Source: Closterium sp. NIES-65 (lineage: Eukaryota; Streptophyta; Zygnematophyceae; Desmidiales; Closteriaceae). Taken from it: a stretch of 64,000 nucleotides of DNA. Positions 1-64,000 of this stretch are shown here, one piece after another. The notes below the pieces were generated by a model. The model was given only the letters and a program-made list of their open reading frames with translations. It was not told where the DNA came from and made no database searches. Each line of letters opens with the position of its first letter. Positions within the stretch are counted from its first letter, which is position 1. Made by a program: the position numbers and the translations under genes. The stretch is from contig CANXME010002010.1 in assembly GCA_948144175.1 (NCBI GenBank), forward strand, positions 186,001 to 250,000. The letters are read 5' to 3'.

Positions 1-2011
1 TTCCTGCTGGTGGTTGACGACTACTCGCGTTACACCACAGTCTTCCCCTTGCGCAGCAAGGGTGATGTCACTGAGGTGTTGATCGACTGGATCTGCGCAG
101 CTCGTCTCCAGCTCAGGCAGAGCTTCGGCTCGGACTTTCCTGTTCTGCGTCTGCACTCTGACAGAGGCGGAGAGTTCTCCTCTGGCCTTCTGCGAACCTA
201 CTGTCGTGCACGAGGCATCCGCCAGACCTTCACGCTTCCGAACTCTCCACAGAAAAATGGGATTGCTGAGCGCCGCATTGGCATGGTCATGGACGTCACC
301 CGTACGTCCATGATGCATGCGGCTGCCCACCATTTTCTGTGGCCGTTTGCGGTTCGATACGCGGCGCATCAGATCAACCTTCAGCCCAGGGTCTCCATGC
401 CGGAGACCTCCCCAGCTTTGCTGTGGACGGGGAAGGTTGGCGATGCGTCTGCGTTCCGTGTCCGGGGAGCTCGGGCGTTTGTCCGCGACCTGTCTGCGGA
501 CAAGCTGTCCCCTCGTGCTGCTCCTTGTGTCTTCCTTGGCTTCCCCCCTGACGCGCCAGGGTGGCAGTTCTACCACCCCACCTCTCGCCTCCCAGGACGT
601 CACGTTCGACGAGTCGGTCCCCTACTACCGTCTCTTCCCCTACCGCACTCCGTCCCCCCCCCCCTGCCACCGCTCTTTCTTGTGCTAGGTCCCCCCCCGG
701 TAGACCCCCTTCCCCCTCAGGGTCCTGCCCCTTCAGGTGTGTCCCTGGTAGACGCTGTTGAGCCTGTCAAGGTCGCTGGTGACTATGGTGCTGTTGAGGG
801 TGCTGAGCCTGGGGGTGCTGACTCTTGGGGTGCTGAGCTTGTGGGTGCTACGCCTGGGGGTGCTGAGCCTGAGGGTACTACGACTGGGGGTGCTGAGTGT
901 GGGGCTGCTGAGCCTGGGGGTGCTGAGCCTGGGGGTGCTACGCCTAGAGGTGCTGAGCCTAGGGGTGCGGAGCCTGAGGGAGCTGGGCCTGCTCGTGTGG
1001 CGTCTGGCGGTGCTGTGCCTGGCGGTTCTCCGGGTGCTTCGTCTCGCCTGGAGCCACTCTCTCCACAGGAGCTGTGCGAGTGGTTTGCTCGGCGCTGCAG
1101 GCGTGCTGCTGGAGCTAGAGTTTCTTCGGCTGCTGAGGGTGCTAGTGCTGCGGGTCTCGGAGGTGCTCATACTGGGAGCTGGAGCTGCTGAGGGTGTTGG
1201 CGCTGAGGCTATTGCTGTCGGTCCTGGAGGCGGTCCTGCTAGGGGTGCTACTGGTGCTGCTGGAGGTACTGGAGCTGGAGGTGCTGCTGGCGCTGGTGCT
1301 ACCACTGGAGGTCCTGGTGCTGTCCCTGCTGTGTCTGGAGTCGCCGCGCGGCCTCGGCCGTACTTCGTTCCGCTCCTTTAGCAGGTTCTTGGTCTCCCAC
1401 CTTCTACTGGTCCTCCTCCTCCCTTAGAGTGTCCTCTGCCTGTCCCGCCACAGTTACAGTTACAGCCGGCCTCCCCACTGCCTGCTCCTTCTCCCTACAT
1501 TGGTTCTACTGGAGGTCTTGCTGAGCGTCGTGAGCCTGCGTCTCGCCCTGCATCGCCTGTCCGTGCTGCTCGCACTAGTGGTCGTGGTTCGCGTCAGCAT
1601 CCTCTTCCTGTCCCTTGCACGCACCGGATGTCTCTGCGTCCGTCCACTGCTCCTCTGCGTGCCCCTTTGCCTTCTCCTCCTGAGTCTTCTCTTCCTGCTC
1701 TTCCCGACCCGGAGTCGGGCTCTCTTCGTGCTACCAGTCCTACTTTCACGCGTCTCCTTACTACTGTTGTCATTGACCCTTCCTTTGAGTCCACTGCTGC
1801 GTCTGCCCTAGTTGCTGAGCTCGTCGATTTTGCTGCTCGCAGTCACCTAGACTACGCTGCCAGTCTTGTTGCTGAGTCTGAGTTTATCTGTCCTCCGTCC
1901 GTCGGAGGTGAGTGTGCCCTTGGCACGGACGTCCTTGAGGACAGGCAGGAGGAGTTACAGTGTTTAGCTGCTGCTTCACCTCATCTCGTGTCCATACTGC
2001 TTACTCCCTGA
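1..2011 (+). pseudogene. Cop1-a integrase core and linker, frameshifted
   Basis: The integrase catalytic core would insert the element cDNA into host DNA. The first Asp block (VVDDYSRYTTVFPL, bases 12-53), the second (LHSDRGGEFSS, about 148-180) and the Glu block (NGIAERRIG, about 257-283) are all readable. The conserved VFLGFPPDAPGWQFYHP follows near 525-580. Then comes a repetitive linker of 15-bp units coding GAEPG-like pentapeptides (about 790-1,010). The frame is lost near 1,190, and a second frame carries the linker C-terminus (about 1,628-2,011) up to an extra base near 2,007, where Cop1-c reads through. Defective copy. Confidence 0.9.
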
Positions 2012-3614
2012 GGGAGACCCGGATGCACTTCACATCCCGACTCCGCGCTCTTACGCGGAGGCGATAGAGGGTCCCTACTCCTCTCAGTGGCAGGCAGCTA
2101 TGGACGCAGAGATGGCTTCCTGGAAGTCCACAGGCACCTACGTTGACGACGTTCCCCCTCCTGGGGCGAACATCGTCAGTGGCATGTGGATTTTCAGGGT
2201 GAAGCGGCCGCCGGGTTCTCCGCCTGTCTTCAAGGCGCGTTACGTGGCTCGTGGCTTCAGTCAGCCGCAGGGAGTTGACTACTTTCAGACCTTCTCTCCC
2301 ACCCCGAAGATGACCACTCTTCGGGTACTGCTGCACGTAGCTGCTCACCGTGACTACGAGCTGCACTCTCTTGACTTGACCACTGCTTTCTTGCAGGGCA
2401 GCCTGCACGAGGAGATCTGGCTGCGTCGCCCACCTGGCTTCACTGGGTCTTTTCCTCCTGGCATCCAGTGGAGCCTCCGACGGCCAGTCTACGGTCTCCG
2501 CCAGGCACCGCGTGAGTGGCACGACACACTGAGGACTACACTTGCGGCTCTTGGGTTTGCTCCCTCTACTGCCGACCCGTCGCTATTTCTGCGCACCGAC
2601 ACTTCTTTGCCGCCGTTCTACATCCTCGTGTACGTCGACGACTTGGTCTATGCCACAGCTGACACTGCTTGACTCGCCCACGTAAAGTCCGAGCTGCAGA
2701 AGAGACACACGTGCACAGACTTGGGTGAACTGCGCAGCTACCTTGGCTTGCAGATCACCCGGGACAGAGCACGCCGCACCATTACGCTGACTCAGTCACA
2801 CATAGTGCAGCAGGTCCTTCAGCGCTTCGGCTTCACGTACTCCTCGCCTCAGGCCACTCCTCTGCCTACTCGCCTTTCGCTCTCAACTCTGCCTTCGGAT
2901 GAGTCCGTAGAGTCGAGTGGCCCGTACCCAGAGTTAGTTGGCTGCCTCATGTACCTGATGACCTGCACACGACCTGACCTTGCATACCTTCTTAGCATTC
3001 TCGCACGCTATGTTGCTCGTGGGAGACACAGACCAGAGCACATGGCTGCAGCGAAGAGGGTGTTGCGCTACTTGTTCAGTACGTCGGGCATGGGGCTTGT
3101 GCTTGGAGGTCAGAGTCCAGTGGTCCTCATTGGACACGCAGATGCTTCTTAGGCTGACGACCAGGCTACGCAGCGGTCGTCACGGGGTTACACCTTCAGC
3201 CTTGGTTCCGGCTCTGTTTTGTGGCGGGCTACCCGCTCGTCTTCTGTTCTCGGCTCCAGTTGTGAGGCAGAGATCTACGCAGGAGCCATGGCTGCTCAGG
3301 AGCTTCGCTGGCTCATCTACATGCTGTCTGACCTCCAAAAACCACCTCGTTCTCCTCCAGTGTTGTACGTAGACAACAAGGCCATGCTGGCCTTGTGTCG
3401 GGAGCAGAGACTGGAGCACAGAACGAAGCACATTGCTCTTCGCTACTTCCTTGCTCGTGAGTTGCAGCGGCGTGGTCAGCTGCGCCTTGCGTACGTGGCC
3501 TCTGAGGCCAACACTGCTGATATCTTCACCAAGGCACTTGCGCCTTGTTATCATCAGCGCTTCTGTACTCAGCTGGGTCTTGTGCCTTCCTTGCCTCACT
3601 TGCTCACCTCTTGA
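2012..3614 (+). pseudogene. Cop1-a reverse transcriptase and RNase H, two stops
   Basis: The RT reads MWIFRVKRPPGSPPVFKARY (about 2,185) through the catalytic YVDD block (VYVDDLVYAT, about 2,630-2,660). Then come a TGA at 2,670-2,672 (Gly in Cop1-c) and a TAG at 3,150-3,152 (Trp in Cop1-c). RNase H follows with SSCEAEIYAGAMAAQELRW, VDNKAMLAL and RTKHIALRYF, ending at 3,614. All three parts share one reading frame, so two point changes account for the breaks. The family is Ty1/copia because RNase H follows RT and integrase precedes it. Confidence 0.93.
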
Positions 3615-3811
3615 CCTTGTTTGTACTGTTACATATATATATACACCTGCTCTTGCTTGTCTAGCCTTTTATATATATGTACTCCTGCATGTGAACTGGC
3701 CTTGTGGCCTTGAACTTGTGCTCGGAATGTGTGGTGACTTTGTGATCCACCCTGAGCTTGCTTTGATTTGCTTGACTGGTCTTGTGACCCCTTGTTCTCC
3801 CCCACTTTGCC

Positions 3812-3821
3812 TATGGGGGTG
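3812..3821 (+). other. Polypurine tract of Cop1-a
   Basis: TATGGGGGTG lies immediately before the LTR start TGTCAG. The same tract precedes the LTRs of Cop1-b, Cop1-c and the fragment at 24,942. It primes plus-strand DNA synthesis. The bases 3,615-3,811 between RNase H and the tract are non-coding 3' sequence, with (TA)n runs near 3,630 and 3,670. Confidence 0.75.
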
Positions 3822-3947
3822 TGTCAGATTTATACGACATAGCTGCTGTAGGCTAGAGTGGGGTAGCACATATGGGGTACAGCTTTCTAGGGTTTGTACT
3901 TGTACCCAACTTTTCCTTGATCATTCATTCTCGTTCTAGTTTTCTCA
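3822..3947 (+). repeat. 3' LTR of Cop1-a
   Basis: Begins TGTCAG and ends TTCTCA by alignment with the Cop1-c LTRs. It shares the core TGTAGGCTA-AGTGGGGTA and the TAGGGTTT-TACTTGTAC block. About 126 bp, short for a copia LTR, and diverged from the other copies. Confidence 0.8.
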
Positions 3948-4029
3948 ACGTGGGCTTCTGAGAAGGAGGATTCCTAATCTTTGGGAGGATACATCTCTTT
4001 AGTTGGGGGAGGACCTGTTAGTTGGAGGT

Positions 4030-4380
4030 AAAAAAAGCAGACAGAGACGGCACTCTCTTCTGTGGAATCAGAGTACATCGCGATGTTCCATGGGGTGAAG
4101 GAGGTGATTTGGTTGAGGAGGCTGTAAGAGGAGATTGGCCAAGAGTAGAAGGTTGCTACGCCACTGTTTTGCGATAGCAAGGGGGCTCTTGGGATGGCCA
4201 GGAACGGTGTGCTTCATGGGCTCAATAAACACATGCATATCAAGTGGCACTGGCTGCGTAAGGAGGAGAAGAGGGGGACGGTGAATCCGATCTACATCAC
4301 GACTCACCAGCAGTCAGCACACTTCCTCACCAAGAGGCTTGCGGATGAGCCTCATTGGCGTTGTGTGCGCATGAGTGGAA
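4030..4380 (+). pseudogene. Cop3: copia RNase H fragment of a different family
   Basis: Reading from about 4,045 gives ALSSVESEYIAMFHGVKEV, then two in-frame stops, then CDSKGALGMARNGVLHG, KHMHIKWHWLRKEEKRGTVN and FLTKRLADEPHW. This is the C-terminal half of a copia RNase H, in the style of ALSS(T/S)EAEYIA elements and distinct from families 1 and 2. No RT or integrase of this family is present upstream; the fragment starts about 80 bp after the Cop1-a LTR. A decayed relic. Confidence 0.8.
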
Positions 4381-5335
4381 TGGAATGGAATGTTCGTGTG
4401 TTTGTTTGCTTTGGCAATTTTCGCTGGAAGCATTTGCAGGTACTCGTGCATTGTGCGCTTCGGCACAATATTGTACGCGCTATGAACAGTACAAGCAGAA
4501 AGGACGAGCTTGCAAAGGAACCGAAGATGGAAGCTTTGCGGTTCGGTTGAATTGATTGCGCAGATTCAGTTCTATCCAACTCAAAATTGTACTGTTTTGT
4601 TTGGTTGACTATAGTGTACCAGGGCAGGCACTATAGGGGTACAATGTAGGTGAAGGTTGGATGTTGTTTGTCTGTATCTGCATGCTATAGTGGCTGGTCG
4701 GGCAAAGACAAAACATGTTCTGTTTTTAGGACCTGAACCTGGTTGTTGTTTTCCCAGGTTGGAAAAACAGAACCAGAGGTTGTTTACCAACCTTCCACCT
4801 GTTGTTTTGTCCAGCCAGGTTGGTTCTGTTGCTTGGAATTATTTGGGATCATCCCTGGTTGTTCACAGGTTGATTCCCAAGGTCCTTGCTAGCTAGAGCT
4901 ATTTATTCCTTCTCTGTTTGTACCTGAAGATAGTCAATTTGATTCAAGCGAATTCCTCCCTTCCTGGAATTTCGTTTCTATGCGGTGCGACGGCGGAATG
5001 CTACCGGAGTCAACGCTAGTACGCTAGCACTCCAACGCTAGGCCAACGCTGTCCGAGCCATAACTTCGTAATGGCATAACTTTTCGCGAGGCAACTTGGT
5101 TTATGGAGTGAGCTTCGATATAGGAAATTCTCATCTTAATCTGATCGACGGTCTACACGATACGCTGCGCGACGTTCAAGGTACTCTTGTTATTTTGGCT
5201 AAGTCATTCTTGACTCCTCTCTCTACAAACTCGGACCCGATGATAGGGGCTGGTCTTGTACCAGGCACCCAAGGACCCTTGGAGGTTACCTCGAGGAGAG
5301 GTTTTAAGTTTGATTAAGTCTTAATAGCTTTAGTT
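4381..5335. other. Non-coding sequence, probably the 3' end and LTR of Cop3
   Basis: No credible gene. The stretch is richer in AT than its neighbours. It contains repeated CCAGGTTGG/CCTGGTTGTT motifs (about 4,735-4,875) and a TATTTATTCCTTCTC stretch (about 4,900) of the kind seen in copia LTRs. Position after a copia RNase H suggests a 3' UTR plus LTR, but no matching second LTR or clear TG...CA borders were found, so this remains an inference. About 5,000-5,335 looks unique. Confidence 0.4.
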
Positions 5336-5960
5336 TATTGAGCCCTTACACCAACAGTACTCAACGGCGTCGTACGTCACGCACGTCATGCAGGGACTCC
5401 CTAGCAGCTACAACGTAGCGGTTGTCGATGACGCCGAGCACACGGGCGACACTCAACGAGGACACCTTGACCTCGTACATCTTGCAGGACAAAGCGATGC
5501 AGGAGGCTGAACGGTTCCAAGAGCTCCTGGCACAGGCAAACTACGTCGCCCTAGCGAAGCAAGGGCCAGCTCGAACAATCTGGCGGCGGTGGTTGCAGTG
5601 GCTGGAAGCCGACCAAGGACGCCGACAAGAAGAAGTCGGCCAAGGATTGCCGTCGTGGAGGAGGAAGTCGACGTCGGGAGTGCTGGTTGTGCGGCGACCC
5701 CGACCACCTCTCCTTTGAGTGCACCAACCGCAGTGATTCGGATGACGATGACGCCAAGGGAGGCCAAGGGAGGTCTGTTGGGCGTCGCCCTCACCAGGAG
5801 AGTAAGCCGCGCAAGGAGAAGCAGTCGACGAAGTCGACCTCGGCGAAGGACGCCGGTTCCTCTGCTGGCGGCAAGGGTCGAGACGACAAGGCGGCGTCGT
5901 GGAGCCGATTGTCTCGCTGGCGTGGGAGGCTGGCGAGGACTTCCAGGCGATGGCGGCAGC
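5336..5960 (+). pseudogene. Cop2-a gag remnant with CCHC zinc knuckle
   Basis: About 5,355-5,530 corresponds to the capsid region of Cop2-b (TLNEDTLTSYILQDKAMQEA here; NEDSLTSYIFQDEAM there). A CX2CX4HX4C knuckle, CWLCGDPDHLSFEC, is readable near 5,683-5,724 in a shifted frame. Such knuckles bind the element RNA during packaging. A Lys/Ser/Asp-rich tail leads toward the protease. The start codon and most of the N-terminal capsid are absent. Confidence 0.8.
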
Positions 5961-7480
5961 TGTACAGGTGAACCCGTCAATGTTCCTGCTCGATAGCGGC
6001 TGCTCCCACCACCTGATGGGCACGAATGAGGTCTTCGTCGACCTGCAACCGAGCGACGATGTCAAGCACGTGCGCGGCTTTAATGGGGCGCTGCAAGACG
6101 TCCATAGTGAGAAGGAGACGTGCTCATCCCCGACGTGCTCTACGTACTGGGTGTGTGAGCAAACCTACTTTCGGCCGGGCTGAATGAGAATGGCATGAAG
6201 CTGCAGGAGGACGGCGACGGGATGCTGCTCGTCTCGGTGGCGGGAGAGGTGCTCGGTCTGGCGACGTACACCGGGCGTGTCCTCTGCACCGAACTGCGTC
6301 CCTACTCGACAAGGTCGACGTCGCCCACAACGGAGGTCGTGGCCCTGCGTGCGATCGTATCGGTGACAAAGTTGACGCCGGACAAGCTGTATGTAAGGCT
6401 TGCACACGTCGGCATGGACACCATCCGGAGCTCGGCGAAGCACGAGGTTGCCACTGGGCTGGACCTGAAGTCGGCGTCTAGCGCTAACTCGACGTGTGTT
6501 TCGTGCATCGGCTAGGACTCCGATGCCGATGACGCGTTGGCCGTCGTGCACATCTAGTGGTGTGGGATATTTCGCGTGGCAGCCAAGGACAGTAGCCTAT
6601 ACTTCTTACTGCTGAAGGATGAGGTGTGGATGAGGCCAGTCGCCAAGAAGTCGGATGTGCTGATGGAATTTCAGAAGTGGCTGGTATTGGTGGAGCGGCA
6701 GGCGAAGAAGTCGGTGCTGATGCTACGCTCCGACCGAGGACTCGGAAGGGCGTTTACCGACTTCGTGGATGGCAAGGGGATCGTCCATGACCTTACCTAC
6801 CCGTACACCCCACAGCAGAATGGCATGGCGGAGCGGGAGATGAGAACGGTGGTGGAGTCCGTGCGGACGATGCTGCTGCACATGGGCGTGCAGCACCACT
6901 GGTGGCACCTCGCTTTGCGGCAGGCCGTCCGGGTTCGCAACTGCCTCGAGTGGTCGACTCTGCCACCGGGGATGACGTCGTACAAGTTGCTCATCGGGGG
7001 GAAGCTAGACTTGTCACTGGCACGGGTGTGGGGGCTGCATGGCGCAGTTCTTGGTTCCCGAGCAGCAGCGTGGTGGGAACTTGAAGCCGAAGGCCAAATG
7101 GGGCCTTCATCTCGGTGTGTCGGTGGAGAGCAAGGGCTGGGAGCTCCTCGACATTGCCCACGGCCAGGTGGTCACCACGTCGGATGTGGTGTTCTACGAG
7201 AATATGTCACTGGAGGTGTGGAAGTTGGAGCACGGGCCGGCGTCAGGGCGGACGCCGACCACCCCGCCAACGGACTCCTTGACGGCTACGCTTCCTTTGC
7301 TCGCCGAGGTTGGTGGGCCTGCTGCTGTGGACGTCGAGGATGTCCCCTCTCCCTCACCTATCCCTGCTACCCCTCCCCTTGTGGCCGACTTGCGTGGGCT
7401 GACTTTGGTATTGGCCTCCGCTGATGAGAGGAGACGTGGGACGTCGCCTTCGGTGTCGGCCAAGAGCATCGCCGATGGCT
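5961..7480 (+). pseudogene. Cop2-a protease and integrase, broken
   Basis: The aspartic protease motif LLDSGCSHHLMG lies at about 5,986-6,021. The GAG-pre-integrase part follows (VRLAHVGMDTIRSSAKHEVA, then CVSCIG) and is cut by a TAG near 6,513. Integrase continues from 6,576 with LRSDRGLGRAF, where the usual GGEF is damaged, and QQNGMAEREMRTVVESVR holding the catalytic Glu. The C-terminal part (WGLHLGVSVESKGWELLD) shifts frame near 7,040. Equivalent pieces are intact in frame in Cop2-b at 27,250-28,434. Confidence 0.87.
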
Positions 7481-7489
7481 GACGTGACG

Positions 7490-9480
7490 AGCAGCAAGTC
7501 GACATGGGAGTGAATTTGACGTTGATATGGGAGGAGCAGGCCGAGGAGGTGCAGCCAACTTTGGTGAAGTCGGCGAAGAAGGCAGCAGCAAGGCAGCAGC
7601 TGATAGGGGAGCAGGTAGAGGTGAAGCCAATCACTGAGAAGTCGGCAACCAGACATTTGGCTGGGGAGCCGACCACAGGTGAAGTCGGCTGGGACGCCGA
7701 CAGTGGTGCAGCAGGATGCTGAGGGCAGCAAAGCCGGTGACAAAGGAGGGAACACCGAGGAGTCCACCGACAGTGCCGTTGTGGAAGTCCAGGGTGGACC
7801 ACGGCGTACGGGCTGCCTTCGGAGGCCGCCCGAATTCTTTGTCCCCGCTGCCTTCACCACAGTGTACGACGTGGACGACGATGTCCTGCTGTACGACGAC
7901 ACCAAGGATGATGAAGAACTGCCAGAGCTCGACCTCGACATGCACGCCGACCCTGAGCACCGCTGGGACATCTCGACGATGTCAGTGAGGGAGGCGTTGG
8001 CGAGCTGCAAGGCCAAGGCACTGAAGGCCGCCATGGAAGAGGAGATTCACAGCCACATTGGCATGGGGACGTGGGAGCTAGTCAAACGCCCGCCGGGAGT
8101 GAACCCCATGAAGAACCGGTGGGTGTTGACGACGAAGTACCACATCGAGAACACCGTCGAGCGCGAGAAGGCAAGGCTGGTCGTGAAGGGCTTCACGCAG
8201 GTGTATGGCACTGACTACGACGAGACGTACGCGCTGGTGAGCAGCTACGTCACGCTAAGGATCTTCCTCAGCATCGTCGCCGTCCTCAACCTCAACCTGA
8301 TGCACGACATGAAAAACGCCTTCCTGCAGAGCAAGCTTGACCGGGGTGCTCTACATCTACCAGCCGAAATGACTAGGTGTGTAAGCTGCTGAAGAGGCTC
8401 TACGGGCTGAAGCAGTCGCCGCTGCTGTGGTTCAAGGCTCTCAACAACGTGCTGGTTGGTGCCGGTTGGAAGAAGAGCCAGGTCGACACGGCGCTCTACT
8501 TCAAGATCGGCGACGACAAGGTGGCCTGCTAGGTGCTGGTCTACGTTGACGACCTGCTCGCAGCCAGTAGTAGTGCCGAGATGCTGAAGGAGTTGAAGGA
8601 GTTGCTGGAGGCTACCTTCGAGCTGCATAAGATCTCGCTGGTGCAGAAGTACCTCAAGCTGGAGATCGTGCGCGACAAGTCGGCGGGGAAGCTGTGACTG
8701 CATCAGCAGGGCTACGCCGACAAGCTGCGTAGGCGCTTCATTGACAAGGAGCAGACCGGGCGCACCCCGAAGACGCCCGTCTCGGTCGACGCCTACGCTA
8801 AGCTCACCTTCGATGACGAGGAGGCGTAGGAGCGCCAGGAGGAGTACCGGCAGAAGGTCGGCTCGCTGCAGTTCGTGGCGTCGACGACGAGGCCGGACAT
8901 TGCCTTCGCCTGCAGTAAGATGGGGAGCGGCCCCACGGTGAGGAGCGACCAGCACTAGCGCGAGGTCGACCGCTGCCTCGCCTACCTCGCCAACACGCGC
9001 GACACCGCCCTAGAGTTCGGCGGTGGACCTGAGACGCTGTATTTGGTCGGCTACGTGGACGCCGATGATGCCGGCAACAAGCAGTACTGAACGAGGACGG
9101 GAGGCTACGTGATCATCTACGGAGGGGCCGGAGTCTCCTAGTCGAGTCAGCGCATCAAGTGTGCGACGCTATCATCGACCGAGTCGGAATACATGGTGGC
9201 CACAGAAGCTTGCAAGGAGGGACGCCGCCTTCGCTTCCTCCTTGCAGAGTTCCGGCAGCTGGACGTCGGGACGCCGATGGTCCTTTGTGTGGACAACAAG
9301 TCGGCCATCACGGTCGCCAAGGGCATGGGGTTGACGGGCAACCTCAAGCACATGGAGCGGCGACAGGCCTGAGTGCAGCACATGGTGAAGTGCGTGAAGT
9401 TTTCGTTGAAGTACATCCTGACTGGTGAGCAGCCGGCCGACAACCTGACAAAAGCGCTGCACTATCCGGCCTTCAACTAG
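7490..9480 (+). pseudogene. Cop2-a linker, reverse transcriptase and RNase H, broken
   Basis: 7,490-7,970 is a low-complexity linker rich in GAAGTCGGC-type units. RT starts near 8,020 (EEEIHSHIGMGTWELVK), runs through KARLVVKGFTQVYGTDYDET, shifts frame near 8,370, and resumes with LLKRLYGLKQSPLLWFKAL and the catalytic VYVDDLLAAS (about 8,538-8,567). RNase H follows (GYVDADDAGNKQ, STESEYMVATEACKEGRRL, VDNKSAITVAKGMGL), ending near 9,480. In-frame stops occur near 8,530, 8,697, 8,827, 8,956, 9,088, 9,138 and 9,370. Several look like C-to-T or G-to-A changes relative to Cop2-b. Confidence 0.88.
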
Positions 9481-9677
9481 TGCTCCGTTGCAATCGGCCA
9501 GGTGCGCTTGGTCGACGTGGGCGACGGCAACGACGACGTGCAGCAGTAGGTGCCATGCCCTCTTGTATGACCGGTGCGGTGATCGGCGTGTTGTGTGTTG
9601 GGTGCACGCCGAAGGGCTATTCTCTGAGTGGTGTTGCCGTGTGGGCTGGGGGCCCAAGCGCGAACGTGGTATGGGAG
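9481..9677 (+). other. Cop2-a 3' untranslated region and polypurine tract
   Basis: Non-coding. It ends in GGTATGGGAG just before the LTR start TGTCAAAGG at 9,678. The upstream GTGTGGGCTGGGGGCCC block is shared with Cop2-b on the opposite strand (about 26,295-26,310). Confidence 0.65.
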
Positions 9678-10640
9678 TGTCAAAGGGAGTTGTTTGTTGG
9701 CCCCGTCCTCGCTTGGGCGGAGCCGACTTCGTGGTCGGGTGTGCGGGAGGTGCAGCCAACCTCCAGCAGTGGGCGCTGGCTTGGGAGGGCACCAACTTGA
9801 GGAGGTCGACTTGGGAGGTCGACCTGACAGGGCGTCGACTTGGTGACGCCGACCTGGTGAAGAAGACTTGGTGTGGTTGGCTGACAGCAGGGTTGGTCGA
9901 CCTGGAATTGGTCGACCAAGGGGGTGGTGGACTTGGTGTAGTCGACCAAATGTTGGTCGTCGACCTGGGAAATCAACGGGTACGAAGAGGAGAGGCGCCG
10001 ACTTGGGGGGCGCCGACCTGGGGAGTGGTCGACTTGGTGAAGTCGGCTGGTGGTCGTTGACTTTGGTAGTCGACGAGCACATACAACTTTTGGTTGACTT
10101 TCCCTGAAGAAGTCGACGCCAATTTGGTGGTTTCGACCTAGTTACCCAGGCGACGAAGTTTTGCGACACGCGACTGTCGCCCAGGTGTTGGTGGCGAGGA
10201 CGACCTCGGTGTAGGTCGACATGACTTACCAGATGCAGTCATCAGTGCCAGGTTGATTTGGTCTGGGCGCTGTGCAGATGACTAGGCATGGCGCGCCAAT
10301 CAGCTGCAAGCACCTGCGAAGCAGGTGGGCTGCTGTTCTGCGGATGCAACGTTGGCACACCGTCGACCTGCGACGTTGGCCCGCCGTCGACTTGCAACGT
10401 TGGCAAGCCGCAACTTTGCACTGCTAGAGCGCGGTCGACCAAGTCGTGCTGGAACACGGTCGACCATGCTGTGCTAGCAGTCGACCTGCTCGCTTTCTAG
10501 CTCTGATGTAGTCTTGTCTTGCCAACTTGATTGTACCATTGTTCTCAACTTTTCCTAGTGAAACTCTTGCCAGTTCTTCCCGTGAACTTGCAAGTAGTGT
10601 GAAGCAATTGGAAAGGAGTGAGGAACAAACGAACGCAGAG
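9678..10640 (+). repeat. 3' LTR of Cop2-a
   Basis: Aligns with the reverse complement of the Cop2-b LTRs (TGTT/CAA start, TTGGCCCCG block, many GTCGAC palindromes, then CTAGTGAAACTCTTGCCA near 10,556). It is about 960 bp and strongly diverged, so the insertion is old. The right border is approximate. Confidence 0.8.
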
Positions 10641-10810
10641 ATCCCTCCTGCCCCGTGCCTAGCCCGTAATCTAGCTCCCATTGATAGAGTTATCTCCGCA
10701 CCCCACGGCCCTGCAAATTGTGAGCTAGAAGGACCCCCACTGGTCCCCCCACGTCGCAACCTAGGAAGGCCCCCGCGGGCCTCCGATCGCATGTTAGAAG
10801 GGCGCTCCCC
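10641..10810. other. Short sequence with no recognised feature
   Basis: Lies between the Cop2-a LTR and the C-rich repeats. No gene, LTR end or RNA gene was seen. Confidence 0.4.
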
Positions 10811-11350
10811 CCCCTAGCTCGTCGCCCTGCAGCCCCATCATCCCGCAGCCCGCCCCGTCGCATCTCTTCCTCGTCGCCTCCCCGTCGCGTCCCTTCTCCG
10901 TCGCCTCCCTGTTGCATCCCCTCCCCGTTGCCTCCCCATTGCATCCCCTCCCCGTCGCCTCCCCTTCCCCTCCTTGTCGTGTCCCCTCCCCGTCCCCTCC
11001 CCGTCCCCTCCCCGTCACCTACCCATTGTGTCCCCTCCCCGTCCCCTCCCCGTCCCCTCCCCGTCACCTACCCATTGTGTCCCCTCCCCGCTGCCCTACA
11101 GTCCGCCAGCCCCGTCGCGTCCCCGTCGGCCAGCCCGTCATCAGTCGTGTCCACCAGCCCCATCACCAGCCCCATCCGCGAGACCCGTCCGCCAACCCTG
11201 TCCGGCAGCCCCGCCCTGCAGCCCCATCCTCTAGTCCTGTCCGCCAGCCCCGTTGCGTCCCCTACCCGTACACCTTGCAGTCCACCTTCTTCGACTACCG
11301 CCAGCCCCGTCGCGTCCCCTCCCCCTAGGCCCTGCCGTCCACCTTCTTCG
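10811..11350 (+). repeat. C-rich tandem repeats, CGTCCCCTCC-type
   Basis: Degenerate 10-bp units related to CGTCCCCTCC make up about 10,860-11,090. Longer CCCGTC/CAGCCC units follow to about 11,350. Cop1-c (16,030-16,750) and Cop1-d (59,390-59,960) carry similar C-rich arrays between their primer binding site and gag, so this may be the leader of Cop1-b or of a lost relative. No LTR or PBS was found in front of it. Confidence 0.6.
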
Positions 11351-11398
11351 GCTGCCCCCAGCCCACCAGTGGCAGCTTCGGCTGCTGTCAGCCCGACA

Positions 11399-11800
11399 GC
11401 AACAGCTTAGGCTGCCATTAGAACCAGCAGCAGCCGAGGCTGCCGCCAGAATCAGCAGCAGCTTAGGCTGCCGCCAGAACCAGCAGCACCTTAGACTGCC
11501 GCCAGAACCAGCAGCACCTTAGGCTGCCGCCAGAACCAGCAGCACCTTATGTTGCCGCCTGAACCAGCAGCACCTTAAGCTGCCGCCTGCAGCACCACCA
11601 GCAGCATCGGATGCTCGAAGCAGTACTAACAGCATCATAGACCACCCCCAGCAGAACCAGCAGCAGCTTAGGCTGCCTCAAGCAGCATCAGCAGCAGCAT
11701 AGGCTGCCCCTAGAAGAACCAGCAGCAGCATTGGCTGCCCTCAATAGCACCAGCAATAGCATATGCTGCCCCCAGCAGTACCAGCAGCAGCATAGGCTAT
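11399..11800 (+). repeat. 28-bp minisatellite (CAGCAGCACCTTAGGCTGCC-type)
   Basis: About ten or more units of roughly 28 bp, nearly perfect between about 11,455 and 11,575 and degenerate after that. They are built on GCAGCA and GGCTGCC. Stops are present in the frames checked, so it is not a coding repeat. Confidence 0.75.
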
Positions 11801-12239
11801 AGCCGGCAACTACTCCTAGCCGCTTTCCCACCGCGCTCAGTCGTCTCTAGCGCCTACTATATCGTGTGCTCGAGTCATGCAGCCGCAGCAGTAGGGTCAG
11901 CCGCAGCGACAGCAGCTACAGCACTCCCTGCAGTGGGGACCTGAGGGTTCTAGAAATACCGCTGCAGCAGCGACTCAGCCAGCAGTGGGCGCGACGTCGG
12001 TCCCTACGGGTACCGAATCCTGACTGGCCCATGTGCTTGCACTACCTGCTGGAGTCCTGACCACTCTGCGTCCCGCTGCTACCGTCGCCTCGACTACCTC
12101 CACCGTGAGCGTTCTGGTCCTCACGCTATTACACCGCAGTGGCCCACGCGTCTTCGCCAGTGCACTAATGCACCAGTTGAGTCTCACCTACCTAGTCTAG
12201 CACCTTTCCCGGTTGCACAAGTAGAGACATCTGTTTCCA
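11801..12239 (+). other. Unassigned sequence before the first readable Cop1-b coding block
   Basis: The position matches the gag region of family 1, and short Gln-rich stretches (CAGCAGCGACTCAGCC near 11,955) can be seen. I could not align it to the gag of Cop1-c or Cop1-d. Either a badly decayed gag or unrelated DNA. Confidence 0.35.
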
Positions 12240-15200
12240 ACCTTGGCGCGTGTATAGTTTCAAGTCCAGGTGCCTCTCCCGTGTCCGACAGCTCCTTCTG
12301 GGTTCCTCACAGGTTACCACACCCCCTCGTTCACGAGGAACCTGGTGGGTGTAGGTCACCTCCACGACCTAGGTGTAGTCACTGCTTTTCCACCGGATGA
12401 GCATGTTGCCTCCTGCACAGTTGGTTCCACTCAGGCGCTTCTGGTCACTTTCCATAAGGAGCTGGGCTCTCGTCTATACTCACTACACACTGGGTCCCAC
12501 CACATAGGGTTGGGTCAGGTCAGATCAGGTCAGGTAGCTGCTGTGTCGTGCGACTTCGGTTCGTCACCCACCCGTCGGTCCTCTGGCACCACCGTCTAGG
12601 TCACCCGTCATTCCCACGCCTCAATAGGATGGTACGTCACCGTCTGGTCTCAAGTCTCCAAGAATCGCTTGCCCCGCTTCCTTGCTTGCCTTGGCCGCCG
12701 TGCACTCCTTGCGTTGAGGGTCGGCAGCACGCTACCCCTCACTCCTTCTCGTTCCCCCCCACCATGGCTCACCTCCAGACCCTGCACTTGAATGTCTAGG
12801 GCCCCTCCCCGGTCCTTGGCCCACGTCAAGAGTGCTAGTTCCTGATTGTGGTGGACGACTACTCCTGCTACACCATGGTTTTCCCTTTGCGACGGAAGGT
12901 CGACGTGCCTACCGTCCTTGAGCCGTGGCTACTAGTGAGAGGTGGTGCCTAGGGCCTCTGTGGGCTTTGCCTACACTCGGACCGTTGTGGTGAGTTCTCT
13001 TCCACTCGCCTGGAGACTTTTTGTCAGGGTTGGGGGATCATTCAGTATTACACGCTTAGATTTGCCGCAGCTAAACGGAGTAGCCAAGCAACGCGTTCGC
13101 CTGGTCATGGAGGTTGCCCGGACCTCCACGTGCCATGCCGGTGCCCCCCAGTTTTTATGGCCTTAGGCAGTCCGCTACGCTGCGCACCGGCTGAACCTGT
13201 GGCCTTGGCCACGGGTGATGCCGGTCTCCCTTTGGACAGGTTTTCCGGGCGTAGCAGCTGACAACCGCGTCTGGTGTTTTGTTTCTCACGTTCAGGCCCC
13301 TGGCGCAAACAAGTTGTCTGCACGCATTCGTGCCTACACCATTCTTGGCTTCCCTTTGGACGCCTTTGGCTGGTTGTTCCACGATCCGGTCACCCACCAA
13401 TTCTCCGCTTCTCTGGAAGCCACGTTCGACGAGTCTGTCTGTTACTACAAGAGTCGCCCCCACCGAGGTACTGAGGTCTTTTCCACCCCGCTGGTCCTCA
13501 CCCTTGAGCCCCCTGGTCGCCCCAATCGCCCCGATAGCCTCTCTCCCCCCCCCCCCCCCCCCACCCGCCATCCCTTCGCGTCCTGCACCGTCACGTGTGT
13601 CGCACATCACTCTGCAGTTGTCTCCCCCGCAGCGTCCAGTCCCTGTCGTGTCTGGGTATGAGGGAGGTGCAGTTATGGAGGGTGAGGGTACCAGGGCTGC
13701 TGGAGCTGGTGGTGTCGGCTCTGGGGATGCAAGGGGTGGGGGCGTGGAATTCACTCACGTGGAGGACACAACAGCCTCGAGTCGGCGACCTCGCCCCACG
13801 TCACCCCCTGGCTTCCCGTCCGTCACGCAGTTCCCTCCTCGTTCTTCTCTGCGGCTTGTTGCTGCGGAGCCTTGGGGTGTTCTTTCAGGAGATACTGGAG
13901 GCACCGGGGGTGTTGGTGGTGGAGGTGCTGGTTCGGGGGGTGCTGGAGCTAGAGGCACTGGTATTGTGGCGCCTATTCCACGCACTATACATTACCTGAC
14001 CCGTGAGAAGCATAACTTCCGGTTGGAGAGGGAGGAGAGGGAGCGGTTTGAGAGGGCACAGCAGCTGCTGCTGGTGCTGCTCCAGCAGCAGCAGTAGGAG
14101 CAGTCTCAGTCGTAGCGTCTGGAAAGGGTAGAGGAGGAGCCACAATCACTATAGGAGAGAGTAGAGAGGAGTCACAGCTATAGCAGGAGAGAGCATAGGA
14201 GGGGTCATGACAGCAGTAATAGATGCAGTTGCAGCCACAGTAAGAGAGAGTAGAGGAAGAGTCGCGACTACAGCAATAGGTGCAGTTGCAGTCACAATAG
14301 GAGAGAGAAGAGGAGGAGTTATGGACGCAGCAGGAGAGGGTAGAGCAGGAGTCCCGCCCGTAGCAGCAGGTGCAGGTGCAGACACAACAGGAGAGAGAAT
14401 AGAGGAGGGGTCACGACCGCAGAAAAAGTGGGTAGCGTAGGAGGGCCGGCCGCAGCACGAGGCGCAACTACAGCCGCAGCAGGAGAGGGCAGAGGAGGAG
14501 CCACAGGAGCAGCAGTAGGGGCAGTTGTTGTCGCAATAGACGCCAGAGGAGGCAGAGTAGCAGCAACTGCGTGACTTGCCCTACCCTGCACCTGCACACT
14601 TGGTTCGTGGTCCCCTACTGTCCCCTTCTGTTCTCCTTGTAGAGTCCCTTTCCTCGTCTGGAGACTCATTACCGTGCGGATGGACCGTTTCACCTTGTTC
14701 TCTGCTCTCGTTTCCCGCCTCCTCCTGTCCTTTCACAGTCTCTTGAGTTGTCCCTCACTGTGTTTCACGACTCGTTGTCCGACTACCTCCATGCCTCCCG
14801 TCCTATCGTCTCTCGTGTTCTGTCCGCATTGATCACTCACCCGAGTGCCACCCGTTGTCTGTCTCGGCTCCTGTTACCACTGTCGCTGGCTTTGCCTCAT
14901 CCCACCGCCTTGACTACGCCGCACACCTGGTGAGTGGCTTTACTAGTTCTTCGTCCTCTAGGGGTGCTCATGTCTTTCCCCCAGAGGCCCTCGAAGATAG
15001 GCAGTTCGAGCTTGGTTTCCTTGCGGACGCTGTTCCTCATCTCTGCGCCATGCTGCTTGCCCGTGAGGGGGATCTAGACGCCCTTGACATCCCGATCCCT
15101 CGCACTCGTGCCAAGGCGGTTTTGAGACCCTGTGCTTCGTACTAGATAGCTGCAAAGGAGGTAGAGATGGCATCTTATAGGTCCACAAGCACCTATGTCA

Positions 15201-15462
15201 ACACAGTCCTACCACCTGGGGCGAACGCATCAGTGGCATGTAGCTGTACAAGATAAAGCGGCCGCCTGGATCACCAACGGTATTCAAGGCGCGCGCTATA
15301 TAGCGAGAGGCTTGAATCAGCGCGCACTAGCCTCAATGAAGGAGGAACTGCAGAGGAGACACACTTGCACTAACCTTGCTGAGTTGCAGCGCTACCTTGG
15401 CCTGTACATCACCAGGGACAGGGCAGCTCGCACCATTATGTTGACACTGTCGCATATGGTCA
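12240..15462 (+). pseudogene. Cop1-b protease tail, integrase, linker and RT start, heavily mutated
   Basis: Readable pieces: protease tail (SFTRNLVGVGHLHDLGV, about 12,318); integrase zinc-binding part (LWHHRLGHPSFPRL, about 12,587, and CTPCVEG, about 12,700); integrase core (VVDDYSCYTMVFPL, about 12,850, and LNGVAKQRVRLVMEVARTS, about 13,070); the QDV-like ATFDESVCYY segment (about 13,420); a G/V-rich and AGCAGGAG-rich linker (13,670-14,560); linker C-terminus (14,855-15,145); RT start (15,150-15,320). Near 15,322 the RT jumps from KARYIARGLNQ straight to MKEELQRRHTCTNLAEL. About 170 codons including YVDD are therefore lost. Many stops and frameshifts. Confidence 0.85.
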
Positions 15463-15600
15463 TGTCAGAATCCCAACCACTAGACCATTGGGATAAAAGG
15501 GCTTGTTAAGTAGCGGGTCAGTGCGCCCATAACCCCCCAGGCCAACGTGCCTGTAACCCTTCCCTAGGATCAATCGGGGATCACCAGTGGACCTCTGAAA
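15463..15600 (-). repeat. 3' terminal repeat of the TRIM
   Basis: 138 bp, matching 15,670-15,807 except near its outer base pair (TTTCAG for TGTCAG at the start on the minus strand). Confidence 0.9.
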
Positions 15601-15631
15601 CCCCCCCGCACTGGGATGCCCGAAGTGCATA

Positions 15632-15700
15632 CACCAGGATTCGAACCCGAGACCTTCGCTCTGATACCATGTCAGAATCCCAACCACTAGACCATTGGGA
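15632..15700 (-). promoter_or_regulatory. tRNA-like A box and B box across the TRIM LTR-PBS junction
   Basis: On the minus strand an A-box-like TGGTCTAGTGG (near 15,683-15,693) is followed about 40 bases later by GGTTCGAATCC (near 15,637-15,647), a perfect B box. Between them TCTGA/TCAGA can pair around a 7-base loop where a tRNA anticodon arm would be. A 5-bp T-arm-like stem with a TTCGAAT loop can form. No acceptor stem is evident, so this is a tRNA-like pol III promoter rather than a functional tRNA gene. Transcription is inferred. Confidence 0.6.
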
Positions 15701-15807
15701 TAAAAGGGCTTGTTAAGTAGCGGGTCAGTGCGCCCATAACCCCCCAGGCCAACGTGCCTGTAACCCTTCCCTAGGATCAATCGGGGATCACCAGTGGACC
15801 TCTGACA
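15670..15807 (-). repeat. 5' terminal repeat of the TRIM
   Basis: 138 bp, minus-strand ends TGTCAG and CTGACA. Its last 30 bases on the minus strand contain TGGTCTAGTGGTT, a good match to a polymerase III A box. Confidence 0.9.
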
Positions 15808-15821
15808 GGTCAAGCAGATCC

Positions 15822-15929
15822 TTGTGTAGGCTATAGTGGGGTATCCCATAGGGGGTACAACCCAATTAGGGTTTCCTATTTGTACTCACTTCGTTCATAG
15901 TCATTTCATTCCTCGTTCTAACTTTCTCA
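15822..15929 (+). repeat. 5' LTR of Cop1-c, lacking its outer 25 bp
   Basis: Starts inside the LTR at TTGTGTAGGCTATAGTGGGG and ends TTTCTCA before the PBS. One difference (T/C near the end) from 23,040-23,147. Confidence 0.88.
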
Positions 15930-15943
15930 TGGTATCAAGCAGG
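15930..15943 (+). other. Primer binding site of Cop1-c
   Basis: TGGTATCAAGCAGG directly follows the LTR. It matches the plant copia initiator-Met site TGGTATCAGAGC at its first eight bases and approximately thereafter. Confidence 0.75.
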
Positions 15944-16029
15944 TTCCCCCGTGGGAACTGTGCTTAGGGCCCACCACATCGAACTTTTTTTTCTGCCCGG
16001 AGCGCGCTCCGGGCCCTTTCTCTTACTTT

Positions 16030-16750
16030 TTTTCGATCTGCCCTAACGGCCCCTCGACGCCCGCGTGCCGCCCTTAGACGCCCACGCGCCGCCCGTCCTG
16101 GCCCCTAGACGCCCGCGCGCCGCCCTGAGACGCTCGCGCGCCGCCCGTCCGGGCCCCTAGACACCTGCGCGCCGCCCGTCCAGGCCCCGCGCCGCCCGCG
16201 CGCTGCCCTTCGAGCCCGCGCGCCGCCCGTCCAGGCCCCACGCTGCCCGCGCGCTGCCCTTAGTGCCCGCGAACCGCCCGTCTCGGCCCCCCCTAGACGC
16301 CCGCGCGCTGCCCGCCAGGCCCCTCGACGCCGTGCGCCGCCCGATCCGGCCCCACGCCACCCGTGCGCCACCCGTCCCGGCCGCGCACACCCGTCCCGGC
16401 CCCTCGTCGCCCGTGCGTAGCCCGTCCCGGCCCCGCTCCCAGCCGCCCGTGCGTCACCCGTCCCGGCCCCGCTCCCAGCCGCCCTTGTGCCACCCGTCCC
16501 GGCCCCGCTCCCAGCCGCCCGTGCGCTACCCGTCCCGGCCCAGCTCCCGGCCACCCGTGCACCACCCGTCCCTGCCGTGAGCCACCGGCCCGAGCCGCCT
16601 GCGCAGCTGTGGAGCCGAGCCGCCGGAGCCGCCTGTGCCGCTGACCGCCCGAGCCGCCCCAGCCGCCCGAGTCGCCCGAGCCGCCCCTGCCGCCCGAGCC
16701 GCCCGAGCCGCCCGAGCCGCCCGAGCCACCTGAGGAGCCGAGCCGATGGT
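16030..16750 (+). repeat. C-rich leader repeats of Cop1-c
   Basis: The leader consists of degenerate units built on CGCCCGTCCCGGCCCC (about 16,060-16,580) and then GCCGCCCGA units (about 16,610-16,740). It lies between PBS and the gag start. No conserved protein is encoded. Cop1-d has a leader of the same style but different unit sequence. Confidence 0.85.
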
Positions 16751-16852
16751 GCCGACGTGCTGCTGTTGCTGCTGGGCCAGCCGAGCTGCCGTGTAAGCTG
16801 TGCTGCTGTGCTGCCCGACCCGTCCTGTCTGGTGAGACCGCCGGCTGCAGTC

Positions 16853-18763
16853 ATGGCTACCCCTAGTGTCCTAGCTTTTGACGCTGAGGGTCGTGCCATT
16901 GACTTTGAGGTCTGGGTCGACGACCTGCAGCTGTTCTTGTAGTGCGATAGGGTAGACGACCTTTCTCTCTTTGACCTTACCTCTGGCGCCGTCCCTGCCC
17001 CTGCTGCTGATGCTGACCCCACTGTTCGCTCCAAGTGGGCCACACGCGATGCTGCTGCACGTCTTGCTGTGCGTCGCCACCTGCCTACCGCTGAGCGTGC
17101 ACACTTTAGTCAGTACAAGAGTGCCCAGACCTTGTGCGACGCTGTAGTTGCGCGCTACTCCTCCCCTGCCACTGCTGCACTGAGCCGCCTCATGCTCCCC
17201 TTCCTCTTCCCTGACCTCGCCGCCTTTCCCACTGTCGCTGATCTCATTACGCACCTCCGCACTAGTGACACCCGCTACCGCGCTGCGCTTCCTGCTGACT
17301 TCTGCGCCAAGAACCCCCCCCCCATGTACATCACTCTCTACTTTCTAGTCACTCGCCTCCCTGACTCCCTTCGTGTAGTCCGGGACCACTTCCTCGCGGT
17401 CTGTCCCACCACTCTCACAGTCGACAGCCTCGAGAAGGCCCGCTTAGCGGCGGAGAAGAGCATCGTCGCTGTAGGAGCCTCTCGAGGTGACCCCCGCGCC
17501 CCCATCTTTGAGGGGTGTTCTCCTTCCCCTCTCTTGCCCTCTGTCGCCTCTGCTGCTGCAGCCGACCTCGTTGGTCTTGAGTCGGTCGGTGCGGCGTCTG
17601 CCCCTAGCGGGAGACGCCGCTCTGGCAAGGGCAAGGGGGGCAAGGGAGCGGGTGGGGCCAGCGGGGGCGGTGGAGGTGGAGGTGGAGGCGGCGGAGGGAG
17701 TGGGGGTGGCGGTGGAGGTGGTGGCGGGGGTGGGGGTGCTAGTGGCGGCAGTGGAGGCGGGGGTGGCGGCGGCAGTGGCGGTGGGAGCGGAGGTGGCGGA
17801 GGCGGCGGCGGTGGAGGCGGCGGCGGTGGAGGCGGAGGCGGGGGTGGCGGTGGTGGAGGTGGTCGGAGTGGCGCTTCGCAGCGGAGCAGCACTATGGGTG
17901 GTCAGCGCCAGCAGCAGCAGCAGCAGCGTTCTCGCGACGTCCCCACCCCTCAGCAGCTCCGTGAGTGGTACACGCAGCGTCAGCGCGGTGGGGGTTTTGG
18001 TCCCTGCACCTACGTACTCCGCACTGGCGACCGCGCTGGAGAGCAGTGTGGGGGTACCCACACCGCCCAGCGCTGCTTTGGTCGCCTGACGGACGCTTGG
18101 CGCCAGCAGTTCCCGGAGGCCGCAGAGATCCCCCGCTGGGGAGAGCTGTCTAGGGCTGGTGTCGCTATCTTTGATCTTGATTTTGATGCTATCCTTGCTG
18201 CCATGTATGTTGTGACCATTAGTGATGAGGGTGACTGCTACCGGTGTTTCCCGCCCGACCCGGGCATTGGTACTACTGCTCTAGGTGCTTGTGAGGCTAC
18301 TGCTCTAGGTGCCAGTGCGTCTGTGCTCTCAGGTGCTGGTGAGGCTGCTCTCTCAGGTACTAGTGAGTCTGCGCTCTCAGGTACTATGTCGGCTTCGGCC
18401 TCCCACACCTTCACACTTGACTCTGGAGCGTCTCGCTCCTTCTTTCGGGACCGCACCACACTCACGCCGCTTAGTCGGCCGGTTGCGGTGTCCCTGGCTG
18501 ACCCCTCTGGGGCTCTTGTCCTGTCTCACTTCTCCACAGTCCTCCCGTGTCCGGCGGCTCCCTCTGGCACCCTGTCTGGTCTCTACCTCCCCTCGTTCTC
18601 TACGAACTTGGTGAGTGGTGCTGACCTACAGGATGTGGGAGTCCACCAGTTCCCCCCCGCTCGTCAGCGAGTGACGCACTGCACAGAGGCTAGCACAGGT
18701 CGTCACCTGGCTACGTTTACACGTCAGCCAGGGTCGAGCTGCAGCGTCCAGGTCTGGTCCTGA
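16853..18763 (+). pseudogene. Cop1-c gag and protease, one TAG and a 3' frameshift
   Basis: The start ATPSVLAFDAEGRAIDFEVW aligns with the Cop1-d gag start at 60,018. TAG at 16,940-16,942 replaces a Gln codon in Cop1-d. The capsid domain follows (FSQYKSAQTLCDAVVARYSS; FPTVADLITHLRTSD; VTRLPDSLRVVRD). A roughly 100-residue Gly run (about 17,656-17,870) leads to a conserved Cys/His block, CTYVLRTGDRAGEQC, then CGGTH and QRC, in place of a CCHC knuckle. The protease motif LDSGASRSFF is at about 18,418-18,447. The frame stops at 18,763, where about 30 bp present in Cop1-d are missing. Confidence 0.92.
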
Positions 18764-21700
18764 GTCTGCCCCCTGTTCGTGTCGTCGCCTGTCTCACGAG
18801 ACTCTCCTCTGGCACCACCGCCTGGGTCACCCCTCTCTGCTTCGGCTCAGAGGCATGGCCTCCCGTCTTCTTGTGTCTGGTCTTCCCCGGTCCCTCCCTC
18901 CCCTTCCTCAGGGCCCTGGCCCTACCTGTGTCCCCTGTGTCGAGGGACGCCAGCGTGTTGCCCCTCACTCCTCCCAGTTTCCTCCGACAGAGGCTCCGTT
19001 GCAAACGCTTCACATGGACGTGTGGGGCCCTGCCCGCGTCCGTGGACTCGGTCACGAGCGCTACTTCCTGTTGGTGGTTGACGACTACTCGCGTTACACC
19101 ACAGTCTTCCCCTTGCGCAGCAAGGGTGATGTCACTGAGGTGCTGATCGACTGGATCCGCGCAGCTCGTCTCCAGCTCAGGCAGAGCTTTGGCTCGGACT
19201 TTCCTGTGTTGCGTCTGCACTCGGACAGAGGCGGGGAGTTCTCCTCTGGCCTTCTGCGTGCCTACTGTCGTGCGCGAGGCATCCGTCAGACCTTCACGCT
19301 TCCAGACTCACCGCAGCAAAATGGGATTGCAGAGCGCCGCATTGGCATGGTCATGGACGTCGCTCATATGTCTATGATGCATGCGGCTGCCCCCCATTTT
19401 CTGTGGCCGTTTGCGGTCAGGTACGCGGCGCATCAGATCAACCTCCACCCCAGGGTCTCCAGGCCGGAGACCTCCCCAGCCCTGCTGTGGACGGGGAAGG
19501 TTGGCGATGCGTTGGCGTTCCGGGTCTGGGGATCTCGGGCGTTTGTCCGCGACTTGTCTGCGGACAAGCTGTCCCCTCGCGCTGCTCCCTGCGTCTTCCT
19601 GGGGTTCCCCCCCGACGCCCCTGGGTGGCAGTTCTACCACCCCACCTCTCGCCGTGTTCTGTCCTCCCAGGACGTCACGTTCGACGAGTCGGTACCCTAC
19701 TACCGCCTCTTCCCCTACCGCACTCCGTCCCTCCCCCCACCCCCGCTCTTCTTGGTACCAGGTCCCCCCCCGGTAGACCCCCTTCCCCCTCAGGGTCCTG
19801 CCCCTTCAGGTGTGTCCCAGGTAGACGCGGTCAAGCCTGTCGAGGTCACTGGTGACTCTGGTGCTGCTGTGCGTGCTGAGCCTAGGGGTGCTGTGCCTGG
19901 GGGTGCTGAGCCTGGGGGTGCAGAGCTTGGGGGTGCGGAGTCTGGGGGTGCTGAGCCTGGGGGTGCTGAGCCTGGGGGTGCTGAGCCTGGGGATGCTGAG
20001 CCTGGGGTTGCTGAGCCAGGGGGTGCTGAGCCTGGGGGTGCTGAGCCTGGGGGTACTCAGACTGGAGGTGCTACGCCTGGAGGTGCTTTGCACGAGGGTC
20101 CTGAGCCTGGAGGTTCTTCGCCTGGAGGTTCTTCGCCTGGAGGTTCTCTGCCTGCTTCGTCTCGCCGAGAGCCACTCTCCCCACAGGAGCTGTGTGAGTG
20201 GTTTGCCTGGCGCTGGAGGCGTGCTGCTGGTGCTGGAGGTTCTTCGGCTGCTGAGGGTGCTGCTGCCGCGCGTCCCGCAGGTGCTCGTACTGGGAGCACT
20301 GGAGCTGCTGGGCCTGCAGGTTCTACTGGAGCTGGTGCTGCTGAGCGTGTTGGCGCTGAGACTACCACTGGTCGTCCGACTGGCAGTGCTCGTGGTGCTG
20401 TTGGAGGTTCTGGGGCTGCTGGAGGTGCTGCTGGGGGTTCTGGAGCTACTGGAGGTGCTGCTGGAGGTGCTGCTGGAGCGGGTACCCCTGCTGGGGGTAC
20501 TGGTGCTGTCCCTGCTGTTTCTAGCGTCGCCACGCGGCCCCGACCGTACTTCGTTCCACTCCTGCAGCAGGTTCTTGGTCTTACACCTTCTCCTGGTCCT
20601 CCTCCTCCTCCCTTAGAGGGTCCACAGCCTGTCCAGTCACAGTCACAGCTACAGCCTGCCTCCCCTTTGCCTGCTCCTTCTCCCTACGCTGGTCCGACTG
20701 GAGGTCTTACAGAGCGTCGTGAGCCTGCGTCTCGTCCTGCGTCGCCTGTTCGTGCTGCACACACTAGTGGTCGCGGTTCGCGTCAGCGTCCTCCTCCTGT
20801 CCCTGGCACGCACAGGATGTCTCAGCGTCCGTCTACTGCTCCTCTGCGTGCCCCTTTGCCTTCTCCTCCTGCTTCCTCTCTTCCTGCTCTTGCCGACCCG
20901 GAGTCGGACTCTCTTCGTGCTGCCAGTCCTACTGTCACGCGTCTCCTTGCTACTGCCGTCACTGACCCTTCTTTCGAGTCTTCTGCTGCGTCTGCCCTTG
21001 TTACTGAGCTCGTCGACTTTGCTGCGCGCTGTCGTCTAGACTACGCTGCTAGTCTTGTCGCTGAGTCTGAGTCTACCTGTCCTCCGTCCGTCGGGGGTGA
21101 GTGTGCCCTTGGCACGGACGTCCTTGAGGACAGGCAGGAGGAGTTGCAATGTCTGGCCGCCGCTTCACCTCATCTCGCATCTGTACTGCTCACCCCTGAG
21201 GGAGACCCGGATTCACTAGACATCCCGACTCCGCGCTCTTATGCGGAGGCGATAGAGGGTCCCTGCTCCTCTCAGTGGTAGGCAGCTATGGATGCAGAGA
21301 TGGCTTCCTGGAAGTCCACAGGCACCTACGTTGACGCTGTTCCCCCTCCTGGGGCGAACATCGTCAGTGGCATGTGGATCTTCAGGGTGAAGCGGCCGCC
21401 GGGTTCTCCGCCTGTTTTCAAGGCGCGTTACGTGGCTCGTGGCTTCAGTCAGCAGCAGGGAGTTGACTACTTTCAGACCTTCTCCCCCACCCCAAAGATG
21501 ACCACTCTTCGGGTACTGCTGCACGTTGCTGCTCACCGTGACTACGAGCTGCACTCTCTCGACTTCACCACTGCTTTCTTGCAGGGCAGCCTGCACGAGG
21601 AGATCTGGCTGCGTCGCCCACCTGGCTTCACTGGGTCTTTCCCTCCTGGTACCCAGTGGAGTCTCCGGCGTCCAGTCTACAGTCTCCGCCAGGCGCCGCG

Positions 21701-22802
21701 TGAGTGGCACGACACACTGAGGACTACGCTGGCGGCACTTGGGTTTGCTCCTTCCACTGCAGACCCGTCGCTGTTTCTGCGCACCGACACCTCTCTGCCG
21801 CCGTTCTACATCCTCGTGTACGTCGACGACTTGGTCTTTGCCACAGCTGACACTGCTGGACTCGCCTACGTGAAGTCCGAGCTGCAGAAGAGACACGCGT
21901 GCACTGACCTGGGTGAACTGCGCAGCTACCTTGGCTTGCAGATCACCCGGGACAGAGCACGCCGCACCATTACCCTGACTCAGTCACACATGGTGCAGCA
22001 GGTCCTTCAGCGATTCGGCTTCACGTACTCCTCGCCTCAGGCCACTCCTCTGCCTACTCGCCACTCGCTCTCAGCTCTGCCTTCGGATGAGTCCGTAGAG
22101 TCGAGTGGCCCGTATGCAGAGCTTGTTGGCTGCCTCATGTACCTGATGACCTGCACTCGACCTGACCTTGCATAGCCTCTTATCATTCTCGCACGCTATG
22201 TTGCTCCTGGGAGACACCGACCAGAGCACATGGCTGCAGCGAAGAGGGTGTTGCGCTACTTGTGCAGTACGTCGGGCATGGGGCTAGTGCTTGGAGGGCG
22301 CAGTCCAGTGGTCCTCACTGGGCACGCGGACGCTTCTTGGGCTGACGACCAGGCTACGCAGCGGTCGTCACAGGGTTACACCTTCAGCCTTGGTTCCGGC
22401 TCTGTTTCGTGGCGGGCTACCCGCTCGTCTTCTGTTCTCGGCTCTAGTTGTGAGGCTGAGATCTACGCCGGGGCTATGGCTGCCCAGGAGCTTCGCTGGC
22501 TCACCTACCTGCTGACCGAGCTTGGAGAGCCGCCTCGTTCTCCTCCAGTCCTGTACGTAGACAACAAGGCCATGCTGGCCTTGTGTCGAGAGCAGCGACT
22601 GGAGCACAGGACAAAGCACATTGCTCTCCGCTACTTTCTTGCTCGTGAGCTACAGCAGCGTGGACAGTTGCGACTTGCGTACGTGGCCTCTGAGGCCAAC
22701 ACTGCTGATGTCTTCACCAAGGCACTTGCGCCTTGTGATCATCAGCGCTTCTGCACGCAGCTGGGTCTTGTGCCTGTCTTGCCTCACTTGCTCACTTCTT
22801 GA
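18764..22802 (+). pseudogene. Cop1-c integrase, reverse transcriptase and RNase H, two TAG codons
   Basis: One frame from 18,855 to 22,802. Order: zinc-binding HHCC part (LWHHRLGHPS lies just upstream in the shifted zone; CVPCVEGRQR near 18,935); integrase core with VVDDYSRYTT (19,075), LHSDRGGEFSSG (about 19,217) and QQNGIAERRIG (about 19,315); GAEPG-type linker (about 19,870-20,060); RT with MWIFRVKRPPG (21,372), FLQGSLHEEIWLRRPPGF and VYVDDLVFAT (about 21,818); RNase H with GHADASWADD (22,321), SSCEAEIYAG and VDNKAMLAL. TAG at 21,279-21,281 (Gln in Cop1-a) and TAG at 22,173-22,175 (Tyr in Cop1-a) are the only breaks. This is the best reference for family 1 in the window. Confidence 0.94.
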
Positions 22803-23003
22803 CCTTGCTTGTACCTTCACCTATATATACTCTTGCTCTTGCTTGCTTGACTCTTGTATATCTCTATATGTGATCTTGCATGTGAACTGGCCTTCTGGCC
22901 TTTGAACTTGTGCTCGGAATGTGTGGTGACTTTGTGATCCACCCTGAGCTTTGCTTTGCTTTGCTTGACTGGTCTTGTGACCCCTTGTTCTCCCCCACTT
23001 TGC

Positions 23004-23014
23004 CTATGGGGGTG
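23004..23014 (+). other. Polypurine tract of Cop1-c
   Basis: CTATGGGGGTG directly before TGTCAG of the 3' LTR, identical to the tract of Cop1-a. Bases 22,803-23,003 are the non-coding 3' region with TATATA runs. Confidence 0.75.
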
Positions 23015-23147
23015 TGTCAGAACATTATAGCATACTTTTTTGTGTAGGCTATAGTGGGGTATCCCATAGGGGGTACAACCCAATTAGGGTTTCCTATTTG
23101 TACTCACTTCGTTCATAGTCATTTCATTCCTCGTTCTAACCTTCTCA
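23015..23147 (+). repeat. 3' LTR of Cop1-c
   Basis: 133 bp, TGTCAG...TTCTCA, the complete LTR form of this copy. Cop1-b resumes at 23,148. Confidence 0.9.
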
Positions 23148-23905
23148 CAGCTTCCTGTTCTCCAAGGTACATCTTACTCCTCTTGCTGGGGATCATGGGC
23201 TCACAGCTCCACCTTTAGACAAGCCATTTGAGTCAAGCGGTCCATATCCTGAGCTGGTGGGTTGTCTCATGTACCTGATGACCTGTAGTCGCTCAGACCT
23301 TGCTTACCCTCTTAGCCTCCTTGCGCGCTTTGTTGCGCCTCGGAGACACCGACCTTTTCACTGGTGCACTGCTAAGAGGGTGGCAAAGTATCTGGCGAAT
23401 ATATTAGGCATGGGGCTGGTCCTTGGAGGGAAGCAGCCAGTTACACTTACAGGTTTCTCGGACTCGTCGTGGGTCGACAACGCTGAGTCGGTGCGGTCTA
23501 CACAGGGTTACTACTTCAGCCTTGGGACCGGAGCTGTTTCGTGGAGGTCGATTCGTGCGTCGTCGGTCCCCAGTTCTAGCTATGGGGCGAAGGTGTATGT
23601 TGTGGCCATACTGAACTTGGTGAGCGGGCTCGCTCTCGACCAGTCTTGTTCGCCGACAACAGGTCTGCTGTCCTGTTGTGCGACGAGCCCTGGCTTGTTG
23701 GGAAGGCAAAGCACATCCAGCTTCGTTACTTCCTTCTGTGCGAGTTGCAACAGCGTGGCCAGGCCCTGGTGGTACGTGTGGTCTTTGAGGCCAACACTGT
23801 AGATATCTTTTCCAAGGCATTGCTGCCTTGTGACCACCAGGGCTTCTGCACCCAGCTAAGCCTTGTGCCTACCGGCCCTCTCTTACTTCATAGAGATGCT
23901 TTGTA
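23148..23905 (+). pseudogene. Cop1-b RT end and RNase H, frameshifted
   Basis: VGCLMYLMTCSRSDLAYPLS (about 23,257) and GFSDSSWVDNAESVRSTQGY (about 23,450) match the RT end and RNase H of Cop1-c. Near 23,600 a deletion removes the AAQELRWL segment. The frame then shifts, with HIQLRYFLLCELQQRGQ and EANTVDIFSKALLPCDHQGF read in another frame. Non-functional. Bases 23,906-24,236 are the AT-richer 3' untranslated part. Confidence 0.85.
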
Positions 23906-24236
23906 TTATACTCTTGCATCTCACTATATATCATATATCTTTGCTTGTGGATAGGACTTGTGGACAAGACTTGTGGCCGTTTGCTCTTTGCAATGCATGT
24001 CATGCATGTCTTGTACTCGTGCATCTTCTATATTTGATAGTCGATGCATGTGAACTGGCATTGTGTCCTCTTGCATGTTCTCATACTGCTTTATGATCTT
24101 GAGATCCACCCCGGGCTTCATTTTGCTCTTGTGAACTGGTCTTGTGCATGTATCTTGCTCTTGCTGACTGGCCATATGACCCTTGCTTTTAGACTGTGCG
24201 TTCCACAGGACTACCATCACCTAGACTATGGGGGTG

Positions 24237-24368
24237 TATCAAACTATGATTGTTATAGTTTGTGTTTCCTAGTCTACGTGGTGTACATTTGTGTTTAGGG
24301 CTGGCTAGGGTTTGCTATATCAACCGTGTACGCCATTGTTGAGCCTATTCATTTATTCCGTTACCATG
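24237..24368 (+). repeat. Probable 3' LTR of Cop1-b
   Basis: Follows CTATGGGGGTG as in the other family-1 copies and contains a diverged TAGGGTTT block. Starts TATC where others have TGTC. The right end near 24,368 is approximate. Confidence 0.55.
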
Positions 24369-24377
24369 TTGACACCC

Positions 24378-24885
24378 TTGCTAGTAGCCACGGCTCAAGG
24401 ATGGTAGGCACGTCGACCTTTCGTCACAAGGGAAACACCGTGGTGTAGTGGGAGTAGTCGTCCACCACAATCAAGAAGTAGCTCCTGACGTGGGTCAAGG
24501 ACCGGGTAGGGGCCTCAAACGTCCAAGTGCAGGGTTTGTAAGGGAGCCGTAGTGGGGGGGAACGAGGAGGAGTGAGGAGCAGCGCGCTGCCGACCCTCAA
24601 CGCAGGGGGTGCACGGCGGTGCAGGCGAGCAGGAAAGCAGGGCAAGTTACTCTGGAAGACCTGAGCAGACGATGCCGTACCATCCTACTGAGACCCGGGA
24701 AGGACGGGCAACCTAGACGGTGGTGCCAAAGGACCGAAGGGAGGGTGAGTGACCGACAGTCGCACGACACAGCAACTACCTGCCTTGACCGGACCTGACC
24801 TGACCCAATGTGGTGGGACCCAGTGTGTAGTGAGTACAGACCAGAGCCCCGGTTCCTAGTGAAAAGAGGCCAGAGGCGCCCCAAT
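24378..24885 (-). pseudogene. Inverted family-1 fragment: protease tail to integrase start
   Basis: On the minus strand it reads LYSLHTGSHHIGSGQV, LWHHRLGCPSFPGLSRMVRH and VVDDYSHYTTVFPL, the same segment as Cop1-b 12,430-12,930 and closest to it in sequence. Only about 500 bp survive, in the opposite orientation to the neighbouring Cop1-b end. Probably from another copy of the same subfamily. Confidence 0.8.
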
Positions 24886-25065
24886 GGCACTTTTGACTGG
24901 TCTTGTGTCCATTTGTGGTTATTGTTGTACCTCACTTCGCCTATGGGGGTGTGTCAAAACATATATATATGTTTGGTAAGTTTGTTAGGCTACAGTGAGG
25001 AGCACAATATAGGGTACAGTAGTTTCTGGAGTTTCCTACTTGGACCTATCTTGTGCTAGTGAAAC
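24886..25065 (+). repeat. Family-1 3' end: UTR stub, polypurine tract and LTR
   Basis: CTATGGGGGTG at 24,941-24,951 is followed by TGTCAAAACATATATATATG and the TTAGGCTACAGTG, GGGTACAG and TTTCCTACTTG blocks of the family-1 LTR. No RNase H precedes it, so this is an isolated 3' end. Right border approximate. Confidence 0.65.
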
Positions 25066-25299
25066 TCTATAACGCGATTATACGGTAACACCATTCGGGT
25101 TTCCATTTCGAGAACACTTTAGCTATAGAGTAACTTGTCGTGCGTTTTACCTGAAGTGCTTATAAGGCATTTTCACTAAGTGCCCTCTCCCCCACTCCCT
25201 GTTCCCAGATCCCCGACTCGCAAGTCGGAAAAAAATTGTCAATCATCTACGTGTGCTGTCAGTAGTAATACCGGTACTTACGATAGGTCAGTGTTATAG
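25066..25299. other. Unique AT-richer sequence, no feature seen
   Basis: No coding potential, repeats or RNA genes found. It ends in the target site TTACC of Cop2-b. Confidence 0.5.
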
Positions 25300-25304
25300 T
25301 TACC

Positions 25305-26275
25305 TGCGGAGAGTCAGTCGACTAAGGTGGCGAGCTTGACTACTGGGGAGTTGGCATGAACTACTAAGAGTGATCGTAGCTTTGCTTGCGTTCCTTAGCA
25401 CTTGCACATTTTCGAGAGAAGTTGGCAAGAGTTTCACTAGCAAAGTTGGAATTACGGAATGATTGAGTTCATAATGACAAGAATGACTACATCAGGCACC
25501 TAGAACCTATGCAGCTAGCCTGGTCGACTGCCAACACTGCATGGTCGACCGCTTGCCAACGTTGCGTAGAGGAGCCGCGCTAGCACTGCAGAAAGGCGAC
25601 CTGCCAGCACTGCAGGTTGACGGCGTGCCAACGTTGCAACAGTGCGGCTATCCTGCGTTGCACCCGTAGATGGCAGCAGTGCGCACGGATGATTAGCCCG
25701 ACTTGCATCGTTGTGCATCCGTCGGCTGCTGTCTGCGCCTGACGAGCCACATCGACTTCAGGATACCAGCCCGAAGTCGCCTTCGCCATCGCGACCTCGA
25801 TGACGTTTGCGTGCCTCCACAGAACTCGTCGAGCAGGATAACCGGTCGACCTGGTCAACCACCAAGTGCTCTAGTCGACCACCAGGTGCCTCCGGTCGAC
25901 CACCAGGTACCTCTGGTCGACCACAGCTCCTATCGCCCCTGGTCGACGGACCCCTTCCGTCGACCAGAACTGTCAGCTGTTGTCGTCAAGCTCCTCTTGT
26001 CGTCCGCTGCTCACTTGTCAGGTCGACGGACTGATCCGTCAGCCTCCCGGTCAAACTGCTCCTCCTGGTCGACGACCCACCCGTCGCCCAGCACAATCAG
26101 CTGCAGGTGTCAAGCTCCCTGGTCCACAGCACCACCATAGCGGTCCCCTACAGCTCGATCAAGCCCGTCGAGCAGCTCTCCCAGTGCAAACGGTCTGTTG
26201 CTTCTCCCGTACATCCGACCAAGTCGTCGACGTTGCCCAAGCGAGGGCGGGGCCAACACTCCGTTCCCATTAACA
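25305..26275 (-). repeat. 3' LTR of Cop2-b
   Basis: 971 bp. Preceded on the minus strand by GGCAGGGGGG, the polypurine tract (plus 26,275-26,285). Contains many GTCGAC palindromes between 25,850 and 26,070. Confidence 0.9.
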
Positions 26276-28434
26276 CCCCCCTGCCACATTCATGCTTGGG
26301 CCTCCAGCCCACACGGCAGTACTCCACGGAGAAAACTCGTCCTCGGCGTGCACCCCATACACAGTACGCAGTCACCACACCAGCCATGCAGAAAGACATG
26401 GCACCTACTACTGCACATCATCGTCCCCGTCGCCGACGTCAGCTAGACGCACTTGGCCAATGGCAACAGAGCACTGGTTGAAAGCCGGAAACTGCACCGC
26501 CTTCATCAGGAAGTCCGCCGGATGCTCGGTGGTCGGGATGTATTTCAGCACAAACTTCCAGCGCTTCACCTTGTGCTGTAGCCAAGGGTAGCGTCACTCC
26601 ATGTGCTTGAGGTTGCCCGTCAACCCCAAGCCCTCAGTGACCGTAATTGCTGACTTGTTGTCGACACGGAGGATGGTCGGATTTCCAGCGTCAAGCAGCT
26701 TGAATTCCGCAAGGAGGAAGCGAAGTCAACGCCCCTCCTTGCCGGCGTCCGTGGCCGCAACGTACTCTGACTCGGTCGAGGTGACTGTCACGCACTTGAT
26801 GCGCTGGCTCGACCAGGAGGCCGCGGCCCCTCCGAATACGAACACGTAGCCGCCCATGTTCGTCCGGTTCTGCTTGTTGCCCGTGTCGTTGGCGTCCACG
26901 TAGCCGGTCAGCTCGAGCGACTCTGGTCCACCGCCGAACTCCAGGGCAGTGTCGCGGGTGTCGGCGAGGTAGGCGAGGCAACGGTCCACCTCGCACCAAT
27001 GCTGGTCGCTCCTCACCGTGAGGCCGCTCCCCAACTTGCTGCAGGCGAACGCGATGTCCAGCCTCGTCGCCGCCGCCGCGAACTGCAGCGAGTCAACCTT
27101 CTGCCAATACTCCTCCTCCTCACGCTCCTGCGCCTCCTCATTGTCGAATGTCAGTTCGGTGTAGGCGTCCACCGAGATGGGCATCTTCGAGGTGCGCCCA
27201 CCTTGCTCCTCGTTGATGAAGCGCCTGCGCAGCTTGTCGGGCTTCTTCCTGGTCAGAAGCTGGTATGGAGTTGTTCCCGGCCGCGTCGTCGACCGCTCGG
27301 AGCTGTTTCGCACCCAGATAGCTTGTCGTAGAGCGAGGTGCCAACAGTGGTGCTGCACGCCCATATGCAGCAGCATCGTCCGCACGGACTCAACAACCGT
27401 GCACATCTCCCGCTCAGCCATGCCGTTCTGATGCAGAGTGTAGGGGCACGTAAGGTCCTGGACGATGCCCTTCCCGTCGACGAAGCTGGTGAAGTCCTTT
27501 CCGAGGAACTCCCCTCCCCAGTCTGAGCAAAGTGACAGCACCGACATCTTCATCGCCGTTCCACCAGCACTAGCCACCTGTGGAAATCCCGCAGCACATC
27601 GCTCTTCTTAGCGCTTGGCATTGCCCACACGAACCTAATTTGGCAATCCTTCAACTTCAGGAAGTACAAGCTGCCATCCTTGGCAGCCACCCGAAATGGC
27701 CCGCACAAGTCAATGTGCACGACGGCCAGCGCCTCCTCGGCGTCCGAGCCCTTGTCGGGGAAGGTGTGTTGCGCCAGCTTTCCTCCGATGCACGAGACAC
27801 ACGGCGGGTCTGTTCTGGTCGACGGCGTGATGTCGAGCCCAGTAGCAACTTCATGCTTTGCCGAGCTCTTGATCATGTCGACGCCGACATGCGCGAGCCT
27901 CACATGCAACCGGTCAGGGGTCGACTTCGTCGCCGAGACAATCGTCTGCAGAGCCACCACCTCGGTCGACAGCGACCGCGTCGAGCAGGGGCGAAGGTCG
28001 GTGCAGAGGACTCGTCCGGTGTAGCGTGCTCGACCGAGCACCTCCCCGGTCGCGGCGACGAGCAGCATCTCGTTACTGTCGCCCGGCAGCTGCACTCTGC
28101 TCTCCTTCAGTTGGCCAGCTGACAGCAGGTTCCCATGTATCCTCGGAACGTACAGCACATCGAGGATGAGGACCCACTTCCCAGCCTCCCCTTGCAGAGC
28201 AACGGTTCCACGACCCTCGACGAACTGCAGTGCCACGTTGAATCCATGCACTTGCTTCACGCCGTCTCTCGGCGCTATGTCGACAAAGACCGCCTTTGTC
28301 CCCATCAGGTGGTGGGAGCAACCGCTGTCGAGCACCACCGCCATTCGGTTAGCTTGCACAGCTGCCACCACCGCCTGAAAGTCCACGCCAACCTCTAGCG
28401 CCACCGAGACTGTCGGCTTCACAACGCCGACCAT
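26276..28434 (-). pseudogene. Cop2-b protease, integrase and RNase H fused by in-frame deletion
   Basis: From 28,434 downward: protease VLDSGCSHHLMG; GAG-pre-integrase VRLAHVGVDMIKSSAKHEVA and CVSCIGGKLAQHTF; integrase VHIDLCGPFRV, LCSDWGGEFLGKDF (Arg to Trp before GGEF) and HQNGMAEREMCTVVESVR. At about 27,240 TPYQLLTRKKP runs straight into DKLRRRFINEEQGGRT, which in Cop2-a lies after the RT. RNase H then reads GYVDANDTGNKQ and STESEYVAATDAGKEG, and shifts frame near 26,725 before VDNKSAITVTEGLGL. No YVDD is left. One frameshift also separates the protease/integrase frame from the next near 27,560. Confidence 0.9.
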
Positions 28435-29919
28435 TGAGCACGACGCCGCCCCGTCGCTTTGGCCCTTGCCGCTGGAGTTGTCGACGTCCTTCGTCGACGA
28501 CGTCGACTTTGACGTCTCCTTCTCCTTGTGCGGCTTTGCATCTCGACACGGGCGACGACTGGCCGATTGACCGCGACCCCTCTTGTTGTCGTCCTTGTCG
28601 TTGTCGTCGCGTTCGAAGCATTCTTAGGAGAGATGGTCGGGGTCGTGGCAGATCCAGCACTCCTACCGTCGACCACCACCTCCTCGGCCCTTGTCTCGCG
28701 TCGACCTCTTCTCGTCGACCGCCCACCTCCGCCCGGCTTCCCGCGGTGCCCATGCTCTTGATACTGCTTCGTCGGTGCAGCGTAATTTGCCAATTGAAGG
28801 AGCTCCGTGGGCTAATCTGCCTCCTACATCGCCTCATCTTGGAAGATGTAGCTGGTGAGGGAGTCCTCGTTGAGGAACTCACGTGTGCCGGGCACCATTG
28901 TCATCCTCTTCATGAGGTTATAGCTTCGCGGCAGGTCCTTGAGGACGTGGGTGATGTAGGACGCCGTCGAGTATTCGGCGCCCGCCATCCACATCTCAGC
29001 TAGGATACGTCGAGCACGGTTGCAGTAGTCCGTCGCCGACTCCTGCTCGCCCATCCGAATTTGAGTCATCTTCTCCTCCAGCTGTCCAATGTATACGTCC
29101 TACTTCACCTGATACGTCGATATGATGAAGTGCCATGCTTGGTAACCAGCGTCCAGTCGCTCTTGACAGCTCCTGAGCGCTAGCTGCACCACCAATGAGC
29201 AACTAAGCAACACAAAACTCCCCGCGCAGCTCGACATCTTCCTTGGGCGGAATTGGCACGGTGCCGTCGGCGAAGCCCTTCAGCCCGGCGCCCTCCAGCT
29301 GAGGTTCTATCGACTCCCTCCAAATGATGACGTCCCGTCGATTTTCCAGCGGTGCGATAGTGATCCGGTCCGGCGAGAACTTGAAGTAGCCATACGGCGG
29401 TGCAATCCCGCCCGCCGTCATGTGCGTCGTCGCCGAGAGCCCTCCACTGCTTCATAGAGGAGAGCGACGTCGACCATCGACGTCGGCACGCGAGCTCCCT
29501 GCAGCCGCCGTCGACCGCTGCACTCGCGCCCGAATCCTTTCGATGCCACCGTCGACCTTGATCACCCCCCTCTACTTCGTGCCTTCGCTGCCATTGACTC
29601 GTGCACTGTCGTCGACGTCGTCGTCGACGCCACCTTCGTTTCGCACTGGTCGAAGAGATGCAGGACGGGAAGGGTGTTCCGTCGCCCACAGCGAGTGGAT
29701 GCACGACTCGGCAATCATCAAGGGGATCGTCCCGTACTCGGCATCCGTGTGGCGTTTCCTCGTATCAGCCAAACGTGCCTCCAAGGTGTCCGCTACGCCC
29801 GCATCAACTATGGGTTCGAGGCGATTAACGCTGCTGCCGGCCTACGAACGACTCAGTAGGTGCAAAATCCAGCTCCTATCTAAAGGTAATCAACGGGGCC
29901 GTCCACGCTCACCACACCA
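28435..29919 (-). pseudogene. Cop2-b leader and gag, broken
   Basis: From high to low coordinates: a candidate leader frame (MEARLADTRKRHTDAEY at about 29,784) of unknown relevance; gag N-terminus (YGYFKFSPDRITIAPLENRR, then WRESIEPQLEG, about 29,400-29,260); capsid core (QIRMGEQESATDYCNRARRI and VLKDLPRSYNLMKRM, about 29,069-28,900); zinc knuckle CWICHDPDHLS followed by a TAA inside the CX2CX4HX4C motif (near 28,625). Several frame changes separate these pieces. Next to the LTR, TGGTGTGGTGAGCG (plus 29,906-29,919) occupies the PBS position but does not match the initiator-Met site. Confidence 0.82.
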
Positions 29920-30855
29920 TACAGAGAGTCACTCGACAACGGTAGTGAGCTAGACTACAGGAGGGTTGGCACGAACTACTAAGAGTGATATTTGCTTGCG
30001 TTCCTTAGCACTTGCACATCGATGGGAGAAGTTGGCAAGAGTTTCACTAGCAAAGTTGGAATTACATAATGATTAAGTTCACAATGACAAAGAATGACTA
30101 CATCAGGCACCTAGCAACTCTGCAGCTAACCTGGTCGACTGCCAGCACTGCATGGACGATCGCCTGCCAACGTTGCATAGAGGAGCCGCCAACACTTCAG
30201 AAAGGCGACCTGCCAACACTGCAGGTCGACGGCGTGCCAACGCTGCAACAGTGCGACTGTCTAGCGTTGCACCCGGCAGCAGATGATTGGTCCGACTTGC
30301 ATCATTGTGCATCCATCGGCTGTTGTCTGCGCCTGACGAGCCACATCGACTTCGGGATATCGGCCCGAAGTCCCCTTCGCCATTGCGACCTCGACGCCGT
30401 TTGAGTGCCTCCGCAGAACTCGTCGAGCAGGTTACCAGGTCGACCTGGTCGACCACCAAGTTCTCTGGTCGACCACCAGGTACCTCTGGTCGACCACAGG
30501 TCCTGTCAAGCTACCCCCTGGTCGACGGACCCCTTCAGCTGACCAGATCTGTCAGCTGTTGTCGCCGAGCTCCCCTCGGTCGACCGCTGCTGACTTGTCA
30601 GGTCGACAGACTGCTCCGTCGGCCTCCTGGTCGAACTACTCCTCCTGGTCGACGGCCCACCCGTCGCCCAGCCCAGTCAGCTGCAGCTGTCGAGCTCCCT
30701 GGTCGACAGCACCACCACAACGGTCCCCTGCAGCTCGACGAAGCCCGTCAAGCAGCTCTCCCCTTGTTAACGGTCGGCTACTTCTCCCGTGCATCCGACC
30801 AAGTCGTCGGCATTGCCCAAACGAGGGCGGGGCCAACACTCCATTCCCGTTAACA
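29920..30855 (-). repeat. 5' LTR of Cop2-b
   Basis: 936 bp, TGTTAACGGG start on the minus strand. At least ten GTCGAC palindromes, several spaced 15-20 bp apart around 30,435-30,525. Confidence 0.9.
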
Positions 30856-30860
30856 TTACC

Positions 30861-31016
30861 AACCGGTTGTTTCCAGCTTATTTACCGGGAGGGTACACAA
30901 ACATATTAACATTCTGGCTTAAAAGATTTTCTTTCAAAAACTAAGATTTACCCTGATGGCTAAAAGTAATTGACACACGTTACACTATTGATCAAGGAAG
31001 CCAGAAATCCTACCAG
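30861..31016. other. Short unique AT-rich spacer
   Basis: No feature seen between the Cop2-b target site and the MITE. Confidence 0.5.
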
Positions 31017-31552
31017 TATGGCCCCGGATATAGGCGCTGGCCTATTACAGGCGCCGGCGCTTCTATCTGGAGCATGGCGCTTATGGCCGAAACTCGATTA
31101 TAAGCGCCCCCCTGGAAGAAAACCATTACTTATTATAAGCGCCCCCCCCCCCCCCCCCCCCCAATTTTTTATTCAAATCTCTATTTTAATCGGTAACAAA
31201 TTTCAGTTTTGCAGCGAGTCAAAATTAATTTTCGCTTCGTTTGACTCGCGAAGACCTGACTGGCTGCGCATCCAGTCAGGATGTGCTGGCTGGCATGCCT
31301 GCAAAGTGACGCGAATTTGCTTGTGTACAGGAAGCAGAATCGCTTGCGCGCGATTCTGCTTTGTGACGCTTTTTTATTTCGACTCGTTTGAAATGGCAAC
31401 AATGAAAGGTACAGTTTGGTACCTTTAAAGTATAAATTTGTATTTGTCATTATATAAGCGCCGGCGCTTATGGCCGTTACTCAATTACAAGCGCCACCCC
31501 TAAAAAATCCGTACTTATTATAAGCGCATATGCGCTTATATCCGGGGCCATA
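31017..31552. mobile_element. MITE with TGGCCCCGGATATA terminal inverted repeats and TA duplication
   Basis: Ends TGGCCCCGGATATAGGCGC (31,019 on) and its inverse GCGCTTATATCCGGGGCCA (to 31,550), 18 of 19 matching, flanked by TA on each side as in Tc1/mariner-like elements. The 532 bp have no transposase. Inside each end a roughly 65-bp direct repeat starts GGCGCTTATGGCCG (about 31,076 and 31,459). The motif TTATAAGCGC recurs several times, and a 21-base C run lies at 31,142-31,162. The family is not named here because several TA-specific superfamilies would fit. Confidence 0.8.
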
Positions 31553-31555
31553 CGG

Positions 31556-31981
31556 TGTTGGGCTGAGATAGCCCCTTAGGATCTTTGCAAGGGATAACTC
31601 TAGGTGAAGTAGTTGTAATAGCGGAAGCGTTTAGTGAAGAATTTGAACCGACCTTGCACTGGTGTGTGAGAGCAAAGTTGATTGAAATAAACAAGCAAAT
31701 ACAAGGATTTATATAAGAGTACAGGGAATAGATAACTGTATTGCTGTTGCGGTTCGATATAGCGCGACTCGGGCAACTGCTCTGTAACGAGTCAGTTGTG
31801 TGTCCTTAACTGTCGCGCTGTAATTGTCGAGTCAAAGGTCAGCGACCTTTGACTTTCTCGTAACCTCCAGGCGGTTACCCTAACCTCCGAGGTTGACTCG
31901 ATGCTTCGATTGGGACTGCTTCGCTTGGTACCTTGGATTTTGATACGACAGAAGCGCACTTAGGACTTATTGTTTCCAACA
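31556..31981 (-). repeat. 3' LTR of Cop4
   Basis: TGTTGG...CCAACA, 426 bp. The gag-pol stop codon (31,960-31,962) lies inside it, and the purine tract AGCGAAGGGGAG just before it is therefore also coding. Confidence 0.95.
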
Positions 31982-34900
31982 CTCCCCTTCGCTTCTGGAG
32001 TGTTACTGCTGGTGACGTGGCCTTGTCCAGTCAGCATCATGCAGTATTCGAACTTCTGCTTGCCGAGTTTCTTGGTCAAGTAATCGGCTGCCATCTCGGA
32101 TGTTGGACAGTATGACAGATCGAGTTTCCCTTTTTCTATCTCGTCCTTCACGAAGAAATAGCGCAGGGCGATGTGTTTCGTCCTGTTTGCGAAGCCGTTT
32201 TTGTTGGCGATGCGAATTGCTGACTGGTTGTCGCAGAACACGGTGAAGCTGGGTAACTCGGCTAGCTTCGCTTCTTCCAGTAGTTCGCGAAGGTAAAGTC
32301 CCTCCTTGGTGGCTGAGCAGAGTGCAATATATTCTGCTTCTGCTGAAGATAGTGCGATTAACTCCTGCTTGCTCGACTGCCAGGAGATAGGACCGATAGG
32401 CTCAAGGCGGTAGACATAGCCGGTGCGTGAGCGCCTGTTGTCGGTGTCGCCGGCGTGATCGGCGTCGACGTAGCCGATTAGCTTAGTCGGTGTAGCTGCG
32501 CTCTTGTGGTAGGTTAGCCCGATCGTCGCGGTGCTGACGAAGTAGTGGAGAGCGCGATCAAGTTCCGCCAGGTGTTCAGCTTCAGGCTTCTTGAGATAGG
32601 TGGCGAGCTGACTTGCGGAGTAGGATAAGTCAGGACGGCAGGTGACGGCGGCGAATAGCAGGCATCCGAGCTTCTTCTGATAGTCGCGTATGCCGGCGGG
32701 CTTGAGTAGAGTAGTTCGTTCCTTCTCGGTTCCTGATGTGTAGCGGTAGGGCGTGGAGATGGCGCTTGGTGTGAGGCTGAAACGTTTCGCGATGGTGTCG
32801 GCGTATTTCTCGGCGCTTAGATAGATGGCGTTTTCTTCTTCGCGGATGTTGAGCCCGAGGTACTGTGTAACGGTGGAGGAGACCGTGAGCGTGAGGTCTT
32901 TCTGGAGCTCTCCTTCGAACCACGTGGCGATGCCGTCGGTTGACCCAATGTAGAGGAGATCGTCCACGTAGACGATCAGGAGAACGTAGTCGCTTCCCTT
33001 AGTGAGGCGGTACATGCCTTGGTCGTGAGGTAGTTGACTAAAGCCGATGCGGATGAGACGGGCGTGCAGGTACTGCTGCCACAGTCGCGGTGCCTGCTTG
33101 ATCCCGTAGAGCGACTTAAGTAGTTGACAGATTCGGTTGGGTTCGCCGTGGGAACCGTGCGGGAGCTCGACGTAGATTTCTGCATCCACAGGTGCGTAGA
33201 GGAAGGCATTCGCGACGTCGATCTGCCGTAACTTCTTCTTCTTCATGGCGGCAATGGCGAGGAGAATTCGGAGTGACGTGTGGCGGCTGACTGGAGCAAA
33301 GGTCTCGGTGAAGTCTCGTCCTTGCTCTTGGTCGAATCCACGTACGACCCAGCGTGCTTTGAATTTTTCGATCGTGCCGTCTGCTTTCGTCTTGATGCGG
33401 AAGACCCATTTCCCGGTAAGGATGGTTTTGTTCCGTGCCACGCTTACGGGAACAACCTTCCAAGTGTTGCGTTCCTCTAATGCCTTCAGTTCTCTATCCA
33501 TGGCTTCACGCCATTTCTCCCTGTGTTCCCCCCCCAGAGCCTGCTGAACCGTTGCAGGCTCCTTAGGAAGCGAGCTGCGTGTGTTCCCGTGGACTGCGGT
33601 GACGAGGCCGAGGATTTGCAGCCCAGTCTGTGAGTATCGAGGGAGTTCTGGATCCTCGGGATAAGCTGCTTCGTCTCCCGTTTCTGGGTCGGGCATGAAA
33701 TTTGGCCCTACCCTTTCTGCTTCGTTGGTGTTGACTGTCACAGGTGTTACGTAACCATCGTCGGCGAAACGGTAGAAGATTTCGGCGTTGTTACTGTCGC
33801 GAGGATTATCCTCATCCATGGGCACGTCGACGGAGCAGTATGGGAGAGGTTCGGCTTCTTCTGAGGTGTTGTCGACGTTCTGTTCATCCCAGTCTGCTTC
33901 GTCCGCTGCTGACGCGAAGGCTCGGTCACCACGAAAACCACTGGTGAGGTCCCGATTCTCGTGCAAGTTGGCGAGGTACGTCTGAAGGGTGAGTCTTTCG
34001 TAGAAGATCACGTCACGTGCTGCTACTGTTTCCTTTGTGTGGACGTCGAAGATTTTCCATGCGTTGTAATTTTTCTCGGTGCCGAGGTGTAGTCCCCACT
34101 GTGCCCGTTGCGAAAATCTTCCTGCTCGTGCTTCTGGGGGTCTGTACTGTACCATGCACCCGAAAACTCGTAACATTTTCGTGCTGCCCTGCTTCCCTGT
34201 CCACAGCAGATGCGGTGATGCGTTGTTCGGGAGTGACGACGACGACAACAAGTTGTGTAGCATGACAGCGTGGTCCATTGCTGCTGGCCACTGGTGGTTG
34301 GGTAGCCGCATGCCACGTAATAGTTTGCGCATGCTGTTCTGCAGGGTCCTGTTCAGTCGTTCTGCAACACCTTGCTGCTGATGTGCGTAAGGAAGGGAGA
34401 GGAGTTGCTTGATCCCCCTTTCCGCCAAGAACTGCTTGAAGCGGTGAGAGGTGTACTCGCCACCTCCGTCTGACTGGAATTTTTTCAGTTGTGTTCCAGA
34501 CTCTCTCTCTGCTATCGGTAGCCAGGCGGCGAATGCTGCGAGCGCCATGTCGCGGCTGGGTAGGTTGCGATGCCAGACGTATCGAGTGGCGGCGTCGATG
34601 AAGGTGATGGTGTAGTTGTAGTTGACTTGTCCTGGCTCGCGATTGTAGAGGATGTCGCTGTAGACTTTTTCGAGTGGTGCGTACGCTGGAGCGCTCGGGT
34701 TGTGATGTGAAGCAAACGGTCGATGAGGTAAGTCAGCTTCGGGACATATAAGGCAAGTCCCTCGTGCCTTCTGGAGTTCTCTGCCATCGGGTAGAAGTAG
34801 AGAATCTTTGTCAAGGACTCCTGCTCTTATCGTGTTATTCAAAACCGTGTTACTTGGATGTCCTGTTCGTGCGTGCCAGATCTCTTCAGAGGCACGGTGT

Positions 34901-37206
34901 CCAGGTGAACGCTGATATGCGTCGGAGTTGGAGTAAAAGCTGGCGACGAGGTTGGCGCTTCGGTGGACTTCACGTTGAGTCGGATTCAGCTGTTTCGCGG
35001 GTGTTGGTGGTGCTTCGTCGACTATGACTGGTGTCGTTGTTCCTGCTGCTGCTGATGTTGTTGCTGCTGCCGATGTTGTTACTGCTGCTGATGTTGTTGC
35101 TGCTGCCGATGTTGTTACTGCTGCTGATGTTGTTGCTGCTGCTGATGTTGTTGCTGCTGCCGATGTTGTTACTGCTGCCGATTGTCGAATTGTTGCTAAT
35201 GCTCGTGTTCGTTCTGCTTCAGGAATGGTGTGCGAGTACCAGAAGCCTCCTGGGCTGAAGTCGGGGTCGAGATCCGGAGGGTGTGTCCAGTCAGTGAAAT
35301 TCACGATGGCGTCGCTGTCTGCAGTGCCCAGGTCAGGAACGAAGTCGAGGACGAAGACGTTGTTCTTCAGCACTGCTTTCCCGATGTAGAGACCGCCTCT
35401 CCCGTGGTAAAGTTTGAACTCCTGGGTCGTGCTGTCGGCTTCCAGATGAATTCCTTTCGCCATCAACTGGCTAACGCTCAGTAAGTTGTAGCCGAGTCCT
35501 TCAGCGATGAGTACCTTAGACATGTGCAGTATGACATTTGTTTCTCTTGACTGAAGCTGTACCACTCCTTGTCTTCGTGTGCGCAGGTTTTGGTTGTTGG
35601 CAACCGTGATGATCACTTCCCGTTGGAGTCGATGTTCGCGTTGTACGAAACGCCCGGACGAGCACATGTGTTGCCCGCAGCAACTGTCCAAGAACCAGGT
35701 GTCTTGGCCGGACGGTTCACTTTGAGCGATGGCGGCGTACGTTGGATTCGGCTGGAGTAGCTCACGGCGAGGCGTTCTGTTGTCAAGCTCTTCTTCCGGT
35801 GAGTAGTGTGGTGGTGATTCGGTTGTACATGAATCGGTTATCTTCGTCATGCAGTTGATTATATTTCTTGCTCCTTGTGCAGGTTGTCCGGGTGAAGTCG
35901 TTGAAGCTTGAATAGTGGTCGTCGCACTTGCTTGTGTTGAAGCCATTTGGGAGCTTGAAGGTCGAAGTTGTCGCTGTGGTGCCGTTGATTGCTGACGATT
36001 CGGGCAGTGTGTGCGCGGGTGCCCTGAAGTCTTGCAGATGTGGCAGAAGGGAGGTACTATCTTCGGTTGCTGCTGTCGGTTGTTATAATTGCTGTGTCGT
36101 CGTTGAGTGTGGAATGCGAACTCTGATACTGTCGTTTTCTTCCTGTGTCGTTCTTCCTGCAGGTCCATATCTTGCTGCTCGGCATGTATTTCGGCGCAGA
36201 GTGCAGCTTCAGAGATTCTTCCGTGGGCTCGAAGAATGGCTTTGGTGGCGCGCCACTGAGGACCAAGCCCACCAATGATGACTGTCACGAAGGCGTCTTC
36301 AGAGATTGACCCTCCGCATCGAAGCAGCTTGTCGCGCAGTTCGCGACATCGGCTGATATACGCCAGTCCTTTTTCTCCTGGTTTCATTTCGACTGTCGTC
36401 AACTGCGCCATTAACCTGCTCTGGTTTACACTGTCTGTTGCTTGATACAGGTTCTTCAGATGGCTGTACGCGAGCTCCGCCGAGTTGCCGAAGGTCCGGT
36501 AAGAGCGAATGTTCTGCTGCTGAGTTGGTGTCACATTCCTCAATAGGATTGTATACGCCATCATTGATTGATACGTATACTGCTGCTTTTCATATTGTGT
36601 CCCGTTGGCTGGATACTGCAGGGACCCGTCGAAGAAGCCGAGTATCTGCGCGCCCTCCATCATCAGCTCGAATTCAAAGGACCAGGTAAAGAAGTCTTTG
36701 CCGTCGAAGGGTCTTGACGTTTGCAGTTTTAAGACGTGTGCAAACTGCGACTGAACTTGAAGTGCGTCCAGTGGTCTTTCTTGTCCAGGTGAAGGTTGCG
36801 GGTGGGGCACGAAGCTGATTGACCCGCGCTCGTACGGAGCAAAGGTAGGTTGCTGCTGCTGGTTTCCTCGCGCATATGACGACCCATCAAGACTCATGGG
36901 TGTCGCTCCGTTGTTGCTGTTGTGTGTTTGTGCAGGTCCCGACTGCTGGTGTTGTTCGTAGAAGGACATGAAGGAGAAAAATTTCTCCATCATGTTCTGG
37001 TCAAAGTCCGAAGGGTGGTTCATGGGGGTCTCGGTTGACGTTCCTCTTGGTCTTGTTGCCGTGCCTTCTTCTGTCTGCAGGCCAGAGGCTGACGGTGGAG
37101 TAGGAGTAGTGCCCGAGGAGCCATTAGGGGAGCTCCTTTCCTTGTTTGTTGCCATGTCTTGTAATGATATTGAAAAAAGAGTAGAGTTTCCCTTGTCTGC
37201 TCTCAT
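31960..37206 (-). CDS. Cop4 Gag-Pol polyprotein, 1,748 residues, intact
   Basis: Single-frame copia polyprotein. Approximate residues: capsid (UBN2-like) 150-350; zinc knuckle CHICKTSGHPRTHC at about 388; protease FLDSCCGQHM at about 506; a TTSAA repeat about 690-730; integrase zinc finger (WHARTGH, then CLIC) about 778-830; core with YSDI about 852, FQSDGGGEYTS about 911, GVAERLNR about 946; RT from about 1,228 with KWVFRIKTKADG and VYVDDLLYIG about 1,410; RNase H with GYVDADHAGD about 1,584, SSAEAEYIAL and CDNQSAIRIA. The first ATG overlaps the PBS; MATNKERSS at residue 18 is an equally possible start. The protease has Cys after DS where Gly is usual. Otherwise nothing is missing. Confidence 0.96.
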   Translation of the reverse strand: MRADKGNSTLFSISLQDMATNKERSSPNGSSGTTPTPPSASGLQTEEGTATRPRGTSTETPMNHPSDFDQNMMEKFFSFMSFYEQHQQSGPAQTHNSNNGATPMSLDGSSYARGNQQQQPTFAPYERGSISFVPHPQPSPGQERPLDALQVQSQFAHVLKLQTSRPFDGKDFFTWSFEFELMMEGAQILGFFDGSLQYPANGTQYEKQQYTYQSMMAYTILLRNVTPTQQQNIRSYRTFGNSAELAYSHLKNLYQATDSVNQSRLMAQLTTVEMKPGEKGLAYISRCRELRDKLLRCGGSISEDAFVTVIIGGLGPQWRATKAILRAHGRISEAALCAEIHAEQQDMDLQEERHRKKTTVSEFAFHTQRRHSNYNNRQQQPKIVPPFCHICKTSGHPRTHCPNRQQSTAPQRQLRPSSSQMASTQASATTTIQASTTSPGQPAQGARNIINCMTKITDSCTTESPPHYSPEEELDNRTPRRELLQPNPTYAAIAQSEPSGQDTWFLDSCCGQHMCSSGRFVQREHRLQREVIITVANNQNLRTRRQGVVQLQSRETNVILHMSKVLIAEGLGYNLLSVSQLMAKGIHLEADSTTQEFKLYHGRGGLYIGKAVLKNNVFVLDFVPDLGTADSDAIVNFTDWTHPPDLDPDFSPGGFWYSHTIPEAERTRALATIRQSAAVTTSAAATTSAAATTSAAVTTSAAATTSAAVTTSAAATTSAAAGTTTPVIVDEAPPTPAKQLNPTQREVHRSANLVASFYSNSDAYQRSPGHRASEEIWHARTGHPSNTVLNNTIRAGVLDKDSLLLPDGRELQKARGTCLICPEADLPHRPFASHHNPSAPAYAPLEKVYSDILYNREPGQVNYNYTITFIDAATRYVWHRNLPSRDMALAAFAAWLPIAERESGTQLKKFQSDGGGEYTSHRFKQFLAERGIKQLLSLPYAHQQQGVAERLNRTLQNSMRKLLRGMRLPNHQWPAAMDHAVMLHNLLSSSSLPNNASPHLLWTGKQGSTKMLRVFGCMVQYRPPEARAGRFSQRAQWGLHLGTEKNYNAWKIFDVHTKETVAARDVIFYERLTLQTYLANLHENRDLTSGFRGDRAFASAADEADWDEQNVDNTSEEAEPLPYCSVDVPMDEDNPRDSNNAEIFYRFADDGYVTPVTVNTNEAERVGPNFMPDPETGDEAAYPEDPELPRYSQTGLQILGLVTAVHGNTRSSLPKEPATVQQALGGEHREKWREAMDRELKALEERNTWKVVPVSVARNKTILTGKWVFRIKTKADGTIEKFKARWVVRGFDQEQGRDFTETFAPVSRHTSLRILLAIAAMKKKKLRQIDVANAFLYAPVDAEIYVELPHGSHGEPNRICQLLKSLYGIKQAPRLWQQYLHARLIRIGFSQLPHDQGMYRLTKGSDYVLLIVYVDDLLYIGSTDGIATWFEGELQKDLTLTVSSTVTQYLGLNIREEENAIYLSAEKYADTIAKRFSLTPSAISTPYRYTSGTEKERTTLLKPAGIRDYQKKLGCLLFAAVTCRPDLSYSASQLATYLKKPEAEHLAELDRALHYFVSTATIGLTYHKSAATPTKLIGYVDADHAGDTDNRRSRTGYVYRLEPIGPISWQSSKQELIALSSAEAEYIALCSATKEGLYLRELLEEAKLAELPSFTVFCDNQSAIRIANKNGFANRTKHIALRYFFVKDEIEKGKLDLSYCPTSEMAADYLTKKLGKQKFEYCMMLTGQGHVTSSNTPEAKGSVGNNKS
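35035..35190 (-). repeat. Coding trinucleotide-rich repeat in Cop4 (TTSAA units)
   Basis: GTTGTTGCTGCTGCCGAT-like 15- to 18-bp units, encoding runs of TTSAA between protease and integrase. Keeps the frame open. Confidence 0.85.
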
Positions 37207-37210
37207 ACCA
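37199..37210 (-). other. Primer binding site of Cop4
   Basis: TGGTATGAGAGC on the minus strand, directly after the 5' LTR. It differs from the initiator-Met site TGGTATCAGAGC at one base, the same variant as in Cop5. Confidence 0.85.
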
Positions 37211-37636
37211 TGTTGGGCTGAGATAGCCCCTTAGGATCTTTGCAAGGGATAACTCTAGGTGAAGTAGTTGTAATAGCGGAAGCGTTTAGTGAAGAATTTG
37301 AACCGACCTTGCACTGGTGTGTGAGAGCAAAGTTGATTGAATTAAACAAGCAAATACAAGGATTTATATAAGAGTACAGGGAATAGATAACTGTATTGCT
37401 GTTGCGGTTCGATATAGCGCGACTCGGGCAACTGCTCTGTAACGAGTCAGTTGTGTGTCCTTAACTGTCGCGCTGTAATTGTCGAGTCAAAGGTCAGCGA
37501 CCTTTGACTTTCTCGTAACCTCCAGGCGGTTACCCTAACCTCCGAGGTTGACTCGATGCTTCGATTGGGACTGCTTCGCTTGGTACCTTGGATTTTGATA
37601 CGACAGAAGCGCACTTAGGACTTATTGTTTCCAACA
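37211..37636 (-). repeat. 5' LTR of Cop4
   Basis: 426 bp, one mismatch to the 3' LTR, TGTTGG...CCAACA. Confidence 0.96.
37362..37370 (-). promoter_or_regulatory. TATA box of the Cop4 5' LTR
   Basis: TATATAAAT on the minus strand, about 150 bp before the LTR end. Transcription would start some 25-35 bp further toward lower coordinates. Confidence 0.6.
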
Positions 37637-37641
37637 TACGG

Positions 37642-37858
37642 TACATTGCCAATCATGGGTATGAGAAAATGAAAAGTAAGCTCTATGCATCACCCCCGAA
37701 GTCACCCAAATTCAATGATTCTCCCAATTGGGTTGCTTCTTTGCAACTTGAAACTCCAAATGATCGCCAAACGAAGCCAATATCGGAGGCAAGAAAAATC
37801 AGGTGGTACTTATCATGAGCTATGGAAAGAAGAGCACGTGCTTTGCGTGCACTGTAGT
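37642..37858 (-). other. Spacer, probable 3' UTR of the minus-strand gene
   Basis: Non-coding and AT-richer. It lies just downstream of the stop at 37,859-37,861. No polyadenylation signal could be singled out with confidence. Confidence 0.4.
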
Positions 37859-40800
37859 TCAAGGCAAATCGAGCTTTTCTGTTTCATCTGTGCCTTGGCT
37901 CTCTCTACCCCTATTCCCACCACCATCCACCTCTTGACTGCACCACTCGGAAACACCTTCCTCATTCCTGACGCAACCTAAAACTTGTTCCTGGCTCTCC
38001 ACATGCCCAACCTCCTGGTTCTTCTCACGCCTTTCCTGCTGATCCAAATACTCCGGCACTGACTCATCAACGGGACCAAGAGCTTCCAGGTGAAGGTTGA
38101 AGGCTTCGAAAAGCACCGAAGCAGCAGCTGCAGCACAGACCGGGTCAGCAACAGCAGGGAAGACAGGCAAAGGGTCAACAGAGGCAGCAGCAGGTGGTTC
38201 TGCAGGGTGGCGTGCTCTTTCATTTTTCCCTGCTACTGCAATCCCTCCTACAATATCCCCTGCTACAGTCTCCTGTGCTACAGCATCCCTCACTACAGCA
38301 GCTTCCACTATAGTCACCCCAGCCACAGCATCCATTGGGCTACAGCTGTCAACCTGAACCTCGCCTTCCTCCACTCCCTGTGCATCATTTCTGTAAGCAT
38401 CACTGCGACCAGCATTAGAATCATTGCCATCAGCATAGGCACCATTACCAAAATCACCAGTAGCACGAGCGGAAAAAACAGCAGCAGCACCAGAATTCAC
38501 AGCAGAGGAAGCAGCAGCAGTAGCAGTGGTGGCAGCAACAGCATCACAATTATCAGTTCTAGTATCTTCCTCTGTCTCTTCCGGTTCCCTGCTTGCAATA
38601 CCACCCCCCTTCTCATGCCTGTTCTGAGACGTCTCAACACTGATGTTGAAAACAGTCAAAACGCCACCAGCAGTACCATGTGCTTCACACTCACTGCTTC
38701 CCTCCGTGCCTTCCCCCACCACCTCCCCTTCTTCGATCGAGACACCCATGTTCTCGTTACACACATTCCCTTCCTCTACCCTCCCGTTCCTTATGGTCTC
38801 CTCCTCCCCTTCCTCTCTCCTCTCTCTCTCTGCTGCACCCTCCCCTTCCTCCACCGACACACCCCCATTCTTGCTACGTCCACCTGCCTCCACTTCGTCC
38901 CTCCCATTCCCACTCAACTCCTCGTCTCCCTTGTCCCTCCCAACCGTCGTACAGCCATTGCCCTCCTCGTGTCTCTGAGTCTTTCCCGACACCTCTTCTC
39001 CCTCCACCCTCCTCCCATTCTCCACGCGCCCTTCACTTTCCTCCTCTTTATTGCTCGCATGTCCAAGTTCAGCATCGGGTGTCACCCCTCCGTACTCCCC
39101 CTCCGTCCCTTCATGGCCCCCCTCATGCCTCTCCTTTTTCTCACCACACTCATCTGTGTCCTTCTCACAATTCAACTCCATTCCTCCTCGTCCTCCTCCT
39201 CCTCCTCCTCCTCCTCCTCCTCCTCCTCCTCCTCCTCCTCCTCCTCCTCCTTCTCCCCCAATTTCACGCTGACAGCTCGACGTCCTTGCAAAATCTGCGG
39301 GAGTAGCTGCCGCGTCAGCAATTAGAGGATCTGTAACATCAGCAGGTGGAGGGGGTGCCACGTCAGCAGCTAGTGGAGCAGCTGTCAGGGTCGCAAGTGG
39401 CTGGGGCAAAGCTGGGGAAGGTTTATTTGAGAAAGGAATATATGGGGAAGGATTATTTGCAAAGGGCTTATCTGAGGATGGGTTATTTGGAACAGGCTTG
39501 TGTGGGGATGGCAGCGTGCAGAGGGGTTGGGAAGGTAGGTGCTCCTCTGATGCTGACGTGGAGTCTCTAAACCCAGCTGGCGACTGGGAGTTTTTTAGGT
39601 TTGCCTGAGCTGCAGTTTTAATAGGCGACTGGGAGGACTTGAGAGGCGACTGGGAGGACTTGAAAGAAGCATCTTCCGAAGGAGAGGAGCTGATCACTAT
39701 AGGCAAGGACAGAAATGTGCCTTTTACTTCCCTGCTCTTGGACAGGGGAGGTAGGGCAGGAGGAAGAGGGGAGGCAGCAACAAGAGCAGTCTGAAGAGCA
39801 GGTGCAGCAGCATTAGCAGCGGGTGCAGCCGTTGCTCCGTTGCTCTCCACATTATAGTGCAGCCTTGGGTGCTTTGCAGGCATGGCAGCAGCACATCCGT
39901 CCCCACCGGCACCGGCATCTAGAACGTCCAGCGCCCACCTCTTCCGCCCCCCTGCTCTCACACACCCACCACCTTCCATGGCAGCACTGCTAGCTGCACC
40001 AGTGACACCACCAACACCAGCAGCAGCAGCAGCAGCAGCACAAGTAGCAGCAGCACCACTAGTAGCAGGAGCAGCAGCAGCACCACCACCAGTAATAGCA
40101 ACACCAGAAATAGCAGCACCAGAAGCAGCATTAACAGCACCAGCAGCAGCACCAGTAGCAGCAGCACCAGCAGCAGCAAAACTAATAGCACCAGCGGCAG
40201 CAGCACTAACTGCACCAACAGCAGCACTGACAGAAGCAGTAGCACAAGTAGCAGGAGAAGTAGTAGCACCAGCAACACCAGCAACACCAGAAAAACTAGC
40301 AACACCAGCAACACTAACAACACCAGCAACACTTACAACACCAGCAACACCAGCAGCACCAGCAGCACCAGCAGCACCAGTAGCAACAGTAGCACCAGCA
40401 GCACCAGCAGCACCAGTAGCACTTGTAGCAGCAGCAGCAGCATGAGGAATATCCAGATCCGCACGTTTCCTCTTCTTCGCCTCTCGCTCTAATCTCCCTG
40501 CCCCTCGTTCTCTCTCCTCCACTCCTTGCGCTTTCACAACACCACCTTCCACGTCACCACCTTCCACTTCACCACCTTCCACGTCACCACCTTCCACGTC
40601 ACCACCTTCCACGTCACCACCTTCCACTTCACCACCTTCCACTTCACCACCTTCCACCTCACCACCTTCCACGTCACCACCTTCCGCAAGTCCACCAGGA
40701 ATCACTTTCAGAATGTGAATGTCATGCTCCTGCTGCTGACACTCTGGTTGCCGCTGCTGCCACTGCCCCTCCTGCTGCTGTTGCTTCTCAATACCAGCAG

Positions 40801-43204
40801 CCATACAGGCAGCACCAGCAGCACTTGCTCCTAAATCACCAACTGTACTTTCTCCTGCTGCCCTGGCCACAGCACCATGGGCTGCTGCTGCACACCCAAG
40901 AGAGCCTACACACGGCACAGCATCAACCCGGGAATGGGTGCAGCAATCTTTGGGGGCTGCTTGACTGGCTTCCGTGCTCTGGTGCTCTGAGGCATGGCTT
41001 GGCCCACCACACGTGTTGCTTGACGCACGCTGTGCGTGCGAGCGGGCATCTGCTTTGGGAGTCCCAGCAGCACCAAATGCGTGTAGCGGAACAACGGCAG
41101 GTGAAGGGGCGGAGAGGAATGCGACAGGAGTGCCGAGGGAAAAGGACAAGCAATGGTGCGGCAACGAGGGGCGCAAAGGCAGAGGGGCAGCAGCAACAGC
41201 AGGAGGAGGAGGAGGAGGAAGAGGAGGCGGGTTGCTAAGTGACTGGTGTGGGGTCGATTCGAGAGGAAAGTTTTCACGACGAGGGTTTTCAAGAAAAAGC
41301 ATTTCAGGAGGAGGGTTTCCAAGAGGAGGTTTCTCAAGAACAGGGTTTTTAAGTGGCAACTTCTGGCTGCTTTCACTCACTTCTCCCTCTCCTCTCTCCC
41401 CTCCCTCTCCTCCCTCCCCTCCCTCTCCTCCCTCCCCTCCCTCTCCTATCCCTCCTCCCTCTCCTCCCTCTCCTCCCTCTCCTCCCTCTCCTCCCTCTCC
41501 TCCCTTTCCAACCCTTTCCCTCAACCCTTCATTTCCCCTGCACTTAAATCCCCTTTCACCTTCTCTTCCCTCTCTTTCCCCACTCTGCTCTCCACCCTCT
41601 CGTCCTTTTCTCTCATCGGTCCCCCCTTGTTCCTCATGCTCCTCCCTTACATCAATAACCTCCCTGTCCTCGCTTCCCTCTCCCCCTCTCCTGTCTCCCC
41701 ACTCGCTTTCCTCGCCCACCTCTCTTCCTTCTCCCACTTTCCTCTCTCCCCTCGCTCCCTCTTCCCCACCTACTCCACCCTCCCCTTCCTCTTGTTCTCG
41801 GACCACCTCACCTGCCTCTCCCTCCTCTCTACCATTTTGCCTGTCCGCCACATCTATCCACTCCTTTCCCTCTCCCGTCTCTGCCCCCTGTCTCTCCTCT
41901 CCCGCCTCTCCCTCCGCTTCCGCCTCGCTACCAGGTTCTCTGTCCGCCACAACTCTCCCCTCAATTCCATTTCCACCCTCCCCCTCGTCTATCCAATCTC
42001 CCTGCTCGCCCTGCTCTCGCGCACCTCTCCCATCATCCCTACATGTAACCCCTACCCCAGAACCCCCTCCGATCAGACCTGTGGGGCTTGCCAAAGGCAC
42101 TTTGTCTGGCTGGAACCTGAGGTGCTGCAGAGATTGACTATTGTTTCTCAGAGGCACTCTCTCACTCCTCACACTCGCTCCTCCGCTCTCTTCGTCTTCC
42201 CCACACGCCATCTCCTCTCCACCCCTCACGTCCTCTTCCACACCCTTCTCGTCCTCTCCTCTCGCTACAGTTCCTGCTGCTGTTGCTGCCGCACCAGCAT
42301 GATCACTCGTACTAGAGTCCCCTGGCCTTGCTGCTGCCAGTGCCGCCGCCACTGATGCTGGAGCTCCAGTAGGAAGAGGCACGGCGACATGAGGAACAAC
42401 AGCAGGAGGGAAAACGACCGCAGTGTCTCCTTCAACCACGTCAGATTCTACTGGTCTTGCTGCTGCTGATGCTGCGGTTGGTAGTGGTGCTGCTTGTAGT
42501 GCTGCTATCGGTACTGGTGCCTCTGATGTCGCAACCACTACCTCCCTCTTCGCCTCCGCTCCACTTTCTGTTTCTGTAGCTTTTCCTACTGCAGCCCCTG
42601 CACAAGACACATAATCCCTTGCGCCCACTACTGCAGCTGCTCCCACTGACCTCCTTGAACAAGGTAAATCACCTCCCGTGTCCCCTACTCCATCTGCACG
42701 TTGTGCATCACCTGCAAGGGGAAGTTCGCCCCCTGTTCCACCAATCAAAGTCGCCCCTGCCCACACTCCCTCTCTCAACACTGCAGCACCAGCACCAGCC
42801 GCACCAGCCGCACCAGCAGCAGCAGCAACAACCACGGTGTCTGCAGCAGCAACCGTGATGCCAATCCTTTCACCCAACACCTGAGAAGGACCATCGACAG
42901 AAGCATCAGCAGCACCATCACAAGCACCAGCAGCACCATCACTAGCACCAGCAGCACCATCACTAGCACCAGCAGCACCATCACTAGCACCTGCAGCACC
43001 ATCACTAGCACCAGCAGCACCATCACCTGATGCATCAACACCACCAGCACCCACACCAACCGCAGCAGCAGCAGCAGCAGCACCACCACCACCACCAACA
43101 GCACCAACAGCAGCAACAACAGCAGAAGCAGTACCATCAGCAGCATCAGCAGCTGCAGTAGCAGCACCAGCAGCACCAGCAGCAGCACCAGCGGCAGCAG
43201 AAAT

Positions 43205-43247
<43 letters not shown>

Positions 43248-43508
43248 CCAGCGGCAGCAGTAGCAGCAGTAGCAGCAGCAGCAGAAGCATCAATAGCAGC
43301 AGCACGGGCGTGGGGATGGAGAGATGCAACTTCCACAGGTACATGCGAGGCCTGCTGTGTGCCCAGCCCTGTGCTCAAAGCCTGCCGGGTGCTGTTGTGC
43401 AGTGCATCGCTGGATGTTGAACTTGTGGGCGGTGCAGTGCTGGGCAGTGGTTCAGAGGGGTATGCCTTTGGAGGTACCATGAGCCTCTCCATCAACCATG
43501 ATAGCGGC
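37859..43508 (-). CDS. Last exon of a large low-complexity host protein, function unknown
   Basis: The frame is open for about 1,880 codons from a proposed acceptor (TGTGTGCAG before base 43,508) to TGA at 37,859-37,861. I do not recognise the protein. It starts PLSWLMERLMVPPKAYPSEP. Then come poly-Ala and GAAGASD repeats, a long Glu/Gly-rich acidic part (EGGEGGEGG near 41,430), Pro-rich KPPLGNPPPEM motifs, ten or so EGGDVEGGE units (40,530-40,690), a basic KKRKR nuclear-localisation-like stretch (about 40,470), SSQSPLKSSQSPIK (about 39,640), a Gly run (39,180-39,250) and an acidic C-terminus. No catalytic domain was found. A disordered nuclear scaffold or regulator is an inference. Such a long open frame through non-repetitive parts argues that it is coding. 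Confidence 0.65.
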
Positions 43509-43560
43509 CTGCACACATGGGGAGGTGCGGCATACATGTCCGTGCATGCATCCACATGTG

Positions 43561-43862
43561 TGCACACACACATGCACACACACATGCACACACACATGCA
43601 CACACACATGCACACACACATGCACACACACATGCACACACACATGCACACACACATGCACACACACATGCACACACACATGCACACACACATGCACACA
43701 CACATGCACACACACATGCACACACACATGCACACACACATGCACACACACATGCACACACACATGCACACACACATGCACACACACATGCACACACACA
43801 TGCACACACACATGCACACACACATGCACACACACATGCACACACACATGCACACACACATG
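43561..43862. repeat. 12-bp minisatellite ATGCACACACAC, about 25 copies
   Basis: Near-perfect tandem array over about 300 bp. TG-rich on the minus strand, as intron sequence before an acceptor could be. Confidence 0.97.
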
Positions 43863-43984
43863 CAGATACATGCGAATACACATGCAGATACATGCGAACA
43901 CACATGCAGATACATGCGAACACACATGCAGATACATGCGAACACACATGCAGATACATGCGAACACACATGCAGATACATGAG
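43860..43984. repeat. 22-bp minisatellite CATGCAGATACATGCGAACACA
   Basis: Five to six near-perfect units directly abutting the 12-bp array and sharing the CATGC core, so probably derived from it. Confidence 0.95.
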
Positions 43985-44698
43985 CACATCACCGCCGTGC
44001 TTTCCGCACATGAGAGGTACTGGTGCATGTCAGCTCTTGTGGGTTGTATGACCGGGATATCCTCACATCTGGTGGGTGGGATTGCTTGTATCCTGGTTGC
44101 CAGACGAGAGGAGTGACAATAGCTTTCACTACAGCTTGAATTCACTGCATGCCGATGCGCCACTACACTTGAGATTATTCTGACTTGACAGTTGCTTGTT
44201 CGGCGTGAACCATTAGCCGTGCATCATTTCGAGGTGGTGCTGCTGTGCCTCACCTCAGGTGGGTGGTGTCGCGGCCGGCCACCACAGCTTCAATGCGCTC
44301 CGCCACTTCCATCTCTATGCGCGCTCTGGTCAGAGGGAGAGCGGGCAATCGGTGAAAGAGTGGAGAGGGGGAGAGTAAAACAGCGCAGGACAGGGAGGGA
44401 TAGGGAGGGACAGGGAGGGACAGAGAAGGGACAGAGAAGGGACGGGAGTAAGAGGAGGAGCTGTCACTGGTACTGCTGTTGCCGCTGCAGCTGCTGGCAC
44501 TTGTGCTGCCCCAAACCCAACACCCATCGTGCTCCCCCTCTCATTATGCTCCTCCGCCCCAATGAGGGCCCCTCCCTTTGTGTTTCCCATGCGCGTGTGC
44601 TTCCACTCCCATGGTGCTCTGCTCTCCCCGTGCCACAGTGCACCCCCTGCAACGGTGCACCAAGCACCCAGCCCCGTGGTGCCCCGCACGCTGCTCAC

Positions 44699-44900
44699 AT
44701 CAGCTCTCGCTCTTGTGCCAGCCGCAACACCACCGGATCCCCTCCTCCTCCTCCTCCTCCTCCTCTTCCTCCTCCTCCTCCTCCTCCTCCTCCTCCTCCT
44801 CTTCCTCCTCCTCCTCCTCCTCCTCCTCCTCCTCCTCCTCCTCCTCCTCCTCCTCCTCCTCCTCCTCCTCCTCCTCCTCCTCCTCCTCCTCCTCCTCCTC

Positions 44901-44943
<43 letters not shown>

Positions 44944-45021
44944 GGCGGCGCCTGCTCTGTGGGCAAGCAGCGAGTCCACCCCGTGTGTGGCAGCCACGCC
45001 GTCAGCTTCAGCCACGAGCTC
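44699..45021 (-). CDS. Proposed internal exon of the minus-strand gene, with Ala/Gly runs
   Basis: Acceptor GTTGCATGCAG before 45,021; donor GTGAGC after 44,699. Reads ELVAEADGVAATHGVDSLLA, HRAG, then about 16 Ala, about 60 Gly with a few Arg, then DPVVLRLAQEREL. Non-repetitive flanks on both sides of the run look like ordinary protein. Begins in phase 0 (following GAG of the previous exon) and ends after two bases of a codon, both compatible with the neighbours. Function unknown. Confidence 0.55.
44743..44940. repeat. (CTC)n / (CTG)n compound microsatellite
   Basis: Over 50 trinucleotides with a few CTT interruptions. Falls inside the proposed exon, where it codes for the Gly and Ala runs. 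Confidence 0.95.
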
Positions 45022-45093
45022 CTGCATGCAACCACATGGTACGGATCGCATGCACATGCTCACTCTCTCACTCTCTTCTCCCTCACCTCACAC

Positions 45094-45188
45094 CTCCAGA
45101 ATTGTCCGCCCGTCATGCGGCTCAAAAGCACCCTCAGTGACGCCGCGCAAGAACTCGCTGATGACGAATTTCCAGCCACCGCAAAACC
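45094..45188 (-). CDS. Proposed internal exon of the minus-strand gene
   Basis: Reads FCGGWKFVISEFLRGVTEGA then FEPHDGRTILE, ending at donor GAG/GTGTGAGG (exon end 45,094). The acceptor is proposed at TCTAG/GG (45,188). Joined to the next exon in phase 0 it continues ILE-ELVAEAD. Protein-like and non-repetitive, but not recognised. The true start could lie further upstream. Confidence 0.5.
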
Positions 45189-46150
45189 CTAGACCGTCGC
45201 ACCGTGAAATCAGTGATGTTTCAAAAAGCGTTACCGTATGATGAGAACATGGCGCAGGTCTCGCACACAAGTGTCCACAGTCATGTCAGTGCATTGCCAT
45301 GCACACCGGCGTGTCCCATGCTGACATGCTGTCCACACTTCGATGGCGGGCAACCTTCAGAACCGCCACCTCACTCGCCCTTCCCCTCCCCCCCCCCCCA
45401 CAACTCTCTCCCACCCTTGACCTTTACGCCCCCCTCCCCCTCCATCTCACTGCCTCACCTCAGCCACGCACATATTCTCTTCGGCCGCTGCTCTTAATGT
45501 GCGTGCAAGGGCCTGGTGAGGGGAGGAGGGCAAGCAAGACGAGCAAGGAAGACAGTAGCATGACTGAGAGGAACAGAGTAAAGGGGAAATCACTCAGCGA
45601 CACACATAATCTCTTCTGACGCTGCTTTTAGTGTGACGTGCGCAGGATGCAAGAGAAACACGGAGGGTAGGGTGAAAGCAGCAGGGCCAACAATTAGACA
45701 TTTCTACCAGCTGTTTCTCACGAGCGGGCACAGGTCTGTTGAAGACAGGAAATGACCGATGAAGGGCAGATAGACGTGGGGGCAAGGGAGGAGAAGGGAG
45801 GGGAAAAGGGAAAAGGAAGACGAGGGCCAAAAAATCCTCTGTGGTAGGTTTTATATGAGGGTGAGGCAGAAAGGATCTCCTGTGGTAGCTACTCTTTGAG
45901 CAGCGCCACACAGCTTCTCGTGTGGCCGCCTCTCGCCCATGTGCCAACAACCAGACCCGCGTGACAGCCAGTATTGGGGGCGCACAGGTAAGGGTTGAGG
46001 GTAGATGGAGGGAAGAACCTGTGTGTGTGGAGGGAAGAGGGTGGGCGGAGGGAAGTTGGGGCGTGTAAGGAAGAGTGCAACCCCCCAAGAGCCATAAACC
46101 CCTGACCACATGAAGCCTACCCGCACCCCCCATAGCAAAACCACAACATC
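45189..46150 (-). other. Probable intron sequence of the minus-strand gene
   Basis: No convincing exon. Contains poly-C and purine-rich stretches (AGGGAAGGGGAAAAGG near 45,790). Confidence 0.4.
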
Positions 46151-46173
46151 ACATCACCCCCAGACCTCCCCAC

Positions 46174-46318
46174 CCTGCAGTGCTGCACCTGCACGTCCAG
46201 CTGCGCCAGCAGCCGAAACCAACTGCACACACTGAACTCCACCCCACCCCACCCCACCCCACCGTGCAGTGCTGCAGCTGCGTGTCCAGCTGCGCCAGCA
46301 GTCTGTGGCGAGCTGTGC
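46174..46318 (-). CDS. Two similar exon-like segments, possibly of the minus-strand gene
   Basis: WFRLLAQLDVQVQHCR (about 46,222-46,174, acceptor GTGTGTGCAG) and RHRLLAQLDTQLQHCT (about 46,318-46,264) are clearly duplicates of each other, with coiled-coil-like heptads. Related fragments lie near 46,455-46,490 and 46,675-46,700. Splicing of either into the gene is not proven. Confidence 0.3.
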
Positions 46319-47405
46319 TGCACGCCGCCATGCGGTGACCTGCAGGCGGAGAGAGAGGCGGGGGGGGGGGGGGGGGGGGGGGGGGGTGGGGGGAGGGCAA
46401 GGGAGGGGAGGGGAGGAGATGAGGATGCATGAGAGAATGGGGAAGCAGCGGCCTCTGGCGCACAGTGCTGCACGCTGCCATGTGGTGGACTGCACACGGA
46501 GAGGGGGGGAACTGAGAATGCAGGTGTGGTTGTGGAGCGGGGAAAGGGAGACGTGATGTGGAGGCAGCACAATGTGCTGGCCGCTGCCACGTGGTGGCAT
46601 GACGGCAGGTGGAGGGGGCAGAGACGAATGCTGTGTGGGAGACGGCAGCCGAGGGTGCAGAGGTAAGGGAACCGCAGCATGTGGCGAGCTGTGCTGCACG
46701 CCAGGAAACTGAAGGGGAGGCGCGGAAAGAATGGGACAAAAGGGAAGATGGGGAAGGAAAGTGGAGGTAAGAAGAGAAATTGAACACGCGCAAGGGGGGG
46801 GGGGAGGCGAGAGTGGGGGCAAGAAGAGGGGAGAGGATGGTGGTAAGGTGGACACGTTGACATGTTATGATGTGATGCGATGCGATGCAATCTGATTTGC
46901 TGTGTTGTGATGTGATGTGAAGTTGAGGGCGTATCAAAGGATATTGACGGTGTTGAGAGGGGAGAAGGCATGCGACATAGGCATATAGGGCGCTGGTACA
47001 GAGTATATGGCAAAGGGGTTAGCGCATCGGACATAGGAACTAGGACGTAAAGAAGCAAGAAAAGCGAATAGAAGGTAGGGCATAGAGGAAGGGGGACTAG
47101 GGATAGGGGATCAGAGGGGATTGGAGAATAGGCACGACGTTGGAAGTGATCAGGTATTGGGGATATACAAGGGATTAGAAAATGTAATATGATGAGGATA
47201 AGGGAGAGGAAGAGGATGACCTATTCGGTGAACAGGGGCCTATGGGGGCAGCTGGGTTGCCTTGCTGGGCACTCTCAAGATATCCATCTCACACACTAAA
47301 TATATGCAGATCCATTTGTACACAGGGTTCCGGCTGCAATGACCCAAATCGAATTGTGGCATCGTGCCAAGAAACAGCAATATCAGAATATTATGAATGT
47401 ACCAA
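46319..47405. other. Low-complexity, G-rich and dinucleotide-rich region, no gene seen
   Basis: Includes a G run at about 46,360-46,386, repeated ACAGCTCGCCAC-like blocks, a TGATGTGATGCGATGC stretch (about 46,865-46,920) and AGGGGATTAG-type purine repeats to 47,220. Probably intronic to the minus-strand gene. Confidence 0.45.
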
Positions 47406-47409
47406 CCAA

Positions 47410-47479
47410 TGACAGGAAGGAGGGTTGCCACTTGTGCGTCTCTGGCCCTCCATGTGGCATCCCACGCCCTCTTCAGATC
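47410..47479 (-). CDS. Proposed exon of the minus-strand gene
   Basis: Acceptor CTTCTTTTAG before 47,479, then DLKRAWDATWRARDAQVATL in phase 0, which matches the phase-0 end of the next upstream exon. The donor was not fixed; GT dinucleotides near 47,408-47,415 are candidates. Helical, charged composition. Confidence 0.45.
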
Positions 47480-47754
47480 CTAAAAGAAGGAAAGGGGACG
47501 GAGGAGATTACATAGATTACATTGGTAAGAGGACGAGGAGGGGACAGACAGGAGAATGAACATTGAGGACCTTCAAGGCTGATGGGGAGATAGCCGGTAC
47601 TAAAAGCCTTGAAGCTCGTGCCTCGTACCACACTGCTTCCTGCGAGCATGTCAACGTGCTTCACTATAGGGCCTATATATGTCGCATTGAGGAATAATCA
47701 TGAGAAGCATATAGCGAGGATGTAGAGTGAGAAGGAGATGGGGGATGAGGCGAC

Positions 47755-47860
47755 CTGGGAGGTGAGAGCGAGGGAGCGGTAGAGAGCGGTGAGAGAGTCC
47801 ACGGCCTGCGCGCCCAGGTGCACGTCCATCAGCGCCTGCTGCTCGCGCGGCCTTTTGATC
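47755..47860 (-). CDS. Proposed exon of the minus-strand gene, helical segment
   Basis: Acceptor CCCCGTTACAG before 47,860 and donor CAG/GTCGCC after 47,755. Reads IKRPREQQALMDVHLGAQAV then DSLTALYRSLALTSQ, an amphipathic, coiled-coil-like stretch. If the acceptor is not used, translation could begin at the Met in QALMDVHLG. Not recognised. Confidence 0.5.
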
Positions 47861-48080
47861 CTGTAACGGGGACGAACGCAGTGGAGCGAAGAGCTCCATA
47901 ACGGGGATAAGCTCAAGCGTCAACGGACTGCGAAGAGGCCCACACTCTTTAGCAGTTGCTGCGAGCGAGCTCTCTTGCAACTATAACGGGGATACTGCCG
48001 ACGATCCTTGCCGGAATAAGCACAAAATTTGAAGGACCGACCTGCTGACCATAAACGGTAGCGGAACTGATAGTAACGGT
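47861..48080. promoter_or_regulatory. Cluster of five AACGG motifs, possible MSA elements
   Basis: TAACGGGG (47,864), TAACGGGGA (47,898 and 47,982), AAACGGTA (48,054) and TAACGGTG (48,075) lie next to the first recognised exon of the minus-strand gene. AACGG is the core of the plant M-phase-specific activator element bound by MYB3R factors. Promoter function is inferred from position only. Confidence 0.4.
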
Positions 48081-48780
48081 GTGATCGGCTCAACTGGGCT
48101 GCTGTGTAGAGGCGCGGTCGCTGGTGGTCCGTCGCTCTCCATTCCAGCTACTACTAACATCGATGGCGTTGACGTACTAGGGCCACTACTAGGAAGCGGA
48201 GAGCCAAAATCTCATTCCCTAACTAGTCTCACAGAAGGGCAGCAGTTTCGAGGCGAGCACCTAAAATTCGCTTCTCGAACGGTCTATTAGGGGGAGCAGA
48301 CGGGTCAGTCCCCATCCCGCAAGGTGTGGTACGAGTGGGCAACCCGAGTTGGAAGTCATACAGCATGTTCGCCCTATTAGGTTTGCTGGAAGCCCGCGAG
48401 TTCGTTGCCTTGGAGTGCCATGGAAATGTTTCAAGTGGATTGTTTTGTCTGGCCCACCCACGCTGGTTGTTGACTGCTGCTCCACATTCGGCTCATTCCA
48501 CAGAAAAGCAATGGCCAATTTGGTCACGAATGAGAGTCGGACCAAGTAAAGGCTCCGTCGTTCCGCACAACAACGCGATCCCTTGTGTATGTATTGAATG
48601 TACATGGTTTGTATGGCGCAGAGCCTTGCCGCATAGGCCGTGGATTGGTGCTGTAGAGGCTCGAGCTTATGGTTCTAGCGAGTAGGTTGGTATTGCACGG
48701 AAGCATTTCAAAATCTCATGTCCCGTCAACAGACTAGTAGCATCCGGCGCTGGGAATTAATACATGATACCACGACACTA
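48081..48780. other. Unique intergenic sequence, no gene supported
   Basis: Short open frames on both strands but none protein-like. Ends in the target site AGCAT of Cop5. Confidence 0.45.
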
Positions 48781-48785
48781 AGCAT

Positions 48786-49400
48786 TGTAAGAAACCGTCC
48801 TGGGTTAACTGAAGCCACAGACTCAGCTTAGCGAGTTAAAACCAGAGCCTAGGATCAATCCGACGGGCTCGGAGCAAGGATTCCGTAGCAACTTAGATCA
48901 CTGAAATCGCCCAAGAGTTGAGAGAGAAAATGTTGTTTATATGAAGATAGGTACACAAGTCGTACAAGGAATGAACTCTCTGTTTTGCTCTCTGGATTTA
49001 TAACTAAAACACTCATGCAGAATTGTAACATCGAACCGCGCGCGACTCGCCAGAAATTCGGACTCAGGATCGCGTCTAATTTCCGCGACGTCCGCGTTCA
49101 TAATTTCGGACTTTGCCGGGTTCGTTTCTTCACGCCGACAATCGTGTGTTACAAGGATCAATAGCGAGTGTAGCGAAATGTTCGTAACATTCGCTTGCAC
49201 CCTCGCTATTTTCGTGCATGCTTGTGGGGCTGCCAAGTGTCGCCCCCACAAATGTTCGGACTCAATCCGGGGAAAGTTCGGTTGCGTGGCGACGCGGACA
49301 ATCCGCCGTCACCCCAACCTTCCAAGAACGAACCCTCCCTTGGTCCGAGTCAAGGGAGGTCTTCGCGTGGGGGGCAATCCCGTCCCCCACACTTCCAACA
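48786..49400 (-). repeat. 3' LTR of Cop5
   Basis: 615 bp, plus-strand ends TGTAAGAAACC and TTCCAACA. Preceded on the minus strand by the purine tract GCAAGGGGGAG (plus 49,401-49,411). Confidence 0.96.
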
Positions 49401-49424
49401 CTCCCCCTTGCACCCCACGCACAC

Positions 49425-52400
49425 CTAAGCATGCAAGCCTACCCTAGCACAACATGCATGAAGAGCATCTCTAGGCAATGGCTTGGTGAGAAAGTCCGCG
49501 GGTTGGGAGTTGGTCTTGATGTAACGAAGCTCGACTTTGTTGTCTTCAACGAGCTTGCGAATGAAGTGGTGGCGGATTTGAATATGCTTGGTCCTTCCAT
49601 GAAGGACCGAATTCTTGGCTAGGCCAATGGCGGCTTGGTTGTCCACGTAGATGGGAGTGGGGCCTTCTTGTTTGTGCCCAAGCTCGGCAAGAAGGCGACG
49701 TAACCAAACCGCTTCCGTACCACCACGAGTGAGCGCCACATACTCCGCTTCGGTGGAGCTAAGTGCAATCAAGTTTTGGCGCTTGCTTTGCCAACTTATT
49801 GCACCTCCCACGAGGGTGAAGATGTAGCCCGAAGTGCTTTGGCGGGTTGAAGGATCTCCCGCCCAATCCGCATCCGTGTAGCCTTGTAGCACCACGGGTC
49901 CCTTCTCGTAGTGCAACCCCATACGAGTGGTCCCCTTGATGTAGCGAAGGAGACGTCGTGACGCTCGCACATGCTCGACCATGGGGTTGGAGACGACACG
50001 TCCAAGCACTCCAACGGGAAAGGAGAGGTCGGGTCGCGTGCTCACCGCGGCATACATGCATGACCCAACAACCGAGTGGAAGGTCTTGGCGCTCTCGGTA
50101 TCCATCGGGTTTTCATCGCTCACCGCCAAGGGATGAAACGCCGCTTCCATAGGTGTCGGTGTAGGCTTGCTCTCGATCATGCCGAAGCGATCCACCACAC
50201 TCTCCAAGTACTTATGTTGGTGGAGAGCGAGGGTCTTGTTCCCTCGATCGCGATCAATGTGCATCCCTAGGTAGTGGAAGACGGCGCCGAGGTCACGCAT
50301 GGAGAATTCGGCGGCAAGCTTCGTCTTCACGTCCGCTACAAGGGTCTTGCAATCCGACACGAGGAGAAGGTCGTCAACGTAGAGGAGAAGAACGAGCTTC
50401 TTTTCGTCCTTGTTGAGCACGTATAGCGCGTGGCCACACTCGCTCCGCACGAACCCCAAGGAGAGCAAGTGATCGTCGATCCTCGTGTACCACGCACGAG
50501 GGCTTTGCTTGAGGCCGTAGATCGTGCGCTTGAGCTTGCACACGCGGTCGGAGTCGTCGTCGAACCCGGGAGGTTGCTTCATGTACACCTCCTCCTTGAG
50601 ACGACCGTAGAGAAATGCCGTCTTCACGTCGAGTTGTTCCACCTCCAAGTCGAGTGCTCCCGCCAACGCCAAGAGAGTGCGCAACGTAGCGGATTTAGCG
50701 ACGGGAGCGAACGTCTCGTTGTAGTGAAGACCCTCCTTTTGAGTATAACCTTGCGCCACCAACCGCGCCTTGTACCGCTCCACTTCTCCGTTGGGGCCGA
50801 GCTTCTTCTTGAAGACCCAACGAGAGCCAACGAGGTAGGCGCCGGGGGGCATGGGGACGAGCTCGTAGACGTCGTTCGCCATGAGCGAATCGTACTCCGC
50901 TTGAAGCGCACGTTCCCATTCCGCCGCTTCCGCCGAGCTCATGGCGCCTTGGTAGGTGGACGGTGTGTCGGTGTATGCCTCAAGACACATAGCATCTCCC
51001 CCTCCCTTATCATCCCCCGCCACAAGAGAGTAGTCATCCAACTTGGAGTTGGGACGAGGAGTCCTCCGAGTGCGAGTGGATGCGAGGGTGGGAGTGATTT
51101 TAGGAGGAGGAGATGAAGGGTCACTTTCCTTGGCATGTTCTTCATCCGCACTCACTCCAACCGCACCCGATCCATTCTCCCCCTCACTCGTACGAGGAGG
51201 AGAAGCCGTAGGAGCAACATCCGCCTCATCCGCGGCATCCAAGGGGGGAGGGACAATGATGACCGAGGGCACGTGCATCAACTTGGACGGGAAGGTGTCT
51301 TCGTAGAACACCACGTCGCGCGACACCACGAGCTTCCCGTGCTCCAAGTCCCACACACGCCACGCCTTGTGATCCGCGCTTGGACCCAAGTACATCGCCA
51401 CCCGCGCCTTCGCCTCAAGCTTGGTCCGTGTGGCATCCGGGACATGGTAGTAGCACGTACACCCAAACGTGCGAAGGTCGGTGACGTCCGGCTTCGTACC
51501 GCTCCAAGCCTCAAGAGGCGTCGTGTTCGGCAACGCCTTGGTCACGCACCGGTTGCGAATCCATGTTGCCAACGTAACCGCCTCACCCCACCAATGCTTC
51601 TCCGCGTGAGCATGGGAGAGGAGACTCCGTGCCGACTCCATGAGCGTGCGGTTCAAGCGTTCGGCCGCACCGTTTTGTTGAGGCGTGTACGGCGTCGAAA
51701 ACTCATGCGCGGTCCCACGCCCTTCCAACCAATCGCCGAGCTCCCGAGCGGTGTATTCGCCACCGCCATCCGAGCGAAGGCGCTTCACCTTGAAGCCGCT
51801 TTCCGTCTCCACATCCGCTACCCATTTCGTGATAGCGGTTGACGTGGCGTCCTTGCTCTTGAGAAGCCGAATCCAACACATCCGCGTCGCGTCGTCAAGG
51901 AGCGTGAGGACGTAGCGCGCGCCGCCCTTCGACGCGGGAGTAATGGGTCCACACAAGTCGGTGTGAACGAGCTTGAGAGGTTCGGTGGCGTTGGGCTTCG
52001 TGCTTGGTGGAAATGGCTTCCGAGCCATTTTCCCTTCAAGGCAACCGACACACTTCTCGTCGTCTCCACTCGAGCGCACAAACTCCAAGCCATCGACAAT
52101 CCCCTTCGTTGCCATAGCTTGAATAGCGGCGTGGTTGAGGTGGCCATACCGATTATGCCACGTCGAGAGAGTTGTTGTCGAGGTAGCCGCTTGAGCCCTC
52201 GCCACGCTCGGAAGAGCGTCGAGCATGAAGAGTCCTCCCGCTTGGCGTGCCGTGCCGATGTGTACGCCGTCCGCCGTGCTCAACGCCATCGTGGTCCCTT
52301 CAATATTCACACGCATCCCCTTGCGTGTAAATTGGGAAACGGATAGGAGGTTGGCGCCGAGCCCGGGAACCACCAAGACGTTCTTGATGGTGAGTGGACC

Positions 52401-53576
52401 GCCGTCCACCATGAGCCGCAAGTCGCCTTGTCCCGTGACATCCAAGGTGTCACGGTTGCCGAACATCACGCACCTAACGGGAGCCACCGTTGTCACGTTG
52501 TGGAGAAGCGTCGCGCTCGCCGTCATGTGTTGAGTAGCACCCGTATCGAGTACCCACGCGTCAACACCACCGACGGTCGTTCCACTTTCGACGAAGACGA
52601 ACTCCCGGTCGTTGTTGTCGCATGTCGCCACATGCGCGCGCCGGTTGTCGTCACTTGAAGACGGCCTCCAATTTGCCGGTTTAACGGGACAATCGCGCCA
52701 CCAATGTCCCGTCTTCTTGCAAAACCGACAAGCTCCATCTCGCGCCCGAGCTCGATTGGCGTTGGCCGATCCTCCTCGTGATGAGCTTGAGGTCGCCGCG
52801 CTCCCGTTCGAACTCCCGCGGTTGTTGCCGTCGTTGCGCCGCTTGAAGTGACCCGACCCTTTCGCCTTCGCATCGCGGGAGAAGTGTGCCGCGCCGATTG
52901 CATCGCCATGCAACTTCGCGCGCCTCGCCTCTTCGTTGATGAGGCGTGCCACCACTTGCTCCTTCTTCCATGTATCTTGCGTCCCATCCAACATCGTGAT
53001 CACCGTTGACCATGCTTCACCGAGGCCCGCGAGGAGCGTCATGATCCAATCGTTGTCCTCCACGCTCGCGTCGAGTTCCACCAAACGCTCGCCAAGCTCC
53101 TCCACGCGGTTAACGTACGCGCGTATTGACTCGCCGTCCTTCATCCGCACCGTGAAGAAGTCGAGGCGCGCTTGAAGCTTGCTATGAAGTGACTTGGAGA
53201 CGTGCTCTCCTTCGAGTCGCTTCCACGCTTCACGAGTCGCGCCGTCACGGTCGATGCAAGGGCTCACGATCGGGACGAGTTGGAGGCTTAGCTTGGAGAC
53301 AAGAAAGGCAAACGCCTTTTTGTCCTTGCGCACCCACGCTTCCTTCTCCGCGGTTGAAGCGTCCGTCGTGGGCTTCGATGCCGACCCATCGAAGAATCCC
53401 CACAAGTCGCGCTCCATCATGTAGACTTTCAACTTGAAGCGCCACGAGGAGAAATGTTCCCCGGTAAAAATTGGCACCGCGCTCAAGTCGACAACGTGCG
53501 GCGTTGTCGAGAAGTCTGTTGGGAGGGAAGGGGCCGTTGGCGTATTCGTCGTCGACAAATTATTGGAGGAACCCAT
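49425..53576 (-). CDS. Cop5 Gag-Pol polyprotein, 1,383 residues, intact
   Basis: Starts MGSSNNLSTTNTP. Approximate residues: capsid 30-230 (VPIFTGEHFSSWRFKLKVYM; LHSKLQARLDFFTVRMKDGE); zinc knuckle CRFCKKTGHWWRDC about 282; protease VLDTGATQHMTA about 342; integrase zinc finger WHNRYGHLNH and CVGCLEGK about 471-515; core HTDLCGP about 540, RSDGGGEYTA about 600, QQNGAAERLNRT about 634; RT WVFKKKLGPNGEVERYKARL about 921 and LYVDDLLLVSD about 1,066; RNase H GYTDADWAGD about 1,230, LSSTEAEYVAL and VDNQAAIGLA. All catalytic residues are present. With identical LTRs this is a candidate active, autonomous element. Confidence 0.97.
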   Translation of the reverse strand: MGSSNNLSTTNTPTAPSLPTDFSTTPHVVDLSAVPIFTGEHFSSWRFKLKVYMMERDLWGFFDGSASKPTTDASTAEKEAWVRKDKKAFAFLVSKLSLQLVPIVSPCIDRDGATREAWKRLEGEHVSKSLHSKLQARLDFFTVRMKDGESIRAYVNRVEELGERLVELDASVEDNDWIMTLLAGLGEAWSTVITMLDGTQDTWKKEQVVARLINEEARRAKLHGDAIGAAHFSRDAKAKGSGHFKRRNDGNNRGSSNGSAATSSSSRGGSANANRARARDGACRFCKKTGHWWRDCPVKPANWRPSSSDDNRRAHVATCDNNDREFVFVESGTTVGGVDAWVLDTGATQHMTASATLLHNVTTVAPVRCVMFGNRDTLDVTGQGDLRLMVDGGPLTIKNVLVVPGLGANLLSVSQFTRKGMRVNIEGTTMALSTADGVHIGTARQAGGLFMLDALPSVARAQAATSTTTLSTWHNRYGHLNHAAIQAMATKGIVDGLEFVRSSGDDEKCVGCLEGKMARKPFPPSTKPNATEPLKLVHTDLCGPITPASKGGARYVLTLLDDATRMCWIRLLKSKDATSTAITKWVADVETESGFKVKRLRSDGGGEYTARELGDWLEGRGTAHEFSTPYTPQQNGAAERLNRTLMESARSLLSHAHAEKHWWGEAVTLATWIRNRCVTKALPNTTPLEAWSGTKPDVTDLRTFGCTCYYHVPDATRTKLEAKARVAMYLGPSADHKAWRVWDLEHGKLVVSRDVVFYEDTFPSKLMHVPSVIIVPPPLDAADEADVAPTASPPRTSEGENGSGAVGVSADEEHAKESDPSSPPPKITPTLASTRTRRTPRPNSKLDDYSLVAGDDKGGGDAMCLEAYTDTPSTYQGAMSSAEAAEWERALQAEYDSLMANDVYELVPMPPGAYLVGSRWVFKKKLGPNGEVERYKARLVAQGYTQKEGLHYNETFAPVAKSATLRTLLALAGALDLEVEQLDVKTAFLYGRLKEEVYMKQPPGFDDDSDRVCKLKRTIYGLKQSPRAWYTRIDDHLLSLGFVRSECGHALYVLNKDEKKLVLLLYVDDLLLVSDCKTLVADVKTKLAAEFSMRDLGAVFHYLGMHIDRDRGNKTLALHQHKYLESVVDRFGMIESKPTPTPMEAAFHPLAVSDENPMDTESAKTFHSVVGSCMYAAVSTRPDLSFPVGVLGRVVSNPMVEHVRASRRLLRYIKGTTRMGLHYEKGPVVLQGYTDADWAGDPSTRQSTSGYIFTLVGGAISWQSKRQNLIALSSTEAEYVALTRGGTEAVWLRRLLAELGHKQEGPTPIYVDNQAAIGLAKNSVLHGRTKHIQIRHHFIRKLVEDNKVELRYIKTNSQPADFLTKPLPRDALHACCARVGLHA

Positions 53577-53611
53577 GGCGTAGCAACGCTTGAGCGAGCA
53601 CTCCTAATCTA

Positions 53612-53623
53612 GCTCTCATACCA
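53612..53623 (-). other. Primer binding site of Cop5, displaced from its LTR
   Basis: TGGTATGAGAGC on the minus strand, the Cop4 variant of the initiator-Met site. It normally abuts the LTR; here 438 bp separate them. Confidence 0.85.
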
Positions 53624-54061
53624 TGTACACCTCCTTGAAACGACCGTAGAGAAATGCCGTCTTCACGTCGAGTTGTTCCACCTCCAAGTCGAGTGCTCCC
53701 GCCAACGCCAAGAGAGTGCGCAACGTAGCGGATTTAGCGACGGGAGCGAACGTCTCGTTGTAGTGAAGACCCTCCTTTTGAGTATAACCTTGCGCCACCA
53801 ACCGCGCCTTGTACCGCTCCACTTCTCCGTTGGGGCCGAGCTTCTTCTTGAAGACCCAACGAGAGCCAACGAGGTAGGCGCCGGGGGGCATGGGGACGAG
53901 CTCGTAGACGTCGTTCGCCATGAGCGAATCGTACTCCGCTTGAAGCGCACGTTCCCATTCCGCCGCTTCCGCCGAGCTCATGGCGCCTTGGTAGGTGGAC
54001 GGTGTGTCCGTGTATGCCTCAAGACACATAGCATCTCCCCCTCCCTTATCATCCCCCGCCA
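53624..54061 (-). pseudogene. Duplicate of the Cop5 RT N-terminal region between LTR and PBS
   Basis: A copy of 50,582-51,022 in the same orientation, 438 versus 441 bp. I see one 3-bp deletion (KEEVYM to KEVYM) and two substitutions. It encodes the linker end and first RT part (VYELVPMPPGAYLVGSRWVF; LVAQGYTQKEGLHYNE) with no YVDD and no start of its own. Junctions show short shared sequence: CATGTA at one side and CCA at the other. It is transcribed as leader of the element RNA if the LTR promoter is used. Confidence 0.95.
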
Positions 54062-54676
54062 TGTAAGAAACCGTCCTGGGTTAACTGAAGCCACAGACTC
54101 AGCTTAGCGAGTTAAAACCAGAGCCTAGGATCAATCCGACGGGCTCGGAGCAAGGATTCCGTAGCAACTTAGATCACTGAAATCGCCCAAGAGTTGAGAG
54201 AGAAAATGTTGTTTATATGAAGATAGGTACACAAGTCGTACAAGGAATGAACTCTCTGTTTTGCTCTCTGGATTTATAACTAAAACACTCATGCAGAATT
54301 GTAACATCGAACCGCGCGCGACTCGCCAGAAATTCGGACTCAGGATCGCGTCTAATTTCCGCGACGTCCGCGTTCATAATTTCGGACTTTGCCGGGTTCG
54401 TTTCTTCACGCCGACAATCGTGTGTTACAAGGATCAATAGCGAGTGTAGCGAAATGTTCGTAACATTCGCTTGCACCCTCGCTATTTTCGTGCATGCTTG
54501 TGGGGCTGCCAAGTGTCGCCCCCACAAATGTTCGGACTCAATCCGGGGAAAGTTCGGTTGCGTGGCGACGCGGACAATCCGCCGTCACCCCAACCTTCCA
54601 AGAACGAACCCTCCCTTGGTCCGAGTCAAGGGAGGTCTTCGCGTGGGGGGCAATCCCGTCCCCCACACTTCCAACA
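54062..54676 (-). repeat. 5' LTR of Cop5
   Basis: 615 bp, no difference to 48,786-49,400 found by eye. Confidence 0.96.
54270..54279 (-). promoter_or_regulatory. Probable TATA box of the Cop5 5' LTR
   Basis: TTATAAATCC on the minus strand, about 210 bp before the LTR end. Position and sequence fit a copia U3 promoter. Confidence 0.5.
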
Positions 54677-54681
54677 AGCAT

Positions 54682-55391
54682 TTCCAAGGTCGCTGTAGCC
54701 CGCGGGTTGTAATCGCGAGTTATTGTGACACCCTCGCCTCGAAGACATGTCGTTCAGTGCTCCAACGCCCTGCGGGTCTGCTTGCGCGTACCTCAGCGGC
54801 CCCGCGCGCGACCATCGGAACCAGCCCGGTCGGAAGGACGAGGAGGACTTGGAGCAGGGCTGTCGATTGGTTTGGAGCCAGAACTTGAGAGGCTGAGGTG
54901 CCCCAAAAGTTGCCCTGAAATTTCCGGGCTGAGAGCGAACCTGGCACTTCAAATCAGGGCTACCAACTTATTTTCACTTAGCCAAGGATACCATATCCTA
55001 GGAAAACTACTAAGAGCCAGCTAGCAATAGGCTGAGGTACGAAACATGATGGATTTGAGGGGGATGGGAGAAGGAAGTAGGGGAGTGGCTGGGAGGAGGT
55101 GGGGGGACTGGTGAGCGAATGGGAGGGAGGGAGGTATTAGTATGGGACGATAAGGGCTAGCCGCGGGATCTGCACTTGAAATCCGGGTTAGGCCCACAAC
55201 CAGCACTTTGCGGGAAAGGGCTGCCCTCAAAGCCAACCCTTAAAATTCGGAAGCTGGGCCGAACCCAACCCTTAATGTTGAGGGCGTTAAGGGCATTTGC
55301 CCTTGAATCGTCAGCCCTGACTTGGAGTCGAAATGGGAGCCGCAACTGCTCGACCCCTGCACGCCAAAGAGCAAAAATCAACAGCGACGCC
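54682..55391 (+). other. Upstream region of the MYND gene
   Basis: No gene seen. Contains a purine-rich GGGAGGTGGGGGG-type stretch (55,060-55,135) and repeated AAATCxGGG and CCAACCCTTAA motifs (54,950; 55,180-55,285). Presumed promoter and 5' UTR of the gene starting at 55,392. No clear TATA box. Confidence 0.4.
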
Positions 55392-58300
55392 ATGCGAGGG
55401 CCGCCGGCCGGCCAGAACGCACCCGAGAAGCGTCAGCTGGTGTGCCGGACGTACATGGTTCACTATTTGGACGTACAAGGTGTGTGGGACGCGGGCGAGT
55501 GCGAGTGGTGCTTGGACCGCGCGGTGGCGTACTGCGCGGAGCACGCCCTGGGCAAGACCAGCGCGCTCTCCTTCCGCCTACACCTGCACCGCGCCCACTC
55601 GCCCGCCATTCCCGCTGCCCCCCCCCAGCCGCCCCACCAAGGCCGTGCTTGACTTCTCCTCGAGCGTTCCCGTGCAGCGGTTGGGGGGACAGCAGGGGGT
55701 GGCGTCTCGGGAGCAGCTGGTGTGGAAGTGCGAGCAGGCGCCGCTGCTGTGCGTGCAGGCCATGCTGCTCGAGTGGCTGGCTGAGCCGCGCGTGGGCGTG
55801 CTCATGGACCTGGGGAGGATCCCATCCCGCCTGCCTGCCATCCTCGCCTACACACCTGCTGCTGCACCCTGCCCTGCTTCTCTGATATCTCTTGCTGAAG
55901 CGTCTCAGTCTGCTACCCCCCCTGCTGCTGCTGCTGCGTGGTCGTGCTGCTGGCGCTGCACCGGCTGCTGGGCTGCGTACCGCCGTGCCGTCAGATTCGC
56001 GGCCTTCCTCGTGCTCGTGGCGAGGTCCCCGCACCTGGTGACGCTGTGGAAGGCGCACATGGACTCGCGCGCGGCCACGTTCACAGCGCTGCTAACGGAG
56101 CTGGGAGCGCGTAGGCACGCCCAGCCGGACTGCTTCGCGTCCATGCTGGTGCAGGTGCTGGGGGTGAAGGAGCGCGCTGACCTGCAAGAAGGGTTTGGTT
56201 TCTTCCTGCAGCACCTGCTGCCGGGCACACTGGATACGGCGGGTGGGAAGGCGCAGGGCACACGGAAGAAAGCTGCGGCTCTGGGCAACGCGGGGCCGGT
56301 TGCAACGGCTGCAGTGCGGCTGATGGGCGGTGGCAGGGGAGCGGAGGGCATAGGGGGGAGCAGTGCAGGTCGCGGGTCAGGGGATGAGGAGGATGGGGGA
56401 GAAGGCGACGGTGGCAGGCAGGGGCCAGTGGGTGGTGGCGGTGAGGGCGGTGGGGATGGGCACGGCGGGCAGTGGAGGAAGCATCTGAAGGGGCGTGTGT
56501 GGGAGAGGTATGTGGATGGCATGGCTTGGATCCTTCAGCATGGAGGTGGGAAAGGGAGGGAGTTCCGGTGCAGCCACTGCAGTGAGGAGGGCACCAGCAG
56601 TAGCACCAGTGGTGATAGTGGCAGTCGTTGTAGCAGCGCCTACGGTGGCGACAGCAGCAGTAGCAATGGTGGTAGCAGCAGTGGTGGTGATGTGGTTGGC
56701 AGTGGCAAGTACATGGGAGGCAGGGATGTACCCAGGGGCATGTATGTGAGTGGCGTCGGAGCCACTGACTTCGCGCTGGCAGTGGCATCAGTGCTGTCGC
56801 TGCCAGGGCACTATGAGGACCAGTCGCTCATGCTGGACGGCAACAACGCTGCAAAGGCCAAGGTGGAGAATGCTGCCATCCGTGACTCCAGGAGCCGCTT
56901 GAGGAAGAGAGCGGGCGACACAGGGAGAGCAAGTGGGGGATCCGGAGCAACAGCCACGGACGAAGCAGCAGGCAGGCCAAACCCACTCTCCAAAGCCAGT
57001 GCGTTGAATGGCAGTGGTACAGCTGGCATTGGCACTCGTGCTGCGTCAACCTGCTCGTCACCATGCCACCTGTCTTCCACCACCACCTCCTCTTCCACCA
57101 CCCATGCTCTTCCTCCTGCCGCTGCACCAACTGCACCAACTTTTGACGCACCTCAGGAATCCACGGCAGCGGCTCAATCCCGTGCCATTCTCACCCCTGG
57201 GCTCGTACCTGTCAACACCCACCCTGCTATGGCTCTCCTAACTTATCGAGTCGCTTGCATGTTGCAGTGGGTCCGAATCTACGGCTCGGATTTCATCCCG
57301 AAGAACTGCTGCTCCAGGGATAGCCTTCAGGGGAAGGTCCTGCCCATGCGTCACCCCTTTAGGGACCTTCCGAGCCTGCTGCTCAGGTTTAGTGCCATTC
57401 CGAAGCCGGTGGAGGGAAGCGACTTCCCCTTGGAGTGGGAGGAGTGGCCTGAGGGCGATGACGCTGCTGCCAAGTTCCCTCACGACCCCACTGCCCGTTT
57501 CTTTGGACTTGGCATTGTGGAGACGAGTGCCATGGGCGACGAGAGGGGCTCTCAGCATGGCTTGTCAGAGGAGACTGAGGTGGTAGAGGAGTGTGACGTG
57601 ACAGAGGCGGGTGGGCAGGGGCCATCAGAGTATGTGCAACGAGCAGCAGGGAAGGGCAAGGCTGTGAAGGGGATAGGAAAGAGGGGGAAAGGAGGGTACG
57701 GGAGTGGTGGCAAGAAGGCGGAATGGGGGCCTGAAACGATTACAGAGCGTGGCAAGGGGAAAGGAGTTCTAGCACAGACAACCGTGCTGCCACCACCACG
57801 GCACAGCAAGGACCACTCGCAGCCATGGCTGCCCATCATGCGGTGCCGCGCTGATGTGGACTTTCTACTGGCGTTCCTGCCGGCCATGTTGAAGGTCCCA
57901 AAGTGTTCCCACTGCCTCAAATTCCTGGGCATCTTCATGAACCACGTGCCCTGCTGTGCTCTCATCGCCAACTTCGCCTATCGCCCCGTGGACGCCCTCG
58001 TCACGCGCTTCCTCTCCGCCTTCCCCGCGCATTCTCCCCAGTTCGACCAGTTGCTCAAGGCGCTGCTGCTGCGCTCGCCTCTCACCGTGGCGGAGCACAT
58101 CCGGCTCATCAACGAATCCAGTCCTGCCGGCGTGCGGCTGGGCATGAGTGCGCTGCGCCATGAGTGCGAGCAGATGACGGAGTTACCGAAGGATGCGGGC
58201 ATGAGAAAGAGTGTGATGCGGTTCAAGGCACGGCAAATGCCGCTCTTCTTCCTGCTGGGCGTGGTGCTGTACCATGCGAAGCCCATCATGGGGGTGTCTG

Positions 58301-59184
58301 ACAAACACGACGTGGGCTCACACAGCGGGGACATGGAAATGATTGCACGGAGGATCGAGAGGGTCATGGGGAGCGGGGGCAGTGTAGGGGGTGTGGACAG
58401 CGGGGAGGTGTGGGTGGAGGTGGAGGCGTGGTGCTGTGCCATGATGTGCGCGTGGCGCTCCAGCACCAAGGTCATGGGGTCGGGGCTCCATGTGTCGTGC
58501 GGTAAGGGCAGCAGCCATGTGCTGCCCACGAGGGCAGGAGCGCCCATGTCACACGAGTGGGGCGTTGACATGTGGGCGCAGGCTGCCAAACCCAGGTTCC
58601 GTGACGACATGCGGGCGAGTCGGGGTGGGTGTGGCGATGCCTGCGCGGACAGCAACAGTGGGGTCAGTGGTGGCGGTGGTGGGAAGAGTGAGGGAGAGGA
58701 AGGAAAGGGGGAGGTGCCAGGTTATCTGAATCCATGGCCCGGGGGGGTCAATTTGCTGGCATGTCTGCGAGAGATGCTGCTGGGGAAGGTGTGCTACCGC
58801 CCTGCCTCCCCTGCTGCATCGTGCACCCATCCTGCCGCACCGAGTGTGTCTGTCTCCACAAGGCCTGTGCCCTCTTCCGCCCCTGCTGCGCCAATCACTG
58901 CACGTGCACCAAGCAATGCAGCTGCCTCCGTTTCAGTTGCACAATGCCCTGGCGATGCTGCTTGTATCGGGTATGTGTGCGGAGCTGCGGGGTGTGGGAG
59001 GGTGGAGGGTGGTGGTGGTGTGAAGCTGAGGAATTGCTAAGGTGGCGTATTGCAGCAGAGACTGCCAAAAGGTGCACTGGCCCTCCCACAAGCTTGCATG
59101 TCCTGGCAGGACCAGCGGCCGTGGTGGTGGCAGCAGTCATGGCAAAGAGAGTTGTATTGAGAGTGAGACAAACATTGGGCACTG
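55392..59184 (+). CDS. Large host protein with C-terminal MYND-type zinc finger, two frame breaks
   Basis: The start MRGPPAGQNAPEKRQLVCRT was chosen because this frame is protein-like (VWDAGECEWCLDRAVAYCAE). It runs into nine C at 55,618-55,626; one C fewer would lead into the frame that stays open to 59,040 (VLDFSSSVPVQRLGGQQ on). Roughly 1,200 residues: conserved-looking blocks (LLCVQAMLLEWLAEP; VQVLGVKERADLQEGFGFFL; LLTYRVACMLQWVRIYGSDF; FMNHVPCCALIANFAYRPVD; HIRLINESSPAGVRLGMSAL) separated by Gly/Ser-rich disorder. The C-terminus is a MYND finger, usually a protein-protein interaction module, broken at 59,037. Upstream introns are possible. The overall protein is not recognised. Recent pseudogenisation, assembly error or an unrecognised intron could explain the breaks. 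Confidence 0.65.
58978..59102 (+). other. MYND zinc finger, interrupted by deletion and frameshift
   Basis: The first half CGAAGCG...VKLRNC is in frame with the main protein and then meets TAA (59,038-59,040). The second half KVAYCSRDCQKVHWPSHKLA is read from 59,039 in the next frame and ends at TGA 59,182-59,184. A full finger would have about four more residues, including the fourth Cys, between the halves. Confidence 0.85.
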
Positions 59185-59205
59185 AGCGGAGTTGAAGGTG
59201 AATGC

Positions 59206-59330
59206 TGTCAAACACTATATGTGTTATTATTGTGTAGGCTATAGTGGGTTAGCCTTTAGGGGTTACACAAAGATAGGGTTTCCTACTTGTACTCCAACTT
59301 TCATAGTGCAATCACTTCTTCTTCGTAACA
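59206..59330 (+). repeat. 5' LTR of Cop1-d
   Basis: 125 bp, TGTCAAACAC...CGTAACA, with the family core TGTGTAGGCTATAGTGGG and TAGGGTTTCCTACTTGTACT. Confidence 0.9.
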
Positions 59331-59345
59331 TGGAATCAGAGCAGG
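59331..59345 (+). other. Primer binding site of Cop1-d
   Basis: TGGAATCAGAGCAGG directly follows the LTR; one base from the initiator-Met site TGGTATCAGAGC. Confidence 0.85.
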
Positions 59346-59389
59346 TCCTCCGCTAGGACCGATTCCTAGGGCCCACCACTACTGCTGCC

Positions 59390-59960
59390 TACTAGCGCCC
59401 TCGTGCGCCCTACTGTCGGAGCGCCCTCGAGCGCCTCCCCCCTAGCGCCCTCGTGCGTCTCATTTTCACGGCCCCCTAAGGCCCCGCGACCCGCGACCCG
59501 CCCCCTCTTAGCGACCCGCGCGCCGACCCTTAGTGGCCCCGTCGACCCCGTCGACCCCACGTGCCGCCCCTTAGCGGCCCCGCTGGCCCCGTCGACCCCG
59601 CGCGTCACCCCCCTTAGAGGCCCCAGCCGGCCCCGTCGACCCCACGAGCCGCCCCTTAGCGGCCCCGCTGGCCCCGTCGACCCCACGAGCGACCCCCCTT
59701 AGAGGCCCCGTCGGCCCCGCCCACCCCTTAGCGGCCCCGTCGGCCCCCTCTCGACCCGCGCGCCGCCCCTTAGCACCCCGCCGAGACACCCACGGCCCCG
59801 CCAGAACGAGCCGCCCGAACCGAGCAGCCCGAACCGAGCCGCCCAGCCCGAACCGAGCTGCGCCGCCCGAACCCAGCCGCGCCACCCTACCCGAGCCGAG
59901 CCGCCCTACCTGAACCGAGCCGCGCCGCCCGTACTGGACCGAGCCGCCCTACCTGAGTCG
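59390..59960 (+). repeat. C-rich leader repeats of Cop1-d
   Basis: Units around CCCTTAGCGGCCCCGTCGAC (59,500-59,740), then CCGAACCGAGCCGCC units (59,800-59,960). Same position and style as in Cop1-c but a different unit. Confidence 0.85.
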
Positions 59961-60017
59961 CCCTGCCTACTGTTTTTAGGGTGCACCTACTGCTACTACT
60001 GCTACTCTACTGTTGCT

Positions 60018-61093
60018 ATGGCTAGCCCTCCTGTGCTAGCTTTCGATGCTGAGGGCCGCCCAGTGAAGTTCGATACCTGGCTAGATGACCTACACCTCTT
60101 CCTACAGCTCACTGCCAAGGAGGACATCTCACTGTACGATCACGCCCTAGGCCATGCTACTGCTCCTGCTGCTACTGCTGATAGCACTGCCCGCTCACAG
60201 TGGCAGACTCGTGACGCCCACGCTCGCTTCGCTATTCGCAACTCCCTGCCGATAGACGAGCGCGAGCACTTTGGCCAGCACAAGACTGCACAGGCACTGT
60301 ACACCGCTGTCGTTGCCCGCTACTCCTCACCTGCCTCTGCCGCGCTAGGCCATCTCTCACTCCCCTACCTTTTTCCCGACCTGGCCTCCTTTCACACAGT
60401 CGCTGACCTCATCACGCACCTCCGTACTAGTGAGGCCCACTTCCGTGCCGCCATGCCCGATGAGTTTCTTGCCACAAACCCTCCCCCGCTCTGGCTCACT
60501 CTCTACCACCTAGTCACCCGCCTCCCTGACACTCTGCGTACTGTCAGGGATCGCTTCCTAGCTCGCTGCCCCACTGAGTTCAAAATTGCCCTCCTCGAGA
60601 AGGAACTGCTTGCAGCTGAGGCTAGCATAGTCGCTGTAGGTGCCTCTCGTGGCGACCCCCGCACCCCTTTCTTTGAGGGGTGTTCCCCTTCCCCCGTTCT
60701 TCCCTCTGTAGCCTCTGCTTCTGGTGTCGACCTCCTTGGTTCTGAGAAGGTCGGGACTGCGTCTGCCTCGAGCGGGCGCCGCAGCGGCAAGGGCAAAGGG
60801 GGCAAGGGAGGCGGAGGTGACGGCGGGGGAGGCGGTGGTGGGGGTGGTGGCGGCGGTGGGGGTGGTGGTGGGACTGGTAAGGCTAGTGGCAGCGGTGGGG
60901 GTGGTGGCGGCAGCGGCGGGGGCGGTGGCAGGGGCGGGGGCGGTGGTGGGGGCGGCGGTGGACGCGGCGGCGGCAGGGGAGGAGGTGGTCGAGGAGGTGG
61001 CAGCGGCGGTGGTGGTCGTGGAGGCACTGACGGTGGCCAGAGCCTGCAGCACTCTCCGTCGCCCCAGGAGCTCCGTGAGTGGTACGCTCAGCA

Positions 61094-61094
<1 letters not shown>
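60018..61094 (+). pseudogene. Cop1-d gag, capsid and Gly-rich region
   Basis: Begins ASPPVLAFDAEGRPVKFDTW. The capsid is fully open (LFLQLTAKEDISLYDHALG; HFGQHKTAQALYTAVVARYS; VTRLPDTLRTVRDRFLARCP) with no stop, unlike Cop1-c. A Gly-rich part about 80-100 residues long follows (60,810-61,020). The frame is lost in the 31-base G run at 61,095-61,125, one codon block before the Cys/His motif. Confidence 0.92.

Positions 61095-61125
<31 letters not shown>
61095..61125 (+). repeat. 31-base G homopolymer in Cop1-d gag
   Basis: Separates the capsid frame from the frame carrying the Cys/His motif and protease. Its length sets the frame and may be misread in sequencing. Confidence 0.95.
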
Positions 61126-61126
<1 letters not shown>

Positions 61127-64000
61127 GGCCTTAGCTGCACGTACGTCATCCGCACTGGTGACCGCACTGGTCAGACGTGTGGGAGGGCGCACCCCACGCA
61201 GCGTTGCTTCTCACGCCTCAACGACGCTTGGCGTACTCAGTTCCCTGACGCCACTGAGCTGCCCCGCTGGGCTGATCTGATGAAGCAAAACATTGATATC
61301 TTTGCTCTAGACTTTAATGCTATCCTCTCTGCCATGTATGTGATGTCTATTAGAAGAGAGGGTGCCCAGTACCTGCGTGTTCCGCCCGACCCGGGCATTC
61401 AAACCGGTGAGGCTGCCGCTCTAGGTGCTAGAGTGTCTGCTACCCCAGGTGCTGATGAGGCTTCTGCTCTAGGTGCTGGTGCGTCTGCGCCCCCTGTTAC
61501 TGAGTCGACTAAGGCACTGCACACCTTTACACTAGACTCAGGTGCCTCCCGCTGTTTCTTTCGTGACCGCACGTCTCTTGAGCAGCTTGCTCGGCCCGTT
61601 GCAGTCTCTCTCGCTGAACCCTCTGGGGGTCCAGTCCTTGCGACCTCCTCCACTGTCCTCCCCTATCCGGCCGTCCCGTCGAGCACATTGTCGGGTCTCT
61701 ACCTCCCCTCGTTCTCTATGAACTTGGTGGCGGGTAGTGCGCTCCAGGACAGGGGTGTCCACCAGTTCACCCCTGCCTACGAGCGCGTGACACACTGCAC
61801 GTGTGCTCGGACGGGCCATCACCTTGCGACCTTCACACGGCAGCCGGGGTCGGACCTGTACACACTGACTACTGAGTCCCCTCAGGTAGCTGCGTCTACG
61901 TCTGCGTCAGGTCAGCTGTCGGCCCCCTGCTCGTGCCGCTCTCTGGCGCACGAGACAGTCCTCTGGCACCACCGACTTGGTCACCCGTCCGTGCAGCGCC
62001 TTCGGGCAATGCACAAACAGTACCTTGTCTTTGGTCTTCCCAGGGTTCTCCCTCCCCTCCCACCCTCGCTTGCTCCTCCCTGCCTTCCCTGTGTCGAGGG
62101 GCGGCAGCGCGCTACACCTCACTCCTCCTCGTTTCCCCCGATGACTGCTCCCTTGCAGACGCTCCACATGAACGTGTGGGGCCTAGCCTGCATCCGTGGT
62201 CAGGGTCAGGAGAGGTACTTCCTGATAGTTGTTGACGACTTCTCGCGCTAAACCACGGTATTCCCCTTGTACACCAAGGGTGAGGTCCCTGATGTTTTGA
62301 TCCCTTGGATCCGCGCTTCTCGTCTTCAGCTCAGCGAGCGTTTCCACTCAGACTTTCCTGTCCTGCGCTTGCACTCTGACAGAGGTGGTGAGTTCTCTTC
62401 CGACCTCTTAGCAGCCTACTGTGCGGAGCACGGCATCCACCAGTCGTTCACGCTTCTGGCCTCTCCACAGCAGAATGGGGTTGCTGAGCGCCGCATTGGC
62501 TTGGTCATGGAGGTCGCTCGTACCTCCTTGATCCATGCGGCTGCCCCCCACTTTCTGTGGCCGTTTGCGGTCCGATACGCTGCACATCAGCTCAACCTCT
62601 AGCCCCGTGTCTCTTTGCCGGAGACCTCCCCGACATTGCGTTGGACGGGAGAGGTTGGCGATGCGTCGCGTTTTTGGGTCTGGGGATCCCGAGCTTTTGT
62701 TCGCGATACGTCTGCGGACAAGCTCTCCTCCTGCGCTGTTCTGTGTGTCTTCCTAGGCTTTGTTCCGGATGCGTCTGGTTGGCATTTTTACCACCCCACC
62801 TCGCGCTGTGTCCTCGCCTCTCAGGACGTCACCTTTGCCGAGTTGGTACCCTTCTAACGGCTCTTCCCCTACCGCACTGCCCCGCTCCCTCCCCCGCCTC
62901 TCTTCCTCGCGCCAGGTGCTTCTGTGGTAGACCCCCTCCCCCCTCAGTGTGCCGCTCCCTCAGGTGTGTCCCAGCTAGACCCGGTTGAGCCTGTCGAGGT
63001 AGCTGTCAACTCTCGTCCTGCTCGGGGTGCTGAGCCTGAGCGTGCGGAGCCTGGGGTTGCGGAGACTGGGGGTGCTGAGCCTGGGGGTGCAGAGTCTGGG
63101 GGTACTGAGCTTGGGGGTGCAGAGTCTGGGGGTGCTGAGCCTGGGAGTACGGAGCCTGCTTGTGCTGAGTATGGGGGTGCTGAGTCTGGGGGTGCTGAGC
63201 CTGGGAGTGCTACGCCTGGAGGAGCTCTCTCCTCACAGCAGCTGCGTGAGTGGTACTTACAGTCTGCAGCCTCAGGAGAGTTGCTTCTGGAGCTAGGAGT
63301 GCTGCTGGAGCTGGTACTCCTGCTTCCTCACCTAGGCGGGAGCTGCCCTCTCCCCAGCGTCTTCGTGAGTGGTACGCACGGCGCTGCAGTCTCAAGAGTG
63401 GCGCTCCTAGTGTCGCGGACCCTGCTACTGGTGCTGCGGACCCTGGAGTTGGAGCTGCTGCTGATGCTGCGGACCCGGGCGTTGGAGCTGCTGCTGGTGC
63501 TGCGGACCCTGGAGTTGGAGTTGCTACTGGTGCTGCGGACCCGGGAGTTGGAGCTGCTGCTGGTGCTGCGGACCTGGGCGTTGGAGCTGCTGATGGTGCT
63601 GCGGACCCGGGCGTTGGAGCTGCTGCTGGTGCTGCGGACCCTGGAGTTGTGGTTGCTACTGGTGCTGCGGACCCGGGCGTTGGAGCTGCTGCTGGTGCTG
63701 CAGACCCGGGGGTTGGAGGTGCTGGGGGTGCTGCTAGAGCTGCTGGAGGTTCTGGTGCTGTCTCTGCTTCTACAGGGGGCACCTCACGGCTGCGGCCGTA
63801 CTTTGTTCCACTCCTTCAGCAGGTTCTTGGTCAGTCACCTCCGCCTTGTCCCCCTCCCTCTGTAGAGTGTCCACCGCCGGTCCAGTCGCACTCACAGCTA
63901 CCGCCTGCCTCGCCACTTCCTCGTCCTTCTCCCTACACTAGTCCTACAGGCGGTCTCACAGAGCGTTGTCAGCCTGAGTCTCGCCCTGTGTCGCCTGTGT
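61126..64000 (+). pseudogene. Cop1-d Cys/His motif, protease, integrase and linker, three stops
   Basis: CTYVIRTGDRTGQTCG then H and QRC (about 61,134-61,205) is the family-1 non-CCHC motif. Protease TLDSGASRCFFRDR lies at about 61,531; integrase zinc finger LWHHRLGHPS (about 61,961) and CLPCVEGRQR (about 62,081); core VVDDFSR (62,231) then TAA at 62,249-62,251 (Tyr in Cop1-c); LHSDRGGEFSSDL (about 62,370); QQNGVAERRIG (about 62,468); TAG at 62,600-62,602; TAA at 62,855-62,857. The GAEPG-type linker starts about 63,020 and shifts frame near 63,270 into GAADPGVG units. It continues past the window end. Confidence 0.92.

Follow-up and report, generated by a model that had tools for sequence, protein, structure and literature searches.

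The 64,000-nucleotide stretch of Closterium sp. NIES-65 DNA analysed here (hereafter the window) contains a TRIM of 345 bp, which is too short for a reverse transcriptase and encodes no transposition proteins. How is such an element transcribed and copied? An earlier note, made from the letters of the window, had proposed that a tRNA-type promoter for RNA polymerase III (pol III) lies across the junction between the 5′ LTR and the PBS, and that the PBS is part of a tRNA-like fold. The analysis reported here supports the first proposal as a motif arrangement and weakens the second.

All the structural parts that the note had named (138-bp repeats, a 69-bp interior, a PBS, a purine tract and a perfect GGTCA TSD) are present (Table 1), and the repeats differ at one base. 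The TG/CA ends that it had ascribed to the repeats hold for the 5′ LTR, which runs from TGTCAGA to TCTGACA, but not for the 3′ LTR, which starts with TT instead of TG on the minus strand owing to the mismatch at 15599. The small size (below 1000 bp) with two LTRs, the similarity among copies, the PBS beside the 5′ LTR, the polypurine tract (PPT) beside the 3′ LTR and the short, fixed TSD of the integrase type (5 bp; 67 of the 72 multi-LTR insertions, those with two or three LTRs, have it exact) are those of a TRIM. No ORF of at least 150 aa overlaps the element, and the two mechanical ORFs of at least 30 aa found on it (129 and 104 aa) both cross an element end into the flank. The A box occurs in both LTRs and the B box once, in the interior. 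The two boxes, said to be about 40 bases apart, are indeed present, here and throughout the family, at a measured distance of 47 bp from start to start.

Table 1. Positions in the window of the TRIM, its observed and proposed motifs, and neighbouring elements.
Feature	Position	Strand	Remarks
TRIM element, 345 bp	15463-15807	minus	near-full-length copies, 98-96% identical, elsewhere in the same genome
5′ LTR (element orientation), 138 bp	15670-15807	minus	TGTCAGA...TCTGACA
3′ LTR, 138 bp	15463-15600	minus	single mismatch at 15599; TT start
Interior, 69 bp	15601-15669	minus	
PBS TGGTATCAGAGC	15669-15658	minus	directly after 5′ LTR; complement of host initiator tRNA-Met 3′ end
A box TGGTCTAGTGG	15694-15684	minus	within 5′ LTR
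B box GGTTCGAATCC	15647-15637	minus	interior, downstream of PBS
Second A box	15477-15487	minus	within 3′ LTR; no element B box downstream
Polypurine tract, G7	15607-15601	minus	abuts 3′ LTR
TTTT of 5′ LTR	15702-15705	minus	7 bp ahead of A box
TTTT of 3′ LTR, proposed pol III terminator	15495-15498	minus	kept in 50/50 3′ LTRs
CAA, proposed pol III start site	15710-15712	minus	
Inverted repeat ATCCCAA...TTGGGAT	15677-15701	minus	around A box; paired variant ATCCCAG...CTGGGAT in other copies
LTR block GGGTTATGGGCGCAC, 5′ LTR copy	15742-15728	minus	14/15 complementary to initiator tRNA anticodon arm
LTR block GGGTTATGGGCGCAC, 3′ LTR copy	15535-15521	minus	near 3′ end of modelled RNA
TSD GGTCA, perfect pair	15458-15462 and 15808-15812	unstranded	
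Copia element adjoining the TRIM	15822-23147	plus	candidate mobiliser family; outside TRIM; rve and RVT_2 domains
Copia element	48786-54676	minus	615-bp LTRs, 100% identical
Copia element, 1748-aa open frame	31549-37636	minus	LTRs 99.3% identical
2050-aa open frame	37859-44011	minus	extended CVCM repeat, low-complexity stretches; may not be a gene

A search for further copies with TSDs, which the note had recommended, was carried out in the assembly from which the window comes (874 Mb, 2,400 contigs) and revealed a family. With the window TRIM as the query, 43 matches (42 nearly full length and 1 short) were obtained after 40 of the 298 first-look candidates had been scored. Subfamily B (375 bp, with a 141-bp LTR and a 93-bp interior) gave 996 first-look candidates and a third TRIM type 1,904, which are candidates only; these first-look counts are loose and overlap between queries. 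Exact TSDs flanked 26 of the 30 loci fetched with the window TRIM (5 bp) and likewise 26 of the 30 fetched subfamily B loci. The 90 fetched loci represent 85 distinct flank pairs, comprising 69 two-LTR, 3 three-LTR and 13 one-LTR insertions, among which exact 5-bp TSDs were found at 64, 3 and 3, respectively. The three one-LTR cases with an exact TSD (contigs C1871 and C1759) have nearly the same flanks and are therefore probably one duplicated insertion; several of the remaining one-LTR cases are fragments. For comparisons among copies we used 50 two-LTR copies (23 of subfamily A and 27 of subfamily B), which are 60 minus four duplicated loci and six multi-LTR arrays. The two LTRs were identical in 12 of them (9/23 in A and 3/27 in B), so insertion went on until recently. 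The family is large and recently active.

Several individual copies deserve mention. Tandems of the form LTR-interior-LTR-interior-LTR, each surrounded by one exact TSD, were seen at L006, L019/L024 and L044, the last of which appears by eye to be a recombinant with B-type outer LTRs and an A-type middle LTR. A single solo-LTR insertion, its flanks identical or almost so, recurs at L032, L038, L040, L041, L043, L047, L051 and L052 (contigs C1871 and C1759) and is apparently carried by a repeated unit. Another copy, L046, is inserted in CCCTAAA repeats. A TT start of the LTR was frequent among the fetched copies, to which we attach no weight because the query itself contained that variant. Viral contigs, searched with one exact TRIM pattern, gave 0 matches, and plasmids gave no match.

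The primer can be assigned from the host's own tRNA genes. A pattern search of the genome recovered 27 initiator-tRNA-like genes (control, 0); four were fetched, and ARAGORN read all four as tRNA-Met (CAT). These host genes are like those of land plants, and together with the copy in CCCTAAA repeats and 146 matches to chlorophyll a/b-binding proteins they indicate a green-lineage host. The TRIM PBS is fully complementary to the acceptor end and its CCA over 14 nt for the L091 gene and over 12 nt for L092 and L094, while the L093 gene is one base off near its 3′ end; the identity thus holds for three of the four fetched genes. Six copies with identical LTRs (L025-L030) have one additional C in the PBS (TGGTATCCAGAGC), and their LTRs end in TCTGAGA instead of TCTGACA. 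The extra-base PBS also occurs at at least six places among the listed matches of the A box-PBS-B box pattern, and a genome pattern search found no initiator tRNA gene with an extra base matching TGGTATCCAGAGC. The bulged PBS seems to be inherited rather than corrected by primer copying.

Because the A box belongs to the LTR and the B box to the interior, the LTR/PBS junction divides what has the form of a tRNA-type promoter. In the window, this is the only A and B box pair spaced by 35-70 bp, even when one mismatch is allowed in each box. Dinucleotide shuffles of the element produced an exact pair in 0 of 2000 cases, and a pair with one mismatch in each box in 1 of 2000. Genome-wide, the ordered pattern TAGTGG-N(10-22)-TGGTATC-N(12-20)-GGTTCGANTCC, which joins both boxes and the PBS, was present at 3,220 places (1,571 + 1,649) in 874 Mb, and its reversed control at 0 places in the same genome. 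A looser tRNA-like pattern of A and B boxes that did not demand a PBS matched 19 places, and all 19 had a PBS-like stretch between the boxes. The A box was exact in 44 of the 50 two-LTR copies (23/23 in A, 21/27 in B). The B-box motif GGTTCGANTCC was exact in 39 (21/23 in A, 18/27 in B) and had at most one mismatch in 49 (22/23 in A, 27/27 in B); the majority B-box change in subfamily B falls at a free N position. At the level of motifs, these results bear out the claim of a tRNA-type pair straddling the LTR-PBS junction, and the arrangement is a trait of the family. Concerning the source of the A-box half, which we take to resemble tRNA-Glu, the single pattern tried for a tRNA origin matched TRIM-like places only, and Rfam RF00005 gave 63 scored matches on the genome, with a few scores repeated many times, and was of no help in tracing it.

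From this arrangement we infer that the element is a pol III TRIM with its promoter split across the 5′ LTR/PBS junction, giving an RNA of about 218 nt that is primed by tRNA-iMet and mobilised by a Copia element; we consider this reading, as a whole, probable. TFIIIC would contact both boxes, one on each side of the junction, with a start site some 18 bp upstream of the A box, near the CAA at 15712; CAA is a start motif of plant tRNA genes. The polymerase would copy the PBS, the interior and the G7 tract, enter the 3′ LTR and terminate at its TTTT, just ahead of the second A box, so that the product would have terminal repeats (R) of about 11 nt. Initiator tRNA-Met would then prime minus-strand synthesis at the PBS. 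In each LTR of the window TRIM, CAAGCCC stands directly before a TTTT that lies 7 bp before the A box. This TTTT is kept in all 50 3′ LTRs and in 45 of the 50 5′ LTRs, and in 48 of the 50 copies no further TTTT occurs between the A box of the 5′ LTR and the TTTT of the 3′ LTR. A difficulty is that pol III would have to pass the TTTT of the 5′ LTR about 8 nt after the proposed start. Since the B box is lacking from solo LTRs and 3′ LTRs, which have only an A box, these should be silent, and each complete insertion would rebuild the promoter.

The strongest competing explanation is that the element is an ordinary TRIM transcribed by RNA polymerase II (pol II), in which the boxes have no promoter role and either descend from a tRNA or SINE fragment once captured or extend the complementarity to the primer tRNA. 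With one gap, the interior adjacent to the PBS can be matched to the tRNA-iMet complement in 20 of 22 columns, and the first part of the stretch between the PBS and the B box may therefore be an extended primer pairing. The B box, however, lies beyond that stretch. It is also missing at five non-TRIM places of the fetched DNA (two in L026 and one each in L060, L083 and L088) where TGGTATCAGAGC follows an LTR-like end, which excludes the B box as a regular extension of this PBS; in L038 these 12 letters occur in another context. Among 78 occurrences of GGTTCGANTCC in the fetched DNA and the window (overlapping loci counted apart), 77 are in TRIM copies (69 assigned by PBS-like letters within 40 bases upstream and 8 by eye) and 1, at L089, lies elsewhere.

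Conservation of the boxes was also compared with that of their surroundings. The majority LTR bases of subfamilies A and B differ at 10 of the 60 positions 1-60, at 1 of the 78 positions 61-138 and at 0 of the 11 positions of the A box, which is nonetheless no more conserved than the neighbouring LTR positions 61-113. Within subfamily B, the boxes differed pairwise by 3.9% (A) and 5.0% (B), as against 2.5% for LTR positions 1-60 and 0.0% for the PBS. Decay after insertion therefore reaches both boxes, and these comparisons do not single out selection on them, which suits pol II transcription with vestigial boxes. Against it, both boxes persist in the two subfamilies even though the spacer from the PBS to the B box is 3 nt shorter in B, and TATAAA, TATATA and AATAAA are absent from the 5′ LTR in all 50 copies. 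The missing TATAAA is no proof of pol III transcription, since it is found in two of the three Copia LTRs of the window and the third (el1) is also without it. Taken together, we regard pol II transcription with non-functional boxes as unlikely.

A second alternative is the one contained in the earlier note, namely that the LTR, PBS and interior fold as a tRNA mimic in which the PBS serves as an anticodon arm, and that this fold matters for the element. The proposed hairpin, TCTGA-CATGGTA-TCAGA, does appear in the predicted fold; its five-pair stem is kept in 42 of the 50 copies, and the exact 17 letters of the arm occur in 23 of the 27 subfamily B copies but in only 6 of the 23 of subfamily A. 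The region overall gave no sign of a tRNA in the tests by tRNA models and folding that the note had called for: ARAGORN found no tRNA in the window, Rfam found none over 15450-15820 even at E values up to 10, and the predicted fold of the promoter region was no more stable than those of shuffled versions (z −0.20; 67 of 200 equalled or exceeded it in stability). The would-be 5′ strand of the acceptor, ATCCCAA, pairs with TTGGGAT after the A box, so that the acceptor halves do not pair with each other, and the extra PBS base and altered LTR end of L025-L030 change the proposed anticodon-like loop. The tRNA-like fold of which the hairpin on the PBS was to be a part is not supported, and tRNA models recognised no cloverleaf such as a tRNA gene or functional tRNA mimic would have. 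Because the stem is kept in 42 copies, the idea of a fold is weakened rather than excluded, and we hold a functional tRNA mimic to be very improbable. As for the hairpin around the A box, its G...Y variants outnumber the unpaired A...C variant genome-wide (440 vs 38), with 68 G...C and 32 G...T, by eye, among 100 of the 440 that were listed; these counts, which are of related copies rather than of events, would fit pairing.

That the element might be a tRNA-derived SINE with chance direct repeats, as the two boxes and the small size could suggest, has a negligible probability given two near-identical LTRs, a PBS, a G7 tract, TSDs fixed at 5 bp instead of variable in length and the existence of one-LTR and three-LTR forms; no single tRNA-SINE unit, the form that the note had said would contradict it, was seen among the fetched copies, which are LTR pairs with mostly exact TSDs. 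Cassandra was likewise rejected, since no Rfam family reached its gathering score in the window and no 5S match was found at E values up to 10 in 15450-15820.

The LTR block GGGTTATGGGCGCAC is complementary to the anticodon arm of the initiator tRNA at 14 of 15 positions, a level reached by 25 of 5000 shuffled LTRs and by 10 of 1,852 138-mers of the window (the TRIM has 3 of these, 2 lie by the adjoining Copia element's PBS region, and 5 are in other places). The 11-mer GGGTTATGGGC occurs 172 times in the 359,755 bases that were read (overlaps counted): 154 occurrences lie behind a TRIM LTR motif, 15 are in TRIM LTRs by eye and 3 are in iMet genes. The complementarity is suggestive of a bipartite PBS resembling that of Ty3, in which the block and the PBS would bring the RNA ends together. 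The block in the 3′ LTR may hold by its anticodon arm the same tRNA that primes at the PBS, joining the RNA ends for strand transfer over the very short R. The fuller version, in which only a complete insertion builds the promoter and a single initiator tRNA ties the unit-length RNA into a ring by pairing through its 3′ end with the 5′ PBS and through its anticodon arm with the 3′ LTR, is tentative, and we would sooner doubt it than adopt it. If true, this tRNA bridge would stand in for most of the R region that is missing.

Reverse transcriptase and integrase would be supplied by a Copia element, and we infer as the candidate mobiliser a Copia family whose LTRs start with TGTCAGA; this LTR start and the LTR length class are common to the TRIM and that family. 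The member adjoining the TRIM has a 3′ LTR of 133 bp (from 23015) starting with TGTCAGA, and its own PBS reads TGGTATCAAGC. By eye, its 5′ end (window 15813-15930) lacks the first LTR bases present in the 3′ LTR, and other coding-looking DNA and the TRIM lie upstream of the shortened LTR. A relative at L026, read at its end, has a 134-bp LTR (99 of 126 aligned columns identical) that starts with TGTCAGA, ends with TTTTGACA and is accompanied by an exact TGGTATCAGAGC PBS. The TRIM and L026 LTRs agree at 77 of 122 columns in a permissive gapped alignment, which is no convincing likeness beyond the termini. Other Copia elements with a TGGTATCAGAGC PBS, of the L083 type, may also act as mobiliser. 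TSDs of 5 bp are among the features described for the Copia partners of fungal Helenus (PMC10886601). As to the two other Copia elements of the window, the one at 31549-37636 has a PBS, TGGTATGAGAGC, one base off the initiator tRNA complement, and L083 is by eye a look-alike with the exact PBS; in that at 48786-54676, a copy (98.9%) of part of the element's own pol region (53622-54061, like 50580-51022) separates the PBS-like TGGTATGAGAGC from the 5′ LTR.

TRIMs with a tRNA promoter were already published in 2024 as Helenus or TRIMp3 (Kojima 2024, PMC10886601). As generally described there, Helenus elements are 311-1263 bp long, occur in fungi and plants and, like the Closterium TRIM, have tRNA-like A and B boxes, a PBS, a PPT and 5-bp TSDs; one plant family, from Selaginella, has a 120-bp LTR and an 85-bp interior. 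Whereas Helenus has both boxes inside the LTR, the Closterium TRIM has its B box in the interior and the PBS between the boxes, a contrast that rests on the general description of Helenus, so that the Selaginella family could share the Closterium layout. We do not call the element Helenus as defined, because its tRNA-like sequence is not wholly inside the LTR; it is a TRIMp3/Helenus-like element, and the split across the LTR boundary is what is new. A literature search, judged by titles and abstract openings, found no further paper on a split promoter or on other tRNA-promoter TRIMs.

According to the same account, pol III transcription of Helenus is unproven, and only Cassandra has been validated experimentally among pol III TRIMs (PMC10886601). 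Cassandra is described there as giving a pol III transcript from the 5′ LTR to the 3′ LTR with a very short R of 18 bp. The Closterium TRIM would resemble it in its predicted pol III-type promoter and its LTR-to-LTR RNA with a very short R, but the promoter of Cassandra is of the 5S type and lies within the LTR. Ty3 holds the initiator tRNA by 5′ PBS and 3′ U3 segments (PMC5371799, PMC11381356). The TRIM would have in common with it the tRNA-iMet primer and, should the LTR block act in this way, a second complementary segment that lies in U3 close to the RNA 3′ end; Ty3, as these sources describe it, is in contrast autonomous and contacts the tRNA at the acceptor stem and the T-psi-C and D arms rather than at the anticodon arm. 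Complementarity to the anticodon arm of the initiator tRNA recalls the elements with an anticodon-loop PBS, for which fungal Helenus, its Copia partners and Ty5 are named (PMC10886601, PMC5371799), but the Closterium TRIM has that complement within its LTR, and its actual PBS corresponds to the tRNA 3′ end.

Pol III TRIMs are a young and experimentally thin class, to which this analysis would add a high-copy, recently active family. The split design predicts silent solo LTRs, a PBS under double constraint and a transcript of roughly 218 nt whose R is tiny, and the family bears on how such short RNAs manage strand transfer.
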